Shown here one piece after another: positions 1 to 64,000 of a stretch of DNA of 64,000 bases; the stretch's first letter is position 1, and each line of letters begins with the position of its first letter. The position numbers and the translations under genes were made by a program. The notes under the pieces are model-generated. The model was not told the origin of the DNA, did not search any database, and was given only the letters and a program-made list of their open reading frames with translations. The DNA is from Deefgea tanakiae. GTDB taxonomy: Bacteria; Pseudomonadota; Gammaproteobacteria; Burkholderiales; Chitinibacteraceae. The stretch spans positions 930,001 through 994,000 of the forward strand of contig NZ_CP081150.1 of NCBI RefSeq assembly GCF_019665765.1, read 5' to 3'.

Positions 1-2
1 AT

Positions 3-359
3 ATCAAGCGCACTTTAGCGGCAGTGCCTCTTGCCCATGCCGCATCAGTTCATGCTTTGATGATTAGTTTGAATCCCGGGGTCGATACCCCCAAATCCTT
101 GGCTGGATTGGCCAAAATGCATGAATTTGATGCGAAGAATGCGACCTTGGCGGTGAGTGATAATGACGCGCAGACGCGAAAATTGGCGGCTGCCTTGGGG
201 GTGAAATATCGGCGGGGTGCGAACGGGGAAATTAATCACAATACCCGCTTTGTGCTGCTCGATCAGCAAGGCAGAATTGTCGCCAGTAGCGATACATTGA
301 GTGTGGAGCCGGATCCAGTGTTGATGGCGGCGATACACGCAAAGCTGGCTAAAAAATAG
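3..359 (+). CDS. SCO1/SenC-type copper chaperone family protein, 5'-truncated by window edge
   Basis: The reading frame is open from the first bases, so the true start lies outside the window. The visible ~118 residues match the C-terminal half of the thioredoxin-fold SCO1/SenC family. They show a DTPKSLAGLA stretch (family DTPE-x-L), a GVKYRRG segment where family members have GVYY, and N-H-x-x-x-F before a beta strand ending in D-x-x-G-R. That histidine is the position of the conserved copper-ligand His. The CxxxC motif would be upstream and cannot be seen. Family role: copper delivery to cytochrome oxidase or thiol redox in the periplasm. A strong terminator follows, so this ends its operon. 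Confidence 0.7.
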   Translation: MKRTLAAVPLAHAASVHALMISLNPGVDTPKSLAGLAKMHEFDAKNATLAVSDNDAQTRKLAAALGVKYRRGANGEINHNTRFVLLDQQGRIVASSDTLSVEPDPVLMAAIHAKLAKK

Positions 360-387
360 TTTGATTTTTTGATTTCCTCCGATTGAG

Positions 388-415
388 CGCTCTCCATCTG
401 TAGAGCGTTTTTTTT
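388..415 (+). terminator. Rho-independent terminator
   Basis: Stem CGCTCT (388-393) pairs with AGAGCG (402-407) across an 8-nt loop and is followed by eight T. It lies about 30 nt after the SCO-type gene. Confidence 0.8.
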
Positions 416-493
416 GACTTTGATTAGTAAGTTGTTAAACCCGCAATTATTGTATTGATTGATGGGGAGTAATTTGCTGAAGAAGACAAATTA

Positions 494-604
494 TTGGCGA
501 CAATTCTGGCAAAAATTGTAGCATCTGCGAAACTCTGAGCGATTCAAAGCGTCGGTTTGCGGTCTTCAATATTTTTGATTTGTGCCAGAGTTGTTCGCCG
601 ACAA
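494..604 (+). repeat. Dispersed palindromic repeat, copy 0 (degenerate)
   Basis: Diverged member of the ~105-bp family. The 3' half (inner hairpin remnant, T-rich arm, GTTGTTCGCCGA end) aligns with copy 4. The outer ends read GGCGA and TCGCC where other copies have GGCCGA and TCGGCC, so pairing is kept by matching changes on both sides. It is the only recognisable content of the 416-697 gap. Confidence 0.55.
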
Positions 605-697
605 AGTCATCTGTAATGATTAGGTACTCAAAATTGAATCATGTCTGTAATTGTAAAAGACATGTTCGATTATTATGCATATTTTTTTTGCAAAACC

Positions 698-1801
698 TCA
701 AGTCATTTCGTTCAAATTGTGCGCGGCATACAGGGCCAATACCGCGACTATGTCTGATTGTGTAATCATGCCAACCAGCTCACCATTTGCTATTATTGGC
801 AGATGGTGCAAACCACCGTCGGAAAACAGCGGCACCAGCTCAAGCAAGGCCTGCTGAGGGGCCGCGGTGTGTACTGCTGCCGTCATTAGGTCAGCCAAGG
901 GCTTGTTCATTTCAAGAGTTGAGCGCGCCTGTTGCGTGTGCGGGTCAACCATCAGGTCGTGCAAAGTGACAATCCCGACCAATTTTTCTGCGCTGTCTAC
1001 AACCGGTAGTGCCTGCACGCGATGATAAGCAAGCTTGTTCCAGGCATCGCTGCCGCTATTTTGTGCGTTGATGCTGACGATGGAGCGGGACATTACGTCT
1101 GCGCAGCGGAGTGTGCTCAGATTCTGTTCCTGGGCGTGGCGTTGTGCGTCCTGCAGTACGTGCTGCAAGTCTTGCGGGCTGATATCGAGTAACTGTTCCT
1201 GTTGTTTAAGCGCGTAGGCAATATCTTCTTCGCGGGTTCCTACCCGCTGGCTGGGCAGTAGGTCGCTCGTATGGTGCGGTGAGGACAGCGGGGTGTAATT
1301 TGGGTAGCGTCGCCCAGCCAGTCGGTTAAACAGCAGCGCAATCAGTAGCAGCAGAGCCGAATTGATTGCTACCGGCGCCAGCACATATTGAAAAGCGAGG
1401 GCACTGATCTCTGGCCCACCAATGACGGCGCTCAAAGCCACAGCGCCACCGGGTGGATGCAGGCTGCGCGTTAGCAACATTAGGGCAATCGCCATCATGA
1501 CGGCCACACCCGAGGACAGCACCACATTGTCAATCAAAATGGCGCAACTTACACCAACCAGTGCGGATAGCGTATTGCCAACGATCAGCGACCAAGGTTG
1601 CGCCAAGGGGCTAGCGGGGGCGGCAAACAGCAGCACGGCCGACGCGCCCATTGGAGCAATCAGCCAGTGCGGTCGAATGCCCAGTAGAAATTGGCACAGT
1701 AGCTCGGTGCCGATCAATCCCAACGCCGCACCCAGTGCGCCAAGCAGACATTCTTTGCGGTGAGTCGGGGGTAGGGCCGGAAGAAAGGCTTTGTAAGGCA
1801 T
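698..1801 (-). CDS. HPP-family membrane protein with C-terminal CBS pair
   Basis: 367 residues. The N-terminal ~165 residues form an HPP domain with about five hydrophobic segments and the signature S-L-H-P-P-G-G-A around residues 113-120. A linker of ~60 residues leads to two CBS domains (about 232-360; each has an ALPVV/HLPII core followed by V-G-I/M-V/I-T). HPP proteins are inner-membrane proteins, some implicated in nitrite transport; CBS pairs usually bind adenine nucleotides, suggesting gating by energy state (inference). The length is normal for the HPP-CBS architecture. It is monocistronic, with no visible partner. Confidence 0.85.
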   Translation of the reverse strand: MPYKAFLPALPPTHRKECLLGALGAALGLIGTELLCQFLLGIRPHWLIAPMGASAVLLFAAPASPLAQPWSLIVGNTLSALVGVSCAILIDNVVLSSGVAVMMAIALMLLTRSLHPPGGAVALSAVIGGPEISALAFQYVLAPVAINSALLLLIALLFNRLAGRRYPNYTPLSSPHHTSDLLPSQRVGTREEDIAYALKQQEQLLDISPQDLQHVLQDAQRHAQEQNLSTLRCADVMSRSIVSINAQNSGSDAWNKLAYHRVQALPVVDSAEKLVGIVTLHDLMVDPHTQQARSTLEMNKPLADLMTAAVHTAAPQQALLELVPLFSDGGLHHLPIIANGELVGMITQSDIVAVLALYAAHNLNEMT

Positions 1802-1920
1802 AAAAATTGAAGATGCGTTTTAGAAAAACTTAATCTTACAAGGCCTGTGGATTTCTGGGCAGCAAATTATAGGTAGCTGCATTCGGACGTTTAGATTGCG
1901 GCTAGCGTGGGTGGGTGAGT

Positions 1921-2319
1921 CTAAAGTTTGTTAGTTCCCTCGGTTCCGCTGCGGCGGGTAGGAATACGAATCACAGTAATAGTACCAATCAAGGCCACGA
2001 CCAAAATTGACACTTGAGCCCATGGCTTGCTTGATAGTTGCCAGATCGACAAACCTGACGTCAGCAGCATCATGCCGATAACCAGATATTTTAGTCGTAG
2101 TGGTAGGCTGCGGTGTCGCTCCCAATCACGGATCAGTGCACCACACCAGGGATGATTGAGTAGGCGCAGGTGTAAACGTTGCGAGCCTTTGGCAAAGCAA
2201 TAGGCCGCTAGAAGGATAAAAGGAGTTGTTGGCAATCCCGGCACGATAATACCAATCATACCTAGTACCAAAGCTAGCACGCCGCTCAGTGTGAACAGGA
2301 TTTTATAAATCGGTTTCAT
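1921..2319 (-). CDS. DUF454 (YbaN-type) small inner-membrane protein
   Basis: Chosen start MKPIYKIL gives 132 residues, close to the YbaN family length; an upstream in-frame ATG at 2436 would add 39 residues without family character. The N-terminus carries the family hallmark G-x-x-G-x-x-x-P-G-L-P-T-T-P-F-x-L-L-A, followed by a CFAKGS motif and two further hydrophobic segments near the C-terminus. Function is unknown; E. coli YbaN lies near apt/priB and is not essential. It stands alone here. Its upstream region runs into repeat copy 1. Confidence 0.8.
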   Translation of the reverse strand: MKPIYKILFTLSGVLALVLGMIGIIVPGLPTTPFILLAAYCFAKGSQRLHLRLLNHPWCGALIRDWERHRSLPLRLKYLVIGMMLLTSGLSIWQLSSKPWAQVSILVVALIGTITVIRIPTRRSGTEGTNKL

Positions 2320-2450
2320 AAGCCCAATTTTTAACCGATGTTGATTACTGCTTGAAGCATACCGCAAGCATAAATTTCGATAAACCCTGAGATGATGTTT
2401 CTTGGCAGCCCTGGGTGCAATTGAAATTGCAATCATATGATCATGTCAGC

Positions 2451-2558
2451 TTTGGCCGATCTGTAGATGTCGAAGCGTGAAAAACGAAAGGCCGCTAACC
2501 ATCAGGTTGCTGCCTTTCGTTTTCTGGGGTCATGCTAGTGCTGCTCGGCCAATGCGGA
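2451..2558 (+). repeat. Dispersed palindromic repeat, copy 1
   Basis: Outer inverted ends TTTGGCCGA and CTCGGCCAA. The inner hairpin is unusually long here because AAAACGAAAGG on the left pairs with CCTTTCGTTTT on the right, around CGCTAACC-ATCA-GGTTGCTG. Plus orientation. Confidence 0.8.
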
Positions 2559-2612
2559 CATTTTCGCGAGACTTGGAATTGTCTATCAAACCCAATCCGA
2601 TTCAGTGGCAGG

Positions 2613-2715
2613 TTTGGCCGATCTGTTGATACCAAGGTTAGAAAATCGAAAGGCCGCAAACCATCAGATTGCGGCCTTAAACATTTTAGTTTTGTGTCTG
2701 AGCTACTCGGCCTTA
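2613..2715 (+). repeat. Dispersed palindromic repeat, copy 2
   Basis: Only ~55 bp after copy 1 and in the same orientation. Inner hairpin AAGGCCGCAA/TTGCGGCCTT, outer ends TTTGGCCGA and CTCGGCC. The space between copies 1 and 2 has no credible gene. The rest of the gap before the Sel1 gene (2716-2940) shows nothing I can assign. Confidence 0.8.
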
Positions 2716-2940
2716 GAAGACTCCTGATTACGAAACCTATGGGAGATCCAATTTTTCTAAGACCTGAACAAAGCTGCAGAGAGCCAGTAGCATGATAATG
2801 TGAATATTGCCCAAAATCTTACGTGTAGCCCTGTATAAGAACTCGATAGGATAGTGAACATATTATTCGTGTACTTTTGCGAGAAAATTTACATATGCCC
2901 GTGGTGCACTAAGCAAGCAAACCTTCATGGAAAACCTTCA

Positions 2941-4302
2941 ATGAAAAAAAGAATTCTCGCCATATTAATAACTGTTTTTACTACAACATCCCATGCTGGA
3001 TTTGATGAAGGAGTAGCAGCGCATAAGGCCGGTAATTATCAACTTGCATTTAAAGAATATGAACCATTAGCAAAACAAGGTGATGCTCAAGCGCAGAATA
3101 ATCTTGCAGAGTTGATTGTTTACACTCCGAAAGGAGATAAATATGGGCATATTTTACCTAATTTCGTAGCATATGACCCTGTTCGAGCTTTTGACTTATT
3201 TCGCAAAGCTGCGAAACAAGGCAACGCAGATGCACAATTTAATCTTGGCCGTTTCTACATGAGAGGTGAGCCTGTATCTAGTCGTTCTACTGGTTCTCGC
3301 GATCTGTTGCCAGATTATGCTCAAGCTATAAGTTGGCTAAGCAAAGCAGCTGAGCAAGGGCACACTAAAGCGCTGCGCCAACTCGGTGCATTGTATTACA
3401 ACGGAAAAGAGGTGACTCCGGATTATGCTCAAGCATTAAGCTGGTTTATTAAAGCCGCTGAGCGAGGTGATGCAGAAGCAAAAGTTACTCTAGGTGCGAT
3501 GTATTATAACGGGAAAGGTGTTCCGCAGGATTATGTGCAAGCCATGAGTTGGTGGAACAAAGCTGCTGAGCAAGGGAATGCAGATGCTCAATTTAATCTT
3601 GGTGCGATGTATTTTAATGGGCAAGGCGTAACTCAGGATTACTCTCAAGCAGTGAGTTGGTATAGCAAAGCGGCTACATCAACAGATCCGAAAATTAGTG
3701 CGAATGCAAAAAAATATCTTGTATTAGCACAAGATAAAATTTCGGTCATTTCTGAAAAGCCACAGAAAATAGAAAAAAAGGACCAACAACTGCTTGTCAT
3801 AGATAGCAACAAAGGTAGCAGTTTAAAACCAACTCACCCTGATGCCAAAGTTATGCGTGAATTTAGAAAATTAACAGCTGGCAGCTGTAAAAAAATAATG
3901 GAAAAACAGATTTTTTCTCTTGCAAGCAAGGGAGACTCTGATGCTCAATTTTGCCTAGCTTTAGCTTACTCTAATGCAAACTATCCAAATCCAACTGTTG
4001 AATATACTAAGCAAGAGATATATTGGCTTTGGAAGTCTGCAGAGCAAGGGAATGCATATGCACTAAGGAATCTAGGAGGAATTTATGAACTTGGTTCTGG
4101 AGTACCTGCAACGCCAATTAATCCTGCGATTGCATATGCCTTTTATAATCTTGCAGCACTTGCCGATCCATCTGTGAATACTAGAGATTATTATAAAAAA
4201 GAGATAAGTCGTGCGGATATTAAAGCGGGTAATTTGCTGGCAGAAGAAATGAAAAAACCGAATAACTTATTTAATGCGGTTGATAGATTTCTTAGGGAGT
4301 AA
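2941..4302 (+). CDS. Exported Sel1-repeat (SLR) protein
   Basis: From ATG 2941 the protein has 453 residues and begins with a clear Sec signal peptide (MKKRILAILI... ending SHA before GFDEG). An upstream in-frame ATG at 2854 would bury this signal, so it is rejected. The mature part is a string of ~36-residue Sel1-like repeats (A-E-Q-G-N/D-A-x-A-Q-F-N-L-G-x-M-Y-x-x-G-x-G-V) at about 25-300, a charged linker with one cysteine pair candidate, and at least one more repeat block at ~355-430. SLR proteins are protein-protein adaptors, often periplasmic. The gene is AT-rich compared with neighbours and lies between repeat copies 2 and 3, which suggests acquisition. The partner is unknown. Confidence 0.8.
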   Translation: MKKRILAILITVFTTTSHAGFDEGVAAHKAGNYQLAFKEYEPLAKQGDAQAQNNLAELIVYTPKGDKYGHILPNFVAYDPVRAFDLFRKAAKQGNADAQFNLGRFYMRGEPVSSRSTGSRDLLPDYAQAISWLSKAAEQGHTKALRQLGALYYNGKEVTPDYAQALSWFIKAAERGDAEAKVTLGAMYYNGKGVPQDYVQAMSWWNKAAEQGNADAQFNLGAMYFNGQGVTQDYSQAVSWYSKAATSTDPKISANAKKYLVLAQDKISVISEKPQKIEKKDQQLLVIDSNKGSSLKPTHPDAKVMREFRKLTAGSCKKIMEKQIFSLASKGDSDAQFCLALAYSNANYPNPTVEYTKQEIYWLWKSAEQGNAYALRNLGGIYELGSGVPATPINPAIAYAFYNLAALADPSVNTRDYYKKEISRADIKAGNLLAEEMKKPNNLFNAVDRFLRE

Positions 4303-4335
4303 TTATAAGTTCGATTGAAAATTAATGGAGAAGCA

Positions 4336-4425
4336 ATGTTGATAATTGAATATAAAATGCACTTTTTTAAAATGGCCGTAGACATTGATTTTGTTGGGTT
4401 TACTAGCAATATTGAGATTAACTAA
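4336..4425 (+). CDS. Possible 29-residue small ORF
   Basis: ATG preceded by GGAG at good spacing, 34 nt after the Sel1 stop. Encodes 29 residues (MLIIEYKMHF... ending NIEIN). It could be a genuine small gene or the head of a decayed one. No family recognised. Confidence 0.25.
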   Translation: MLIIEYKMHFFKMAVDIDFVGFTSNIEIN

Positions 4426-4481
4426 TTTAGTTTGGTTGCAATGCACAATGGCTTCGTGCTTAAATTTACAAAGGTAACGTT

Positions 4482-4574
4482 GTGAGAATATTATCATTCA
4501 TGGTTTTTATATTCATTAGCTTTTCTGTAAGTGCGGCTCCTAAATATTTAATTAAAACAAAAAACAATCTGTAG
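4482..4574 (+). pseudogene. Signal-peptide stub, probable truncated exported-protein gene
   Basis: GTG start with upstream AAAGGTAA. The 30 encoded residues are a textbook signal peptide (short basic start, FMVFIFISFSV core, SAA cleavage site) followed by only ~12 residues before TAG. The frame ends just before repeat copy 3, so the rest of the gene may have been replaced. It could alternatively be a very short secreted peptide. The remaining 4575-4934 holds copy 3 and unassigned sequence. Confidence 0.35.
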
Positions 4575-4621
4575 TGGCTTACTGAATTTGGCCACCAAAC
4601 AAGATTGCTCTGATGGTCTGC

Positions 4622-4724
4622 TTTGGCCGATCTGTCGATGCCTAGTCTAGAGAAATGAAAGGCCGGAAACCATCAGGTTACGGCCTTAATTATTTCAAGT
4701 CGTTGCTAAAGCTGTTCGGCCTAA
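4622..4724 (+). repeat. Dispersed palindromic repeat, copy 3
   Basis: TTTGGCCGATCTGTCGATG start, inner hairpin ending GGTTACGGCCTT, end CTGTTCGGCC. Plus orientation. Confidence 0.8.
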
Positions 4725-4934
4725 GAGACATAAAACGGCTAGTTCACTCAGGGCGATTAAGTATCTTGTGATCAAGCACGAATCAAAAAAATGAGAGATG
4801 CCAATTCAAAATTGGCGCATGGTAGTGACTCGTTTCGACATAGAATTTTAGGGTCGCCTAAACGGCCACCATTAACTCCAACCTCATGTATAAAAAAGAT
4901 TAACAACATCTAATTAAGTCATTTTAGCAAAAAG

Positions 4935-6551
4935 TTATAACTTAAATCGCGTCACTGCGGCGCGTAAATCACCCGCCAGTAGCTCAAGTGCTCGCACATT
5001 TTCATTGGCGGCGCGCACTGATTCTGCCGATTCTTCGACCATATGCGTGATGCGTTCCACATTAACGGCAAGGCTACTACTGGCGATGCTTTGCTCCGAC
5101 GTAGAATTGGCAACATCACGAATTTTGATTAAGGTTTCCGAAGCGCCACTACTAATCTCCCGCAACATGGCCGAGCCACGGTCCGCCATTTCTACGCTAC
5201 GCGATACCTGTGGTTTGGCCTCATCCATACTCGCCACCACCGACAAGGTATCGGTTTGCACCGCATGCACCATCGCCGTGATTTGCGCCGTCGCCTGCGT
5301 CGTGCGCTCGGCGAGTTTACGTACTTCATCAGCCACCACGGCAAACCCTCGGCCTTGCTCACCGGCTCGAGCAGCCTCTATCGCAGCGTTCAGCGCTAAT
5401 AAATTGGTTTGATCGGCGATTTCCTTAATCACACCCGCAATACTATCAATTTCGCGAGAACGCTCAACCAACCCGCTAATCAAGACCGACGCCGCAGAAA
5501 TTTGCTCGGAAACCTTTTGAATCTCACCCGCCGCTTGACTGACCAAACCTTCACCTTCATTGGCCAATTCGGCTGAGCGCGAGGAGTTTTCTTCGGTATC
5601 GCGCGCGCTTTGCGAAATATGATCGATACTGACCGACATTTCCTCAATTGCCGCCGCGCTCGATTGGGTCGCATCGGAAGATTGCCGAGAAGCATGATTT
5701 ATTGATTCCATTTGCTGGGTCAGGCTGCTGGCCGCATGTTTAAGCTCTTCTGCGCCGCGCTGAATCCCTTGAATCATTTCGCGCAAACTCGTTTGCATGC
5801 TGGAAACTGCACCCAGTAAGCTTTCCGACTTAAATGCGCCTTCCACTTTACGACCAAGATCGCCTTGCGAAATCGCCACAGCAATTTCGGCGGCATAATC
5901 AGGCTCCCCGCCCAACTGACTGAGTAGCTTGCGCACAGTAGACAGCAAAATCACCACGACAATCGCCGAAATGATTAAGCAAATCAGTACCTGCCAACGT
6001 GCGTTTTGCCAAAATCGCGTTTCAGCCTCAGCAAAACTCACACCATTGCCGACAATCCAGTGCCAACGCGGCGTTTGAATCGCCACCGACAGCAGCTCAA
6101 CAACCACGCCATCACGCTTAGAATTCCACCAATATTCAGTCAACGCGCCGCCCGATTTTTGTAGTGCTCCCACTGCAAGTGCTCCAACACTTTTACCATC
6201 CGCATCTTTAAATTCATTAAAACTAGTGCCATGTAGTTGCGGGTCTAAAGGCGTAGAAACAAAATTCAGTTTGTCGTCCACGACGTAAACATATTCCGAC
6301 TTATGGTATTTATTTTCCCGCAATAATTGTGTTGCAATCGCTTTCGCCTGCTCTTCCGGCATCTTGCCGCTCGCTGCCATTTTTTCTAGTTCAGTGATCG
6401 TAAGGTAGGTCGCACGTAAAAGCTGTTGAATGCGGGCTTTGTTGTCTTCGTTTGCCGCCGTTTTCATCGTCGAAAGGCCCACAATCATCACGCTGATCAG
6501 TGAAACCATAACAAAAATCGAAAAAAGCCATGCTTTGGTTTTTATTGTCAT
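4935..6551 (-). CDS. Methyl-accepting chemotaxis protein with single-Cache sensor
   Basis: Start ATG 6551 is preferred over 6590 because AAGGTG sits at SD distance and the protein then begins MTIKTKAW with a TM segment. 538 residues. Order: TM1 (~5-25); a periplasmic domain resembling sCache_2 (EYVYVVDD, W-x-W-I-V-G-N-G-V) to ~185; TM2 (~190-210); a HAMP-like linker; then the coiled-coil signalling domain with the conserved hairpin tip ([22 protein letters not shown]). No C-terminal CheR pentapeptide (ends TRFKL). Cache_2 sensors often bind small organic acids; the ligand here is unknown. Bracketed by repeat copies 3 and 4. Confidence 0.92.
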
Positions 6552-6683
6552 CGCAACACCTTGCACATAAAAATTAAATAGATTCAGCATAAGCAGTAGA
6601 TGCTGCGAGCGCCACCCTCGTTAGTAGAGTTTATTGTGGCTTAATGATTTCGGATACCAACTTAGGTGATGTGGACGATCTGC

Positions 6684-6789
6684 TTTGGTCGAAGTGTTGA
6701 TGTCAAAACTTGGAAAACAGGCTGCAAACGATCAGGTTGCGGCCTTCATTATTTTGGTGGTGGGCCATAACTGTTCGGCCAAAGCGGTC
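6684..6789 (+). repeat. Dispersed palindromic repeat, copy 4
   Basis: CTTTGGTCGAAG start; inner hairpin with a weakened left arm (CAGGCTGCAAACGATC versus GGTTGCGGCCTT); end CTGTTCGGCCAAAGCGGTC. Shows the extended end GGCCAAAGCGGTC. The rest of the 6552-7049 gap is AT-rich and unassigned. Confidence 0.75.
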
Positions 6790-7049
6790 GCTGGTGTACT
6801 TCTATACTAGATAGGCCATCTTAGTTTTGCATCAGCTGCTGACTACGCCGACAGTTAACTTTTAACTGATAGTTAATTAGAAGCATGTGTGAATTTAGAA
6901 TCAATGGCGTTCCCTATACAGGTCTAAATGCAGCATGGGGGAAGATCAATTTTAAAATAAAGTGATTTTAAAAAAGGCAGTATTTCTTAATTTAAGTTAA
7001 AGCAACCTCTAATTTTTTAAGTTTAACTGTTATATTTGGAAAAATTGCC

Positions 7050-7481
7050 ATGCAAATAGAGCCAGTAAATAATTTGGCAGAAATCACTCGTCTACTGGAC
7101 TATTGCAATTTAAAAAGTTGCGATGTCGCAGTAGAAAGCCCACCGTTTTTCTATGGAATACACTACAAGAATGAGTTGGTTGCAATTATTGGCTTAGAAA
7201 TTTTCGAGCATGTTGGTCTGCTACGCTCATTGGCTGTCGCCACTGCATTTCGTGAAAAAGGATTAGCTACTTCACTTGTCTTATACGCTGAGGAGCAAGC
7301 CCGGCAACAGGGGGTAAAAACGCTTTATCTGTTAACAAATACGGCTGAGGTGTTTTTTCTTAAGACCAGCTATCAGACTACAGAACGCAATATGGCTCCA
7401 ATAGAGATTCAGGCAACAAGCCAGTTTTCTGAACTTTGTCCTTTGTCTTCTGCTTTTCTTTCAAAGCAACTAACAAACTGA
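7050..7481 (+). CDS. arsN2: GNAT N-acetyltransferase, ArsN2-like
   Basis: 143 residues, a single GNAT domain. Acetyl-CoA-binding motif A is LLRSLAVATAFREKGLATSL (58-77; the R/Q-x-x-G-x-G/A loop is REKGLA). Downstream, TLYLLTNTAEVFF and a closing segment with S-Q-F-S-E-L-C-P match the ArsN2 family, annotated as arsenic-resistance acetyltransferases. The enzyme would acetylate a small substrate (organoarsenicals or related compounds in characterised ArsN1; ArsN2 substrates are less clear). No ars operon is visible nearby. It sits alone between repeat copies 4 and 5. Confidence 0.72.
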   Translation: MQIEPVNNLAEITRLLDYCNLKSCDVAVESPPFFYGIHYKNELVAIIGLEIFEHVGLLRSLAVATAFREKGLATSLVLYAEEQARQQGVKTLYLLTNTAEVFFLKTSYQTTERNMAPIEIQATSQFSELCPLSSAFLSKQLTN

Positions 7482-7522
7482 GCTATATTTAGGCGCTTAA
7501 TTTTTTGAGTGTTTTTATCCGC

Positions 7523-7623
7523 TTAGCCGATGCGTCGATGCCGATAATTTAAAATGAATGGTCGAAACCCGTTAGGTAGCGGCCCTCATCACTATGAGTT
7601 TCTACACAAGCTACTCGGCTAAA
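7523..7623 (+). repeat. Dispersed palindromic repeat, copy 5 (diverged)
   Basis: Ends TTAGCCGA and TCGGCTAA form a perfect 8-bp inverted repeat, differing from the other copies at matching positions on both sides. Inner hairpin decayed. The rest of 7482-7858 shows no gene. Confidence 0.65.
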
Positions 7624-7858
7624 GACGACAATCATGTGCAGTCATGACCACATCCACAATCTTACATTTTCGTCAGCATCATAGAAAGTAGGACAATATA
7701 TGTCAGCTAACGATAGACTCAACATAATAGTCGATTAACTACTATAACCCGTATACAGCCTCGCTTTGCAAGGGAGGATTGACTTTTTACCGAGACAAAC
7801 AATCTCGGCCAGGCCCCAACATCAGCTGCATTTGCCAATTGCGAGCGGTAAGCAACGC

Positions 7859-9631
7859 TTAGGGCGTCTGCGCATCACTAATTTTGAAGCAATTACGACC
7901 TGCATTTTTAGCACAATACATTGCTCGGTCAGCGTGACGAAGTAGACTAGCCTCATCCAGTCCATCTTGTGGATAGTACGCAAAACCAATACTGGCAGAA
8001 ATCTCAACGCGCAACGTCGGGTCAAGTTGATAAGGCTGCGCAATGCACTGCAAAATACTGCCGCCAACTTGCTCGGACTCCACTCCTGGCGACAGACCTC
8101 GCAGCAGCAGCACAAACTCATCCCCGCCTAAACGGGCCACGGTATCACTCGCACGAACCAGAGATTGCAGGCGGCGCGCAACCTCAATTAACAGCAGGTC
8201 ACCTGCTTCGTGACCATGGAGATCATTCACCTCCTTAAAATGATCCAGATCGAGAAACAGTAGTGCAAAACCGTCACCTGAACGCGCGCTTTGCTGGCAG
8301 GCCGTAGTCAGACGATCGGCAAACAACAGGCGATTTGGCAGGTGAGTCAGTGCATCGCGATAGGCTAAATTCTGCGCTCGCACCCGCTCGCTAATATCTA
8401 GCTGCACGACGAGAAACCGATTAAATCCGCTAGCACGGTCTTGCTCCAATGCAGCAGACATCAAGACATCAATTAATTCGCCATTTTTGCTCACCAACTG
8501 CTGGCGAACATTCTGGCAGCTTCCTACCTCGAACAATCTTGGAAACTGCTCATTTAGCTGGCACTGGGCAGATTCTGGCTCTAAAAAATCGGTTGCCGCG
8601 TGACCAATCACCTCAAGATACGAGTAACCCATGGTATTGAGCCAAACGTCGTTGACCGTCAATATTCGCCCACTTTCATCACATGAATACATCATCACCG
8701 GTGTATGTTGATACAAAGAGCGATAGCGACGTTCACTTTGCTGCAAGGCAATCGATGCCGAACGGTTCATATCCATTGCCACGGCCAATAACAGCGGAGG
8801 AATCAAGGTAGCCAGTACTGGCAAATAAAATAGCGCATTACCCCAGCTATACAAAGTCGGTGGTGGCAGTAACAGCCCAAACGTGATCAGCACGCACAAC
8901 GCAATAGCGACCAGCATATTTGCTAGCACCGTACCTGCGACGCCACTTTGGTAGGCAATGTAAAATAACGGAACGGTGATATAGATATATGGAAATGGCA
9001 AAGTCAGTGGCACTATAATTGCGATCACCAAGCTTAGTAGTAGCATTACCGATAAATAAGCATTGAGCAAAGCCTGTTTTAAACCGCTCAATCGATTAAC
9101 ACTGATCCAATAAGCTGCTGGCAATACACTAACACTGCCAATTACAGCCCCCTCGGCCCAGCGCACAAAAACATGCATCACCGCAATATCATCTAGCGCA
9201 GCAAAAACCACCGCCGATACCAGAGACCCAGCCAAGACCGGCAGAATCACTCCTAGCCAGATTAGCCGAATCAATCCAGCAACATTGAAAAACACCCCGG
9301 TGTCACGAATTTGGCTCCGGAGTAAATAGCCACCCAATACGATTTCGGTCAGATTCCCGGGAATGAAGATCAATGACTGCGACAGCGGTGTCCCCATAAT
9401 GCCATTGGCCAGCGCAATCGCGGCTAGCAACAGAGCAAGCGGAGTTAGCCATCTGGAGAAATCTAACTGACTTAAATAGGCAACACCGATGGCATTCGCG
9501 AACCAAATGAGTGCAATTCCTGAACCGACCCGAAAAATCGCGATCGACATAATGGCCACGAGAAAATAAATGAACGCAATAAAAATACTCAGCCTTAGTT
9601 CTTCATTGCGTAGGGGATTTAGTTTGTTCAC
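7859..9631 (-). CDS. MASE1-PAS-GGDEF diguanylate cyclase
   Basis: Start taken as GTG 9631: it has a strong GGAGGGG Shine-Dalgarno 9 nt upstream and overlaps the previous stop as GTGA. The longer ATG start at 9670 lacks this. 590 residues. An N-terminal MASE1-type membrane domain (~8-9 hydrophobic segments, GNLTEIVLGGYLL) reaches ~275, then a PAS domain (~305-420), then GGDEF (~430-580) with an intact RLGGDEF near 502 and an I-site R-A-S-D five residues before it. It should make cyclic di-GMP and be product-inhibited. Co-translated with the upstream binding-protein gene, which likely feeds it a signal. Confidence 0.88.
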   Translation of the reverse strand: MNKLNPLRNEELRLSIFIAFIYFLVAIMSIAIFRVGSGIALIWFANAIGVAYLSQLDFSRWLTPLALLLAAIALANGIMGTPLSQSLIFIPGNLTEIVLGGYLLRSQIRDTGVFFNVAGLIRLIWLGVILPVLAGSLVSAVVFAALDDIAVMHVFVRWAEGAVIGSVSVLPAAYWISVNRLSGLKQALLNAYLSVMLLLSLVIAIIVPLTLPFPYIYITVPLFYIAYQSGVAGTVLANMLVAIALCVLITFGLLLPPPTLYSWGNALFYLPVLATLIPPLLLAVAMDMNRSASIALQQSERRYRSLYQHTPVMMYSCDESGRILTVNDVWLNTMGYSYLEVIGHAATDFLEPESAQCQLNEQFPRLFEVGSCQNVRQQLVSKNGELIDVLMSAALEQDRASGFNRFLVVQLDISERVRAQNLAYRDALTHLPNRLLFADRLTTACQQSARSGDGFALLFLDLDHFKEVNDLHGHEAGDLLLIEVARRLQSLVRASDTVARLGGDEFVLLLRGLSPGVESEQVGGSILQCIAQPYQLDPTLRVEISASIGFAYYPQDGLDEASLLRHADRAMYCAKNAGRNCFKISDAQTP

Positions 9632-10470
9632 GCCGAAGATCCCCTCCGCCGCCACAACCAAAGCGCACACAACAGCGCCAAACCCGCCAACACCGCTGCT
9701 GAATACTTTAATATTAAAGAATACGGAATAGCGTCTTTGATTTGCTCAGGATTTAACCAGCGCGCCAGCAATGCTTCTCGTTGCGCCAGCGGCATACTCA
9801 ACAACGCCTGATTGAGTCGCTGACCGATTTCAACTTGCCCCTTTGGGTAGGCAAAGCTGAGTTGATACTGAAAACCGATATTTTGCACCACTCGCCACTG
9901 CCGATATTGCTCAGCTTTGGCAATAAAAATCACACTCGCAATATCAGCCACCAGCGCATCGACCTTGCCTTGCTTAAGAAGCAACAACGCCTCCCGATCA
10001 TCATTCACCGCCAACCAAGCGATATTGGGAAATTTATCCTGCACAAAAGATTCAACGGCATACCCTTTGCCGACCGCAACTGACTTGCCTTGCAGCGAGA
10101 ACAAATCAACAGCTGCGCCATCATCACGCGCAATCAATACGGCGGGTACAGCCACATAGGGATAAGTAAAACTCAGATACTCTGAACGCTCGGCTGTGGG
10201 GCGTAATGAAGAAATAAGATCAATTTGACCTAACTTGGCCATTTCAAGAATAGAGGCCAACGAACTGGCCGGAAGAGTTTGAATTTGCAGCGCTGCAGGC
10301 TCAGCAATCGCCTGCAGTATGTCCCATGAAAGACCGCGAATTTGCCCCTGCTCATCTTGATAGATAAACGGGCCATAGTCTTTTTCAGGTGCAAAGCGTA
10401 CTTGCAGCGGCGTCTGTGCCCACACTAAAGGCATCCACAAGACAGCAATCAGCAAAACGAACTTGAGCAT
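9628..10470 (-). CDS. Membrane-anchored type 3 solute-binding domain protein (sensor partner)
   Basis: 280 residues: a signal peptide ending VWAQ; a bilobed SBP_bac_3 domain (~20-240; includes IDLISSLRPTAERSEYLSFTYPY and GKSVAVGKGYAVE); then a C-terminal TM (~252-272) ending WRRRGSSA. This is the front end of BvgS- or SBP-GGDEF-type sensors, but here it stops after the TM and the next gene (4-nt GTGA overlap) carries MASE1-PAS-GGDEF. No ABC permease or ATPase is nearby, so a sensory rather than a transport role is likely. Ligand unknown, possibly an amino acid. Confidence 0.82.
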   Translation of the reverse strand: MLKFVLLIAVLWMPLVWAQTPLQVRFAPEKDYGPFIYQDEQGQIRGLSWDILQAIAEPAALQIQTLPASSLASILEMAKLGQIDLISSLRPTAERSEYLSFTYPYVAVPAVLIARDDGAAVDLFSLQGKSVAVGKGYAVESFVQDKFPNIAWLAVNDDREALLLLKQGKVDALVADIASVIFIAKAEQYRQWRVVQNIGFQYQLSFAYPKGQVEIGQRLNQALLSMPLAQREALLARWLNPEQIKDAIPYSLILKYSAAVLAGLALLCALWLWRRRGSSA

Positions 10471-10759
10471 GAGTTGGACAATCTGGAACTTGATTATCCA
10501 ACTATAGCCAGACTCCCCACCTTTTTATATGCTTTTATTTAAATTTCACAAGTGGTAATTAATATAAAAATTAAGCACTCAAGCCAACTTATCCTGTTGA
10601 TTAAGTCGTTTTGCAACTGCCTTCGTTTTGGCTTCTGCACGACGATCTAGGCCATTTCCCCCTCCATCAAAAGCCCAAGCCGCCCTTGTTACGAATAACA
10701 GCACATCGTCTCTACTCTTGGCTATATTTAATAGTCTAAACACATAAAGGAATACAAAG

Positions 10760-11170
10760 ATGAGTGCAAAGTATCTATTAGCTAATTGTGCCGTAATTCT
10801 TGTGTGCTCCATGCCAGTGCAGGCCGAAACCACGCCAACAGCCAATACCACATCTAATATAGAAGTGATCACAGCCGCGAAAGAAAAGGCGGAAGAACAA
10901 CTAGATGAAGGGCTAAAGAGCTTTGGCTATCTGTCGGGGTTAGCCCATGGTTGCGTTGACTCAAGCCAGAAAACCATGCTGGAACGCGAAGTCATGAATC
11001 TTAATAATGAAATCGCCCGAGCTCTGGGCGTGGATCGCGCCTTTTTGTTCAGCGCAGCTTTTGGCTATGGCTCTAAAATGCAAATAAAAACAAGCGACTG
11101 CAAAACAGTCTTGGACAACTACGAAAAACGCGTTACTAAATTCCGCGCCAGCAAAGGAGGCCAAAAGTGA
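10760..11170 (+). CDS. Small exported protein of unknown function
   Basis: 136 residues with AAGGA upstream. Signal peptide to about residue 22 (PVQA before ETT). The mature part is mostly helical and charged, with two cysteines (in AHGCVDSS and TSDCKT) that could form a disulfide. No family recognised. It overlaps the next start as GTGA, so the two are co-translated. An antisense ORF at 10579-10872 lacks a signal, an SD or family resemblance and was not called. The gap 10471-10759 is presumed to hold divergent promoters. Confidence 0.65.
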   Translation: MSAKYLLANCAVILVCSMPVQAETTPTANTTSNIEVITAAKEKAEEQLDEGLKSFGYLSGLAHGCVDSSQKTMLEREVMNLNNEIARALGVDRAFLFSAAFGYGSKMQIKTSDCKTVLDNYEKRVTKFRASKGGQK

Positions 11171-11553
11171 GTAACCCTGTTACTTTGATACTAGCCGTCT
11201 TTACTCTGAGCATGGTTGCTTGGGCTAACCCCGCACAAGCAGGCCGCTATGAAGTTAGGCGCGAAGTGCGTGAAGGCATTCGCTCGGTCGAGCGAGAAAA
11301 ACGCGAAGCCCGTCGCGAGTTGAGCCGCTGCACTACCCGCGACTGTGCTCGTGGTGAAATCCGTGAAGGCTTTCGTGAAGTCAATCAGGAACGACGCGAA
11401 GCACGTCGAGAAATTCGCCGCGAAATTCGCGAGAATCGCCGTGAGCAATATTGGGATGATTACCGCGACGACCGCCGAGATAATTTTCTCGGAGGCGCAG
11501 TAGTCGGCGCAGCGATTGTCGGAATTGCTGCTGCAATTTCTAACAGCGATTAA
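11167..11553 (+). CDS. Exported Arg/Glu-rich coiled protein with glycine-rich C-terminal hydrophobic segment
   Basis: GTG start overlapping the previous stop. 128 residues: a signal peptide (to PAQA); ~70 residues built almost wholly of R/E pairs in heptad-like order (REVREGIRSVEREKREARRE); a YWDDYRDDRRDNF patch; and a C-terminal GGAVVGAAIVGIAAAIS hydrophobic segment. The two cysteines lie in the middle (C-T-T-R-D-C). It probably anchors at a membrane with a long charged helix in the periplasm. Not recognised as a named family. Confidence 0.6.
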   Translation: MSNPVTLILAVFTLSMVAWANPAQAGRYEVRREVREGIRSVEREKREARRELSRCTTRDCARGEIREGFREVNQERREARREIRREIRENRREQYWDDYRDDRRDNFLGGAVVGAAIVGIAAAISNSD

Positions 11554-12128
11554 TACTCCGTCTGCAAGGGGTTACAAACTGTACCCCACCAATTTTAAGC
11601 ACAGCAAGCCGCTGTGCGAAACCGCACATTTAGTTCAAAGTTGCTTAAACATTCCTTAAGATGAATGCGACAGACTAACAAGACAGGTTTGATTGGAGTT
11701 AATCATGCCTTGTTTTTTCCCGTGATTGGTACCGAAAATAATTGCCGAAGCTTCTTTTATAGTTACGCATGCGTGTATGGCTTATATCAAGACGGCGTCA
11801 GCAAAGTGGGCCAAGCGAAAACCAATGCCCCTCGAGAAGTGTGCTCAACCAAACGTAAAGTTGATGCGAGCATATCCCGTGACATCGCCTATTAACGTTG
11901 TCGTTAACTAGGCCGTAAACTATAACCATTGTCGACAATTGGTTAAAGCCTCTGCATGGCGTCGTTTTCTAATGTAATCGTGATGGCCCCTTTGTGGGGG
12001 ATTGTAATATGGCAATGCATTTCATGCTTGTTAAATTATTTGAAATAACCAAGTCAGTATTTGTACTAACTTGAGAGTTGGAATATATCGCTTTAATCTC
12101 TATATCTCTTTGGTTTTAAATTCAATCT
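11554..12128 (+). other. 575-bp intergenic region, no gene supported
   Basis: Two overlapping short ORFs (11665-11895, 11726-11911) exist in different frames, without SD or family resemblance. The 3' part presumably carries the promoter for the barrel protein. I see no repeat copy or clear terminator. Confidence 0.4.
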
Positions 12129-13871
12129 ATGCTCAGTTTTTTAGGTTTTTCTGCTTGCAAGCGCTTAAAGCTCATAGTGCTTAAGCCATTTTTTCTGGTC
12201 GTGCTGTGTTGGCTCGCACCCTTTGCCTATGCAGGCGTCGAAGCGGATTTAAGCGGACGCCGTATTGAGTCGGTCAGCGTTCGTTTTGACGGTGGTCAGC
12301 AAGAAAACGCCACCTATCGCGACGCGGCATTGAAAGCCTTTGCCGCCCATCCCGGTAACCGATTTGACCCGGTGCGTAGTGACTTGATGCTCAATCAGGT
12401 ACGGCGTTTGAGCTTTGTGGGCGACGCTCGCTATGAGGTGCAAACTAGCGCTAGCGGTAACCTTGAACTGGTCTTGGATATCACCCTGTCGCAAGTGGCT
12501 AAACCACTCGCTGATAGTACGATGGGGCTGTTTGCAACGGGGGATTGGCAAGATTTCCCAACCCTTTACGCCGATGATCGCTCTGTGCTGCAAGCCAAGC
12601 TGGTGAATAAGTCGATGGTTTTTTCCAATACTCATGCTTTCTTTGGCCGACCAGAAATTCTAACGGCTGGTAATCCACTGGCAAAAACGCCATCAGGCTC
12701 AGGCAACGACACGTGGTTTGAAAGTAGTGTTGAAGCGGGGTTGTACGGTATTAATGCAGTGACCGATCACATTTCTGTTTTTGGTGGTGGCAGTTATATT
12801 GCTTCTGGTTCTTGGGGGCCAGAATTATTCACCGATCAAACTCGCACGCATGGTGGCTTTGAGGATGCTTACTTTGGCTTTATCGGTCGTAATACGACTG
12901 AGCAGGGGGGCGTACGCCAAATGAGCTTGCTCTATGGACGTAAAGCGTTTCAGGTCGATAACGGGATGATTTTGCGCTTGGCCTCAGCCAATGGTGGTGA
13001 TCGAGCCGCATTGCAATCCAATCCCCGCAATGCCGCAGATGAATTAATCCATGCGCAGTTTGTGTATGACGATCACAAGCTGGAGCTATTTCAGCTTGAT
13101 CCCGATGAACTAGAGCCCATCGACAGCCGAACAGTCATTCAGGGCGTGAATTACGAAGGTCGTGTTTTGCCTAATCTACGTCTGGGCGCCATGGCACTGC
13201 AAGTGCCTGAGTCCACCTTCAAATATTACACACCCACTGCGACGTATTCACGCGAAGGTTTGGAAGTTTTGGATCTTCGCTTTGCGTTTGATCCGCCTGC
13301 CAGCGTGTCAAATTTTTATGCCAACGCAGAGCTGGCACGCCAAACGAATCGCAATTTTGATATGGAGGCGTGGGGCGGTTATGCCGAATTGGGTTATCAA
13401 TTTAGGGATACTGCATGGCGTCCGACCTTGAGCTACCGTTATTCAAAATTCACTGGTGATAATCCCGATACGCCGACTTTTGAGCGTTGGGACCCTTTGT
13501 TTGCTGGCGGCGCTGGTGACGAATGGGTGCAAGGTTTAAATCAATATAAAGTGGTGCAAACGTCCAATGTGATCGCGCATCGTTTTATGGCGCGCTTGCA
13601 ACCCGCACCGCGCTGGGAATTAACGCCCCAATTCTGGCTCTTTAAAGCGGATACTTTAAATAATTTGGGCGGGGCGCAGGCTTTGTCGGTGCTCGAATCA
13701 GATGATCTTGGTATGGAGCTGAATTTAACAGCTCGTTATGTGGCCAACCCCAATCTGATTTTTGTGTTCTCGGCCGCGTATACCCAGCCCGGTGAAGCCA
13801 TTCGCAGTGCCCTCAACAATGATTACCAAAATTGGTTTAGCGCCAGCGCGCTGATGATTGTTCGATTTTAA
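12129..13871 (+). CDS. Outer-membrane beta-barrel with N-terminal POTRA-like domain (alginate-export/porin type)
   Basis: 580 residues. Long signal peptide ending YAGVEA (~36). Residues ~38-120 (RIESVSVRF... VRRLSFVGDARYEV) look like a single POTRA-type domain. The rest alternates aromatic beta strands and turns as in the Alginate_exp/AlgE-like barrel family, with a terminal phenylalanine (ALMIVRF) as expected for BAM insertion. Predicted role: outer-membrane channel for an anionic or polymeric compound. The next gene, 24 nt downstream, is an exported dehydrogenase, so the pair may form one uptake/oxidation pathway. Substrate unknown. Confidence 0.65.
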   Translation: MLSFLGFSACKRLKLIVLKPFFLVVLCWLAPFAYAGVEADLSGRRIESVSVRFDGGQQENATYRDAALKAFAAHPGNRFDPVRSDLMLNQVRRLSFVGDARYEVQTSASGNLELVLDITLSQVAKPLADSTMGLFATGDWQDFPTLYADDRSVLQAKLVNKSMVFSNTHAFFGRPEILTAGNPLAKTPSGSGNDTWFESSVEAGLYGINAVTDHISVFGGGSYIASGSWGPELFTDQTRTHGGFEDAYFGFIGRNTTEQGGVRQMSLLYGRKAFQVDNGMILRLASANGGDRAALQSNPRNAADELIHAQFVYDDHKLELFQLDPDELEPIDSRTVIQGVNYEGRVLPNLRLGAMALQVPESTFKYYTPTATYSREGLEVLDLRFAFDPPASVSNFYANAELARQTNRNFDMEAWGGYAELGYQFRDTAWRPTLSYRYSKFTGDNPDTPTFERWDPLFAGGAGDEWVQGLNQYKVVQTSNVIAHRFMARLQPAPRWELTPQFWLFKADTLNNLGGAQALSVLESDDLGMELNLTARYVANPNLIFVFSAAYTQPGEAIRSALNNDYQNWFSASALMIVRF

Positions 13872-13895
13872 TGACCATCCTCAAGGGGAAAACGC

Positions 13896-14879
13896 ATGAA
13901 AAAATTTGCAAAATCGTTAGGTATTTCGATGTTAACTGCCGGTTTGCTCGCCAGCCCAGCGATGGCCGAAAACTATAAAGCGGTCGATATTAAACCGGTT
14001 GACCCTGCGTATTTCGCCGCGAAACGGCATGAAGGCCGCACCTATCTGATTACCGGCGGCGCGCGCGGCATCGGTGCAGCTTCTGCGATTCGTTTGGCAC
14101 GCGAAGGTGCCAATGTAGTGATTTTTGACGTGCTCGCCAAAGAGGGCGCTGAAACTGTCGCCCAAATTCGCAAAGAAGGCGGTAAAGCTGAATTTGTTAA
14201 AGGCGATGTACGCAATAATGCCGATCTACAAAAAGCAGTGGCGCATGCAGTAACGACCTTTGGTGAGCTGAATGGCGCGCTGAACTCGGCGGGCGTCATG
14301 GCGGCAATGGCACCAGATGCAGTGTTTGATTATCAAAAACAAAAAGACTTGCTACCCAACCCGATTGCCGATGCGGGTGATGAATATTTCGATACGCTGA
14401 TGGACATCAACGCCACTGGCGTCTTTAAATCGATGCGCGCCGAACTCAAACCAATGCTTAAGCAAGGCAAGGGTGGTGCCATTGTGAATATTTGTTCGAT
14501 TGCCGGTTTAACGGGCTTGGCTGGCAACTCAGCCTATGTCGCCAGTAAGCACGCGTGTAGTGGCCTAACGCGCAGCGGTGCGATTGATTATGCGCCGTAC
14601 GGCATTCGCGTGAACTCAGTGAATATGGCCGCGACAGAAACGGCAATGACCGATATGGCGATAAAGTATGTGACGGCCGCTAGCAAGGAAAACGCGGGCT
14701 CGACGGTGCCGAATATGGGCCGCACTAAAACGCTAAGTCTACAAGCCTACGCTGATAGCAATAAACGCCAATCGACGGTATGGGAACAGGCTGCGGTGAT
14801 TAGCTTTTTGCTCTCGGATGAAGCCTCCAACCTCACCGGCGCGCTCTATGCAACTGATGGTGGCTGGACTGCTTATTGA
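13896..14879 (+). CDS. Short-chain dehydrogenase/reductase with a signal peptide
   Basis: 327 residues with AAGGGGA upstream. The first 24 residues are a Sec-type signal (MKKFAKSLGI... ASPAMA), with no twin arginine. The remainder is a classical SDR: cofactor motif TGGARGIG at about 53-60, N-S-A-G-V, and a catalytic Ser in ICSIAG with Y-x-x-x-K in AYVASK. Asp at the end of beta-2 (VIFDV) suggests NAD(H) preference. An ~45-residue insertion after the NSAG strand resembles hydroxysteroid or cyclohexanol dehydrogenase relatives. SDRs are cytosolic, so a cleavable signal is unusual. It follows the barrel gene closely. Confidence 0.8.
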   Translation: MKKFAKSLGISMLTAGLLASPAMAENYKAVDIKPVDPAYFAAKRHEGRTYLITGGARGIGAASAIRLAREGANVVIFDVLAKEGAETVAQIRKEGGKAEFVKGDVRNNADLQKAVAHAVTTFGELNGALNSAGVMAAMAPDAVFDYQKQKDLLPNPIADAGDEYFDTLMDINATGVFKSMRAELKPMLKQGKGGAIVNICSIAGLTGLAGNSAYVASKHACSGLTRSGAIDYAPYGIRVNSVNMAATETAMTDMAIKYVTAASKENAGSTVPNMGRTKTLSLQAYADSNKRQSTVWEQAAVISFLLSDEASNLTGALYATDGGWTAY

Positions 14880-15383
14880 GCGCAAGCCGCTAAAAGTGTT
14901 TGATTCAAAGTATCAAGAATCTATTTTTCGCACCGATGAAATTTTAAGGTGCTGTTCAATGTAGGTACTAAAGCCTGGGGTAAGATTTATCAAAAATTTT
15001 TCTTCTAGATGGCAGCTAAGGCCAATTTGTCGAAGCTAAAGCGTGAAAGATAGGCCGCTAACCATTGAGTTGCGGCCTTATTCATTTTGGATGTATGCCA
15101 AAGCTGCTCGGCTAAAATCGCCTCTCACGTAATTCTGTCCGTATAGCATGCAACTAACCTGTCGATCAGCTATGGTAAATGATGAAAATCAATTTCCAAC
15201 TCACTGCAGTCGAGCCTTCGAATGACATTGGTTTGTAAGATATCTACATCACCAGTGAACATCTTGCCGCTCTTCAAGCGCTCCACTTGCAACTTTAAAA
15301 GTGCGGTTAAGAACGACCTACTGTTAGATAGTATTAGGATGCTGATCCTTCACTTGGATAAGGCGTTTAGGAACTGACGAAAA
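14880..15383 (+). other. Intergenic region with repeat copy 6
   Basis: Apart from repeat copy 6 there is only unassigned sequence. The last ~150 bp presumably holds the promoter of the PAS-GGDEF gene. No terminator with a T-run recognised. Confidence 0.4.
15016..15116 (+). repeat. Dispersed palindromic repeat, copy 6
   Basis: Inner hairpin TAGGCCGCTAACC...GTTGCGGCCTTA, ending GCTGCTCGGCTAAA. Left end (AAGGCCAAT) degenerate. Plus orientation. Confidence 0.72.
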
Positions 15384-16691
15384 ATGCACATGAGAGAAGA
15401 CCCGCTATCACCTCCTGATTTGGGGGCAGAAATAAATCACCTTAGATTTACACTCGATCATGTCGGGGCTTATGTTTTCACTAAGGATCTCGAAGGGCGG
15501 TACACCTTTGCTAATGAAATGGTCTGCGATCTTTTTGGTCAACACCTAGATGACGTAATCGGTTTTACGGATGAAAAATTCTTCGACCTGACAATTTCCG
15601 ATGAATTGCGCAAAAATGACCTGAGTGTTTTAAAAGACGGCAATCATATCGAGCAAGTAGAGCGCAATATCATCGCCACGACGGGTGAAGAGCGTATTTT
15701 TTGGACGGTCAAGCGCCCTATTTGCGGAGCTGATGGCAAGGTTACTGGGCTTTGCGGCATCTCAACGGACATCACGGAACGCCTTCAGCTCGAAAGAGAT
15801 TTGGAAGAGCAGAAAAAGCAGTTGAGCCAAGTACTCGAAAACATGGACGCCTATGTATATATCAAAGATCGGGAGGGGCGTTATCTGTACGCAAACGAAA
15901 ATTTAGCTCGACTGTACTCAAAGCCTGTTAATGAAATTGTTGGAACGTTGGAGCAAGACCTGCTCACACCTGAGACATCCGAACGTCTTGCTGCGATGGA
16001 TAAAGCCGTTTTCGACGGCGGATGTAAAGTGACTGGGGAGGAAATCGTCTCGGATGTAAACGGGAAGGAAATATTTTGTTGGTCCATCAAAATCCCATTA
16101 TTCAAAGATGGTAAAGCTGATCGATTAATAGGTATTTCAACAGACATAACCGATATCATTCTCCTCAAAAACAAATATCAAAATTTGGCCCGTATCGATA
16201 CGCTGACCGGAGTCCTGACGCGAGGTTTTTTGATTGAGCAAGCTGAAAGTATACTGTTGCGAACCCAAAGGCGGGAAGCACGCTTGGCGGTGCTCTTGAT
16301 CGACATTGACCATTTCAAAGCTATCAATGATTCCTATGGCCATGCATTTGGTGACACCTACATCATTAGCATCGTCAACGCTTGCCAAAAGACATTACGC
16401 GAGAGCGACATTATTGGCCGATTCGGTGGGGATGAATTCATCATCGTTATTGATGAGGCAGACGAAGACGGACTGACAATTGCTGCGGAACGTTTTTTGG
16501 CGTCGTTACGCGATAGTATCCTCACTGCGCCTGATGGAAAGAAACTTAAACTCTCAGTCAGTATCGGTGCTGCCCTATCAGACCAGTCCAGTACTTTTGA
16601 AGAACTGATGGCAAGAGCCGATCATGCCCTCTATCAGGCGAAAAAAGCCGGCCGAGGGTGTTGGCGGACAGCTCCAAGTGCCAACTCCTAA
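15384..16691 (+). CDS. PAS-PAS-GGDEF diguanylate cyclase
   Basis: 435 residues, soluble. Two consecutive PAS domains (~17-140 and ~145-265), both with an aromatic 'D-x-E-G-R-Y-x-x-A-N' core, are followed by a GGDEF domain (~270-430) with intact RFGGDEF near 348 and I-site R-E-S-D five residues before. Enzyme of cyclic di-GMP synthesis in the cytosol; the ligand of the PAS pair is unknown. A second ATG two codons in is an equally possible start. Single gene between repeat copies 6 and 7. The gap 16692-17028 contains only copy 7 and unassigned sequence. Confidence 0.9.
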   Translation: MHMREDPLSPPDLGAEINHLRFTLDHVGAYVFTKDLEGRYTFANEMVCDLFGQHLDDVIGFTDEKFFDLTISDELRKNDLSVLKDGNHIEQVERNIIATTGEERIFWTVKRPICGADGKVTGLCGISTDITERLQLERDLEEQKKQLSQVLENMDAYVYIKDREGRYLYANENLARLYSKPVNEIVGTLEQDLLTPETSERLAAMDKAVFDGGCKVTGEEIVSDVNGKEIFCWSIKIPLFKDGKADRLIGISTDITDIILLKNKYQNLARIDTLTGVLTRGFLIEQAESILLRTQRREARLAVLLIDIDHFKAINDSYGHAFGDTYIISIVNACQKTLRESDIIGRFGGDEFIIVIDEADEDGLTIAAERFLASLRDSILTAPDGKKLKLSVSIGAALSDQSSTFEELMARADHALYQAKKAGRGCWRTAPSANS

Positions 16692-16930
16692 TATTCCGTT
16701 TACTTGGCATACAAGTAACAGCGTTGAGCAACCATACCATAATCGATGATACAAATAGTGGCGACAGCAGCAATAAGATGGGAACAAACACTTATGGCTT
16801 GCAAAGCGGCTACAACGGGAGCCTCGGAGAGGCAGCAACTAGCCGACAACCGTCTGCTAAAAAGGCATTGTCGACAGATTCACTGGTGACAAAAAAGCTA
16901 GATGACCGATGTAATGCTAAGAAACACATG

Positions 16931-17012
16931 AGTGACCGCAAAGGCCGATGTGTCGATGCCGACAGTTGAAAATTGAGAGGCCGCTAACCATCAGGTTGCG
17001 GCCTTCGTTATT
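16931..17012 (+). repeat. Dispersed palindromic repeat, copy 7 (right arm degenerate)
   Basis: TGACCGCAAAGGCCGATGTG start and an intact inner hairpin GGCCGCTAACC-ATCA-GGTTGCGGCC. The right arm is poorly conserved and would run into the 3' end of the SMC-like gene. It may also terminate that gene's transcript. Confidence 0.72.
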
Positions 17013-17028
17013 TGTTCATCACAGATAA

Positions 17029-18786
17029 TCATTGAGCCGGCGAAGACGAAGAGATAGGGGCATCGAAGTTGAGCAATGCCCGGCATTCAGCGTACTTCGT
17101 ATCGCTGAGAATCTTTTTTTCGTCCAGCTCAATAACGTGTGCTGCACTCTTATAGCTATCGATTTCGCTACGGTTCATAGCGCACAAAATGAGTTGTGTG
17201 TTTGGAGGTACCGAGTCCATCAGGAACTTAAGGATCTTCTCGTAGTTGAAATCTGCTTGTTCCTGTTGATTTGGTGTATCGATTACCACTGCCGAGAATA
17301 CCTCATTCTCTGCTCTATGCGCCTGTCGGATAATGGACATGTAATATGCTAGGAGGCCACGGGTGCTTTCCGCCGCGCCACCGCTTCCATAGAGCTTCTT
17401 GTAATCAAGAGGGGACTCGATTGGGGATAGATTTATGCCTTGAGCCTTCAGCTCATCGATATACTTAGCCAAGGAGTCTTTGAAGGTGGCATCAAGATTT
17501 TCTCGTTCATCCTTAGTCAATAGCTTCTTCTGTTCTGCTCTCAAGTTTTTGTTGGTGGCATTGATGGTTCGGATCAGAGTTGTTTTGGTCTCCATCGTTT
17601 GCTGCACATGCATCTGAACTGCGCGAGAAGCGATGCTGCCTAGGAATGATGATTCGGCTGAGTTTGTCCCTGTGTCAGTCGTTTCGGAGGAATCAAGCGA
17701 TTTATATTTGTTGTTGATGAAATCAATTTCAGTACGCGTGCTCTCGTGCTGTTTCTGAGTTCTAACCAGTTTTTTGTCTAGGAGGTCAATCTTTCCGCTG
17801 AGCTGTGTCACTAGGCTGTCTGCTTCATCCTTATCTGCGAGGATGGAGGCTCGTCTTGGTGACGAGTTATCGTGCTCGGTTCCACATAGCGGACACAGCA
17901 GGGACTCACCTTCAACGCATTCGACAGAAAAGGAGTAATCCTTTTCAAGCTCAGTAGATGCTAGCGTTGACAGATCAAGTTGACTTTGCAAATAGAGGCG
18001 TTCAGTTTGGATTTCGGCAATCGTACCAAGTAGTTCTTCTTGTTTAGCCTGGAGGTTGGCAATGTCTTCAGTGACCTCCGCAGCGAGGGTGTCGAACTCT
18101 CCCTTTGAAAGGGCAACGGTTTTGATCGATGTAGGCAGGTACGTTTTGACGACCTCGATTGCAGTCTCAATCTTCTTGACCTCTATTTCTGCTGTTTTTT
18201 TCTCAAGGTTTCGAGTAGCAATCTGCTCTTCGAACTCGAAAAATTCAGGTAGCAAATAACCTGTATGATATTCGATGATGGTCTTTTGCCACTTGGAGTA
18301 TTGCTCAAGATTGATGAAGCCATTCCATGCGTGAGACCAACTCCGCCGCTGATCTACATAGAAAGGCAAAAAGTAGAAGGCAGGAGGGGGAGATTCAAGT
18401 TTGGTTGCATCGTTCCTGTTTGGTAGCAAAGCCTTGAAACCAACGATCTCAGCAAAAACCTCAGAGTACTTACCAGTGATTTTAGGAAATTTTTCCCATT
18501 GACCATTTGGACGATGGAGAAACATTATGTTTCCGTATCGTCCAACCTGATAGGTCTCCCCTCCAATAGTGAAATCAACCAAGCAGCGAACATCAAATGA
18601 TGCCCATGTGATATCCAGCTCCAGATCTCCACCTAAAGTCCAGAAGAGCAACTTGGCTAGTGTCGATTTTCCAAAACTATTGTCGTTCGCCGTTATCAGG
18701 TTGAAGCGTGGTTTGAACTCGAACTGATTTCCGGACTTTAGGGTATCGGATGCTACTACCAGTCGTTTGAATGCTAAGTTTTTCAT
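17029..18786 (-). CDS. SMC/RecN-like ATPase with zinc-hook motif, LmuB-like (Lamassu)
   Basis: 585 residues. N-terminal Walker A (A-N-D-N-S-F-G-K-S-T, 33-42), two long coiled-coil arms (~185-285 and ~310-460), a central C-P-L-C (298-301) typical of Rad50/SMC zinc hooks, and Walker B A-V-V-I-D-T-P near 498-505. This is the layout of DNA-sensing SMC-like subunits; in Lamassu the LmuB SMC protein recognises DNA ends and releases an effector. Paired with the DUF4297 nuclease gene 53 nt upstream on the same strand, which fits a Cap4-type Lamassu without a visible lmuC. Bracketed by repeat copies 7 and 8. Assignment to Lamassu is inference. Confidence 0.72.
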   Translation of the reverse strand: MKNLAFKRLVVASDTLKSGNQFEFKPRFNLITANDNSFGKSTLAKLLFWTLGGDLELDITWASFDVRCLVDFTIGGETYQVGRYGNIMFLHRPNGQWEKFPKITGKYSEVFAEIVGFKALLPNRNDATKLESPPPAFYFLPFYVDQRRSWSHAWNGFINLEQYSKWQKTIIEYHTGYLLPEFFEFEEQIATRNLEKKTAEIEVKKIETAIEVVKTYLPTSIKTVALSKGEFDTLAAEVTEDIANLQAKQEELLGTIAEIQTERLYLQSQLDLSTLASTELEKDYSFSVECVEGESLLCPLCGTEHDNSSPRRASILADKDEADSLVTQLSGKIDLLDKKLVRTQKQHESTRTEIDFINNKYKSLDSSETTDTGTNSAESSFLGSIASRAVQMHVQQTMETKTTLIRTINATNKNLRAEQKKLLTKDERENLDATFKDSLAKYIDELKAQGINLSPIESPLDYKKLYGSGGAAESTRGLLAYYMSIIRQAHRAENEVFSAVVIDTPNQQEQADFNYEKILKFLMDSVPPNTQLILCAMNRSEIDSYKSAAHVIELDEKKILSDTKYAECRALLNFDAPISSSSPAQ

Positions 18787-18839
18787 GCTGCTTTGTCCTG
18801 AGATTTCTAATCAGCAGTTTGAAGTTGTCGATGGTCGGC

Positions 18840-19952
18840 TCATTTTTCATGGCATTTACTCAACAGCTCGTAGATGATCGCAGCTTGGATTGATTCCAAA
18901 TCAACAAGGTTGTTTTTGGTTGTTTCAGGCAAGGACTCAAAAGCCTTCTTCATAAACCATGTCGCACCTTGTTCTTCGAATGCCTCAAAGTTGCGTTCAA
19001 CCGTATCTTTGACTGCTTGATGGTTGTCGATGGCAATCAAGGTGCGTTCTAAGCGCACTGCATTGTGGTAGCGCTCAAAAGCTCTCCGAATCTGGATCCG
19101 CTTGTTAGACTTAAGTTCAAATTCGTTAAGGATGTCCTCAAAGTCCTGCAAGAAGACCTCAATACCCCTGCTTTCTGTATATGATGAAATGACTCTTTCT
19201 ACGTCGCTGTGGGTTGTTCCTTTATTCTTTACAAGGTTGTTCCACTCAGTAAAATCAAATGCCACAGCTCCCTTGCGATGCAAGTCGTCAATGAGCACTC
19301 GATAGATCGTAGAGGCATTGCACTTGGCACCTGGCGCTTTCACATCGACAAGCTTGGAAATTCGGCCAATAGCAACGTCCTGAAAACCGGATGCCGGCAG
19401 ATCGGGAGTAATAAACCTCAAAGTTTTAGGAATGGGGTAGGTGCCAAGTTCCTTGTCGAGCGCAGCTTGGATGTCTTTCAAGCAGTCATCGTGGAGATCA
19501 CCAATCGAAATAATCGAGAGCTTGAGGCCATCTATTTTGGGAGGTAAATTGAAGCCGCAGGTTGCAACTAGATCGAGCGAGTTCAGCTTGTCGACAAAAG
19601 GCTTTTCACGAACTCCTTGGAGCATCTTCCCAAGAATTGAATTTGTTACTATTTTGGCCTTAACCTTAGGAACCGAAGTAAGTTTTTGCTTGCTCCAAGC
19701 AGACGAGCTGACATTTTTTATCTGATTGAATTCAAACCGTGCGATGGACTCATCGGTCGAAGTTGCTAACACCACGTCTTCATGCAACTCGATAAAGACA
19801 ACATAATCGTCAGAATTTTCGTGAGCGCCAAGAATTCGGCACAGTGCCCAGTGGTACTGGTATTCGTATTTCTCGAACGTTTGCGCACCCGCCGTTTCTC
19901 GCTGTGCTGTGGCAAGAGGGTTATTGCCTGACAATTCCTTTGTTGTATCCAA
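18840..19952 (-). CDS. DUF4297/Cap4-type nuclease, LmuA-like effector
   Basis: 370 residues. The N-terminal ~200 residues resemble DUF4297 (dsDNA endonuclease domain, also in Cap4). They include a glutamine/aromatic helix (EKYEYQYHWAL), an acidic pair in IELHED (E58-D59), and F-N-Q-I-K (Q77/K79), the expected D/E...QxK arrangement of the PD-(D/E)xK fold. The C-terminal part is helical and unassigned. As first gene of the pair it would be the effector degrading DNA once the SMC partner senses foreign ends. Upstream lies repeat copy 8. Confidence 0.7.
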   Translation of the reverse strand: MDTTKELSGNNPLATAQRETAGAQTFEKYEYQYHWALCRILGAHENSDDYVVFIELHEDVVLATSTDESIARFEFNQIKNVSSSAWSKQKLTSVPKVKAKIVTNSILGKMLQGVREKPFVDKLNSLDLVATCGFNLPPKIDGLKLSIISIGDLHDDCLKDIQAALDKELGTYPIPKTLRFITPDLPASGFQDVAIGRISKLVDVKAPGAKCNASTIYRVLIDDLHRKGAVAFDFTEWNNLVKNKGTTHSDVERVISSYTESRGIEVFLQDFEDILNEFELKSNKRIQIRRAFERYHNAVRLERTLIAIDNHQAVKDTVERNFEAFEEQGATWFMKKAFESLPETTKNNLVDLESIQAAIIYELLSKCHEK

Positions 19953-20104
19953 TTACGTCCCCAAGTTTACTTGGCGTTGCTCACTGACGAGATGCCCCAT
20001 TAACCTTTCACAATTATACAGCTTTTGTTGGCTGTGAGTTTAAAACTTGCTGCGGAGACTATTCGGATTCTAGTGTAGACCGGTAGTTTCACTTTAAATC
20101 GTTG

Positions 20105-20217
20105 AATGACCGCAAAGGCCGATCTGTAGTTGCAGAAGTTTGAACAATGAAAGGCCGCAAACCATCTGGTTGCGGCCTTCATCATTTATTGCACTCCGCT
20201 ATGGCTGCTCGGTCATT
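20105..20217 (+). repeat. Dispersed palindromic repeat, copy 8
   Basis: Extended ends AATGACCG and CGGTCATT are a perfect inverted repeat; inner hairpin AAGGCCGCAAACC...GGTTGCGGCCTT. Separates the Lamassu-like pair from the 138-residue gene. Confidence 0.8.
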
Positions 20218-20241
20218 CGCAGGCATTTAATCCGAGGTGGC

Positions 20242-20658
20242 TCATAATGTTGCTCTTTCTTTTTCAGCCTTCTCGTTGGCATCCATTTCATTCACCAACG
20301 CAGTTAATAGTGAATCATGTGCCGCCATTCTCCACTGTTGTTCAATGTGGGTCAGCGCATCACACATGCGCTGGTAATGAATCAGCTGTTTTTCAAATCG
20401 ATTCGTTTCAGCATAGCCTTGCTGAAGCAAGTTTAAGGACTCTCGCAGCAAGTTCAGTCGTTGCACTTTAAGAAACGGCATTGGCGTCATTTTTCGGAGA
20501 CGCTCGGTTGCATTGAGTGCAAGGACAAGCATTTTCAAATTAGCTGGGAGCCACATTTCCCGATCATAAAGATGAATCGCGGACCACATTGGTAACATCA
20601 GGCTATCAACGAGTGCTGCCGCAGCAACTTTAGGTTTTTGTGAGGCATATTTGCGCAT
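20242..20658 (-). CDS. Hypothetical 138-residue helical protein
   Basis: Not recognised. 138 residues, predicted almost all-helical, with basic N-terminus (MRKYASQKPK), leucine-rich middle (LNLLRESLNLLQQGY) and acidic/basic tail (ANEKAEKERATL). No TM segment, signal or catalytic motif. No clear SD. It lies between repeat copies 8 and 9 and just downstream of the twin 92-bp repeats, so it could belong to a decayed mobile element. Confidence 0.5.
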   Translation of the reverse strand: MRKYASQKPKVAAAALVDSLMLPMWSAIHLYDREMWLPANLKMLVLALNATERLRKMTPMPFLKVQRLNLLRESLNLLQQGYAETNRFEKQLIHYQRMCDALTHIEQQWRMAAHDSLLTALVNEMDANEKAEKERATL

Positions 20659-20770
20659 CGTTTTCGTTAATTAAAATAAGTTGAATCGGAGGCGCGGAGT
20701 TTAACGCATCGTATTTTGCGAGACGAATCGGACTGATGAATGTTAAACGAAAGCAAAAGTTCATGAGCGG

Positions 20771-20880
20771 CCGCTTTGGCCGAAGTGTCGATGCCGACGG
20801 TTGAAAAATGAAAGGCCGCTAACCACCAGGTTGCGGCCTTAATCTTTTTTGGATCATGCCAATGCTGTTCGGCCATAGCC
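20771..20880 (+). repeat. Dispersed palindromic repeat, copy 9
   Basis: TGGCCGAA/TTCGGCCA ends, inner hairpin AAGGCCGCTAACC...GGTTGCGGCCTT. Last copy seen in the window; none found from 21 kb onward. Confidence 0.8.
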
Positions 20881-20917
20881 GACACTCAAATGTCTCTACA
20901 AAAGCTAGGGCGATTCA

Positions 20918-21009
20918 TTGTCACTTTCTACAATTTACGCCCAACTCCTGCAAAAAATGGGCAAAAATCACAAATAGTGACAAAAAATGAATGAAAGTGA
21001 CAAATCAAT
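20918..21009 (+). repeat. 92-bp palindromic direct repeat, copy A (iteron-like)
   Basis: Contains TTGTCACTTTC at the left edge, GCCCA...TGGGC in the middle, and GTGACAAA at 20977-20984 and 20997-21004. Nearly identical to copy B, 205 bp downstream. Confidence 0.85.
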
Positions 21010-21122
21010 ATTATATTTACATTTAAATTACGCTCCATGAAACCATCTTAATTAAAAAATTTAATTTTTAGTGGTGTAAAATGTAAGGTAAGTTAATTTT
21101 TCTCTGGTACGGAAGGTACTAT

Positions 21123-21214
21123 TTGTCACTTTCTACAATTTACGCCCAACTCCTGCAAAAAATGGGCAAAAATCACTAATAGTGACAAAAAATGGCTGAA
21201 AGTGACAAATCAAT
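21123..21214 (+). repeat. 92-bp palindromic direct repeat, copy B (iteron-like)
   Basis: The outer 12-bp inverted repeat is perfect here (TTTGTCACTTTC at 21122-21133, GAAAGTGACAAA at 21198-21209), with a third GTGACAAA motif between. The 113 bp between copies A and B is very AT-rich. Architecture resembles replication-origin or cis-replication regions of P4-like satellites; this is inference. Confidence 0.85.
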
Positions 21215-21452
21215 AGATTATTTACATGAAAATTACTCGTGAATCGAAAATTAACTCAAAAACAGGTTAATTTTTGGACCTTGAAAAAACGTAAGACAAA
21301 CTCTCATCTTGCGTTCCTGATCCACCGAGAGGGTGAAAGTGTTTGGTAAGCTTTTGGTCTCAAACACGCGTTCCGCGCGTTCAACTGTTTTTAATTTTCC
21401 GCTGCACGCTTTGCCAATTCGCCCATCATTTTTGTAGCCCTTGGAAACGCGG

Positions 21453-21731
21453 CTATGAGTTCAGTCCGAGTTCGCAAATGAGGGAACTCAAAAAAACGAT
21501 ATGTATTGACTTTTGGGTATTGATTATCAATGCCTACAGGGCAATACCTGTCATTCTAAAGTTCAGTAGGGCATTCATCGCCGTAGAAATTACGCCGTGG
21601 ATGGTGGCGGTTCGTGCGGTGTCGTTAAAACCTTGCACCTGCCATAGCGCATCGGTTGGATGTGCGCAGCTTTGTCGCGCTCCATTTATTACGGCTGACG
21701 AATTGAATGCAATCGACATCATACGGCGCAA
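21453..21731 (-). pseudogene. Ash/Icd-like phage-satellite ORF remnant
   Basis: On the minus strand, 65 residues run from MRRMMSIAF through the segments QGFNDTARTATIHG and ISTAMNALLNF to a stop at 21534. The same frame then continues for 26 residues to a second stop. The 'GF-x-DTARTAT...MNALLNF' pattern recalls the Ash/Icd-like small proteins of prophages and P4-like satellites. No codon usage or SD argument makes it convincing as an intact gene. It is the only assignable content between copy B and hsdS. Confidence 0.3.
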
Positions 21732-21798
21732 TGCGCTTCGCTTATTGACGCCCTACAAAAGCAATGTGCCGTACGCGGTTGGCTTACGATTTGTTTAG

Positions 21799-22959
21799 TT
21801 AGAAAACTTGGCTTTGACACGCCTCTGATAACGAGGCAACAACAGCAAGAGCATTACTACTTACCTCTTTTAAGTTATTAACTGTAATCACGGTCTGTTC
21901 GAATCTTTTTTTCAACTCAATGGGTGGAGTTGGGATATTCAAATCTCGCAAGATTGCTAAATTGATGTTTTTCTGAGCAGATTCAGGTGCGTTATCTTCC
22001 AGTGTCTTTTGCAAGAAGGATAACCATATTCGAACATATTCAACGGTTGCCGAGTCGACAGCGGAAAACCCAACAACACTGTCTGGGAAACATGCGTCAA
22101 ATCGCAAAATCCCTGTTTTAGCAATATTTGCCGCAATGGTTATGCACAGAGTGCCTTTGGGCCACATTTTGCTTTGTTGCAATCCTTTATCAGAGTAAGT
22201 CGCCGTATAACTGCGTATATAGCCATCGCTTTTTGAAACTTCACCGGTTTGGATAAGTGGATATGCTCCTCCCAAAAGAGAAGGGTCATTTCTTGGTCGA
22301 TGCTTTGATATTCCACGGTCAAGCGTGCCGATCTCACCGAGTTTTTTAACCGGCCACCCCTTCGGATTAGTGACGGGGTCGCCGAACATTTCTAGGAAGG
22401 TGGCGCGGAGGAAGTCGTCGGCGAGGGCGATGGCTTGGGCGCGTTTGCGGCGCAGGCTGTCGGCCTTGTCGAGGATGGCGGCGATGCGTTTTTGCTCTTC
22501 AAGCGGGGGAATTTGGATTAGAAATTTTTTCAAATCACGACCGGATAAATTTGGTTGTGCCGCTCCATTTTCAAATTTACTTATTTCTTTCTTGCAAGCG
22601 TGGCTGCCTAAGTATTGCATTAGGTAGTTTGTATCAATGGCTTTACTTGGTCGAATAATAATCAGTGATGAAGCTATCGCGGTCTGTGGTAAGTCTTTAA
22701 TTAATGCAAATTTTCCAATCGATCCGCGTAAACAAAATACAATATCACCAACTTTAGTCTTGCCTGCTCCAAGCTGCGTGTATTTATCTTGAGTTATATA
22801 ATTAAGCCCAGCGAGGCTGATGCCATTATCAGCAATATCCCCTGCGTTAATAAACGGAATACCACAATCTACAAATTCATCTCTTGAGGGATAGTTTATG
22901 CCCCTATCACCATTTTCAAACTCACAAACTTCACCTAGTTCCATCATTGGCCAAGTCAC
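21799..22959 (-). CDS. hsdS: Type I restriction-modification specificity subunit
   Basis: 386 residues. Two target-recognition domains (~1-150 and ~205-345), each followed by a conserved helical spacer. The central repeat reads [20 protein letters not shown], and a matching C-terminal '[12 protein letters not shown]' lies near the end. It directs HsdM/HsdR to a bipartite DNA site. The ATG overlaps the hsdM stop by 4 nt. Both recognition domains are AT-rich while the central spacer (about 22320-22510) is GC-rich like hsdM, a mosaic expected from domain shuffling. Confidence 0.95.
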
Positions 22960-24503
22960 AGCATAGCCTCCAACTCTTTCAACTCTCGCTGAATTTCATC
23001 TTCCAGCGTCATCAAGCGGTTCAGAATCTCGCGTGGGTCTTCGTGTTGTTCGACGGCGTAAACCTGTTGTTTGTAACGGTTGATTGATAGATCGTAGTTT
23101 TGCGCGACCAGATCGGCTTTGGGTACGCCAAAGGCTTGCTGGGTGCGATCGCTAAAGTCGCCGTCGCGGTTGCACCAGCGTTTGTATTCGGCAAGGACTT
23201 TGGGCAGATCGTTGTCTTTGATTGGTTGGCGTTTGTCGTCGAGCGAGTAGCCGTCGGCTTGTACGTCATAGAAAAAAACGTCGTCGGTACTGCCGCCTTT
23301 GGCGAACACGATAATGGCGGTCGATACACCGGCGTAGGGTTTGAATACACCGCTTGGTAGTGAAATCACGGCTTCGAGCTGGTGGTCTTCGATCAGGTGT
23401 TTACGCAGTTGCACGTGCGCTTTGGATGAGCCGAACAGCACGCCATCGGGCACGATGGTGGCGGAGCGCCCGCCGACTTTGAGCATGCGTAGAATCAGGC
23501 CGATAAACAGTAGCTCGGTTTTCTTGGTTTTTACCACGCGCAGAATGTCGGGCGATACGTCATGCTCGTCGAGGCTGCCTTTGAATGGCGGATTGGCCAA
23601 AATCAGATCGAAACTGTCTTTGGCTTGGCTTGGGCGCTTTTCGGCAAAGTTTTGGCTAAGCGTGTCTTGGTAATGAATCGCAGGCGCGGCGACGCCGTGC
23701 ATAATCAGATTCATGCTGGCGATGCGCAGCATGGTGGCGTCGAAATCAAAGCCGTGGAACATGTCGGTGTCGATGTGCTGACGATGCGCCTGCAGCAAGT
23801 CACCGCTGTACAGGGTGGCGGTATCGGCCTCACCGCGTTCATTAATAAAGGTTTCAGTATGGATACCTGCCGCACTGCTGTGTGTGCGCAGTAAATGATC
23901 GTAGGTTTCAACCAAGAAACCACCGGTACCGCAAGCGGGGTCGCAAATGCAGTCGGTCGGCTGCGGCTCCATCAGCTCGGCCATCATGCGGATGATGTGG
24001 CGCGGCGTACGGAACTGGCCGTTGATGCCCGCAGTGGTGAGTTTGCTGAGCAGATATTCGTACAGATCGCCCTTGGTGTCGCCCTGCTCTAGAGGCAATG
24101 CGTTGACTGCATTGACGGCCCTGACTAGCAAGGTATCTCGCTGAATCATGAGCTGAGCATCTTTCATAAAGTCGGCGAATAAACTGCCTTCGTTACCACC
24201 TCTCTCAGCCATGATACGAAAATGCTTAAATACTTTGTCGCGCACATGCGGCAACATTTGCTCAGCACCAAAGTGCCGCCAGGTTTCCCAGCGGCAATCT
24301 TGCTCGTCGGGGTTAAAGCGGCGATTAAAGGCTTGGCCCGTCATCTGGCTACGGCGCTCGTCTTTGCGCTCTTGCATATCTAATAAGCGCGAATACATCA
24401 GAAAGGTAATTTGCTCGATGACCGTCAGCGGATTGGTAATGCCGCCGGTCCAGAATTCGGTCCAGAGGCAGTCGATTTTGTTTTTTAATTCGCCGGTGAT
24501 CAT
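22956..24503 (-). CDS. hsdM: Type I restriction-modification DNA methyltransferase subunit
   Basis: 515 residues. N-terminal HsdM_N helical domain, then an N6-adenine methyltransferase domain with motif [10 protein letters not shown] (188-196, SAM binding) and motif IV N-P-P-F (304-307, catalysis). It methylates adenine in both half-sites with two M per S subunit. Overlaps the upstream small ORF and the downstream hsdS by 4 nt each (ATGA type), so the operon is translationally coupled. Confidence 0.96.
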
Positions 24504-24796
24504 GGTGTTGCCTTCGTTAAAATTTTGAGTTCGGTGATGCAGCGTTGCTCTAGTTTGTAGAGCCCGTGGCGTTCGGTGGTTTTACTTTTTGCCCGTACGC
24601 TAAAACCGAGGTCGCGAACATGACGAAGCACTTCATGCTCGTCATGCAGCTCAATACTGTCTTGGGTCGTGTTGCCGTGTGGCGCTACGCGAAAAGCGAT
24701 GACCCCCGTCTTTTTACACCTCATTTTGATCGGGTAAAGTACGTCGCCACTGCCGTGTATCAGGCAAAAAAGATGGCTAAATCGTTCGATGGTCAT
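24500..24796 (-). CDS. Unknown small protein inside the hsd operon
   Basis: 98 residues, starting 4 nt after the hsdR stop and overlapping hsdM by 4 nt, so it is certainly part of the operon. Features: an HGSG..L segment near 14-20, a strand-rich middle ([13 protein letters not shown]), an acidic patch ([12 protein letters not shown]), and a basic tail. No family recognised. Position between R and M suggests a role in assembly, control of restriction, or protection during expression (inference). Confidence 0.7.
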
Positions 24797-24800
24797 GGTC

Positions 24801-27800
24801 TTATTGATTCAAATTAGGGCTTGCTGGTGCCGCAGGCGGTTCCAGTGGCTCGCCGAAGCTGCGGATGATACTGGAAAGCTCGTTAAATTGATCGTCGTGA
24901 GGGAAAACACCTGCAATACCTTCACCATGTATCCGTGTGAAAGGCATTTCAAACAATGCATTGAGCTTGATACCCTTGTTGATGTTGATTTGATCTTTTA
25001 ACATATCCAAAAAGCGAATTTGCTTGCTGTCGAGATTGTATTTTTGCGCAAATGTGGTGAAGCGTTGCGAGACCGCATTGGCATCTAGGCCGACGATATC
25101 GCGCAAGATCGCGCCTAAGGGCGCAGCGGTGTCTGGGTAAAACTGCTTGAGCAAATTCAAATCCAGCGTTGGGTTTTGTGTGTGCAATAGGCTATTGAGT
25201 TGATCAAGCTCGGCATCTGAAACGGACAAACCTTCACGGATTTTGATTAGCACAGGGTTGGTGGCAAACAATGGGCGCAATGCCGCTTCAACAGTTTGTT
25301 GATAAATTCGCGCGTCGACCGATTTGATGTTGGTGAGTCGCTCACCAATTTCATACAGCGCTTCGTCTTCTTTTACATCGAACACGCGGGGCTCTGGCTT
25401 TGGCGGCGCAACGGGCGGCTCGGCCAAGTGAATGATTTCACGCAAGGCGAGGCGTTTGCTTTCCAAATCGGCAAAAGTGACGTCTTGCCAGAATTCAGCG
25501 CTTTCGATTTCTTTGAGTATTTTAGCTTTGGCGCGTACTGCATTCAGATTGGCTGGCAAGCGGCTGAGTAAATCCAGAATGTCGGCTTTGACTGGATTGG
25601 GCTGTGTGCCTTTGAGTGCGGCATCTTGCGCCTCAGTCATTTGAATATCCCAGCGCAGGGCATCACCTTGGCCGCGAACATCGAGCGCTTGCATCAGTGG
25701 CGCGACGGTTTCACCCAAGAGCGTCACGGTGATTGGGGCAAAATCGTGCACGAGCTTGGTGTCGCGGGCTTGCTGCACGGCTTGCCAATTGTCACGCACG
25801 CAGATGGTACGATCATCGAGCGTGATGGCATCGTTAATAAGTAAATCTCGCAGCGTTGAAAAGGCTTCTAGCTCACGTGATTTTAACGCCAAGCGTGCTA
25901 GATTGAGGCGAGATTCATAGCGACGTTGCGCGAGTGATTTGGGTGTTTTCGCTTCGGCTTCGTCGGCATTCATTTCATGGAAGGCGAAGTTTTCCCAATG
26001 ATCAAAAATCAAAAAATGCTGTTTGTCTTGCTTGGGGCCAAATAGGTCTTTGCATAGGCGCGTACCACGGCCAATCATTTGCCAGAATTTGACTTTGGAT
26101 TTAACGGGTTTGGCAAATACCAGATTGACGACTTCAGGTACATCGATGCCGGTATCGAGCATATCGACTGAAATCGCGATCCGCAGCGGATTTTTAGGGT
26201 CTTTGAAATTATCGATTAAGGTCTCAGCGCGTGGCTCTTCGGAGTGAATCACGGCGCAGAAATTACCGGAGAATTGCGGCCATTCTTCGTTAAAGACGGT
26301 TTCTAGCAAGCGGGCATGTTTGATATTGCGCGCAAAGATGATGGACTTGCCTGGCAATTGGCCGTCGATATCACGAATACCGCGTTCCATTAAGTTTTTC
26401 AAAATAGCGCGATTGGTGTCTTCATTGAAAATGGCGTTGTCGAGTTCCTTGCCATCAAAATCAAGCTCATTGGGGTCGATGCCTTGGTCTTCTAATTGCG
26501 CGATTTGCTCATCATTGAGGTGCGCGGCTTTAATACCATCGCGCAGAAATTGCGTGGTGTGGGTGACGATTTTGTACGGGACTAAGTTGCCCTCACGTAC
26601 CGCGTCTTCTAGCGTGTAATTGGCGGTCGGGGTTTTGTAATCACAAGCAAAAAGATTGCAAGTACTGCGGCTAACCATTTCGACTGGCGTGGCAGTGAGG
26701 CCGACTTGCAGTGCATCAAAGTAGCGGAAAATATCGCCGTATTGGTTGTAGATCGAACGATGCGATTCATCGGCGATGATCAGGTCGAAAAAGCCCACGT
26801 CGAAGTTTTCGTAATCATTGATCAGGCCTTGGTAAATGCCGATGTAAATCCGCGCATCAAATTTGCTGATGGTATTTTGTTGGCCGAAGACGTAAATCGG
26901 CTCTTTGAGATAATCGTTGAATACTTTTTTGCCTTGCTTGCGCAGCTCTTTGCGATCGCACAGAAACAGCACGCGTTTAGCCCATTTGGCTTCGATCAGC
27001 ATTTTAGACAGCGCAATCGCAACGCGAGTTTTACCGGTGCCGGTGGCTTGTACGATTAAGGCTTTGCGATGCTTAGCGGCAAAACGCTCTTTGACACGAG
27101 TGAGCGTTTCGATTTGATACAATCGGCCTGCAATCTCAGAATCGGGTTGTATCTTGAGCAAATCAAGGCGGTTATTACGCTGGAAGCCAATACGGTACTG
27201 CAGTGTATCTTTGCTATAAAAACCATACACCTTGCGAGGAGGGTAGCCCATCGCGTCATCCCAAACCCAAATATCGTGCCCATTGGTAAAGAAAATCATT
27301 GGCCGTTGGCCGTACATTTTTTCTAAGCCATCAGCGTAATCTTTGGCTTGAGCTTGGCCGACACGCGCATCTTTGCTGGTGCGTTTGGCTTCAACAACGG
27401 CGAGTGGCTTACCGTTGTCATCCCATAAAACATAGTCGGCATAGCCGATGCCCGTTTGAGTACCTTGATGTTGAACTTCCACTTCTAGGCCAACTGCAGG
27501 ATTGGGCTTGGCTGCGGTAGGAACAGACCAGCCAACCAAGGCAAGATCACGATCCACCATGTATTCACGGGTTTTGTCTTCCGAGAAATGCAGTTGCCGA
27601 ACGGTGGCTTGGCTTTGCTGGGCCAGTTGCTCGATTTCTTCCTTGGGTAAAGGGCTATTTGCCTTGTCGATGGCGGCGCGTTGAGCTGCTTCACTAGCGC
27701 GCAAAGCTTCTAGCTCGGCGAGCATCGCTTTGATTTGGATTTCTTTGGCCGAGTTTTCTTCTGCGAGGCGTTTTTTCTCTCGCTTGATCGCTGCTTTACT

Positions 27801-28244
27801 GTCGATGCCTTCGGTTGGTGGTTCTTTGTAGCTACCGAAATCTTCTACTTTGCCGCCAGTGAGTGAAACATGAACCCAACGTGCCAATTGCCATGCTTCA
27901 TGCAAAGCCCGTAGCGCATCCATTGGGCGAATGGTTTCACCGTGCGCGGCACTATTTCCCAGCCGACGCAGTAAATGAAATTTATCGAGCACCAGTTTAT
28001 CGGCCAGCATCGTAAAGCTGCCGTTATTGAGTAAATCGGCAAAAGTCGATTGCGGCGCTTTGGGCAGGCGTAGACGGGTATACAGATGATCGACCATGCG
28101 CTCAGCTAAATTTCTTAACTTGACGAGCGCACTTTCAGGATCTGTATAGATATAGTGCTCGGCATAGCCGCCCATATTGGCTAGCTCTGGGTAGCTAGCG
28201 CGTAGTGGTTCAAAATTCAGTGATTGCAGGTCTTGCATCAACAT
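24801..28244 (-). CDS. hsdR: Type I restriction endonuclease subunit (EcoEI-like)
   Basis: 1147 residues. Order: DUF4145 helical domain (~1-130); coiled coil (~150-215); PD-(D/E)xK nuclease (~220-330) with V-V-E-A-K at 283-287; SF2 translocase with Walker A T-G-T-G-K-T (401-406), D-E-S-H (492-495) and T-A-T-P (517-520), helicase C domain with an arginine-finger Q-x-x-G-R-G-T-R; and an EcoEI_R_C-type C-terminus. It translocates and cuts unmethylated DNA. First gene of the operon; a sigma-54-type promoter lies 40-55 nt upstream. An ATG two codons later is an alternative start. Confidence 0.96.
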   Translation of the reverse strand: MLMQDLQSLNFEPLRASYPELANMGGYAEHYIYTDPESALVKLRNLAERMVDHLYTRLRLPKAPQSTFADLLNNGSFTMLADKLVLDKFHLLRRLGNSAAHGETIRPMDALRALHEAWQLARWVHVSLTGGKVEDFGSYKEPPTEGIDSKAAIKREKKRLAEENSAKEIQIKAMLAELEALRASEAAQRAAIDKANSPLPKEEIEQLAQQSQATVRQLHFSEDKTREYMVDRDLALVGWSVPTAAKPNPAVGLEVEVQHQGTQTGIGYADYVLWDDNGKPLAVVEAKRTSKDARVGQAQAKDYADGLEKMYGQRPMIFFTNGHDIWVWDDAMGYPPRKVYGFYSKDTLQYRIGFQRNNRLDLLKIQPDSEIAGRLYQIETLTRVKERFAAKHRKALIVQATGTGKTRVAIALSKMLIEAKWAKRVLFLCDRKELRKQGKKVFNDYLKEPIYVFGQQNTISKFDARIYIGIYQGLINDYENFDVGFFDLIIADESHRSIYNQYGDIFRYFDALQVGLTATPVEMVSRSTCNLFACDYKTPTANYTLEDAVREGNLVPYKIVTHTTQFLRDGIKAAHLNDEQIAQLEDQGIDPNELDFDGKELDNAIFNEDTNRAILKNLMERGIRDIDGQLPGKSIIFARNIKHARLLETVFNEEWPQFSGNFCAVIHSEEPRAETLIDNFKDPKNPLRIAISVDMLDTGIDVPEVVNLVFAKPVKSKVKFWQMIGRGTRLCKDLFGPKQDKQHFLIFDHWENFAFHEMNADEAEAKTPKSLAQRRYESRLNLARLALKSRELEAFSTLRDLLINDAITLDDRTICVRDNWQAVQQARDTKLVHDFAPITVTLLGETVAPLMQALDVRGQGDALRWDIQMTEAQDAALKGTQPNPVKADILDLLSRLPANLNAVRAKAKILKEIESAEFWQDVTFADLESKRLALREIIHLAEPPVAPPKPEPRVFDVKEDEALYEIGERLTNIKSVDARIYQQTVEAALRPLFATNPVLIKIREGLSVSDAELDQLNSLLHTQNPTLDLNLLKQFYPDTAAPLGAILRDIVGLDANAVSQRFTTFAQKYNLDSKQIRFLDMLKDQININKGIKLNALFEMPFTRIHGEGIAGVFPHDDQFNELSSIIRSFGEPLEPPAAPASPNLNQ

Positions 28245-28283
28245 ATCTGGCAGGCTCGCTAATTATTCGGTATGTGAATAGAT

Positions 28284-28299
28284 AGCCAGAAGTGTGCCA
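28284..28299 (-). promoter_or_regulatory. Sigma-54 (-24/-12) promoter for the hsd operon
   Basis: On the minus strand the sequence is TGGCACACTTCTGGCT. This matches the consensus TGGCAC-N5-TTGCW with one mismatch in the -12 block, and the GG and GC are separated by the required 10 nt. Transcription would begin near 28272, giving a ~28-nt leader before hsdR. It starts 8 nt after the stop codon of the sigma-54 activator gene on the same strand. Confidence 0.75.
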
Positions 28300-28306
28300 G
28301 CCTCCT

Positions 28307-29857
28307 TTAGTCGGTTTGTTCGTCGCTGGAAATACCGAGTTTTTCCATGCGGTTGCTGAGTGTTTGGTAGTTAGTGATGTTCAAATATTCGGCTGCTTGT
28401 TTCTTTTTACCCGCTGCTTTTTTCATGGCGCGCTGCAAATAATGGCGTTCAACCTGATCCAAAACTGCTTGTAAATCAAAACCTTTGTGCAATGTCTGAT
28501 CAAGAATCTGATTACTATTGCTTGGTGCCTGTAACAGATTGCGTTCAATATCCTCGGCCCTGATTTCAGCTTGGCGCGACCAGATCGCAGCACGCAACAG
28601 CGTGTGATACAGCTCGCGGATATTGCCCGGCCACGGGTGATTGAGTAGAATTTTTTTTGCACCAACAGAAATTATTTTATTTTGCCATTCGGGTAAATCA
28701 CGGCTGTCGTTGTTGATACGCGCCAAGCTGTGCTCGATGAGCAATTCAATATCTTCCGCGCGTTCACGCAGCGGCGGTAAATGAATAATGCCCACCGCAA
28801 GGCGATGAAACAGGTCTTCACGGAAGCGCCCAGCGGCGACTTCGGCCATTAAATCACGATGCGTAGCGGCAATGATGCGCACATCCACTTTGACCGGATT
28901 GGTTTCACCAACAGGCGTAATTTGTCCTTCTTGCAGCGCACGCAGCAAACGAACTTGGGCATTGAGCGGTAAATCACCAATCTCGTCTAAAAACAGCGTG
29001 CCGCCATCAGCTTCTCTAAAATGCCCCAATCGAACCGAGTCCGCGCCAGTAAAAGCGCCTTTTTTGTGGCCAAACAATTCGGAATTGACCAGCTCTTTGG
29101 GAATCGCACCACAGTTCACGGCGATCAACGCTTCACCTTTGCGCCGACTGGCTTCATGAATCGCGGTAGCAAATAGTTCTTTACCCGTGCCTGTTTCACC
29201 CAAAATCAAAACTGGAACATTGTGGATAGCAACACGGCGCGAGAGATCGATTTGCTCTTGCATCACAGCGCTACGATGAATGATTTTGGAAAATTCAGGC
29301 GCACTACTGAGCGGCTCACTCGCAAGGCGCTCAATGCGTTGCTCGCTGCGCTGCAAGAACTCAGGCAAGAAATCACTAGCGAGATCGAAAGAGAAATCGA
29401 CTTTTTCGATACCAAACTCAACCGAGCCATCGTTCAGTTTAGTTTGCGCAGATTGAATGAGAGACGCAGGGAAACGTGTTTTGGCCAGCATTATCCAGAT
29501 CACCGCCATTGCAGGCGTGCCTGGACTCAAGTGGAATGTGAGTTCGATGTCGTTTTGGGGGAGCTTTAGCACGGTGAGAAACTGGCTAACCTGCAAGTAA
29601 ATATCGGCGTAGTTGGTTGGGCCATCCAATTGAACATCTTGCAGATCAATACCGATATAGCCAGTTTTTTGCTCTAACCAATCGCAAAACTGGGCACTGC
29701 GCTCATGAGGATAATTGGTGAGTAAAAGCACGCGATCATATTTGACGCTGGCATCCATCAACGCATTGGCAACTGGGCCAACGCCCAAGGGCAATTTGCC
29801 CTCTGCCGCTTTGTGGTCAGTCTCGCCAATCCAAGAAATAAGCCATTTTTTCTTCAT
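28307..29857 (-). CDS. RtcR-like CARF-AAA+ sigma-54 activator
   Basis: 516 residues. The N-terminal ~180 residues align by eye with the CARF domain of RtcR (TNYADIYLQVSQFL...; HLSPGTPAM loop at 109-117; ARFP-type R-x-P-A-S-L-I-Q-S end). The central AAA+ sigma-54 activator domain has G-E-T-G-T-G-K-E (220-227), G-A-F-T-G-A (267-272, the sigma-54 contact loop, intact) and L-F-L-D-E-I-G (288-294). A C-terminal Fis-type helix-turn-helix closes it (KKKQAAEYL...). CARF domains sense cyclic or 2',3'-cyclic nucleotide ligands. RtcR normally controls rtcBA, but here the only downstream target is the hsd operon. Confidence 0.85.
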   Translation of the reverse strand: MKKKWLISWIGETDHKAAEGKLPLGVGPVANALMDASVKYDRVLLLTNYPHERSAQFCDWLEQKTGYIGIDLQDVQLDGPTNYADIYLQVSQFLTVLKLPQNDIELTFHLSPGTPAMAVIWIMLAKTRFPASLIQSAQTKLNDGSVEFGIEKVDFSFDLASDFLPEFLQRSEQRIERLASEPLSSAPEFSKIIHRSAVMQEQIDLSRRVAIHNVPVLILGETGTGKELFATAIHEASRRKGEALIAVNCGAIPKELVNSELFGHKKGAFTGADSVRLGHFREADGGTLFLDEIGDLPLNAQVRLLRALQEGQITPVGETNPVKVDVRIIAATHRDLMAEVAAGRFREDLFHRLAVGIIHLPPLRERAEDIELLIEHSLARINNDSRDLPEWQNKIISVGAKKILLNHPWPGNIRELYHTLLRAAIWSRQAEIRAEDIERNLLQAPSNSNQILDQTLHKGFDLQAVLDQVERHYLQRAMKKAAGKKKQAAEYLNITNYQTLSNRMEKLGISSDEQTD

Positions 29858-30088
29858 GACTCAATCTTACCCTAAGGGCGATGTAAGGATAAGAATATTT
29901 ATCTTTCTGAAAAAAATCTGCGATTCATCAAGTAAATGCCAGTACATATCACCGCTGTCAGATCTGGTTTTACAGCCTTAAAAAAGAATGAAGTTAATGA
30001 AATCAACGAAATTACAGGCCTAATTTCATTAATGGTTTTTTTTACATATAAACAATATGAGTTTTCGAATATTTTTATTGATTTCTAA

Positions 30089-30125
30089 CGCGAGCCCTTG
30101 AGTCAATTCACGAAAAGTGTAGTCT
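30089..30125 (+). repeat. 124-bp-period repeat, unit A
   Basis: CGCGAGCCCTTGAGTCAA followed by GTGTAGTCT at 30117-30125. First of three units upstream of alpA and divergent from the CARF activator gene. Confidence 0.8.
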
Positions 30126-30212
30126 TAGCGCTATTGAACAGACAATGCGTAAAGTCCAGTTCCTTAAACTATTCGAATTAGGTGAGCAACAAAGAAATTT
30201 ATTGAAATCTAT

Positions 30213-30249
30213 CGCGAGCCGTTGAAAAAAATCGTCAGCCGTGTAGTCT
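30213..30249 (+). repeat. 124-bp-period repeat, unit B
   Basis: CGCGAGCCGTTGA and GTGTAGTCT at 30241-30249, exactly 124 bp after unit A. Sequence between the blocks is diverged; the blocks themselves are conserved. Confidence 0.8.
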
Positions 30250-30336
30250 GAGCAGCACCAAGCAGTCAATGTACGATTGCCATAGCCGGTAAATATGCAA
30301 ATGCACGATGCAATGAAAAATGTTGAAACTTTTTTT

Positions 30337-30373
30337 CGCGAGCCCTTGAGTCAAAATTTTAAAAGTGTAGTCT
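30337..30373 (+). repeat. 124-bp-period repeat, unit C
   Basis: CGCGAGCCCTTGAGTCAA and GTGTAGTCT at 30365-30373, again exactly 124 bp on. TTGAGT and TAGTCT are 16 nt apart, so the block could be a promoter for alpA (start 30407). Confidence 0.8.
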
Positions 30374-30406
30374 TGTCGATATTGAAATAACAAAGAGGAT
30401 GAACTG

Positions 30407-30607
30407 ATGCACAAAATTATCAGAATCGGAGATGCTGCAAAAACACTAGGCATTTCACGTGCTACTTTATACCGGCTTGTGAAATGCAAAGCACTGCCTG
30501 AGCCTGTGAAAATCACACCAAATGGCCGCGCATCTGGTTTCTTTGACTTTCAGATTGAACAATACATTTCTGAAATCGAAAGCAAAATTAAAGAACAAAA
30601 TTGCTAA
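30407..30607 (+). CDS. AlpA-family regulator/excisionase-like protein
   Basis: 66 residues, with AGAGGA upstream. MerR-like winged helix of the AlpA/phage_AlpA family: I-R-I-G-D-A-A-K-T-L-G-I-S-R-A-T-L-Y-R-L then P-x-P-V-K-I-T-x-x-G-R-A-S-G-F/W and a short C-terminal helix. Such proteins activate or direct excision genes in mobile elements. It is first in a three-gene AT-rich operon with a ribbon-helix-helix protein and a relaxase, and lies 34 nt after repeat unit C, which may be its operator. Confidence 0.85.
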   Translation: MHKIIRIGDAAKTLGISRATLYRLVKCKALPEPVKITPNGRASGFFDFQIEQYISEIESKIKEQNC

Positions 30608-30639
30608 TAAACTCATTGGACAAATGAATTGGAGACATC

Positions 30640-30849
30640 ATGGGGAAAAGCATTACATTTCGAGTTACAGACGCTGAGCACGAACAGATTTTTGAATGTT
30701 CGGCAGCTCTCAATAAGACAGCATCTGATTTGATCAGGTTGTTAGTTTTTAAAAATAGCGAACACACTCTGCATCTTGAAAATAGAAATGTTGCGCTAGA
30801 AAATGAAGTCAGGAAATTAAAAGAAAATTATTCGAAGAATAATGGCTGA
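30640..30849 (+). CDS. Ribbon-helix-helix, MobC-like relaxosome accessory protein
   Basis: 69 residues with GGAG upstream. N-terminal ribbon (KSITFRVTDAEHEQI) and two helices (NKTASDLIRLLVF), then a short coiled coil (ENRNVALENEVRKLKENY). RHH proteins of this size next to relaxases bind oriT and recruit the relaxase. 18 nt before the relaxase gene. Confidence 0.7.
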   Translation: MGKSITFRVTDAEHEQIFECSAALNKTASDLIRLLVFKNSEHTLHLENRNVALENEVRKLKENYSKNNG

Positions 30850-30867
30850 TATTGCGAGGTTGTTGAG

Positions 30868-32865
30868 ATGAACTTTAAGATATTCACGATTACTAAAGAA
30901 TATGCCGAAGAGCCAAGATTGCTAATTCAGTACATCAACGACCTGAAAGATATCAACACATCACCTGATTTCTACAGCTTGAAAATGCTGAATTGCTTAA
31001 CAAGCAGCCTTATCGATGAGTGTGAGCAATTTTGTTATGACATAAAAAATGCGAGAAGTAACGCAAAACCATTAATGCATTTCATGATTAGTTTTTGTTC
31101 GAGTGAATATCCATCCGATTTTAAAGTAAAGGAAATTGTCCAAAATATTTTACAAGCACTTGGAGTAGGTGACCATATTGTATTTTACAAAATGCATTGG
31201 GTGACCGAAAATATTCATGTTCATCTTGCACTATCTAGAATCCATCCAGTTTCGAAAAAAATAATTCAAATTGAAAATGGATTTATTAAAAAAGCGATAC
31301 GCCGAGTGGTGGATAGAATTGCGGCAATTGAAGGATGGCGTCAAGAAAATAACAGTAGAACATTCGTGTCGATGAATGAAGTTTCAGTCGATAAAAAATC
31401 TAAAATTATAAGTAAAACAACTGAATCCATTAATAAAATGTTGTTTTCTGCTTTTGAAAAATCAACAAACTGGGAAGAATTTTACACGAATTTATTGCAA
31501 CTTGGACCAAGGATTTCTATCGATAAAAAAACTAACGTCAAGGGTGAATTAATCATCATTTTTAATGGAGCAGTCTTTTATGAAAAAGAAATTCCAGCTC
31601 AATTTTCTTATCAAGAACTTAAAAAATCTTTTGGCAATTACAAGGAGTTAAATCATGGATTCAAACCCAACAAACACTCAGAGTTTCACGATGAATACTT
31701 TGGGGAGCGAAAAAACAATAATTTGTCACCACAATTGCTTGCATGCACAAATATTCGCGACAGAGGAGCTTGTGCCGGTAGTTTTTTGCATGCGCATGCG
31801 CTCATTAATCGAATTAAAAATTCAATTGTGCGACGGGAATCCTGTCACACTGCTGAGCAATCTAGAGTAATACAAAAAGATCTGGGTTTTAGCTCAAAAA
31901 TTTGTGAACAGATTAAAAAGAGAAAAGATATTTCTCTGATTTTTCGATGCGGTCAAAACCCAGATTTTTTCCAATTCGCCAGTAGCGAGTTGACTGCTGA
32001 TTTTCTGATGAATTATTTAAGGAAAGTGAGGCTATCTAAAAAACCCATTGATTTTTACTTGGGCTTCGACATTTCAACGTGGCTATGTTTCAAAATTAAT
32101 AGTGATGCGCTTGCGACGTTGGACGAGCTACCTTTTCAGATGTTCGTCACTGAATATCTTGATGGCTTTTATGTAGCGATTGATATAAAACCAGTTCTTC
32201 TTGAATTTAAAAATGCTAGTTATTTGGCTAAAAAAGCTATCTTTGGGGTAATTAAGGATCAAATCAGCATCGATTGCAATTATCAACAAGAAGTCGGTTT
32301 GCCGATTTATACGAAAGATCAAGTAGAAATTGTGATAACGAAGAAACGATCATACCAACACGATGCTGATTTTGTGGAAAAGATTAATAGAAGGATTGAG
32401 GACGATGTCTGTAAAAAGAATGGCGTTGATCGAGTCGATATCAAGACTTTATTAAATGAAATCCGGCCAAAATACACCAGTTGGAGTGTTCATTTTACTA
32501 GGGAACTCTTCCTTTTTTATTATATTGGACACCAAAAATTTGGTAACCAATTATCTAGAGAGTTGATTGCTGACGCATTTATGGAGGTCGCAAAGAACCA
32601 TGGCTATACCCGGGCTGAAATAGATGAAATGGTTATAAATTTTAGTTTGGTTTGCAATAATGAACCAAAACAAAAGACAAGTACTGCGCTGAAAAAGAAA
32701 AAATTTACAACAAATGATTTACACGAAAAGTGTATTAAATCTTTTGTAAACTTCGATATCACGGAAGTTAAAGACGTATATTGGAGTGCTCTGCTGCATG
32801 AAAACCACTCGGGAGTGGAGATGAATGCACATCCAGAAGAAATAAGCCAATCTATCAGTTCTTAA
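30868..32865 (+). CDS. Relaxase/mobilisation nuclease
   Basis: 665 residues. The N-terminal domain has the three-histidine metal site: H110 followed by N-I-H-V-H (H117, H119) in the HxHxxLSRI-x-P form of motif III, and an upstream H71-F-M-I-S-F strand. The catalytic tyrosine would be near the N-terminus (Y21 or Y37; not certain). The ~450-residue C-terminal part is unassigned and AT-rich. It would nick oriT and pilot transfer of a mobilisable element using a helper conjugation system. No integrase, primase or coupling protein is nearby. Confidence 0.72.
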   Translation: MNFKIFTITKEYAEEPRLLIQYINDLKDINTSPDFYSLKMLNCLTSSLIDECEQFCYDIKNARSNAKPLMHFMISFCSSEYPSDFKVKEIVQNILQALGVGDHIVFYKMHWVTENIHVHLALSRIHPVSKKIIQIENGFIKKAIRRVVDRIAAIEGWRQENNSRTFVSMNEVSVDKKSKIISKTTESINKMLFSAFEKSTNWEEFYTNLLQLGPRISIDKKTNVKGELIIIFNGAVFYEKEIPAQFSYQELKKSFGNYKELNHGFKPNKHSEFHDEYFGERKNNNLSPQLLACTNIRDRGACAGSFLHAHALINRIKNSIVRRESCHTAEQSRVIQKDLGFSSKICEQIKKRKDISLIFRCGQNPDFFQFASSELTADFLMNYLRKVRLSKKPIDFYLGFDISTWLCFKINSDALATLDELPFQMFVTEYLDGFYVAIDIKPVLLEFKNASYLAKKAIFGVIKDQISIDCNYQQEVGLPIYTKDQVEIVITKKRSYQHDADFVEKINRRIEDDVCKKNGVDRVDIKTLLNEIRPKYTSWSVHFTRELFLFYYIGHQKFGNQLSRELIADAFMEVAKNHGYTRAEIDEMVINFSLVCNNEPKQKTSTALKKKKFTTNDLHEKCIKSFVNFDITEVKDVYWSALLHENHSGVEMNAHPEEISQSISS

Positions 32866-33103
32866 AACGAGCAACTCTACAATATGCCCAGTAAATAGCA
32901 TACGCTTCTAAGTATGCCTCAATCCTTGAAGTTGCAATGCGCGTGATTATTTGAATCACAACAATTAGTACCTCGAACTAGCGCAAGCGAGTCTGAGACT
33001 TTGCCGAATAGTCAAATTCATTCTTGATTTCCAATAAACTCTTTACTGCAATCAACTGTCTTTAGTTCTCTATGACTTTTAGTTGATTTATCGGACACAA
33101 ACA

Positions 33104-33136
33104 AAACGGCAGCGAAGGCTGCCGTTTATTTTTTCT
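33104..33136. terminator. Bidirectional terminator
   Basis: Perfect 10-bp stem AAACGGCAGC/GCTGCCGTTT with loop GAAG, T-run on the plus side (ATTTTTT) and A-run on the other. Sits between the convergent relaxase and AAA+ genes. The stretch 32866-33103 holds nothing else I can assign. Confidence 0.85.
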
Positions 33137-33149
33137 GTTTAACATAAAT

Positions 33150-34472
33150 TTAATGCTGGGTTAAAAACCCGATTCCAGGGTATGGGTTGTTTTTCGGTGG
33201 CTCGGAAGACGGTATCGGTTTCAAAAGAAATTGCTGTTTTTCAACCGCTGATACATCAGTAACTTCATTTAATCCGTTCTCGATGGCGAGTACGATTTGG
33301 CGCCTTAGTTCCCTGATACTTTCACTTTGAAAGACAATCACTTTTAGTTCCGTTGCACCGATTTCTGGTACAAAATACTGGCTAATTTTTCTTTCTTCCA
33401 GCTCTTGCTGATAAAAAATTTGCGCTAAATCTCGCATTTCTTGCTGACTTGGTGTCTTGATTGAATTTACTTCAAGACGGCTTTTTAGTGGCGCGCTTAA
33501 GAAATCACTCTCGTTGGCGGTCAATATAAAACTAATGTAATGCATATCAATTGGCGCTTCGATAAAGTTGTCCATAAAGCAACGTGAATTTTCAGGCTCT
33601 AGCAACATTAAAATCGTATCAGTTAAATGCCCGTGCTGGCTGCCGCCCGCTTTATCGATTTCATCGAGCATAATGATGGGGTTTGCAATTTCACATGTGG
33701 CGATAAACTTTACTGGCCGCCCTGCATCAGAGCCAGTCCACTGCTGCTGTGAGCCCCGTAGAATCATCACATCGCCATTCCCTGACAGCTGAATATTTAG
33801 AAACGGCAGATTCAACGCTTTGGCAATTTTTGTGCACAGCCACGTTTTCCCATTCCCTGGTGGCCCGATTAGGAGCTGACTCCCTAAATGAATCGGGTAT
33901 TTGCTGAGGCACTGCCCGACTATCCGACTCCTCAGTTTGCCAAATAAGGTTTTAAATTGGGGGTATGCTGTCATCAGAGCACTAATGGCATCCACATCCG
34001 CTTGTGTCGCCATGCGCAGTGGCTTGGGTTTTATTAATTGCTTTAGGTATTCCGCTTTTGGACTTTCAGTCTTCGAGGCGGCCAACTGTTTAATTTGCCT
34101 TAACACGACGGTAGGGTCAGCAAGTAGCACCGTGTTTTCCAATAAAACCGGTGGAGTATGCTGGCCGGCGAATGGTAGTGAAATCAACGCCTGGCTCGAT
34201 TCAAGTGCTAATGGAAATGGACTAACCCAGAACCAAACATTGCCTAGCCGTTGATGCGCCCAACTACTTTGCAAGTATTCAAAATCAGGATCACTCAAGT
34301 AGGTAACTAAGCTCGCATGTTGTTTGAGCTGCAGTAGATCAAAATAACCATCATCCGCATTGCCTTTAATTTCTGCAAACGGCAACGCTAATTCAGTGCA
34401 GACTGACTTCACTAAATCAACGATTTCTGGCGACGAATAAGTCGGCAAATGAAAAATCATTGGCTGTCGCAT
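33150..34472 (-). CDS. Lon-type AAA+ ATPase lacking a protease domain
   Basis: 440 residues. The N-terminal ~160 residues are unassigned. The AAA+ core resembles the Lon ATPase: G-P-P-G-N-G-K-T (203-210), a WTGSDAGRPVK segment where Lon has Y-I-G-x-x-P-G, I-I-M-L-D-E-I-D (266-273), 'LLEPENSRCFMDNFIEAPID' matching the LDPEQN...DHY-x-E-x-x-x-D block, then sensor and lid. There is no S16 peptidase; the protein ends in a proline-rich tail. It overlaps the end of the small acidic upstream gene by 16 nt. It may remodel that partner or a host complex; role unknown. Confidence 0.7.
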   Translation of the reverse strand: MRQPMIFHLPTYSSPEIVDLVKSVCTELALPFAEIKGNADDGYFDLLQLKQHASLVTYLSDPDFEYLQSSWAHQRLGNVWFWVSPFPLALESSQALISLPFAGQHTPPVLLENTVLLADPTVVLRQIKQLAASKTESPKAEYLKQLIKPKPLRMATQADVDAISALMTAYPQFKTLFGKLRSRIVGQCLSKYPIHLGSQLLIGPPGNGKTWLCTKIAKALNLPFLNIQLSGNGDVMILRGSQQQWTGSDAGRPVKFIATCEIANPIIMLDEIDKAGGSQHGHLTDTILMLLEPENSRCFMDNFIEAPIDMHYISFILTANESDFLSAPLKSRLEVNSIKTPSQQEMRDLAQIFYQQELEERKISQYFVPEIGATELKVIVFQSESIRELRRQIVLAIENGLNEVTDVSAVEKQQFLLKPIPSSEPPKNNPYPGIGFLTQH

Positions 34473-34834
34473 ATTGAAAAGCTCTCTACGCTGAAGCTCA
34501 GATTTAAACTTCTCAGCCTAGCGACTACATCGCAGTCATTCTCGTCAACAATTTCTACGTCGATATATTCGTCATCATCAGAAGTTGGACCATCTAAATA
34601 CATTTCTAAATCGACAAAATCATAATCGGCACCATCAGAATGGCTTTTTAGCATGTGCATTCCAGCCACTGCTGGGAGCGCGCAAGGTCCTGGGATGATA
34701 TTCGATATGTCCTTTGGATCGTTCCAATGGGCTTGAGCGACATAACTTAGGCGATGCGTACGAGCTAACGTTTGATAGTCAGGCAGGCGCTTTATGTAGT
34801 GTGGCGATGATGCAAAATAGATTGGCTTGCTCAT
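34457..34834 (-). CDS. Small acidic protein of unknown function, partner of the AAA+ gene
   Basis: 125 residues. The N-terminal half has basic/aromatic character (SKPIYFASSPHYIKRLPDY); the second half is strongly acidic (DLEMYLDGPTSDDDEYIDVEIVDEND). Overlaps the AAA+ ATPase by 16 nt, so they are co-translated. No family recognised. The acidic half could be a substrate-like tail or DNA-mimic surface (speculative). Confidence 0.6.
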   Translation of the reverse strand: MSKPIYFASSPHYIKRLPDYQTLARTHRLSYVAQAHWNDPKDISNIIPGPCALPAVAGMHMLKSHSDGADYDFVDLEMYLDGPTSDDDEYIDVEIVDENDCDVVARLRSLNLSFSVESFSICDSQ

Positions 34835-34944
34835 ACAAAAACTCCTTGATTGAATGATCTATAAAAGGCACATATGAATCTCTAGTGATCAATAAGGCCT
34901 CCTAAAGATCAATATACACTTAAAATTATTATTTGCAAGTTATT

Positions 34945-35157
34945 TTAATCTCCAGAAGGTGTATATGACTTCTGGAAGGTATTTTGGCTAATCAACACAT
35001 TTAGCCCATTCCAGCTTTGTGGACTGGTTAGGTCTAAATATTCGCTGTATAAAATAGGGATGAATGTGACTGAGTGGAAATTAGGTTGAACTTTTGAAGT
35101 GCGAGTTTGTTGTACTGAGGAGTAAATTGACTTGTCTTGAGCAAACGCTGGCATCAC
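34945..35157 (-). CDS. Possible 70-residue ORF near ssrA
   Basis: Starts GTG-ATG and ends TAA. Codon use looks protein-like but no SD, signal or family is visible (YSEYLDLTSPQSWNGLN core). Could be a fragment of an element gene. The remaining parts of 34835-35453 hold two arm-like direct repeats and the ssrA terminator. Confidence 0.25.
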   Translation of the reverse strand: MMPAFAQDKSIYSSVQQTRTSKVQPNFHSVTFIPILYSEYLDLTSPQSWNGLNVLISQNTFQKSYTPSGD

Positions 35158-35375
35158 TCAGTCAGCATGAAGCTTTGAATGAAGTTGGGGGAGTGGCGCT
35201 AAATGTGCGTTAGAACTGCTAACGCGTGAAATCTCATGCCTGTAAATTTGGCGTGAATTGCAAGTGGCAGTGGCAGTTGAGTAGAAATTTTATGATTCTG
35301 TAAATGCGAAAAGCGAATTAAGCGGAGTGAAGAATGTGATTCATTGACCACAATGTATCACTACAGCTCAATCTA

Positions 35376-35398
35376 AGTGGTGGGAAAAGTGGTGGGAA
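35376..35398 (+). repeat. Tandem AGTGGTGGGAA direct repeats beside ssrA
   Basis: Two copies of AGTGGTGGGAA with 12-bp spacing (35376-35386, 35388-35398), 56 bp beyond the tmRNA 3' end. They resemble integrase arm-type sites found beside islands integrated in tRNA/tmRNA genes. Confidence 0.45.
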
Positions 35399-35410
35399 TA
35401 TTACTGTTAG

Positions 35411-35441
35411 AAATGAAAAAGCCCTGAATAATCAGGGCTTT
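35411..35441 (-). terminator. ssrA terminator
   Basis: 10-bp stem AAAGCCCTGA/TCAGGGCTTT followed on the minus strand by a T-run; 13 nt after the tmRNA CCA end. Confidence 0.85.
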
Positions 35442-35453
35442 AGTCTTGAATGT

Positions 35454-35817
35454 TGGTGGAGGTGGGGGGATTCGAACCCCCGTCCAGAAGCACTCTACAG
35501 TGAGTTCTACATGTTTAGCCTTATCATTTGGGTTTTAACCTCCTTTCACGCCGATGGGCAGGCTTGAGGAAGGCGAGTTACCTTAATTTAACCTTAACTT
35601 AAGTAACCCAAGCTAAGGCGATTCCATCTTAATGACTCTACTATTGGTTTCCCAACCCACCCGATGGACCCTGTGGCGTAGAGCCTAGAGCATTAAGCTG
35701 CTAGGGCGTAAGTTTCGTCGTTTGCGACTATATATTTTCAGCTGTTTTTACGGGCATCTGAGACCCCGACATGCCCCCATCCGCTTTGCAACCCCTGTCG
35801 AAACCAAAAGCACCCCC
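35454..35817 (-). ncRNA. ssrA: tmRNA
   Basis: Minus-strand one-piece tmRNA of ~364 nt. The 5' end GGGGGTG pairs with CACCTCC near the 3' end, followed by A-CCA, and the TTCGAATCCC T-arm is present. The resume tag reads ANDETYALAA followed by TAA (35693-35725), and the start of the sequence has the conserved TTTTGGTTTCGACAGG element. It rescues stalled ribosomes with SmpB. The 3' end is a common integration site, and the DNA beyond it (toward lower coordinates) is AT-rich and accessory. Confidence 0.97.
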
Positions 35818-35850
35818 GATCAGTTGTCTTCTGCGTAAGAAGAAAAAAGA

Positions 35851-36522
35851 TTATACCTGTTTGAGGGGCAAATGGGCTAGTAGTTCCAGTGGATGTTCAA
35901 TTTTAATGTCAGCGCCCCAGCTTGGCGTGTCATCGGTTTCGCTAATGTAGCCGTAATTAGCCAGTACCGTTTGCATGCCTACCGCGCGGCCTGCTTCGAT
36001 GTCACGCTCGGCATCGCCCACGTACAAGCAATACGTTGGGTCAATACCCAGTTGCGCGGCAGCATGAAGCATAGGGGCTGGATTGGGTTTAGGTATACCT
36101 ACCGTATCTCCGGAAACACAGGTCTGCGGGGCAATAGGGAGGGGGAGTAATTCAATCAATGGGTCGGTGAAGCGCATTGGTTTATTGGTGATGATGCCCC
36201 AAGCTAGGCCACGTGCATTAATCTGTTCGATGAGTTCATGAATTCCATCAAACAAAATGGTTTCGTCACAAATGCTTAGCTCGTAGAGATCGAGAAAACG
36301 TTCGCGCAGTGCGCCAAACTCGGCATCATTCGGTGTAATACCAAAGCCCAATTCAATCAGTCCACGCGCGCCGTGGCTAGCGAGCGGGCGAATTGCAGCA
36401 TAAGGTTGTGGCTCTTTGCCTTTTTCGATTAAGAGACGATTTAGTGCTGCGCCTAAATCCGGAGCAGTGTCGGCCAGCGTGCCATCAAGATCAAACAATA
36501 CGGCGCGAATATGCGTGTTCAT
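35851..36522 (-). CDS. gph: Phosphoglycolate phosphatase (HAD family)
   Basis: 223 residues. HAD motif I D-L-D-G-T-L (11-16), motif II with T-N-K-P, motif III K-P-x-P and motif IV Y-V-G-D-A-E-R-D-I-E. It hydrolyses 2-phosphoglycolate from DNA repair and oxidative damage. The ATG overlaps the last base of the ubiG stop (TAATG), so the pair is coupled. Family length is normal. A MupP-type N-acetylmuramate 6-phosphate phosphatase is a close alternative. Confidence 0.88.
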   Translation of the reverse strand: MNTHIRAVLFDLDGTLADTAPDLGAALNRLLIEKGKEPQPYAAIRPLASHGARGLIELGFGITPNDAEFGALRERFLDLYELSICDETILFDGIHELIEQINARGLAWGIITNKPMRFTDPLIELLPLPIAPQTCVSGDTVGIPKPNPAPMLHAAAQLGIDPTYCLYVGDAERDIEAGRAVGMQTVLANYGYISETDDTPSWGADIKIEHPLELLAHLPLKQV

Positions 36523-37232
36523 TAGAGTGTCTTCCGTGTGGCAACGATGTAGTTCACGTCGGTGTCATCGGTGAGTTTATAAATATCGGTGATTGGATTG
36601 TAAGTCATGCCGGTGAGTGCAACGGTATCTAGCCCTGCGCTGCGTGTCATGCGTGCCAATTCGGAAGGTTTGATAAATTTAGCGTAGTCATGCGTGCCAC
36701 GCGGCAACATATTTAATACATATTCAGCGCCGACTACAGCCAATAGGTAGGATTTCGGATTGCGATTGAGTGTCGAGAAAAAGACCCAGCCACCTGGTTT
36801 CACAAGGCGCGCGCAGGCGGCGACAATGCTGGCGGGTGAGGGGACGTGCTCAAGCATTTCCATGCAAGTTACAACATCGTAGGTTTCTGGTTGTTGTTCG
36901 GCGAGTTCTTCGACCGGAATTTTTTGGTAATCAACAGCGAGCCCAGATTCAAACAAATGTAGTTTGGCGACTTTGAGAGATTTTTCTGCTAAATCAATGC
37001 CGGTCACGGTTGCGCCACGCTCGGCAAGCCCTTCGGCTAAAATGCCGCCGCCGCAGCCCACGTCGAGAAACTTGAGACCATTGATGCCTGCGTATTGCTC
37101 AATAAAGTCAACACGTAGTGGGTTGATTTCGTGCAGCGGTTTGAACTCACTGGTTTTGTCCCACCATTTATGTGCGAGAGCCGAAAATTTTTCGATTTCA
37201 GTTTGATCTACATTAACGTGGGTATCGTTCAC
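36522..37232 (-). CDS. ubiG: Ubiquinone biosynthesis O-methyltransferase
   Basis: 236 residues. Class I SAM methyltransferase with [10 protein letters not shown] (motif I), E-M-L-E-H-V-P-S-P and [12 protein letters not shown], all UbiG signatures; the N-terminal W-W-D-x-x-x-x-F-x-P-L-H-x-x-N-P-L-R is diagnostic. It performs both O-methylation steps of ubiquinone synthesis on the inner membrane. Co-transcribed with gph. Confidence 0.95.
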
Positions 37233-37424
37233 TGAGTTATTCCTTATAATGCTTAGGGGGCTATACCTAATTAAATTTCAATCACTACATCGAGTATTTT
37301 CGATAACTTGATTGAAATGAGCAGCCAAAAAATGATAACGAATCGTAGCACGGCTGGTGAATGCTTGCAGCCGAATTGGCGGGGGACTTGATGGGGGTGC
37401 GTGAATTGGCTTTGTGATGGGCGT

Positions 37425-37451
37425 AAAAAAACCGACCCGAAGGTCGGTTTT
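37425..37451 (-). terminator. Terminator of the Ala-rich lipoprotein gene
   Basis: Stem AAAACCGACC/GGTCGGTTTT with loop CGAA; T-run on the minus strand (37425-37430). Confidence 0.85.
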
Positions 37452-37470
37452 CTCTACGGCTGGAGGCTAA

Positions 37471-37677
37471 TTACTTAGCTTCAACAGCAGAAGCAACTTC
37501 AGAAGCTGCTTCAACAACAGCAGAAGCTGCAGTGTCAACAGCAGAAGCTGCAGTTGCTTCAACAGCAGAAGCTGCTTCAACAACAGCAGAAGCCGCATCA
37601 GCAGCTACTTCTTCTTTTTTGCCGCAAGCAGACAAAGCAACAGCGAACAAAGCAGCAAGCAATAGAGATTTTTTCAT
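37471..37677 (-). CDS. Small alanine-rich lipoprotein
   Basis: 68 residues. Signal peptide with lipobox L-S-A-C (Cys18), then GKKEE and a low-complexity tail built from E-A-A-S-A-V units (A, S, V, E only). The DNA is correspondingly repetitive (GCAGAAGCTGC/TTCAACA units). The tail is likely a helical spacer. Such genes are usually strongly expressed; the strong terminator and AAGGCC-rich leader fit. Function unknown; envelope spacer or adhesin-like role possible. Confidence 0.75.
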   Translation of the reverse strand: MKKSLLLAALFAVALSACGKKEEVAADAASAVVEAASAVEATAASAVDTAASAVVEAASEVASAVEAK

Positions 37678-37880
37678 TTTTAAAGGCCTTTTAGCTAAAA
37701 AGTGGTTTGGTATTTAAGCGAATCAGCAGTGTGCTAATCCGCTGTAATTTTTTTTGCTTGCTCTCACAAGCGACAGGACGGATTCTAAGCACAGTCGTCG
37801 TCCTTGGCTAGTGCTTGAGCTTTAAAAAAGGGGGGTATTTAGATTGAATCTGGATACTTCGTGTAACGCCGTGTACAGCC

Positions 37881-38402
37881 TTATATATAAAGGCGTTGCA
37901 AGCCATCTGGGGGGCTGGCTTGTTCCCAAAGTAAGGCAAAGTCATGTTGCAACAAAGCAACTGCACGTGAATCGCAGCCAAACTCTCCGCGATAACTGCT
38001 GTAGTGGTGGCGCTGTAGGAAATATTGTCGATCTGCAATGACAAAGCCTTTGTCAAAACCGCGCTCCGTTTCGGAAATTTGCCGAATTTCAATTCGATGC
38101 CCAAACTGATCGCGTAACTGTAAAAGACGCGGGCAGTAGGCACCTAAGTGGTCAGCCTCATGCAATAACACTTTGAGTTGCCCTGACGAGGGGGCGGTAA
38201 AAAAAGCCCAGAGAATATCGTAGCAAGCTTTGCTGCCAAGGGCACTTTCTGAAAAGTCTTTTTCGCAGAGGATCAATTCACGTTGAGCTCGCTGCAACGT
38301 GAATTGAAATGCCATCTGATAGCTGTGTTTGCGATCAAATGGCGTGACGTCTTGTGCAGGCTCAGTCAGCGGATTTTGGAACGTTTGGAATAAGGTAGCC
38401 AT
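37881..38402 (-). CDS. DUF7931-type protein co-translated with roxA
   Basis: 173 residues, overlapping the end of roxA by 41 nt. The fold is reminiscent of the phospholipase-D-like or GNAT-adjacent DUF7931 family (RAQRELILCEKDF... KVLLHEADHLGAYCPRLLQL... SRAVALLQHDFALLWEQA). No experimental function known to me. Genetic coupling to the ribosomal-protein hydroxylase suggests a role in translation or stress (inference). Confidence 0.6.
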   Translation of the reverse strand: MATLFQTFQNPLTEPAQDVTPFDRKHSYQMAFQFTLQRAQRELILCEKDFSESALGSKACYDILWAFFTAPSSGQLKVLLHEADHLGAYCPRLLQLRDQFGHRIEIRQISETERGFDKGFVIADRQYFLQRHHYSSYRGEFGCDSRAVALLQHDFALLWEQASPPDGLQRLYI

Positions 38403-39495
38403 ATTCGTAATAAGTAAATAGGGTCTCTAAAAGGTTTTCGTCATAATCGCCGGCAGCGAGTTGTCGCTGATTGGCCAGTTCATGCAAGGCGTCAAATGTC
38501 TCTGCTTCCGTTTCGATGGCTTCGCCATTCATATAGATGCAGTCATCGGTGTACAGCATTTGGCTTTTCAAATCGAGCATCACGCCATATTCACAGGCTG
38601 CTGCGGCAAATTCATCATAGTCGAGCAATTCTTCGGTTTGATCAAAAAACACATGCGGTTTAGGTTCTGAAAAATATCGACCAATAAAATCGGTGACGAT
38701 TTTCTCGTCCCAAGTTACTTGTTTTAGCATCTCGCTAATGCGGGCAACAAATTGTGGGTCGATTTTGGCCGGAACATCGGTAACGCTTGCATCCGGGTCG
38801 GCATACATTCCGTCAAGACAGAGCTCGTCTTGCAGGTATTCCAAAAACTTAGTCGCCATTTCTTGCGTTTTAGGGGCGCGAAAACCGATTGAATAGGTCA
38901 TGCCGGGGGTGAGCGCGACACCGTAGTGGGCGTATTTAGGCGGTAGGTACAGCATATCGCCGTGCTCTAAAATCCATTCTTGTTCTGGATTGAAATCTTT
39001 AAGGACGCGAATGGGCGCGTCTTCAATGAAACCGCTGGCATCGTCGCTTGAAATTTGCCAGCGTTTTTGCCCGCCGACTTGGAGTAAAAATACATCGTAT
39101 GAATCGTAGTGTGGGCCTACAGTACCACCGGGTGGCGCGTACGAAATCATCAAGTCATCAAGACGGGTATAGGGAAGGAAATTAAATCGATATAATAAAT
39201 CGGAAATATGTGGAACTAAGTGGTTCATGTTTTGCACCAAGATAGTCCAGTCCGTTTCACCTAGGCGCTTGAGTCTAGCGCTTGAAAATGGCCCATTTTC
39301 GAGTTTCCATTGCTCATTTTTGTATTCAATCAAGCGTGACTCTACATCATCCCGCGCCGCCAATTCAGATAAACGAGCTAAATCGATGAGTTCAGGGAAG
39401 TCTGTCCACGCTTGTCGGATCAGCAGTGGTTTTTTTTGCCAGTAGTCACGTAAAAATTCTTCGGGTGAAATGTTGCCTAATAGTGTTTTACGCAT
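38362..39495 (-). CDS. roxA: Ribosomal protein L16 arginine hydroxylase (JmjC-like cupin)
   Basis: 377 residues, typical YcfD/RoxA length. Fe(II)/2-oxoglutarate oxygenase core with H-Y-D (HxD) in G-G-T-V-G-P-H-Y-D-S-Y-D-V-F, distal His in L-P-P-K-Y-A-H-Y-G-V-A, and N-terminal YWQKKPLLIRQA. It hydroxylates an arginine of 50S L16 (uL16). The C-terminal winged-helix/dimerisation part is present. Divergent from the peroxiredoxin-like gene at 39553. Confidence 0.92.
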   Translation of the reverse strand: MRKTLLGNISPEEFLRDYWQKKPLLIRQAWTDFPELIDLARLSELAARDDVESRLIEYKNEQWKLENGPFSSARLKRLGETDWTILVQNMNHLVPHISDLLYRFNFLPYTRLDDLMISYAPPGGTVGPHYDSYDVFLLQVGGQKRWQISSDDASGFIEDAPIRVLKDFNPEQEWILEHGDMLYLPPKYAHYGVALTPGMTYSIGFRAPKTQEMATKFLEYLQDELCLDGMYADPDASVTDVPAKIDPQFVARISEMLKQVTWDEKIVTDFIGRYFSEPKPHVFFDQTEELLDYDEFAAAACEYGVMLDLKSQMLYTDDCIYMNGEAIETEAETFDALHELANQRQLAAGDYDENLLETLFTYYEYGYLIPNVPKSAD

Positions 39496-39552
39496 GGCTT
39501 ATGACTATAACGAAAAAATAAGAACCTAATTATCGCACCGACTGGAGACTTT

Positions 39553-40020
39553 ATGCTTAATTCTGGCGATCTCGCACCACAATTTGCTTTGCCGGATGCG
39601 AAGATGGACATGATTCAGCTCACTGATTTTTTAGATAAAAAAATTGTGGTGTTGTATTTTTTTAATGGCGATAAAACGCCTGGTGGTATTTTAGAGGCGA
39701 TTGAGTTTTCCGATCGCGTTGCAGCATTTGCGAAATATGGTGCTGTTATCCTTGGCGTGAGTCGGGATGACTGCATGGCGCATGAATCATTTTCGGATGA
39801 GCATGGCCTTGAGTTTGATTTACTCTCGGATACGGAAGGTGAAGTGAGTGCTTTGTATCATGCCCAACATCAATGGGAAGCCAAGGGCGTGGTAAGATAC
39901 GGCATAGATCGCTCGACGTTTGTGATTGATCAATCGGGCATCATTCGTCATGCTTTCTACCACGTGACGCCAAAAGGGCACGCGGCTGAAATATTAGAAC
40001 TTGTTAAACAGCTAGGATAA
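39553..40020 (+). CDS. Peroxiredoxin-fold (BCP-like) protein without catalytic cysteines
   Basis: 155 residues, GGAG upstream. It aligns with BCP/PrxQ across its whole length (G-D-L-A-P-x-F; V-V-L-Y-F-F; D-K-T-P-G; G-V-S-R-D; F-D-L-L-S-D; RSTFVID). The peroxidatic Cys45 of TPGC is Gly and the resolving position 50 is Ile; the only cysteine is C74 in SRDDCMAH. Peroxidase activity by the normal mechanism is therefore not possible. It may be a chaperone or regulatory paralogue. Five nt before slyD. Confidence 0.82.
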   Translation: MLNSGDLAPQFALPDAKMDMIQLTDFLDKKIVVLYFFNGDKTPGGILEAIEFSDRVAAFAKYGAVILGVSRDDCMAHESFSDEHGLEFDLLSDTEGEVSALYHAQHQWEAKGVVRYGIDRSTFVIDQSGIIRHAFYHVTPKGHAAEILELVKQLG

Positions 40021-40025
40021 ATACG

Positions 40026-40505
40026 ATGCAAATTGCAAAAAATTCCGCAGTAACGATTAACTATGAAATGTACAACGCTGAAGGCGTACAAATCGACAAA
40101 ACTGAAGAGCCTATTGCTTACCTACACGGCGGGTATGACAATATCTTGCCTTTGGTTGAGGAAGCTTTGCATGGCAAATCGGTTGGCGACACTGTTGAAG
40201 TGACGATGTCACCAGAAGATGCGTTTGGCGAGTTTGAGCCTGAATTGGTGCGCGACGAAGACAAAGACGTATTCCCACCTGAAGTTGAAGTGGGCATGAT
40301 GTTTGAAGCGGATGATCCTGTTTCTGGCGATGTAATCTTGTTCCGCGTGACTGAAGTGAACGATAGCTCAGTGACAGTTGATGGCAATCACCCATTTGCA
40401 GGCATGACGATTCGTTTCGTGGCTTCAGTGGTAGAAGTTCGTGATGCAACGAGCGAAGAGTTGTCGCACGGTCATGTTCATGGCGCGCACGGTCATCACC
40501 ACTAA
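40026..40505 (+). CDS. slyD: FKBP-type peptidyl-prolyl isomerase with His-rich tail
   Basis: 159 residues. FKBP domain with inserted-flap region (D-A-F-G-E-x-x-P/E-L-V) and C-terminal metal-binding tail SHGHVHGAHGHHH. SlyD acts as a prolyl isomerase, chaperone and nickel/zinc binder in the cytosol. Immediately downstream of the peroxiredoxin-like gene, so probably one operon. Confidence 0.94.
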   Translation: MQIAKNSAVTINYEMYNAEGVQIDKTEEPIAYLHGGYDNILPLVEEALHGKSVGDTVEVTMSPEDAFGEFEPELVRDEDKDVFPPEVEVGMMFEADDPVSGDVILFRVTEVNDSSVTVDGNHPFAGMTIRFVASVVEVRDATSEELSHGHVHGAHGHHH

Positions 40506-40535
40506 GATTTAGTTTTACCTATTTTTATCTGATTG

Positions 40536-40563
40536 AAAGGCGGCCTAGGCCGTCTTTTATTTT
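40536..40563 (+). terminator. slyD terminator
   Basis: AAAGGCGGCC-TA-GGCCGTCTTTTATTTT: stem with one G-T pair, then T-rich tail. Confidence 0.75.
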
Positions 40564-40740
40564 GCCAACAAGGTGATCTGCAATTGAGTAAAAAATCGGC
40601 TGTTGCAAACTTGCAACTACCTGTCATTTGATTGCAATCAAGTTCAGTCCAGAAAATCTAAGTCCGAGCGCGATTTAGATTTATTTTTGACCGTCTATCT
40701 ACTATCACATCCCACGCCAGTTGCACCAGTCACCCTCTTT

Positions 40741-40756
40741 ACACTAGTATTTGTGT
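40741..40756 (+). promoter_or_regulatory. NrdR box 1
   Basis: ACACTAGTATTTGTGT matches the NrdR box (ACACWATATNTTGTGT-like) closely. It is 32 bp start-to-start from box 2, the usual three-turn spacing. Confidence 0.7.
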
Positions 40757-40772
40757 CTATAAGAAGGAAGCA

Positions 40773-40788
40773 ACACAAGATGTAGTGT
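40773..40788 (+). promoter_or_regulatory. NrdR box 2
   Basis: ACACAAGATGTAGTGT, second half of the NrdR pair. ATP/dATP-loaded NrdR would repress nrdA here. Confidence 0.65.
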
Positions 40789-40811
40789 TTCTTCACAAAT
40801 AACCCACAAAT

Positions 40812-40820
40812 TTATCCACA
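40812..40820 (+). promoter_or_regulatory. DnaA box upstream of nrdA
   Basis: TTATCCACA, the strict consensus DnaA box, 54 bp before the nrdA ATG and close to the NrdR boxes. DnaA is known to regulate nrdAB in E. coli. Confidence 0.6.
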
Positions 40821-40873
40821 AGCTACGGCGGATCGACATCCAAGGTCTGACTTAGGGCACTACTGGTGAACGA

Positions 40874-43732
40874 ATGACTGATACAACGCTACAACCAAGC
40901 ATCTCTCATGATGCGGCTGCCTATGCCAACTACAAAATTATCCGCCGTAATGGCTCAGTAGTGCCATTTGAACCATCGAAAATTTCGGTGGCACTCACCA
41001 AGGCATTCATCGCTGTGCAGGGCAGTCATGCAGCGTCTAGCGCTGCGGTGCGCGATCAAGTGCATTTGCTCACGGATGCGGCAGTATCGGCATTAATGCG
41101 CCGTAAACCAGAAGGTGGCGCAATTCATATTGAAGACATCCAAGACCAAGTCGAATTGGCTTTGATGCGTTCGGGCGAACACGATGTGGCGCGTGCCTAC
41201 GTGCTTTATCGCAGCGAACGTCAGCGTGAACGCGCTGCGGCTCGCCACGAGAGTGAGCCAGAACAACACGATATTAATGTCGTGTTTGAAGACGGTAGCT
41301 CGCGCCCGCTGGATTTAGTTAAAGTTAAAGCGCTGATTGCATCTGCGTGTACTGGTCTTGAGCAATACACTGACCAAGCAGTGATCTTGGCTGAAATGCT
41401 CAAAAACGTGTACGACGGTGTGTCGGCCGATGAATTACGCAAATCAGCTGTGCTCGCTGCGCGTACCTTCCTCGAAAATGATCCTGCTTATGGCTTGGTG
41501 ACGGCACGCTTGTTACTCAATACCATTCGCCGCGAAGTACTGGGTGTTGAAACTAGCCACGAAGAAATGGCAGAAACCTATGCCAGCTACTTCCCTCGCT
41601 TTATCAAGAAAGGGATTGAGGCTGAGTTGCTAGATGAAAAACTCGCTCAGTATGATTTAGATTTGTTGGCTGTTGCACTTGAACACAGCCGCGATTATCA
41701 GTTCGGCTATTTGGGTCTGCAAACTTTATACGACCGTTACTTCCTGCACATCAACGAACAACGCATCGAGTTGCCGCAAGTCTTCTTTATGCGCGTGGCG
41801 ATGGGCTTGGCGCTCAATGAAGTGAATCGTGAAGAACGCGCAATCGAGTTTTACAATGTCTTGTCTAGCTTTGACTTTATGTCATCAACGCCGACTTTGT
41901 TCAATTCAGGCACCCGCCACAGCCAAATGTCGAGCTGCTACTTGACGACCGTGCCCGATGATTTGGATGGTATTTTTGAGGCTTTAAAAGAAAACGCTCT
42001 GCTATCTAAATTTGCCGGTGGTTTGGGTAATGATTGGACGCCAGTGCGTGCGATGAATAGCCACATCAAAGGCACTAATGGCAAATCTCAGGGTGTTGTA
42101 CCATTCCTGAAAGTCGTGAACGACACTGCTGTTGCAGTGAATCAAGGTGGTAAACGCAAAGGCGCAGTCTGCGCTTACTTAGAAACTTGGCATGCCGACA
42201 TCGAAGAATTCCTCGAGTTGCGTAAAAATACCGGTGATGATCGTCGCCGTACGCATGATATGAATTCAGCCAACTGGATTCCAGACTTGTTCATGAAACG
42301 TGTGATGGAAGGTGGCGAGTGGACTTTGTTTAGCCCATCTGAAGTGCCTGATTTGCACGATAAAGTGGGTAAAGCGTTTGAAGCAGCGTACACCGCCTAC
42401 GAAGCCAAAGCTGCCCGTGGCGAAATGCGCGTTGCGAAAACCATCCCAGCACTGAGCCTATGGCGCAAAATGCTGACGATGCTGTTTGAAACTGGCCACC
42501 CATGGATCACGTTCAAAGACCCATGCAATATTCGCAGCCCGCAACAACACGTTGGTGTGGTTCACTCTTCAAACCTGTGTACTGAAATTACGCTCAATAC
42601 CAATGAAGAAGAAATCGCAGTTTGTAACTTGGGCTCGATTAACTTATTTAACCATTTGAAAAATGGTCAACTGGACGCTGAAAAACTGTCTCGCACGGTG
42701 AAAGTAGCGATGCGTATGCTCGATAACGTTATCGACATCAATTTCTACCCAGTTCGCAAAGCACGCACTTCGAACTTGAAACACCGTCCGGTTGGTTTGG
42801 GCATTATGGGCTTCCAAAACTGCTTGCATGAACTCGGCGTTCCTTATGCATCAGATGCTGCGGTTGAATTTGCCGATGTGTCGATGGAAACCGTGGCTTA
42901 CCACGCGTATTGGGCTTCGACTGAATTGGCGCAAGAGCGCGGCATCTATGCTTCGTACAAAGGTAGCTTGTGGGATCGTGGCATCTTGCCGCAAGACTCA
43001 ATGCGCCTCTTGGAAGAAGAGCGCGGCGGCTACCTCGAAGTGGATCGCAGCTCACGTTTGGATTGGACGATGTTGCGTGATCGCATCGCCGCCTACGGTA
43101 TGCGCAACTCCAACTGCTTGGCGATTGCACCAACCGCAACGATTTCAAACATCGTTGGCGTGGATGCGTGTATCGAGCCGACTTACCAAAACTTGTTCGT
43201 GAAATCGAACTTGTCAGGTGAATTTACCGTCATCAATGAACACCTCGTTCGCGATTTGAAAGCGCGCGGCCTGTGGGATGAAGTGATGGTGTCGGACTTG
43301 AAATACTTCGACGGTTCAGTGGCGCAAATCGATCGTATTCCGCAAGACCTGCGTGATTTGTATGCGACTGCATTTGAGATGGATCCGAAATGGTTGGTTG
43401 AAGCTGCTTCGCGTCGTCAAAAATGGATCGACCAAGCGCAATCGCTCAATATCTATATGGCCGGTGCATCAGGTAAGAAATTGGACGAGTTGTACAAACA
43501 CGCTTGGTTGCGCGGTCTAAAAACCACGTATTACCTCCGTACTTTGGCAGCAACGGCGGCAGAGAAATCAACCGGTCGTGGTGGAGAGTTGAATTCTGTA
43601 CCTGTTGATGGTGGTTTTGCAGCGGCGGCAGCGCAAGCGGCGATTGCAGCAGCAGCGGCAGTAGATAACACGCCAGCGACGGATGCGAAGTTTTGCTCGA
43701 TTGACAACCCCGACTGCGAAGCTTGCCAATAA
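40874..43732 (+). CDS. nrdA: Class Ia ribonucleotide reductase, alpha subunit
   Basis: 952 residues. N-terminal ATP-cone (IIRRNGSVVPFEPSKI) followed by a second cone-like region (~140-230), then the R1 barrel: S-T-P-T-L-F-N-S-G-T and S-S-C-Y-L, the N-L-C-T-E-I active-site loop with nearby C-N-L-G-S-I-N, and P-T-A-T-I-S-N-I-V-G. An Ala-rich linker (A-A-A-A-A...) leads to a cysteine-bearing tail (D-N-P-D-C-E-A-C-Q) that re-reduces the active site. It makes dNDPs with NrdB, whose gene is 3.1 kb downstream rather than adjacent. Confidence 0.97.
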   Translation: MTDTTLQPSISHDAAAYANYKIIRRNGSVVPFEPSKISVALTKAFIAVQGSHAASSAAVRDQVHLLTDAAVSALMRRKPEGGAIHIEDIQDQVELALMRSGEHDVARAYVLYRSERQRERAAARHESEPEQHDINVVFEDGSSRPLDLVKVKALIASACTGLEQYTDQAVILAEMLKNVYDGVSADELRKSAVLAARTFLENDPAYGLVTARLLLNTIRREVLGVETSHEEMAETYASYFPRFIKKGIEAELLDEKLAQYDLDLLAVALEHSRDYQFGYLGLQTLYDRYFLHINEQRIELPQVFFMRVAMGLALNEVNREERAIEFYNVLSSFDFMSSTPTLFNSGTRHSQMSSCYLTTVPDDLDGIFEALKENALLSKFAGGLGNDWTPVRAMNSHIKGTNGKSQGVVPFLKVVNDTAVAVNQGGKRKGAVCAYLETWHADIEEFLELRKNTGDDRRRTHDMNSANWIPDLFMKRVMEGGEWTLFSPSEVPDLHDKVGKAFEAAYTAYEAKAARGEMRVAKTIPALSLWRKMLTMLFETGHPWITFKDPCNIRSPQQHVGVVHSSNLCTEITLNTNEEEIAVCNLGSINLFNHLKNGQLDAEKLSRTVKVAMRMLDNVIDINFYPVRKARTSNLKHRPVGLGIMGFQNCLHELGVPYASDAAVEFADVSMETVAYHAYWASTELAQERGIYASYKGSLWDRGILPQDSMRLLEEERGGYLEVDRSSRLDWTMLRDRIAAYGMRNSNCLAIAPTATISNIVGVDACIEPTYQNLFVKSNLSGEFTVINEHLVRDLKARGLWDEVMVSDLKYFDGSVAQIDRIPQDLRDLYATAFEMDPKWLVEAASRRQKWIDQAQSLNIYMAGASGKKLDELYKHAWLRGLKTTYYLRTLAATAAEKSTGRGGELNSVPVDGGFAAAAAQAAIAAAAAVDNTPATDAKFCSIDNPDCEACQ

Positions 43733-43839
43733 GCAAGCGCAGCAGGCTGGGTTGCTGCGAAGCAACAATCCAGATCGCCAGAGTATTCTGGCGCTCGCCC
43801 GAAAGGGCGGGCGAGGCTTGCCAGTAATCATCTGTTTTT

Positions 43840-44045
43840 AGTGCCTACGGCACCGGTGTTTTCGGTGCCGCTCCCGCGGCGGGGGATACTTTCTTTGCGT
43901 CGCCAAAGAAAGTACCAAAGAAAGGCGACCCGAGGCGCACATCGGTCCCCGATGCCCTCGCGTGGCGTGAGCCAAACGATAAGGCTGTTTGTCTCACTTC
44001 GTGCTCGGTGTGCTTGGACGGGAGGTTTAAGCCCCAGCCCAACGA
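43840..44045 (+). repeat. Long intergenic repeat, left-type block, copy 1
   Basis: Contains the hairpin TACTTTCTTTG/CAAAGAAAGTA (43887-43914) and a GGTCCCCGATG...GTGGCGTGAGCCAAACGATAA segment shared with 49440-49705. Short ORFs inside it are spurious. Part of the 43733-44563 gene-free stretch. Confidence 0.8.
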
Positions 44046-44127
44046 GCGTGGCATAGCATTTGTGTTTTTTGCTGTGTTGATCTTGTATTTTAAATTAGAT
44101 GTATCTGCTTGTGGGCTTTTATTAATA

Positions 44128-44372
44128 AGGCCTAGATGGCAATACATCTATTTTGTTTTAGTCTCGTTAAGCTGCACAAGATCCCTTGTGTCGCGCCGAG
44201 CGAGGAACAAGCGGCAAGGGGGTTTCGGCGGGCTCTGTTTTGTTAAAGCCCGACGCCTTGCCGATTGTCCGCAGCGAGGGTACCGACGAAGTCGGCGCAG
44301 ATACTAGGGGCGCCTTCTTTTGCTTACTTTTCTTGGCGAAGCAAGAAAAGTAAGTGCCGCGCGGCATTAGCG
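44128..44372 (+). repeat. Long intergenic repeat, right-type block, copy 1
   Basis: Shared with 49832-50100 and 51032-51303: CCTAGATGGCAATACATC, AGATCCCTTGTGTCGCGCCG, TTGTCCGCAGCGAGGG. It ends in the hairpin CTTACTTTTCTTG/CAAGAAAAGTAAG (44323-44354) and GTGCCGCGCGGCAT. Confidence 0.85.
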
Positions 44373-44530
44373 CCTGCAATGGCAGGAAGAGCATAACAAT
44401 TTAGAAATGAAGTGATTTGTGTTTTATGGGTATTTGGATCTATGCATTATTAAATGATGTCTATATTTCTATACCCTTGGCATCGCTCTGCGGTGCCGAT
44501 ATTTAAAGCGATTCTTGAGAGTTGTTTTAA

Positions 44531-45589
<1,059 letters not shown>

Positions 45590-45591
45590 TC

Positions 45592-46161
45592 ATGTTGAAA
45601 AGCCTTGTTCTTGTGTTGAGTTTTGTATTGGCTGGCTGTGCCAGCATGCGCCCACCTGTAGAAAATGGCCGTCTTAATCCACCACCGGGCCAAGGCTTGG
45701 CGATTATTGCACTGACTGCTCAATCGTTTAGCGACGATACGGCTGATTTGGCCTTACACATCAGTGGCCCTAGTGGCAGAACTACAGCGCATATGCGTCT
45801 TGCTACCGATTTTATTCGTGCGCCGGGCAGTACCCATAACTCAACAGGGCGGCTGCTGGTGCTGGCCTTGCCGGCAGGGCAGCACATGATCACCAATGCA
45901 ACGGGCTCATGGCGACGTGATAGCAACAGCTCAATGTTCATGCGTGAGTTTATTAATGTCGATATTCAGCAGCCCTTTAACTTGGCCGCTGGCGAAGTGG
46001 TTTATCTAGGCCAAGTGCATGTGAATATGAACTTTCGCTCTGATGTGCGGTTTAGCCAAAATATCGAACGAGATTTTTTTGATTTAAACGCTCGTAGTGG
46101 CGTCACTGATGTGAGCAATATCGTCATTCGGCCGCTCAATGCCGCCGCGACAGTGCAATAG
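45592..46161 (+). CDS. Lipoprotein, paralogue 1
   Basis: 189 residues. Signal with lipobox L-A-G-C (Cys16) and a beta-rich domain ending FDLNARSGVTDVSNIVIRPL. 60-70% alike by eye to the next gene; the largest difference is an extra ~25 residues in the middle of paralogue 2. Common motif L-P-A-G-Q-H-M-I-x-N-x-T-G-S-W and AAGEVVYLGQVHVNM. Such AGEVxYLG domains occur in DUF2846-type envelope lipoproteins. Function unknown. Confidence 0.75.
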   Translation: MLKSLVLVLSFVLAGCASMRPPVENGRLNPPPGQGLAIIALTAQSFSDDTADLALHISGPSGRTTAHMRLATDFIRAPGSTHNSTGRLLVLALPAGQHMITNATGSWRRDSNSSMFMREFINVDIQQPFNLAAGEVVYLGQVHVNMNFRSDVRFSQNIERDFFDLNARSGVTDVSNIVIRPLNAAATVQ

Positions 46162-46193
46162 AAGTTTATGAAAAAAAGGAAAAGGAATTAAAG

Positions 46194-46826
46194 ATGTGGA
46201 AAAGCCTCGTGCTTGGATTGAGTTTGGTTTTGGGCGGTTGTGCCAGTGTGCCAGCGCCAGTTGAAAACGGCCGCCTAACCCCGCCTGCGGGCTACGGTAT
46301 TGCCATTATTGCGCTGACTGGCCAATCGTTTAATGATCGCTCAGCTGATTTAGCCTTGCACATCGATGGCCCAGCCGGCAAAACGACCGAACAAATCAAC
46401 CTTGGCACTGACTTGATTCGTGCGCCAAGTAATCCTGATTACTTAAGGGGGCGACCATTGACGTTCTCGTTTAGACCTTTAGGCATTCAAGTTGGCAATA
46501 GCCAGAATTCAAGCGGCCGTGTTTTGGTGCTGCCTTTGCCTGCTGGCCAACACATGGTGAAAAATGTTACAGGCTCGTGGCTACGAGAGGGCGTTCAGTC
46601 CTCTAGTCGTGAAATGGTGAATGTTCAAATTCAGCAGCCCTTTAGCTTAGCCGCTGGCGAAGTCGTTTATCTCGGCCAAGTGCATGTGAATATGAGTTTT
46701 CGCTCGGAAGTGCAGTTTAGCGTTAATCCAGAGCGAGACTTTTTTGATTTAGAAGCCCGCCGTGGCGTCACAGATTTTAGCAATATCGTAAGTCGGCCGC
46801 TCAATGCCGCCGCGACAGTTCAATAA
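46194..46826 (+). CDS. Lipoprotein, paralogue 2
   Basis: 210 residues. Lipobox L-G-G-C (Cys16), same domain as the upstream gene, with extra residues (DYLRGRPLTFSFRPLG). Strong SD (AAAAGGAATTAAAG). A tandem duplication with divergence. Probably envelope-located. Ends 32 nt before nrdB; the junction has a short duplication (CGACAGTTCAATA twice). Confidence 0.75.
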   Translation: MWKSLVLGLSLVLGGCASVPAPVENGRLTPPAGYGIAIIALTGQSFNDRSADLALHIDGPAGKTTEQINLGTDLIRAPSNPDYLRGRPLTFSFRPLGIQVGNSQNSSGRVLVLPLPAGQHMVKNVTGSWLREGVQSSSREMVNVQIQQPFSLAAGEVVYLGQVHVNMSFRSEVQFSVNPERDFFDLEARRGVTDFSNIVSRPLNAAATVQ

Positions 46827-46858
46827 GAAACACGACAGTTCAATAGAAAGGAAACATC

Positions 46859-47959
46859 ATGCTTAGCTTCGACGAAGACACTATCAACCGCCCAGCGGCA
46901 GCACCTGCCGCAACGCCGACGGCCAGCACTGCTACACCCGCAGTTAAACGCATTAGCGCCGACGACAAACGCGTCATCAACGGCACCACCGATGTGAATC
47001 AATTGGTTCCGTTTAAGCACAAATGGGCGTGGGAAAAATACCTCGCGCAGTGCGCAAACCACTGGATGCCGCAAGAAGTAAACATGCAGCGCGACATCGA
47101 GCAATGGAAAACTGGCCAACTCACTGAAGACGAAATGCGTCTGGTAAAACGCAATCTCGGCTTTTTCGTGACTGCGGACAGTTTGGCCGCCAACAACATC
47201 GTGCTGGGTACCTACCGCCAAATCACCTCGCCAGAATGCCGCCAGTTCTTGCTGCGCCAAGCGTTTGACGAAGCGATCCACACCCACGCTTACCAATACA
47301 TCGTTGAATCCTTGGGTTTGGACGAGGGCGAAGTCTTTAACGCCTACAACGAAGTGGCGTCGATCAAGAATAAAGATGATTTCTTGATGCCATTTATCGA
47401 TGTACTCACAAACCCAGCATTCAAAACCGGCACGCTCGAAACCGACCAGCAATTGCTGCGCTCGATCATCGTCTTCGCCTGCATTATGGAAGGCCTGTTC
47501 TTCTACGTCGGCTTCGTGCAAATCTTGGCGCTTGGCCGTCAAAACAAAATGACCGGCGCCGCCGAGCAATATCAATACATCCTGCGCGATGAATCAATGC
47601 ACTGCAATTTTGGTATCGACTTGATCAACACGATCAAAATGGAAAATCCAGAATTGTGGACCGAAAGCTTTAAGGCCGAATTGGTGGGCTTGTTCCAACA
47701 CGCCGTTGAGCTGGAATATGCCTACGCCGAAGACACCATGCCACGCGGTGTATTGGGCCTGAATGCGGCGCAATTTAAAGAATATCTGCGTTTCATCGCC
47801 AATCGCCGTATGCAGCAAATTGGTTTGAATGAATTATTCCCAGGCGTCACCAATCCATTCCCGTGGATGAGTGAAATGATTGATTTGAAGAAAGAGAAAA
47901 ACTTCTTTGAAACTCGCGTAACGGAATATCAAACGGGTGGGGCATTGAGCTGGGATTAA
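46859..47959 (+). CDS. nrdB: Class Ia ribonucleotide reductase, beta subunit
   Basis: 366 residues, AAAGGA upstream. Ferritin-like R2 with diiron ligands visible in D-E-A-I-H-T-H-A-Y (Glu-x-x-His) and D-E-S-M-H-C-N-F (second E-x-x-H), the radical Tyr in the preceding helix area, and a C-terminal '[18 protein letters not shown]' tail that docks on NrdA. A large antisense ORF (46820-47575) is only the shadow of this gene. Confidence 0.96.
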
Positions 47960-47986
47960 GATTTGCTTCGTAATTTGTATGTACTC

Positions 47987-48010
47987 AAGGTCGCCTAGGC
48001 GGCCTTTTTT
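47987..48010 (+). terminator. nrdB terminator
   Basis: AAGGTCGCC-TA-GGCGGCCTT then six T. Confidence 0.85.
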
Positions 48011-48021
48011 GTGAGGTTGAT

Positions 48022-49362
48022 ATGGATAAATTTCTCGAAGTTTACATTTCCCGCTGGAGAGAGCCAGTATTTGGATATTTCGTGCTGCCTATAATGATAT
48101 TTTTGATTGTTGCACCTATTTGGTCATCAATAAAAATTTCTCAAAGTAGTTGGGAACATTTAGGTGTTGCATTTCTTTTTTCACTGGGAGTAATTTATTT
48201 TACATTCAAGGCTAATAGATTGCCCAGCTGTAAGCCTGGAAAGTTAAATTTTGTAGTCGCAATATCAGGAAAAAATGAAGGTAACCTTATAGAGGATTTC
48301 TTTGAAGAAATTAAGGCGCAAATGAAGAGTTCTGCAGTAGTCAAAGACGTTAATTTTGTACTACTTAATCCTTATTTGAGCAAAAAAGTAATCGAAATGA
48401 ATCCTGTAGTTGCTAGGGAAAAATTAGCTGCTCATTATTATATATATGGTAAGTTGGTTAATAGAAAAAAAGCAGGCAATGATGTTGTGGTGATCTCGCT
48501 TGATGGCGCTGTATTTCATGGTAGGTCACTTAATTCAGAAGATGCACAATTATTTGCGAATGAATTTAGAACAGTTCTACCTGAAAAACAGCAGATTTCA
48601 ATTAATGATTCACTGAGTGATTTAGAATTTTCTGCAGGTAACGTTGTACATGGATCTAAATATATTTTGGCATGCGCTTCTGCGATGGCTGGTGATTATG
48701 AGTTTTCATATACTTTACTTTGTGAGTTGAAGGATACAATAAGAAAATCCACGTCTAAACAAGAGATTGGATTGGAATATATCCGAAGAGTTGTTAATGC
48801 ACGGATTGATGAAGTATTACTTGCTTATTCAAGAGCTCTTCATGGCATTTGGAGAGAAACTAAAGATAAGGAAACTTTGACACGGGCGATTGAGGTTCTT
48901 GAAGATCGAAAGAAGCATATTGGACGATACGATTATTCGTATCGAATTCAGAAGGCGATATATTTGTTCTCTAATGAGAGGAAAATTCAAAATGCTTTGA
49001 GGGAAATCGATCAGGCTCGTGCTCTTAATATTTCTTGCTCTTTATGGCGATTTTCTCGCGCTTTTTTATTGGCCTACTCTGGTAGACACGAAGAAGCGTT
49101 GAATGAATATTTGAATTTGTCTAAGTCTGATTATGAGCCAATTACGTTGTTTGAAGTTCAAGAATTTATTGAATGGGTAATCCAAGAAGAACCTGATAAA
49201 AAATATTTTTATTATTACCTCGGTCTGATTAATCAACTTTTAGTTGGCGATAATGAACTTGCTGCGCAAGATTATATAAAGGCAATTGAGCACGGATTGC
49301 CCGATCCTCTAATTAAAAATTGGAAAAAGAATGGATTGAACCAAGAAGCTATAGCCGTGTAG
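48022..49362 (+). CDS. Membrane protein with TPR-like C-terminal region, unknown
   Basis: 446 residues, GAGG upstream. Two TM segments (~18-36 and ~45-62), then a ~130-residue alpha/beta domain (LNFVVAISGKNEG..., HYYIYGKLVNRK) and a helical C-terminal region with TPR-like periodicity (ALREIDQARALNIS..., FSRAFLLAYSGRHEEALNEYL). AT-rich versus flanking nrdB and next to the long repeats, so likely acquired. No recognised family; a role in defence or stress is a guess only. Confidence 0.6.
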   Translation: MDKFLEVYISRWREPVFGYFVLPIMIFLIVAPIWSSIKISQSSWEHLGVAFLFSLGVIYFTFKANRLPSCKPGKLNFVVAISGKNEGNLIEDFFEEIKAQMKSSAVVKDVNFVLLNPYLSKKVIEMNPVVAREKLAAHYYIYGKLVNRKKAGNDVVVISLDGAVFHGRSLNSEDAQLFANEFRTVLPEKQQISINDSLSDLEFSAGNVVHGSKYILACASAMAGDYEFSYTLLCELKDTIRKSTSKQEIGLEYIRRVVNARIDEVLLAYSRALHGIWRETKDKETLTRAIEVLEDRKKHIGRYDYSYRIQKAIYLFSNERKIQNALREIDQARALNISCSLWRFSRAFLLAYSGRHEEALNEYLNLSKSDYEPITLFEVQEFIEWVIQEEPDKKYFYYYLGLINQLLVGDNELAAQDYIKAIEHGLPDPLIKNWKKNGLNQEAIAV

Positions 49363-49439
49363 CCATGAAGTACCGTAGGTTGGGCTAAGCCTGCGCAGCC
49401 CAACGTTTACCGCGATGAATAAACCGCTAGATTGATTCT

Positions 49440-49705
49440 GGCGGTTTTGTTTTATGCGGCTGCGCCGCGAAGGTTTTGGGGCGTGGGCTGCGCGCGGCAG
49501 GTTCATTTCTTTTGCTTCTCCAAAAGAAACGAACCAAAGAAAAGGAGCCCCGGGCGCGCATCGGTCCCCGATGAGCTCTGCACCCCGCGTCGCTAAGCGG
49601 CAAAGCCGCTAAGCTTTGGCGTCGCCTCGAGTGGCGTGAGCCAAACGATAAAGCCGTTTGTCTCCCTTCGTGCTTCGGTGCGCTTAGACGGGATGGAAAA
49701 CCATG
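49440..49705 (+). repeat. Long intergenic repeat, left-type block, copy 2
   Basis: Shares GGTCCCCGATG, TGGCGTGAGCCAAACGATAA and the TTTCTTTTG/CAAAAGAAA hairpin with 43840-44045, with an extra CGCTAAGCGGCAAAGCCGC insertion. Confidence 0.75.
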
Positions 49706-49754
49706 ATTCCACCACTGGCGTGCTTGGTGTCGAATCGCTCCTGACATTACATCG

Positions 49755-50100
49755 TCGCTGGATTCCGGCTTGCGCCGGAATGATGAGTCAAAGATAGTTC
49801 CTATGTATTTAATCGTAGCCATTGATTAACAGTGCCTAGAAGGCAATACATCGACTTATTTTCAAAACTCGTTGAGCTGCGCGAGATCCCTTGTGTCGCG
49901 CCGAGCGAGGAACAAGCGGGGCGGGGTTTTTGTGGTCAATGTTTGAGGCCGCAGGCCGAGTTTTGACCGCAACCGCCTCGATTGTCCGCAGCGAGGGAAC
50001 GGGCGTAGCCCGCGCAGATACCAGGGTCGCCTTTCTTTGGCCTACTTTTCTTTGGCGAAGCAAAGAAAAGTAGGTGCCGCGCGGCATCAGCGCGACTCAC
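49755..50100 (+). repeat. Long direct repeat flanking the NAD(P)-binding gene, left
   Basis: ~340 bp nearly identical to 50960-51303: AATGATGAGTC, ATGTATTTAATCGTAGCCAT, GCGAGATCCC, TTGTGGTCAATG, hairpin CCTACTTTTCTTTG/CAAAGAAAAGTAGG (50041-50074). Together with 49440-49705 this fills most of the 49363-50297 gap. Confidence 0.85.
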
Positions 50101-50297
50101 TTTGAAAGAACACAAAAGCTTTTGACCTCGCAAAAACTTCATGTTTTTTATGAATTGTCCAGCGAACTAAAGAAAGTCAATGCCGCATGGCATCAGTACG
50201 CCGCACGTCAAAAGAGCATGTATTCAACCACAGCTATTGATTTGTAAAGCACAGCTAGTAATACTCATCAGTAATTACAAATTAATTGGACTCGGCC

Positions 50298-50942
50298 ATG
50301 AAAACGGTACTGATTTTGGGCGCAACAGGCGCAGTGGGGCGCCATTTACTGGCGCAAGCTTTGCAGCACCCCGACATTGCCCGCGTGATTGCCCCAACTC
50401 GGCGTGCGCTGCCAGCCCATGCAAAGCTTGAAAATCCCATTGTTGATTTTGAATCGCTACCGCTCGATGCGCCATGGTGGCATGTCGATGCGGCTCTGTG
50501 TGCGCTCGGGACGACGCTGAAAACAGCGGGCTCAGCCGCCGCATTTCGCCGTGTGGATTACGACTATATTCTGAACGCGGCACAGCGACTGCGTGCAGCG
50601 GGTACGCCGTGCTTGGTGCTCAATTCGACGATGGGCGCCAATGCATCCGCGCGTGGCTTGTATCTCAAAACCAAAGGCGAAACCGAGCGCGATGTGATGG
50701 CTTTGGGTTTTGCGTCTTTAACCATCGTGCGTCCTTCGCTATTGAATGCAGGAAAACGACCTGAGCAACGTCTGGCTGAAGACATCGGTTTGTGCTTGGA
50801 TCGTTACCTTGGACGCTGGATACCGCTGAAATGGCGCGCCATTGAAGTCGAAAAAGTCGCACAAAACATGCTCAAAGCAGCATTAGCCGCCAAACCCGGC
50901 GTGAGTTGGCTTGAATCAGCCGAGTTGCACTCAGAAAAGTAA
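50298..50942 (+). CDS. NAD(P)-binding oxidoreductase/NmrA-HIM1-like protein
   Basis: 214 residues from ATG 50298. Rossmann motif V-L-I-L-G-A-T-G-A-V-G-R-H-L (4-17), then a compact atypical SDR body (V-D-Y-D-Y-I-L-N-A-A; L-N-S-T-M-G-A-N; K-x-x-x-E). It lies between two nearly identical ~340-bp direct repeats and has no obvious partner. Substrate not identifiable. Confidence 0.75.
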   Translation: MKTVLILGATGAVGRHLLAQALQHPDIARVIAPTRRALPAHAKLENPIVDFESLPLDAPWWHVDAALCALGTTLKTAGSAAAFRRVDYDYILNAAQRLRAAGTPCLVLNSTMGANASARGLYLKTKGETERDVMALGFASLTIVRPSLLNAGKRPEQRLAEDIGLCLDRYLGRWIPLKWRAIEVEKVAQNMLKAALAAKPGVSWLESAELHSEK

Positions 50943-50959
50943 ATTCGGCCTTGCAACTG

Positions 50960-51303
50960 AATTCCAGCCCGCACCGGAGTGATGAGTCTATAGGAATGTC
51001 GATGTATTTAATCGTAGCCATTGAACCGCAATGCCTAGATGGCAATACATCGAGTTAATTCCAAACCTCGTTGAGCTGCTCAAGATCCCTTGTGTCAAGC
51101 CGAGCGAGGAACAAGCGGGGCGGGGTTTTTGTGGTCAATGTTTGAGGCCGTAGGCCGAGTTTTGACCGCAACCGCCTCGATTGTCCGCAGCGAGGGTACG
51201 GGCGTAGCCCGCGCAGATACAGGGTTGCCTTTCTTTGGCCTACTTTTCTTTGGCAAAGCAAAGAAAAGTAGGTGCCGCGCGGCATCAGCGCGACTCACAT
51301 TGA
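50960..51303 (+). repeat. Long direct repeat flanking the NAD(P)-binding gene, right
   Basis: Copy of 49755-50100; hairpin CCTACTTTTCTTTG/CAAAGAAAAGTAGG at 51239-51272. Short ORFs such as MPRGTYFSLL... in it are spurious. Confidence 0.85.
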
Positions 51304-51409
51304 GAGAACTCGGACGCAATCGGTATCCCACCCCAACAAACCCATAGCCCAATCGCCCACGATTGGATAAAATCGCGCGCTTAAAAGTCATTGAATCATC
51401 GAGAAATTT

Positions 51410-51766
51410 ATGCGCGCACTACGTTGGATTGTTGGTCGAGGTATTTTGGGTTTAAACGCCGTATTCGCGCCGAAAAAAGCACAACACTCGGCTGAGCGCC
51501 AAGCTTGGTTGGATCAACAAACCCAGACATTGACCCTGTACCAATACGAAGCCTGCCCATTTTGCGTCAAAGTGCGCCGCGCACTACGCCGCCAAGGTCT
51601 GAATATCAAAACCGTCGATGCCAAACAAGCCGAGCATAAAGCGGTGTTGGCAGAGCAGGGCGGCAAAGTGCAAGTGCCATGTTTACGCATAGCAGAGAAT
51701 AACGAAGTGCAATGGATGTACGAATCGAGCAGCATTATTCAGTATTTAGAACAACGCTTTGCTTAA
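51410..51766 (+). CDS. Membrane-proximal glutaredoxin-family protein
   Basis: 118 residues. An N-terminal ~25-residue hydrophobic/basic helix (RALRWIVGRGILGLNAV) precedes a glutaredoxin domain with C-P-F-C (51-54), V-P-C-L (cis-Pro) and a C-terminal S-S-x-I-I-Q-Y-L helix. It is a thiol-disulfide or glutathione-linked oxidoreductase. It may be membrane-tethered. Monocistronic. Confidence 0.82.
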   Translation: MRALRWIVGRGILGLNAVFAPKKAQHSAERQAWLDQQTQTLTLYQYEACPFCVKVRRALRRQGLNIKTVDAKQAEHKAVLAEQGGKVQVPCLRIAENNEVQWMYESSSIIQYLEQRFA

Positions 51767-51915
51767 TCCCTGACGCCTTTGGCGCAATCTGGCCGAGGCT
51801 CCGTAACACATCAAAACCGCTGGATGAATTCTGGCGGTTTTTTTGTGGCTGCGCGTCTGCAACAGGTTCAGGTTTTAACCCGCCGCCGTTTGAGTGACAT
51901 CGATTTGCTATATGC

Positions 51916-52794
51916 TTGAGCACATTATTTGACCGCCGTGCCATCGTGACCTTTTCTGAACTAACCATCTTATTTCTGTTTGCTTCATCCTTGTTGGCGC
52001 TGTTGGGTGCATCGCGTTGGGTGTTCTTGCCGGTGTTAGCGATATCTTTTGCTTGCGCGGCAGTGGTGGGCTGGGTGACTTGGCCGGTGCTGTTGCCGCT
52101 GGCTTTACTGCTTTCTGCGGCGCTGTTGCTTCGGCAAACGCGGCGGCGATGGATTGTGGCGGGGCAGCTGATGTTGTTGCTCACTTGTGTTGGCTTGGCG
52201 CTGCATGTGTTTGCTGGCTTTCATAACCCTGCGATGCTTGCGCCACAAGTCTTGTCGCCAGGTGCGGTGCAGTGGTCTTGGTATTTTAATTTAGATAAAG
52301 CGCTGATCGGCTTGGCGCTATTGGCCTTGTGGCCGAGTATTGCTCGTCGCCCAGCATGGGCTTGCGTTGGGCGGAGTTTCGGCTGGGGTTTGTTGGCCGC
52401 GGTGGCTTTGGTTTTGCCGCTGGCTTTGCTGCTTGGCGTGCTAACTTGGGCGCCCAAATGGCCCGCTTGGGGCTGGCTATGGTTGGCCAATAATGTGCTG
52501 GTGGTGGCGATGGCGGAGGAGGTGTTCTTTCGTGGCTATTTGCAAGCGCAGTGGGCTGAGCGTTGGCGTGCTCTGCCGTATGGTGCAACGCTGGCCTGTG
52601 TGCTCTCTGCATCTCTATTTGGTTTGGCGCATTCAGCGGGTGGTTGGCAATGGGTATTGCTCGCTACGCTATCAGGATTGATCTATGGCGCAGTATACCG
52701 CCATGGCGGGTTGTTGGCGGCGATTGGTGTGCATGCGGGCTTAAATGGTTTGCACTTGGCGGGGTGGACGTATCCAATGCTGGTGGTGTCGTGA
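51916..52794 (+). CDS. CPBP-family intramembrane metalloprotease
   Basis: 292 residues from a TTG start (start uncertain: no clear SD). About eight hydrophobic segments. CPBP/Abi motifs: A-E-E-V-F-F-R-G-Y-L (motif 1), F-G-L-A-H-S (motif 2) and H-A-G-L-N (motif 3). The family cleaves membrane substrates or processes peptides; the substrate is unknown. Confidence 0.82.
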   Translation: MSTLFDRRAIVTFSELTILFLFASSLLALLGASRWVFLPVLAISFACAAVVGWVTWPVLLPLALLLSAALLLRQTRRRWIVAGQLMLLLTCVGLALHVFAGFHNPAMLAPQVLSPGAVQWSWYFNLDKALIGLALLALWPSIARRPAWACVGRSFGWGLLAAVALVLPLALLLGVLTWAPKWPAWGWLWLANNVLVVAMAEEVFFRGYLQAQWAERWRALPYGATLACVLSASLFGLAHSAGGWQWVLLATLSGLIYGAVYRHGGLLAAIGVHAGLNGLHLAGWTYPMLVVS

Positions 52795-52834
52795 GATGAG
52801 CGGCCGGCAGCGCTGAACAGATTTTGATGTTATA

Positions 52835-52870
52835 AAAAAGCCCACCAAGGAATACTGTGGTGGGCTTTTT
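52835..52870. terminator. Bidirectional terminator
   Basis: 13-bp stem AAAAAGCCCACCA/TGGTGGGCTTTTT, loop AGGAATACTG; serves the convergent protease and symporter genes. Confidence 0.9.
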
Positions 52871-52881
52871 GCTGAGTTTAA

Positions 52882-54354
52882 TTACTTGCGGTGATCGGGT
52901 TCTGGCTGCTGTGCGGCTTGGCGCTCAACCCAGAAATCGGCATCGGTAATGCCCAGTTTGACTGGATCAAAATCAGGATCAAGCCCTTGCGCTTGTTGGG
53001 CTTCGTAGTCTTTGAGCGCCAATAACGCAGGTTTTTGCAGCAACAAAATCGCAATGATATTGAGCCACGCCATTAACCCTACGCCAATGTCGCCCAAGCC
53101 CCACGCCAAATCCGAGCTACGCACCGCGCCATAGACAACGGTAGCGAGCAGCACGCATTTGAGTAAGAACAGCGCCGTACCGCTGCCGCGACCTTGTTTG
53201 ACTAAATAGGCCACATTGCTTTCGGCGATGTAGTAGTAGGCAATGATGGTGGTAAAGGCGAAAAACAGCAGCGCTACACCGACAAACATCGCACCAAAGC
53301 CGGGGAAAATACTTTCAACGGCCGATTGCGTGTAGCCCGTTCCCGCTGCGATATCGGGAAGGCCGTTAAATAAGAAGCCGCCAGCTTTGTTTGGGTCGAC
53401 GACATTGTATTTACCGGTAATCAAAATCATAAACGCGGTGGCAGAGCATACAAACAGCGTATCGACATACACGGCAAACGCTTGCACGATGCCTTGCTTG
53501 GCAGGGTGGGTGACTTCGGCTGCGGCTGCTGCATGAGGGCCTGAGCCTTGACCCGCTTCGTTGGAATACACGCCGCGTTTCACGCCCCACATAATCGCCA
53601 TACCGATCATCGCGCCAAAGCCTGCATCAAAGCTCAGTGCTGAGCTAACGATCAAACGCAGAACTTCGGGCAATTGGCTCATATTGAGCGCAATCACCAC
53701 CGCAGCCATCAGGATATAACCCAGTGCCATAAACGGTACGATCACTTCAGCAACGCGCGCGATGCGTTTGACGCCACCAAAAATAATCAACCCCAACACG
53801 ATCACCACGCCCAAGGCGGTAGTTTCCGCGGGGATACCAAATGCATTACTCAAGCCGCTGGCGATCCCGTTGGCTTGCATGCCCGGCAGCAAAATCCCGC
53901 AGCCCAAAATCGTCGCGAGGGCAAAGGTAATTGCATACCAGCGCATTTTTAAACCGCGCTCGATGTAATAAGCGGGGCCACCACGGAATTGACCGTCGAC
54001 GCGTTGTTTGTAAATCTGCCCTAAAGTACATTCGACATAAGACGTGCTGGCGCCCAAAAAGGCCATCATCCACATCCAAAACACTGCACCTGGGCCGCCA
54101 AAGGCAATGGCGGTGGCAACGCCAGCGATATTACCAATCCCTACGCGACCCGATAGCGTCATCGAGAGTGCTTGGAACGACGACACGCCTTCGCTGGATG
54201 CTTTGCCGTCAAACATCAGCCGCACCATCTCACGGATGTGGCGCACTTGCATAAAGCGCGTGCGGAATGAAAAGTACACACCAACGCCAAGGCAAAGATA
54301 AATCAGTGCCGGGCTCCATACGTACTCATTAATTAAATTGACCCATGCTTGCAC
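52882..54354 (-). CDS. Alanine/glycine:cation symporter (AgcS family)
   Basis: 490 residues, ~11 TM helices. Family signatures are visible: F-x-A-L-x-x-x-L-x-G-R-V-G-x-G-N-I-A-G-V-A, P-G-A-V-F-W-M-W, and S-N-E-A-G-Q-G-S-G-P. Sodium- or proton-driven uptake of alanine/glycine at the inner membrane. A short helical tail is soluble. Monocistronic. Confidence 0.93.
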   Translation of the reverse strand: MQAWVNLINEYVWSPALIYLCLGVGVYFSFRTRFMQVRHIREMVRLMFDGKASSEGVSSFQALSMTLSGRVGIGNIAGVATAIAFGGPGAVFWMWMMAFLGASTSYVECTLGQIYKQRVDGQFRGGPAYYIERGLKMRWYAITFALATILGCGILLPGMQANGIASGLSNAFGIPAETTALGVVIVLGLIIFGGVKRIARVAEVIVPFMALGYILMAAVVIALNMSQLPEVLRLIVSSALSFDAGFGAMIGMAIMWGVKRGVYSNEAGQGSGPHAAAAAEVTHPAKQGIVQAFAVYVDTLFVCSATAFMILITGKYNVVDPNKAGGFLFNGLPDIAAGTGYTQSAVESIFPGFGAMFVGVALLFFAFTTIIAYYYIAESNVAYLVKQGRGSGTALFLLKCVLLATVVYGAVRSSDLAWGLGDIGVGLMAWLNIIAILLLQKPALLALKDYEAQQAQGLDPDFDPVKLGITDADFWVERQAAQQPEPDHRK

Positions 54355-54658
54355 GTGCTCACTCCCTGTTGTGTTTTATTCTAGGGTTGTAATTGTGTGT
54401 ATCTGGCAGGGGAATGACCATTAGGAGTTACCGTGATAGTGCTTGGCGCGACTAAACATCTGCATGCGTACGTTGCTTGAAATTGACGCTCGCGATTGAG
54501 CGATGAGTGGGATGTATCTGGTGTGATTACAGTCTATGTTTTGGTGATGGTTGCCTGGGGTATAAGCTTGTATTGCATAAATATAAATGACTTGGTATTA
54601 ATACATGCTAGTTTGCTCGGCGTTTGTTCACTTTGGTAACTGTGCGCCGAGTTCAAAC
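54355..54658. other. Intergenic region, nothing assigned
   Basis: Includes an imperfect CTCGGCG...CGCCGAG inverted pair (about 54615-54651) with no T-run. No gene or known element seen. Confidence 0.35.
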
Positions 54659-55081
54659 TTAGGGTTGTTTAAAGTAAAAAACATGAACTATTTTTTGTCC
54701 CGCTGAAATTTTGAATTTAAACCGCTGTGTCTGATTTTCGTCGGTAACATTGGCGATGTAATGCGCAACAGGCAGCTTGGCATATAAAAACGGACCGGGA
54801 ACAAGGGTGTTGAGTACGGTTTGATTTGCCGAGTTTTCAATAACGACTTTAATCCCAGCAAGATAGGCGCCAGAGCCGTGCTCTGCAAAAGTGAATCGGG
54901 TGTTGAATTGATTTTTGAGCGTCTCAAATTGCTGGCTCTGCTCATCACTAATCCCACCTTCGACATAGACCACACCCGATGGTGCCGTTTTATGTTCAAT
55001 GGCATTCGTATTAGCGGCGAATGAAAAGCTAGATATGCATATCAATAGCGCAATTTGAACGGGGATGATTTTTATATTCAT
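54659..55081 (-). CDS. Small exported protein of unknown function
   Basis: Start ATG 55081 has AAGGAG at proper spacing; the longer ATG at 55114 does not. 140 residues. Signal peptide to SFAA (~23), then a beta-rich domain (PSGVVYVEGGISDEQ; AEHGSGAYLAGIKVVI; LPVAHYIANVTDENQ). Reminiscent of small periplasmic carboxypeptidase-regulatory-like domains and the 45592 lipoproteins in layout. Not recognised. Confidence 0.65.
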   Translation of the reverse strand: MNIKIIPVQIALLICISSFSFAANTNAIEHKTAPSGVVYVEGGISDEQSQQFETLKNQFNTRFTFAEHGSGAYLAGIKVVIENSANQTVLNTLVPGPFLYAKLPVAHYIANVTDENQTQRFKFKISAGQKIVHVFYFKQP

Positions 55082-55336
55082 GTTGAACTCCTTGGTGGGC
55101 AGCAGAAAACGCATTTAAAAAATCAAATGCGCTTAGCCATTGTATTAAATGCCACTGCATTGTTCTGTCTGCTATCGCACGGTGTAACGCTAGCAGAGAT
55201 AGCATGATGTTTTCTCAGTAGACTGTCCTCACTTAAACCCACCGCAGCTCAATGCCGATCGCCAGATGGGGCTCGCACTTCATCAATTGCTGACTATGCT
55301 AAAGCCACGATATCGACGCAAACTAAGGAGAAATCG

Positions 55337-56092
55337 ATGTTTTATTCAAAATTGACCTTCGTTATGACTGGCTTTTTAATTGTCACTGCGGCGCAGGCGA
55401 GTAGTTTGAAAGCCGATAGCGCACACATTGAATCCAGTTACAAAAGCGATTTAAAAGTATGTTTGGAGTTTGACAAGAGCGAACAGCCCGCCTGCAAAAA
55501 AGACGCGGCGGCGCAAAAGAAAAAAGAATATCAAAACCTGTGGGGCAAGTACCAAGGCAATGATAGCCAGCCTTCTTATACCGGTGATTTGAGCAGCCAG
55601 AAAAAACAAATCGAATCAGACTATCAAGCGATGCTCGCAATGTGCAAAGAGCTCGATGCTGCCAATCAGTCCGCTTGCAAAACCAAGGCCACCAATCACA
55701 AAAAAGCCGCACTGAAAACGGCGATGAACGCACCGGCGAGTGATGATAAAAAAGCCTGTGCTACGTGCGGAGTGGTAAGTCATGTGAATGTGGTGGATAA
55801 ACCGGGCGAGGGCACGTGGATGGGGAAAATTGGTGGAGCTGCAGTCGGTGTTGGTTTGGGAAGTTTGGTCGGTAAAGGCACGGGTCGTACGGTGGCAATG
55901 GTGGCCGGTGGGCTAGGTGGTGCTTATGCTGGCAATAAAGTAGAAGGAAAAATGAACGAGAAAAAATATTATGAAGTGACAGTGAAATTAGATGATGGCA
56001 CGACACAGGGCGTTACATTTGAAGATAGCAATCACGGATTTAAGCAGGGTGATAAGGTGCGTTTTGAAAATAAACAATTGACCAAGCGTTAG
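55337..56092 (+). CDS. Exported glycine-zipper 2TM (Rick_17kDa/SlyB-like) protein
   Basis: 251 residues, AAGGAG upstream. Signal peptide (~21). Two similar charged repeats, each with a C...C pair (CLEFDKSEQPAC, CKELDAANQSAC), then a CATCG motif, then a glycine-zipper segment (GKIGGAAVGVGLGSLVGKG...GGLGGAYAGNKVEGK, given in parts) and a C-terminal EVTVKLDDG-x-x-Q-G-V domain. Outer-membrane-associated stress-type protein. The N-terminal duplicated region is unusual for the family. Confidence 0.75.
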   Translation: MFYSKLTFVMTGFLIVTAAQASSLKADSAHIESSYKSDLKVCLEFDKSEQPACKKDAAAQKKKEYQNLWGKYQGNDSQPSYTGDLSSQKKQIESDYQAMLAMCKELDAANQSACKTKATNHKKAALKTAMNAPASDDKKACATCGVVSHVNVVDKPGEGTWMGKIGGAAVGVGLGSLVGKGTGRTVAMVAGGLGGAYAGNKVEGKMNEKKYYEVTVKLDDGTTQGVTFEDSNHGFKQGDKVRFENKQLTKR

Positions 56093-56103
56093 TCTTTGCA
56101 TGA

Positions 56104-56137
56104 TAAAAAAATGCCACCGAATTTCGGTGGCATTTTT
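56104..56137. terminator. Bidirectional terminator
   Basis: ATGCCACCGA/TCGGTGGCAT stem with ATT loop, A-run on the left and T-run on the right; between convergent genes. Confidence 0.9.
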
Positions 56138-56150
56138 AATGGCTGACAAT

Positions 56151-58865
56151 TTAAGATTTGCGTTTGAGCCGCATGAGGAATTTTTCGGCTTCAACAAAGA
56201 AGAAGAACACTAAACCACCCGCAAATAACATCGGCCATGCATACAGCGGCATCGCTTCAGTATCAAAGATCGCTTGTAGTGGTGCGAAATACGTAAACAG
56301 CAATTGCAAGACCAGCACCGCGCCAATGCCCATTGGCAGGTATTTGTTTTCTAAATGCGCTTTGATTGAAATCGAGCTGTCGATCAGATAGCGGCTATTA
56401 AGCAGATAGAAGCACTGACCAATCGTGATGGCATTCACCGCTACTGTGCGCGCCAGTGGATCCGATGCGCCTTGGCCTTTCATCCAGAAGAACGCCCATA
56501 GCGTGTAGGCCACAAGTGAAGAACCAATGAAAATAACGCGCCACAAGCCAAACGCATTCAAGAGTGGGCGATCTACCGCGCGAGGTTGTTGCAGCATCAC
56601 ACCTTTTTCATGCGGCTCAAATGCACACACCAAACCGAGGGCCACCGACGTAATCATATTCACCCACAAAATTTGTGGCGTGGTGATTGGCATCGTAAAG
56701 CCCAAGAAAATGGCGGCCATAATGACGGCGCCTTGCGCAAAGTTGGTCGGCAGCAAGAACAAAATCGCTTTTTCGATGTTGTTGTAGACCGTGCGGCCTT
56801 CTTTGACTGCGGCGCTGATCGAGGCAAAGTTGTCGTCCGCCAGTACCATTTCGGCGGCTTCTTTGGTGACTTCGGTGCCTTTAATCCCCATCGCAACACC
56901 GATGTCGGCTTTTTTCAGCGCTGGCGCATCGTTCACGCCATCGCCGGTCATTGCGACGATTTGGCCATTGGCTTGAATCGCTTCAACCAAGCGCAGCTTG
57001 TGCTCTGGGCTAGAGCGGGCAAACACGTCGACGGTTTTGACGCGCTCACGCAGTTCTTCCGCGCTGAGTTTTTCAACTTCGATGCCTTCCATCGCCGTTT
57101 TGCCATCGCCAATACCGAGCATTTTGGCAATCGCCGCGGCGGTGATTTTATGGTCACCGGTAATCATCGTGACGCGAATACCGCCTGCGTGGCATTCTTT
57201 AATCGCTTCAATCGCTTCTTTGCGTGGCGGATCGAGCAAACCAATTAAGCTGAGCAAGACCAAGTTTTTCGGCAGGTCGGCAGCACTCAGGCTACCCACA
57301 TTCAGCCCTTGAGGTTGCTGAATCCAAGCCAAGCCCAAGACGCGTTCGCCTTGACCCGCGAGTTCATCCGATGCGGCACTGAAGTAAGCCAAATCAAGCG
57401 GTACAATCTCGCCACTTTGCAGTTGTTGATGACTGCAATGCGCGAGGATGACTTCGGGTGCGCCTTTGACCAACAGCATTTGCTGGCCGTTGGCATCTTC
57501 ATTGAGTGTCGCCATAAAGCGATGCTCAGATTCAAATGGAATCGAATCAACGCGTTTGTAGTTGGCTTGCTCAGTCGCGCGAGTCAGGCCGATTTTATTG
57601 GCAAATGGATACAGCGCACCTTCGGTTGGGTCGCCTTCTACTTTCCATGCGCCTTCTACTTGATGAATTTCTGCGTCGTTACACAGCATAGAAACGCGGC
57701 CAACGATATCGAGTACGGTATCTTGGGTCAGTGCTGCGCCATCTTTGCTGATTTGGCCCTCTGGCGCGTAGCCATTGCCGGTTACTTTGTATTTGGCTTC
57801 AGCGGTGACGGCAGAAACAACCATCATTTCCATCAGGGTCAGCGTACCGGTTTTATCTGAGCAAATCCGAGATACCGAGCCCAAAGTTTCAACTGCGGGC
57901 AAGCGGCGGATAATCGCATTGCGCTGCGCCATGCGCTGTACGCCGATGGCGAGCGTAATGGTGATAATGGCAGGCAAACCTTCAGGAATTACCGATACGG
58001 CAATGCCAATCACGGCTTGGAATACATCCACCAAGGCCATTTCGCGGATCCAAAACGCAAAGATAAAGACAAAAACGGCAATGACCGCAATCGTTGCGGT
58101 GATTTTGTAGCCGAATTTCTCAATTTGGCGAATCAGCGGTGTTTCCAGCGTATTGACGCTGGCCAGTAGCTGGTTAATACGGCCTAGCTCGGTATTGCTG
58201 CCTGTTGCAACAACCACGCCTGTGGCGCGGCCTGAAACGACCATCGTGCCAGAAAACACCATGCTTTCACGGTCGCCGACGGTCGCGTTGGCGGCAACGG
58301 CGTCGGAAGTCTTATCGGCAGGTACCGATTCGCCAGTCAATGCGGCTTCTTCGGTACGCAGATTTTTGACATCAATTAAGCGCAAATCGGCAGGGACTTT
58401 GTCGCCTGATTCAAGCAAGACAATATCGCCTGGCACCAGCGTTTCAGCTGGAATCATCCGCGCATCGCCATCGCGTAAAGTCCGCGCATCGGCCGAGAGC
58501 ATTTTACTAATCGATTCGAGCGCTTGCGCTGCTTTGCCTTCTTGCAAAAAGCCCAGTAGCGAATTGAGGAACACCACCGCCAAAATGATCGATGCATCCA
58601 GCCATAAACCCAAGAACAATTTGAGGATCGCCGCGCCGATCAGTACATAGACCAGTACATTATTAAATTGCAGCAAAAAGCGCATAAAGGCACTTTGCTT
58701 TTTACCTGTGGGCAATAAATTCAGGCCGTGAGTTTTGAGCCGATTCGCCGCTTCATTTGCGTTGAGGCCTTGCGCGCTATCGCTTTTGAGTTGCTTGAGC
58801 GCCTCGTCGGCGGACAGTGCATGCCAAGCAACGGCATCCTTTTGTGAGGGAGGGGTTTGATCCAT
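56151..58865 (-). CDS. P-type cation-transporting ATPase (type II, Ca2+-like)
   Basis: 904 residues, AAAGGA upstream. Actuator T-G-E-S (177-180), membrane P-E-G-L-P (294-298), phosphorylation D337-K-T-G-T, K-G-A-P-E in the nucleotide domain, and T-G-D-G-V-N-D-A-P hinge. N-terminal cation ATPase domain precedes. The PEGLP and size fit type IIA (Ca2+/Mn2+) pumps of the inner membrane. The DKTGTLT is followed by LMEMM rather than the usual T-x-N-x-M. Substrate not proven. Confidence 0.9.
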   Translation of the reverse strand: MDQTPPSQKDAVAWHALSADEALKQLKSDSAQGLNANEAANRLKTHGLNLLPTGKKQSAFMRFLLQFNNVLVYVLIGAAILKLFLGLWLDASIILAVVFLNSLLGFLQEGKAAQALESISKMLSADARTLRDGDARMIPAETLVPGDIVLLESGDKVPADLRLIDVKNLRTEEAALTGESVPADKTSDAVAANATVGDRESMVFSGTMVVSGRATGVVVATGSNTELGRINQLLASVNTLETPLIRQIEKFGYKITATIAVIAVFVFIFAFWIREMALVDVFQAVIGIAVSVIPEGLPAIITITLAIGVQRMAQRNAIIRRLPAVETLGSVSRICSDKTGTLTLMEMMVVSAVTAEAKYKVTGNGYAPEGQISKDGAALTQDTVLDIVGRVSMLCNDAEIHQVEGAWKVEGDPTEGALYPFANKIGLTRATEQANYKRVDSIPFESEHRFMATLNEDANGQQMLLVKGAPEVILAHCSHQQLQSGEIVPLDLAYFSAASDELAGQGERVLGLAWIQQPQGLNVGSLSAADLPKNLVLLSLIGLLDPPRKEAIEAIKECHAGGIRVTMITGDHKITAAAIAKMLGIGDGKTAMEGIEVEKLSAEELRERVKTVDVFARSSPEHKLRLVEAIQANGQIVAMTGDGVNDAPALKKADIGVAMGIKGTEVTKEAAEMVLADDNFASISAAVKEGRTVYNNIEKAILFLLPTNFAQGAVIMAAIFLGFTMPITTPQILWVNMITSVALGLVCAFEPHEKGVMLQQPRAVDRPLLNAFGLWRVIFIGSSLVAYTLWAFFWMKGQGASDPLARTVAVNAITIGQCFYLLNSRYLIDSSISIKAHLENKYLPMGIGAVLVLQLLFTYFAPLQAIFDTEAMPLYAWPMLFAGGLVFFFFVEAEKFLMRLKRKS

Positions 58866-59086
58866 TTCAATTCCTTTACGGGCGAGATGATGAAGTTGAT
58901 CTTAAAGTTGACTCTTCGCTGAATCAACAAAGGTACTAGCAGTATGCCGCATGATGGTCAATTGAGGATTAATTTTCTAGTAAGCAGCGCAATTTAGTAA
59001 AGTGGATTTGTTGTGCGTTTAATTGTGAGAGCTTTAGTCGTTCACTTGCTGCGCGATGGTCGAATTGGTTTTCTTTGATGTTGAAT

Positions 59087-59497
59087 TTAATGGCGCGGAT
59101 TAAGAATGATTAAATCGTTTTGGGCATGGTTATGCCCAAAGCAGCGCACACAGAAATAGACCCAGCGCGCTAAAAGTGGATTCATCCCATCGGCCAAGCA
59201 AAGTGTGTACAAAAGGCGGTCTGCCGCCAATCGGTAGCTTAATGGCAGGTGTTGTTCTCGCATCAATTGATAGAGCGCATCGTGAATCAGTGATGCGCGG
59301 ATAATACTGCTGAAATCAGGCATCGGGCCGCTCGCACCATCCCATGAGTAGGCGGCATGAAGGATAAGCTGACCTTGTTTGTTGAGCTGGATAAATCGGG
59401 TATTGATTTCTGGCGCATTATCCCATTCGGTTTCAAAGATATACTGTTTGGCAAGTGTGTATTTGTAATCGCGACGTTTTTTGTAGTGCAGCTGCAT
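59087..59497 (-). CDS. DUF1353-type protein
   Basis: ATG 59497 (AAGGTG upstream) lies 1 nt after the stop of the SLATT gene; 136 residues. The core (AYSWDGASGPMPD..., RASLIHDALYQLMREQ) matches DUF1353, a small family seen in phages and mobile elements, with conserved W-D-G-A-S and H-D-x-x-Y. Biochemical role is unknown. Coupled to a SLATT-domain membrane protein, suggesting a two-component effector module (inference). Confidence 0.7.
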   Translation of the reverse strand: MQLHYKKRRDYKYTLAKQYIFETEWDNAPEINTRFIQLNKQGQLILHAAYSWDGASGPMPDFSSIIRASLIHDALYQLMREQHLPLSYRLAADRLLYTLCLADGMNPLLARWVYFCVRCFGHNHAQNDLIILNPRH

Positions 59498-59498
59498 T

Positions 59499-59978
59499 TT
59501 AGGCACCTTGCCGTTCGCTAATGGCATCGTACCAATAATGAATATTGCTTTCGGTGATGGCTTGATAGTCGTTGATGATGGTTTGTAGCGTGGTGTCTTC
59601 AATCTCTTGCAGATCGCCAGTGAGATAAATCAGTCGATCCCGAATCGATTTCAAACGTAAATTGGTCGCGTTATTACGCATCCAATATTCTTCGATATTC
59701 AAAAAACTAGAAATTCCACCCAAAAACGTCATGATCGCGCCTAAAACGAGGGCGATGTTTTTGGCATGCGGCTGCAATCCGGCGACATCCAAGCCCAACA
59801 CGATGGTCGTGCCCGTCGCCAACGCTAGCATTGAGAATTTGAGGCAATACGTTGTGCGTTTGAGATTTTTGCTTTTGGTTTGGCTGTATTGTTGATACTT
59901 CAGAATTTTACTGAGTAAAAAACGCACTTTGAGATTGGGGTGTTGTTTGAGTACCGTTTGAGTGATTTCGTGATCCAT
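59499..59978 (-). CDS. SLATT-domain (DUF4231-like) membrane protein
   Basis: 159 residues: N-terminal helical region, two TM helices (~45-64 and ~72-94), and a C-terminal helix (EEYWMRNNATNLRLKSIRDRLI) with the conserved R/K spacing of SLATT. SLATT domains are predicted membrane effectors of nucleotide-signal or abortive-infection systems. It immediately precedes the DUF1353 gene. No nucleotide cyclase or CD-NTase gene is visible nearby. Confidence 0.72.
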   Translation of the reverse strand: MDHEITQTVLKQHPNLKVRFLLSKILKYQQYSQTKSKNLKRTTYCLKFSMLALATGTTIVLGLDVAGLQPHAKNIALVLGAIMTFLGGISSFLNIEEYWMRNNATNLRLKSIRDRLIYLTGDLQEIEDTTLQTIINDYQAITESNIHYWYDAISERQGA

Positions 59979-60102
59979 GGCGCGGTAAATTCAATAAAAA
60001 GCCATCATATCAGCCGTTGAATCAATCTGAATGTTTACGCATTGCTCACGTCGCATCAATGCAACGTGTCAGTCTATTGTTTTCTGTTCTAAAAAACAGA
60101 GC

Positions 60103-60130
60103 AAAAAAAGGCGACTTGATGTCGCCTTTT
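60103..60130 (-). terminator. cydAB operon terminator
   Basis: AAAAGGCGAC-TTGAT-GTCGCCTTTT with a seven-T run on the minus strand. Confidence 0.88.
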
Positions 60131-60152
60131 AAAAATGAAATAAAGATTAGGC

Positions 60153-61178
60153 CTATTGATAGCTCAATTCACCCGCCTTGCCCCAGAACACACGATAAGA
60201 GTAAATCGTGTAGCCAAAAATCGTCGGTAGCACAATCGCCGCGCCAGCCAAGATAATCGATAACGCTTCAGTACTGCTGGCGGCCTGCCAGATCGTCAGT
60301 TGGTCGATGACCAGATGCGGAAAAATACTGAATACCAAGCCAAAAAACGCCAGTAATACGATGCCAACGGTGGCGGCGAACGGTAGCCAGCACCACCGGT
60401 CGTTGCCTTGTGCTTGGCGGGCTGCAATGCGCGGTAGGCTGTAGGCGATGACGGCAAATAAAACTGCAGTAAAAATCGGCACTGGCGCGAGTAAAAATAC
60501 ATTCGGCACCGAAAACCACAGCGCAAATACACGTGGGCTAATCCACGGCGTGGCGACCGAAACCAACACGGTCGCCAGCGCGGCAAAGCCCAGACTAAAT
60601 TGTGCCCAGCGCACGGCGCGCATTTGCAGTGAGCCGGTTGATTTAATCATCAACCAACCCGCACCGAGTAGCGCATAGGCGGCGGCAAGGCTCAAACCCA
60701 CTAACATTGCAAACCCCCACGCGCCCCAACCCTCGGCAAAGCCGGTGATGTAGCGACCGAGCATCACGCCTTGTGATACGGCGGCGAGCAATGAGCCGAC
60801 GAAAAACAGCGTATTCCACATCGCTTGGTGATGCGCTTTGGCTTTAACGCGAAAATCAAAAGCAACGCCGCGTAAAATGAGACCGAGCAACATCAACGCA
60901 ACGGGCAAATACAACTCTCCCAAAATGATGCCGTGCGCCAATGGGAACGCAACCAGCAGTAAGCCAACCCCCAACACCAACCACGTTTCATTGGCATCCC
61001 AAAATGGCCCAATCGAGGCGATCATTTTGTCTTTTTCTGAGGTATCTTTCTCTAGCTCAAGCAATATGCCTACGCCGAGGTCATACCCATCAAGTATGAC
61101 GTAGGCGAACATCGATACCACCATCAGCCCAGCAAAAATAACAGGTAGCCAGTAGGCCAGATCAATATTGGCTAACAT
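60153..61178 (-). CDS. cydB: Cytochrome bd-type ubiquinol oxidase subunit II
   Basis: 341 residues, ~8 TM helices, starting 1 nt after cydA. CydB hallmarks: YVILDGYDLGVG, W-D-A-N-E-T-W-L-V, R-G-V-A-F-D-F-R. Structural subunit of the bd oxidase in the inner membrane. No small CydX gene is visible after it; length is slightly short of the E. coli protein (379) as in CIO-type enzymes. Confidence 0.95.
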   Translation of the reverse strand: MLANIDLAYWLPVIFAGLMVVSMFAYVILDGYDLGVGILLELEKDTSEKDKMIASIGPFWDANETWLVLGVGLLLVAFPLAHGIILGELYLPVALMLLGLILRGVAFDFRVKAKAHHQAMWNTLFFVGSLLAAVSQGVMLGRYITGFAEGWGAWGFAMLVGLSLAAAYALLGAGWLMIKSTGSLQMRAVRWAQFSLGFAALATVLVSVATPWISPRVFALWFSVPNVFLLAPVPIFTAVLFAVIAYSLPRIAARQAQGNDRWCWLPFAATVGIVLLAFFGLVFSIFPHLVIDQLTIWQAASSTEALSIILAGAAIVLPTIFGYTIYSYRVFWGKAGELSYQ

Positions 61179-61179
61179 A

Positions 61180-62514
61180 TTAGTGCTCCCCAGCAGGCTG
61201 GCCTGCTTTTTTGGCTAGATAAAACACGACAGATACATAAGAAATCAGCAAGAACACATACAAAGCCAAATACATCAGCAAAGTACTCAAAATCATACCG
61301 CTACCGACATGCGAAGCAGCATCTTTGGTCAGCAAGACGCCTTGCACCAACCACGGTTGCCGCCCGATTTCGGTCACATACCAGCCTGCAACAGTCGCCA
61401 CCCAGCCGCTAAACGTCATGCCAATCAATACTTTATTCACCAAAGGCGACAAAGTATTGGTGCGGCGCAATTGCCACGCGGCGAGCCAGCTCGTCAATAG
61501 CATCAACATGCCAACGCCAACCATCACGCGGAAACTCCAAAAAACCTTGGCAACGGGCGGATGCTCGGCAAATTCATTCAAGCCGCGAATTTCGCCATTT
61601 AGTTCGTGTGTCAAAATCAAGCTAGTTACTTTAGGAATGCCAATCGCAAAGTCATTGCTGCGTGTTTCAGCATTCGGTAGCGCAAATAACAAGAGTGGTG
61701 CGCCACGCTCGGTTTCCCAAATGCCTTCAATCGCGGCGATTTTAGCCGGTTGATGTTTAAACGTATTAAGTCCATGCATATCGCCGACCAAAATTTGTAG
61801 CGGAATCAGTATCGCCGCCAAAGCCACGCCAGTTTTCATCGCAGCCAATACGGCATTGGTGCGTTGGCCGATGAACCAGCGGTAAGCCGAAATGCCTGCG
61901 ACTAAAAATGCAGCCGTTAAACCCGAGGCCAATAACATGTGCGTTAAGCGATAGGGCATCGATGGATTGAAAATCACCTCCAGCCAGCTGGTTACATGCG
62001 CTTGGCCGTTAATCATTTCAAAACCGGTTGGCGTTTGCATCCAAGAATTCAATACGATAATCCAGAACGCTGACAAGGTCGTTCCGCCCGCGACCAGCAG
62101 GGTGGCGAAAGTATGGACGCGGTTGCTGACCTTTTTTTGCCCAAACAGCATGATGCCCAGAAAAGTCGCTTCTAAGAAAAACGCGGTTAACACTTCATAA
62201 GCGAGCAAGGGGCCAGCGATATTGCCGACGGTTTGCATGTAACCAGGCCAGTTGGTACCAAACTGGAAACTCATCGTAATGCCGCTGACTACGCCGAGCG
62301 CAAACGTCAGCGCAAAAATCTTCACCCAAAAGCCATACGCTTCTTGCCATTTTTGATCGCCAGTAGCGTTAAAGCGCAGTTTGAAAAACAGCAAAATCCA
62401 ACCCATAGCGATGCTGATGGTTGGAAATAAAATGTGGAAGGTAATATTGGCGGCAAATTGGATACGCGCCAAAACAATGGGATCGAGCAGGGAAGAGGCA
62501 ACATCGGGCGACAT
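61180..62514 (-). CDS. cydA: Cytochrome bd-type (CIO-like) ubiquinol oxidase subunit I
   Basis: 444 residues. Haem ligands are present: H in N-I-T-F-H-I-L-F-P (b595), Met in the later 'FWSFRVMVG' segment, E in the L-L-A-Y-E-V-L-T-A-F-F-L-E-A-T helix; G-R-Q-P-W near the C-terminus. The quinol loop is short, as in cyanide-insensitive CioA. Reduces O2 to water. Five nt after the GbsR-type regulator, so a three-gene operon. Confidence 0.95.
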   Translation of the reverse strand: MSPDVASSLLDPIVLARIQFAANITFHILFPTISIAMGWILLFFKLRFNATGDQKWQEAYGFWVKIFALTFALGVVSGITMSFQFGTNWPGYMQTVGNIAGPLLAYEVLTAFFLEATFLGIMLFGQKKVSNRVHTFATLLVAGGTTLSAFWIIVLNSWMQTPTGFEMINGQAHVTSWLEVIFNPSMPYRLTHMLLASGLTAAFLVAGISAYRWFIGQRTNAVLAAMKTGVALAAILIPLQILVGDMHGLNTFKHQPAKIAAIEGIWETERGAPLLLFALPNAETRSNDFAIGIPKVTSLILTHELNGEIRGLNEFAEHPPVAKVFWSFRVMVGVGMLMLLTSWLAAWQLRRTNTLSPLVNKVLIGMTFSGWVATVAGWYVTEIGRQPWLVQGVLLTKDAASHVGSGMILSTLLMYLALYVFLLISYVSVVFYLAKKAGQPAGEH

Positions 62515-62519
62515 GATGA

Positions 62520-63089
62520 TTATTCCTTCGTGATTTCACTGCCACCCATAAAGGTTGGCAATTTTTGTTTGAATTCTAGAAATTTTTGCACTTGCGAGCC
62601 CAGCTTCATCAGTGTTTTTAAGGTGTCCACATCCAAGCGCTGCATATCGGTGAACCAACTGGTAGTTAGGTCAATCAAATCGTGCATTTCTGCCATGCGC
62701 GCTTGTGCGTGCTGGTCGGCATCGTTACTCGGCTTTTCAAGCAGCGCACCGCGCAGCATTGTCAGCGTTGGGTCGACTTCACGTTTTTTGCGCTCTTCAG
62801 CCAGCGTTTGAAAAATCGCCCACACGTCTTCCGGCGTTGAATAGTATTCGCGGCGATCGCCGGGCAAATGTTGCAGCTTCACCAAACGCCATGAGGTCAG
62901 CTCTTTGAGCCCCATGCTGACATTCGAGCGCGAAAAACCCAGCGCCTCGGCCATTTCATCGGCGTTCAGCGGTTTTTCGCTCACATAAAGCAGGGCGTAC
63001 ATCTGGCCGACTGTGCGATTAATGCCCCAATGGCTGCCCATTTCGCCAAAGTGCAGCACGAAAGATTGAACGAGTGGAGTGAGGTTCAT
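62520..63089 (-). CDS. GbsR/MarR-type regulator of the cyd operon
   Basis: 189 residues. Winged helix (G-R-T/I-x-x-L-L-Y; AEALGFSRSNVSMGLKEL; RREYYSTPEDV) and a long C-terminal helical tail, as in GbsR-like proteins. Upstream DNA has a TTGATATGGATCAT FNR-like box. It probably controls cydAB together with an FNR/ANR protein. Confidence 0.85.
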   Translation of the reverse strand: MNLTPLVQSFVLHFGEMGSHWGINRTVGQMYALLYVSEKPLNADEMAEALGFSRSNVSMGLKELTSWRLVKLQHLPGDRREYYSTPEDVWAIFQTLAEERKKREVDPTLTMLRGALLEKPSNDADQHAQARMAEMHDLIDLTTSWFTDMQRLDVDTLKTLMKLGSQVQKFLEFKQKLPTFMGGSEITKE

Positions 63090-63121
63090 GTATGTTTTGA
63101 ATTTTCAGTAATTTGTGAAAT

Positions 63122-63135
63122 TTGATATGGATCAT
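63122..63135 (-). promoter_or_regulatory. FNR/ANR-like box upstream of the cyd operon
   Basis: TTGAT-ATGG-ATCAT, one base from the FNR palindrome TTGAT-N4-ATCAA, 33-46 nt before the regulator start. Fits oxygen control of a high-affinity oxidase. Confidence 0.55.
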
Positions 63136-63292
63136 ATTCTTACTGGGCGTTGGCTGCAATTGTGGATGAATGTTTGCGGTGATTGTATTTTTCTATGTGA
63201 TCGATAAAGAATGCCTAATTACGTGGCTTTGATGCGCTAGTCATATTCAAGACAGGTAAGTAAAAACACTTTCGGCTACAATGCGCGCCATT

Positions 63293-63596
63293 CAAGGTGA
63301 TTTGCCGTGTGAGCGGCGAATTTAAACGGGAAACAGGTTCAAATCCTGTACTGCCCCTGCAACGGTTTTTCAGTGTGGGTTGATCACAAAAAATAAGTTT
63401 AAAAATGCTGTGCATCCCGCTATAGCGGTTCGCGCGGTGCTCGGAGTCCTCATGTACCTGCGTACATTCCGGCTTCTGTGCTCCGGGCTCTCCGCTCTAT
63501 CGGGCGCTCGCTATTTTTAATTCTTATTTTTAGCCACTGTCCATTTGAGATGGGAAGGCGATCAATCAAGTCTGATCAGTCCGGAGACCGGCCTTG
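63293..63596 (+). promoter_or_regulatory. Cobalamin riboswitch (with inserted hairpin) upstream of btuB
   Basis: P1 pairs CAAGG (63293-63297) with CCTTG (63592-63596). The conserved core is present: AACGGGAAACAGG, AAATCCTGTACTGCCCC, GCAACGG, and the B12-box-like AGTCTGATCAGTCCGGAGACC near the 3' side. Between the two halves is an extra ~150 nt enclosed by a CAGTG(TG)G/CCACTG stem and containing an ATGTAC-CTGC-GTACAT hairpin. It should shut off btuB when B12 is plentiful. Confidence 0.85.
63418..63512 (+). repeat. GTAC-type palindromic repeat inside the riboswitch
   Basis: CGGTGCTCGGAGTCCTC, then ATGTAC/GTACAT with CTGC loop (63452-63467), then TCCGGCTTCTGTGCTCCGGG. It is of the type of short palindromic repeat I associate with intergenic regions of betaproteobacteria. 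Confidence 0.6.
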
Positions 63597-63709
63597 TGTC
63601 AACTCGCGCGTCGAGTTGAATTTTTACGCATGGCAGGGAGGCCGTGGCGGAATACTCTGTATCGTTTTTTACGATGTCGATTTGTTCTGCGCGGTTTCCA
63701 GCTTTAATC

Positions 63710-63732
63710 GCAATACGCAACGGGCGTATTGC
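63710..63732 (+). promoter_or_regulatory. Possible expression-platform hairpin before btuB
   Basis: GCAATACG-CAACGGG-CGTATTGC stem immediately before the GGGGAA Shine-Dalgarno of btuB; a candidate translational switch. Confidence 0.4.
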
Positions 63733-63743
63733 TGGGGAACCTA

Positions 63744-64000
63744 ATGAATATCAGTTTTACCAAATCATACCTACTTGTTTTATCTGCACTCTCAACAATG
63801 CCTGTATTGGCTGAAGTCACGCAACTGGAAGATGTTGTCGTTACGGCGACGCGCATTGCGCAACCCGCCCGTGAAGTGATTGGCGATGTGACGGTGCTCG
63901 ATCGTGAAGCGATTGCTGCGCAAGGTGTGTCGAGTTTGCCAGAAGTCTTGGCTCGTCAGCCAGGGATTCAAATGAGCAGCTCGGGTGGTCCAGGCAAAGC
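63744..64000 (+). CDS. btuB: Vitamin B12 outer-membrane receptor BtuB, N-terminal part
   Basis: Truncated at the window edge (86 codons visible). Signal peptide to L-A (~21), then TonB box region E-D-V-V-V-T-A-T and the plug start (L-P-E-V-L-A-R-Q-P-G-I). TonB-dependent receptor; the cobalamin riboswitch upstream identifies it as BtuB. Confidence 0.9.
   Translation, partial: MNISFTKSYLLVLSALSTMPVLAEVTQLEDVVVTATRIAQPAREVIGDVTVLDREAIAAQGVSSLPEVLARQPGIQMSSSGGPGK

Follow-up and report, generated by a model that had tools for sequence, protein, structure and literature searches.

A candidate sigma-54 switch cassette, with putative regulatory sites inside the activator gene, ahead of a type I restriction-modification operon in Deefgea tanakiae

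In passages of their 2014 paper, Makarova et al. report that RtcR-like CARF-NtrC-HTH proteins unlinked to Rtc are often associated with restriction-modification (R-M) systems (PMC4012209). The same passages present them as likely sigma-54 activators of the downstream genes, possibly sensing phage-related ligands such as 2',3'-cyclic-phosphate RNA. RtcR-headed superoperons with HsdR, HsdM and HsdS appear in part of the CoCoNuT paper (PMC11090510), and rtcBA is described as having a -24/-12 site together with an IHF site and an upstream activating sequence (UAS) (PMC9650030). Here we describe a locus of this kind in a 64,000-nucleotide stretch of the D. tanakiae genome (the window). An earlier note on this DNA knew of no described signal-inducible type I R-M system of such a design. 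The R-M link and the sigma-54 idea were in fact published in 2014 (PMC4012209); the claim of novelty is only partly right. On the sites embedded in the activator reading frame, the exchange of cargo and a promoter-hsdR hairpin, our literature search found no paper. The earlier note had itself missed these features, the embedded candidate enhancer and IHF sites included.

The activator and the operon behind it

The activator gene (28307..29857, minus strand) encodes 516 amino acids with a CARF-AAA+-Fis layout and belongs to the RtcR_PspF2 family of PADLOC, whose profile it matches with 656 bits over residues 3-509, the best of three RtcR models. As the earlier note had read from the letters, the ATPase and DNA-binding parts are those of a sigma-54 activator (bEBP): motif and domain searches recovered Walker A (GETGTGKE, residue 220), GAFTGA (267), Walker B (LFLDE, 288), FREDLFHR (345) and a Fis-type HTH, together with the Pfam Sigma54_activat, HTH_8 and RtcR domains, the last at 28.2 bits (cut-off 23.1). 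The sensor domain occupies residues 1-190 (29288..29857, minus strand), with a Rossmann core to about residue 157. Its structure model (pLDDT 87.4) has a best PDB match of E 1.2e-5 at a TM of about 0.5, and of 28 PDB entries that match at E <= 0.001, 27 bear the name of a CARF protein (Csm6, Cam1, Card1, Cad1, Can2), with TYW4 as the exception; two weak PDB sequence matches (E 0.098) were disregarded. The label "RtcR-type" of the earlier note proves loose: the domain scores 139 bits with RtcR_PspF2, 55 with RtcR_PspF1, 45 with CARF4 (CARF-PDDEXK) and 33 with RtcR, and the whole protein reaches 374.7 bits against the RtcR equivalog cut-off of 650. Since the domain is closer to RtcR_PspF2 than to RtcR, the ligand could be an RNA end or one of several other candidates.

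RpoN and IhfA are present in the genome. Searches of the same genome for RtcB and RtcA were negative, as the note had claimed for rtcBA, and so was a search for SMODS, a maker of cyclic oligonucleotides. A Cas10-palm model gave seven weak matches (best 30.7 bits, two above the cut-off of 27), which we take to be GGDEF-type cyclases. Among ten genomes with a member of the activator family, RtcB was found in four, and the RpoN search gave no match in one (G287). A phage source of the CARF domain was considered and set aside: no record of the phage collection has it, and eight viral contigs do.

The operon runs in the order hsdR-orf98-hsdM-hsdS on the minus strand and reaches past the interval 24500..29857, to hsdM and hsdS. 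It has the three subunits of a type I R-M system: hsdR (24801..28244; 1147 aa; PADLOC REase_I PDLC03047, 874.5 bits), hsdM (22956..24503; 515 aa) and hsdS (21799..22959; 386 aa, with two specificity-domain stretches). The catalytic motifs sought are present in hsdR (PD-ExK, GTGKT, DESH and QMIGRGTR) and in hsdM (DPACGTG and NPPF). By ORF coordinates, hsdM and hsdS each overlap the preceding gene. The slot between hsdR and hsdM is filled by an accessory gene, orf98 (24500..24796), which matched no family in profile searches and has a homologue at the corresponding place in Aquitalea (L068). Two other loci (L063 and L121) carry an extra coiled-coil-like gene between hsdR and hsdM or hsdS, which may be RmuC-like. 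An Rfam scan of window positions 17000-31000 returned nothing at the gathering threshold.

Promoter, embedded sites and exchange of cargo

Relatives were collected with the CARF domain as the only query, because other bEBPs dominated the results both of a full-length bEBP query (97 of 100 genomes) and of the full PADLOC model at 1e-95 (307 of 369). The predicted -24/-12 promoter of the window, TGGCACACTTCTGGCT (28284..28299, minus strand), starts at the 8th nucleotide after the activator stop and points into hsdR-orf98-hsdM-hsdS, where the earlier note had placed it. On an approximate sigma-54 matrix the site reaches 13.7 bits. In the fetched loci, with true sites counted in, a match of this strength turns up about once in 34,000 strand positions; the window has two, both strands together. 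The -12 box of the site is TGGC, as against TTGC/TCGC. The predicted transcription start, some 12 nt past the -12 GC, would fall near 28273; it would make the hsdR mRNA leaderless in many relatives, though not in the window. Conservation of the promoter and gene order in relatives, which the note had made the touchstone of its proposal, is found: relative to the bEBP stop, a site of at least 12 bits falls at -30..+160 nt in 71 of 86 loci, the window included, and for 61 of these it sits at -30..+25 nt; the GG-N10-GC core is conserved. The opposite strand of the same loci yields no such site (0/86), non-CARF bEBPs yield it near the stop in 3 of 49 cases, and in 15 of the 86 loci no site behind the stop reaches 12 bits. 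The survey covered loci with at least 100 nt behind the stop and an ORF of at least 450 aa; relatedness inflates all locus counts, and near-copies such as L033/L136, L142/L143 and L146/L148 remain in it. A match of this kind counts as a predicted promoter rather than as proof of use.

Synonymous sites inside the activator ORF are strongly constrained at two places. Among 18 beta loci two stretches stand out (0 of 2000 permutations each), and 17 other loci have one stretch at the homologous place (0 of 2000); loci with kinase-type cargo show no constrained stretch (best p 0.27). One peak lies on a tandem palindrome some 350 nt upstream; the beta group has a further peak on an IHF-like site, about 170 nt upstream. 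In the window, the candidate UAS consists of tandem AGAAA-N-TTTCT palindromes 20 bp apart (28647..28677, minus strand), centred 355 nt before the ORF end, and matches 16 of 20 positions (synonymous-shuffle p = 0.0033). In 58 of 68 loci the ORF has its best match to the element at -320..-400, with p<0.01 by synonymous shuffles in 34 of the 58. By hand count, 51 of the 68 reach at least 15/20 there, as against at most 14 in 49 control bEBPs. The motif was derived from loci that were later scored; in the one held-out set, 11 loci most of which look mutually close, element and promoter recur in ten, the promoter of L175 having only 11.1 bits. Over 98 loci, the palindromes co-occur with near-stop promoters: 68 loci with such a promoter have the element and five lack it, against three with and 22 without it among the others (Fisher p = 3e-14). 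Arginine is encoded by AGA in 40 of 45 cases inside the element and in 182 of 2604 elsewhere in the same genes, a count that uses loci chosen by the palindrome motif itself. An initial palindrome search around the promoter had given no clear UAS, and the best 4-base match, CCAG-N11-CTGG (23/68 loci), was set aside because it seems to lie within conserved recognition-helix codons.

The IHF-like site AATCAAAACCTTT (28474..28486, plus strand) lies inside the ORF at the strongest constraint peak of the beta group and agrees, by our own reading, with eight of nine consensus positions. Taken alone in the window it is non-significant (synonymous-shuffle p 0.64), and among single beta loci p <= 0.05 in 8 of 19. 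Where the promoter is far from the stop, an exact IHF site lies in the gap in 10 of 13 loci (expected 0.14); these 13 were hand-picked, with L143, L146 and L148 left out, and include four whose promoters score no more than 10.3-11.5 bits.

The cargo behind the cassette changes 20 times on a tree of 68 bEBPs, where the minimum is 4 and the shuffled mean 31.6; the tree holds the loci with cargo classed by our own seeds and reading. As a single travelling unit of activator, putative enhancer, bend site and promoter, the cassette could be set in front of different defence modules.

Hairpin, basal transcription and alternative readings

The promoter and the segment directly before the hsdR start can pair as the 5' and 3' arms of a predicted hairpin (28247..28300, minus strand; -19.5 kcal/mol, z -3.5). 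In all 18 loci whose hsdR has an MQD-type start, among them the window, z<0; folding with z-scores that included the window took 16 of these 18 loci (L072 and L075 apart). Native arms pair better than swapped ones (p = 5e-5, 0/20000 permutations), with the window's own partner ranking 8th of 18. A covariance model built on nine loci with a hand-given structure recovered all nine and then L088 (E 0.0013), placed weak matches correctly in L165, L156, L068 and L069 and wrongly in L114, and missed the window, L062, L072 and L074. RNAalifold on a MAFFT alignment found no pairs, the arms being probably misaligned.

Three other readings bear on these observations. The hairpin may be a by-product, either of coding constraint on an N-terminal extension of HsdR or of a DNA palindrome bound by a protein, with no lock on translation; we hold this to be close to evenly poised, leaning slightly to the negative. 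It would fit the position of the 3' arm, in several loci, inside an open in-frame extension that begins at the predicted transcription start (an analysis of loci with sites of at least 12 bits, four near-copies removed), the restriction of the hairpin to MQD-type starts, with L063 (beta, hsdR-first, different start) lacking it at z +0.52, and weak covariation, with both sides altered in 2 of 18 pairs, a number matched or exceeded in 135 of 500 shuffles. The preference for native arms argues against it, as does the absence of the hairpin in L003, where a close relative of the window activator precedes hsdM (z +0.59), and in L087, with different cargo (z 0.03). In L070 and L082 the frame from the ATG to hsdR is broken and the pairing retained; we therefore rejected the 3' arm as mere coding sequence and keep the hairpin as supported but unproven. 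The synonymous constraint, in turn, might reflect something other than an enhancer in the activator mRNA or DNA, such as an antisense promoter, an RNA element or codon pausing. The element, itself part of a coding sequence, is rich in A+T, and its enhancer role is a proposal. We nevertheless find this account improbable, given that tandem palindromes with 20-bp spacing are UAS-like, that the element was not found in nine far-promoter loci, that in 8 of the 13 far-type loci the gap contains an exact IHF site at -40/-41, and that the palindromes keep their fixed distance at the matching position in members of several phyla.

The remaining alternative accepts the promoter and the activator and holds that the R-M operon is also constitutive, by read-through or a sigma-70 start, so that the switch only boosts restriction. 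We regard this as possible, though we lean against it. Type I R-M systems must methylate host DNA ahead of cutting, and basal methylation needs some transcript, as hsdM and hsdS overlap their preceding genes. A same-strand scan between activator and hsdR found no terminator-like site, so the "tight" switch of the earlier note is not borne out and read-through must be blocked in another way; a weak sigma-70-like site also lies within hsdR at 25267 on the hsdR strand. Against constitutive expression, the scan found five sigma-70-like sites where shuffles average 10.4, and, as weak evidence from a simple scan, none directly before hsdR on its strand, where the note would have taken a constitutive start as contrary to its proposal. 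The hairpin, moreover, could silence hsdR within read-through mRNA.

The proposed switch and its relation to known systems

In the explanation that we prefer, the CARF domain would restrain the AAA+ ring and release it on binding a signal of infection or stress, either of a nucleotide type or an RNA fragment. The Fis-type HTH would bind the palindrome pair some 350 bp ahead of the promoter, IHF would bend the DNA about 170 bp ahead of it, both within the activator ORF, and the ring would then open E-sigma54 at the -24/-12 site that follows the stop. We infer three parts of this scheme: that the proteins bind, that such a signal is sensed, and that the operon stays silent until induced. In MQD-type loci, the window included, the hairpin may, less certainly, block hsdR translation from read-through mRNA, and the sigma-54 mRNA, being without the 5' arm, would be translated. 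Taken as a whole, the type I R-M operon is likely governed by a compact sigma-54 switch cassette.

A bolder version is tentative and, in our judgement, rather unlikely: that the activator gene is a portable and self-contained infection switch, with enhancer, bend site and promoter in its ORF or directly after it, exchanged across phyla among unrelated defence operons, and that in hsdR-first operons the sigma-54 start also licenses hsdR translation. There, read-through mRNA would yield the methylase and specificity subunits with the hsdR start hidden or unusable, and sigma-54 mRNA, leaderless or free of the hairpin arm, would yield the nuclease. If true, the host would stay methylated and receive the cutting subunit only upon infection, solving the problem of self-restriction. 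The locus also raises the testable question of what keeps an inducible R-M system from attacking host DNA that it has left unmethylated. If the cassette explanation is correct, a standard "alarm module" would be common to defence operons of the type I R-M, kinase-helicase and AAA-ATPase kinds, and the ligand of the activator would reveal the infection signal that they sense. The 2014 prediction is made concrete by precisely placed sites open to mutation with the protein left intact, by a motif for finding further members and by interchangeable cargo.

Hairpins of T4 late genes block translation of read-through early mRNA. The likeness is that the specific transcript would be without the promoter-proximal arm; here the promoter is a sigma-54 one, the gene is a bacterial restriction gene and the lock is a proposal. 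RtcR of rtcBA in E. coli and Salmonella has the same CARF-AAA+-Fis layout and is a sigma-54 activator. The present locus differs in its CARF subfamily, in its type I R-M cargo, in a genome where RtcB and RtcA were not found, and in having the enhancer candidate and IHF-like site inside the activator ORF and the promoter behind its stop. With the 2014 group it shares the profile family, the RtcR_PspF2 model being by our own reading a stand-in for that group, and the predicted role; the main-text passages concerned give no promoter, enhancer, cargo phylogeny or hairpin (PMC4012209). As in the parts of the CoCoNuT paper on RtcR-headed CoCoNuT/Shield superoperons, an RtcR-like gene heads co-directional defence genes including HsdR, HsdM and HsdS, and no CoCoNuT gene was recognised at the window locus (PMC11090510). 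The type I R-M system repressed by RptR likewise has a dedicated regulator; RptR is a small repressor acting on TAGCTA sites (PMC12255303), whereas the D. tanakiae regulator is a candidate ligand-gated sigma-54 activator.

Operon layout and promoter conservation

The activator gene (29857-28307) is separated by a 7 nt gap from a -24/-12 site (28299-28284), which lies between it and hsdR (28244-24801); orf98 (24796-24500), hsdM (24503-22956) and hsdS (22959-21799) follow, all on the minus strand. A purine run (AGGAGG-like; 28300-28306, minus strand) stands between the activator stop and the -24 box, and also appears in many of the listed loci of the beta group, to which the window belongs. The activator has a CARF-AAA+-Fis architecture and matches the Pfam families RtcR (28.2 bits, cut-off 23.1), Sigma54_activat, AAA_lid_14 and HTH_8. 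Among PADLOC models it scores 656 bits with RtcR_PspF2, 263 with RtcR_PspF1 and 242 with RtcR, and it misses the NCBIfam RtcR equivalog threshold (375 bits against a cut-off of 650). An earlier note on this DNA had called the activator's motifs intact, and every catalytic motif looked for in the activator, in HsdR and in HsdM is indeed present. The CARF domain gives a good structural model (pLDDT 87.4). Its PDB matches at E <= 0.001 number 28: one is TYW4, and the other 27 are CARF proteins by name (Csm6, Cam1, Card1, Cad1, Can2), the best with E 1.2e-5 and a TM of about 0.5.

A CARF alignment scan of genome contigs matched 365 relatives, the best 80 of which were retained. The domain occurs in 8 viral contigs, in 6 of 399 evenly drawn whole genomes of the order and in 22 of 398 at phylum level (own genome counted in both), and in 5 of 72,556 plasmid records, one of the five typed conjugative. 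RpoN was found in nine and RtcB in four of ten genomes carrying a family member.

Conservation of the promoter behind the activator in relatives, proposed as a check in the earlier note, was borne out. Loci entered this count if the activator ORF spanned 450 aa or more and was followed by 100 nt or more of sequence, which gave 86, the window among them. Scored with an approximate sigma-54 matrix, a site of at least 12 bits lies within -30 to +160 nt of the activator stop in 71 of these loci, some of which are near-copies, versus 3 of 49 non-CARF activators from the same searches. No such site was present in the remaining 15 loci, nor on the opposite strand in any of the 86; across the loci such a site turns up about once in 15,000 strand positions, a background rate that counts the true sites as well. 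The promoter starts within -30 to +25 nt of the stop in 61 loci, most commonly immediately after the stop codon (19 loci).

Sites within the activator coding sequence

Synonymous constraint was measured codon by codon, corrected for pair and amino acid, with 2000 permutations. Two segments of excess synonymous identity (0.353 and 0.295) were detected in 18 beta loci, either reached in 0 of 2000 permutations, 99% of whose maxima fall below 0.210. Seventeen other loci have one constrained segment (excess 0.269, 0 of 2000), homologous in place to the second beta segment. Further segments lack significance, the next in the 17-locus set, at the recognition helix, having p 0.17; eight loci with kinase-type cargo show no constrained segment (best p 0.27).

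The sequence at the shared place is AGAAA-N-TTTCT-N9-AGAAA-N-TTTCT, a candidate enhancer that we call the ORF element. With a motif derived from the very loci scored, the best match within the ORF falls at -320 to -400 nt in 58 of 68 loci (34 of the 58 with p<0.01 against synonymous shuffles); 51 of the 68, counted from the list, score at least 15 of 20 at this place, and none of 49 control activators scores above 14. Codon choice differs inside the element: among 71 loci selected by it, AGA makes up 40 of 45 Arg codons inside versus 182 of 2604 elsewhere in the same genes, and CTT 64 of 73 Leu codons versus 698 of 4164. The Sorangium gene (67% G+C) matches at 19 of 20. Among 11 held-out loci newly obtained from the phylum genome survey, ten, most of which look closely related, score 16-19 of 20 for the element (p at most 0.025) and also have the promoter, with 13.7 bits or more in nine and 11.1 bits in one; the eleventh, a short ORF only, has neither.

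The beta-specific segment reads as a putative IHF-like site. Within the final 270 nt of the ORF, a site with eight or nine of 9 positions matched is present in all 19 beta-group loci (11 with nine) versus 12 of 49 others. For 14 of these 19 loci the listed site coincides with the constrained one; for the window the listing gives a tied site elsewhere. Because single-locus synonymous shuffles give p <= 0.05 in only 8 of 19 loci (window, 0.64), it is the group-level constraint that constitutes the evidence for this site.

The ORF-internal sites move together with the promoter. Of 98 loci, the ten held-out ones among them, 73 have a near-stop promoter, and 68 of these carry the element; of the 25 that lack such a promoter, three do (Fisher p 3e-14), among them L175, with a near site of 11.1 bits. 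Among 13 hand-picked loci with a far promoter, ten contain an exact IHF consensus in the gap (0.14 expected by shuffling), in eight loci at -40/-41 from the promoter. By sequence, these sites outside the ORF follow the usual order of IHF site and promoter.

Cargo exchange and the start of hsdR

We classed the downstream defence genes of 68 loci by our own seeds and by reading, and in the examples looked at the classes match annotation and family assignments. They comprise HsdR1 operons (33), HsdR2 operons (14), vWA-phosphatase-kinase-helicase operons (12), AAA_15-type ATPase pairs (7) and hsdM-first operons (2). On a quick activator tree, with 17 of 65 inner branches weak, these labels require 20 changes, against a minimum of 4 and a shuffled mean of 31.6 (0 of 200 as low). 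The activator closest to that of the window (88% identical; L003 in genome G037) keeps promoter and element but precedes hsdM-hsdS-hsdR, and a decayed copy in G004, of the same genus, retains an identical promoter and a 15/20 element.

An AAA_15/AAA_21 ATPase stands behind hsdS in L064, L065, L067, L069, L071, L072, L076, L082, L088 and L136, and as first cargo in L092, L102, L104, L122, L127, L131 and L137; its nearest PADLOC models are PDC-M55A and NsnB, and a partner of no known family is mostly present. In L092 a short open hsdR-like start, by reading, lies between promoter and ATPase pair and may be what is left of an hsdR that was replaced. The orf98 product matches no family; a homologue fills the same slot in Aquitalea (L068), and G584 encodes a similar domain joined to an HNH endonuclease (L180, 1489-2229, minus strand). 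It may be a nucleic-acid-binding accessory. Other loci have different genes in this slot, behind hsdR and ahead of the next hsd gene: long coiled-coil-like proteins, by reading putatively RmuC-like, in L063 and L121, and another gene in L071. Such variety would suit a slot for accessory genes. A Lamassu-like two-gene system follows hsdS on the same strand (17029-18786 and 18840-19952; LmuB 794 bits, LmuA 502 bits). Upstream of the activator lies a MobA/VirD2-type relaxase gene (30868-32865, plus strand; Pfam Relaxase), and a similar ORF adjoins the decayed G004 copy, so the island may be mobilisable.

Eighteen loci were selected for an MQD-type start of hsdR; in them the promoter is able to base-pair with the stretch immediately preceding this start. 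All 18 have a lower pairing energy than their shuffles (p<0.05 in 11; 0.076 in the window). The other loci tested have a mean z near 0: none of 38 with other starts reaches p<0.05, one of 16 with an NFE-coding start does (L097), and L063, a beta locus with hsdR first and an NFE-coding start, gives no signal (z +0.52). Native arms pair better than swapped ones (-18.0 versus -15.5 kcal/mol, p 5e-5), the window's own partner ranking 8 of 18; fold z is negative in 16 of 16 loci tested (window -3.5). Other results speak against the hairpin. Across nine loci 84.6% of cells pair versus 81.8% in shuffles (0 of 500), but two-sided changes affect only 2 of 18 pairs, matched in 135 of 500 shuffles. RNAalifold on the MAFFT alignment found nothing, and a hairpin covariance model failed to match the window.

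Sigma-54 transcripts are expected to start 12-14 nt behind the -12 GC. Of 32 loci whose start codes for NFE, 31 being HsdR1, 23 have an ATG at this position, which in 21 is in open frame with that start; 2 of 41 others have one. From this we predict leaderless hsdR mRNA in many relatives, the window not among them.

Proposed mechanism and known systems

Most likely, a signal would bind the CARF domain, the AAA+ ring would then assemble on the ORF element, IHF would bend the DNA and E-sigma54 would start hsdR-orf98-hsdM-hsdS. Placing hsdR first in an operon that is inducible brings with it a self-restriction problem, to which a hairpin silencing hsdR only in read-through mRNA would be a possible solution.

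The earlier note knew of no described system of this design; PMC4012209 already links RtcR-like CARF proteins to R-M and predicts a sigma-54 role for them, and RtcR-headed superoperons with Hsd genes are described in PMC11090510. A Xylella study (PMC3224663) lists a type I R-M operon with a predicted site at -28, and a repressor of type I R-M is the subject of PMC12255303. In the open-licence literature we found no paper on ORF-embedded sites, cargo exchange or the hairpin. Salmonella RtcR binds cyclic-phosphate tRNA halves (PMC7790460) and E. coli RtcR is dependent on RtcA and RtcB (PMC9650030). In the Deefgea genome, as the earlier note held for rtcBA, neither enzyme was found; the RtcR wiring therefore cannot be copied here. 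The CARF domain is nearer CARF4 (45 bits) than RtcR (33 bits), which keeps cyclic oligonucleotides in play as a possible signal.
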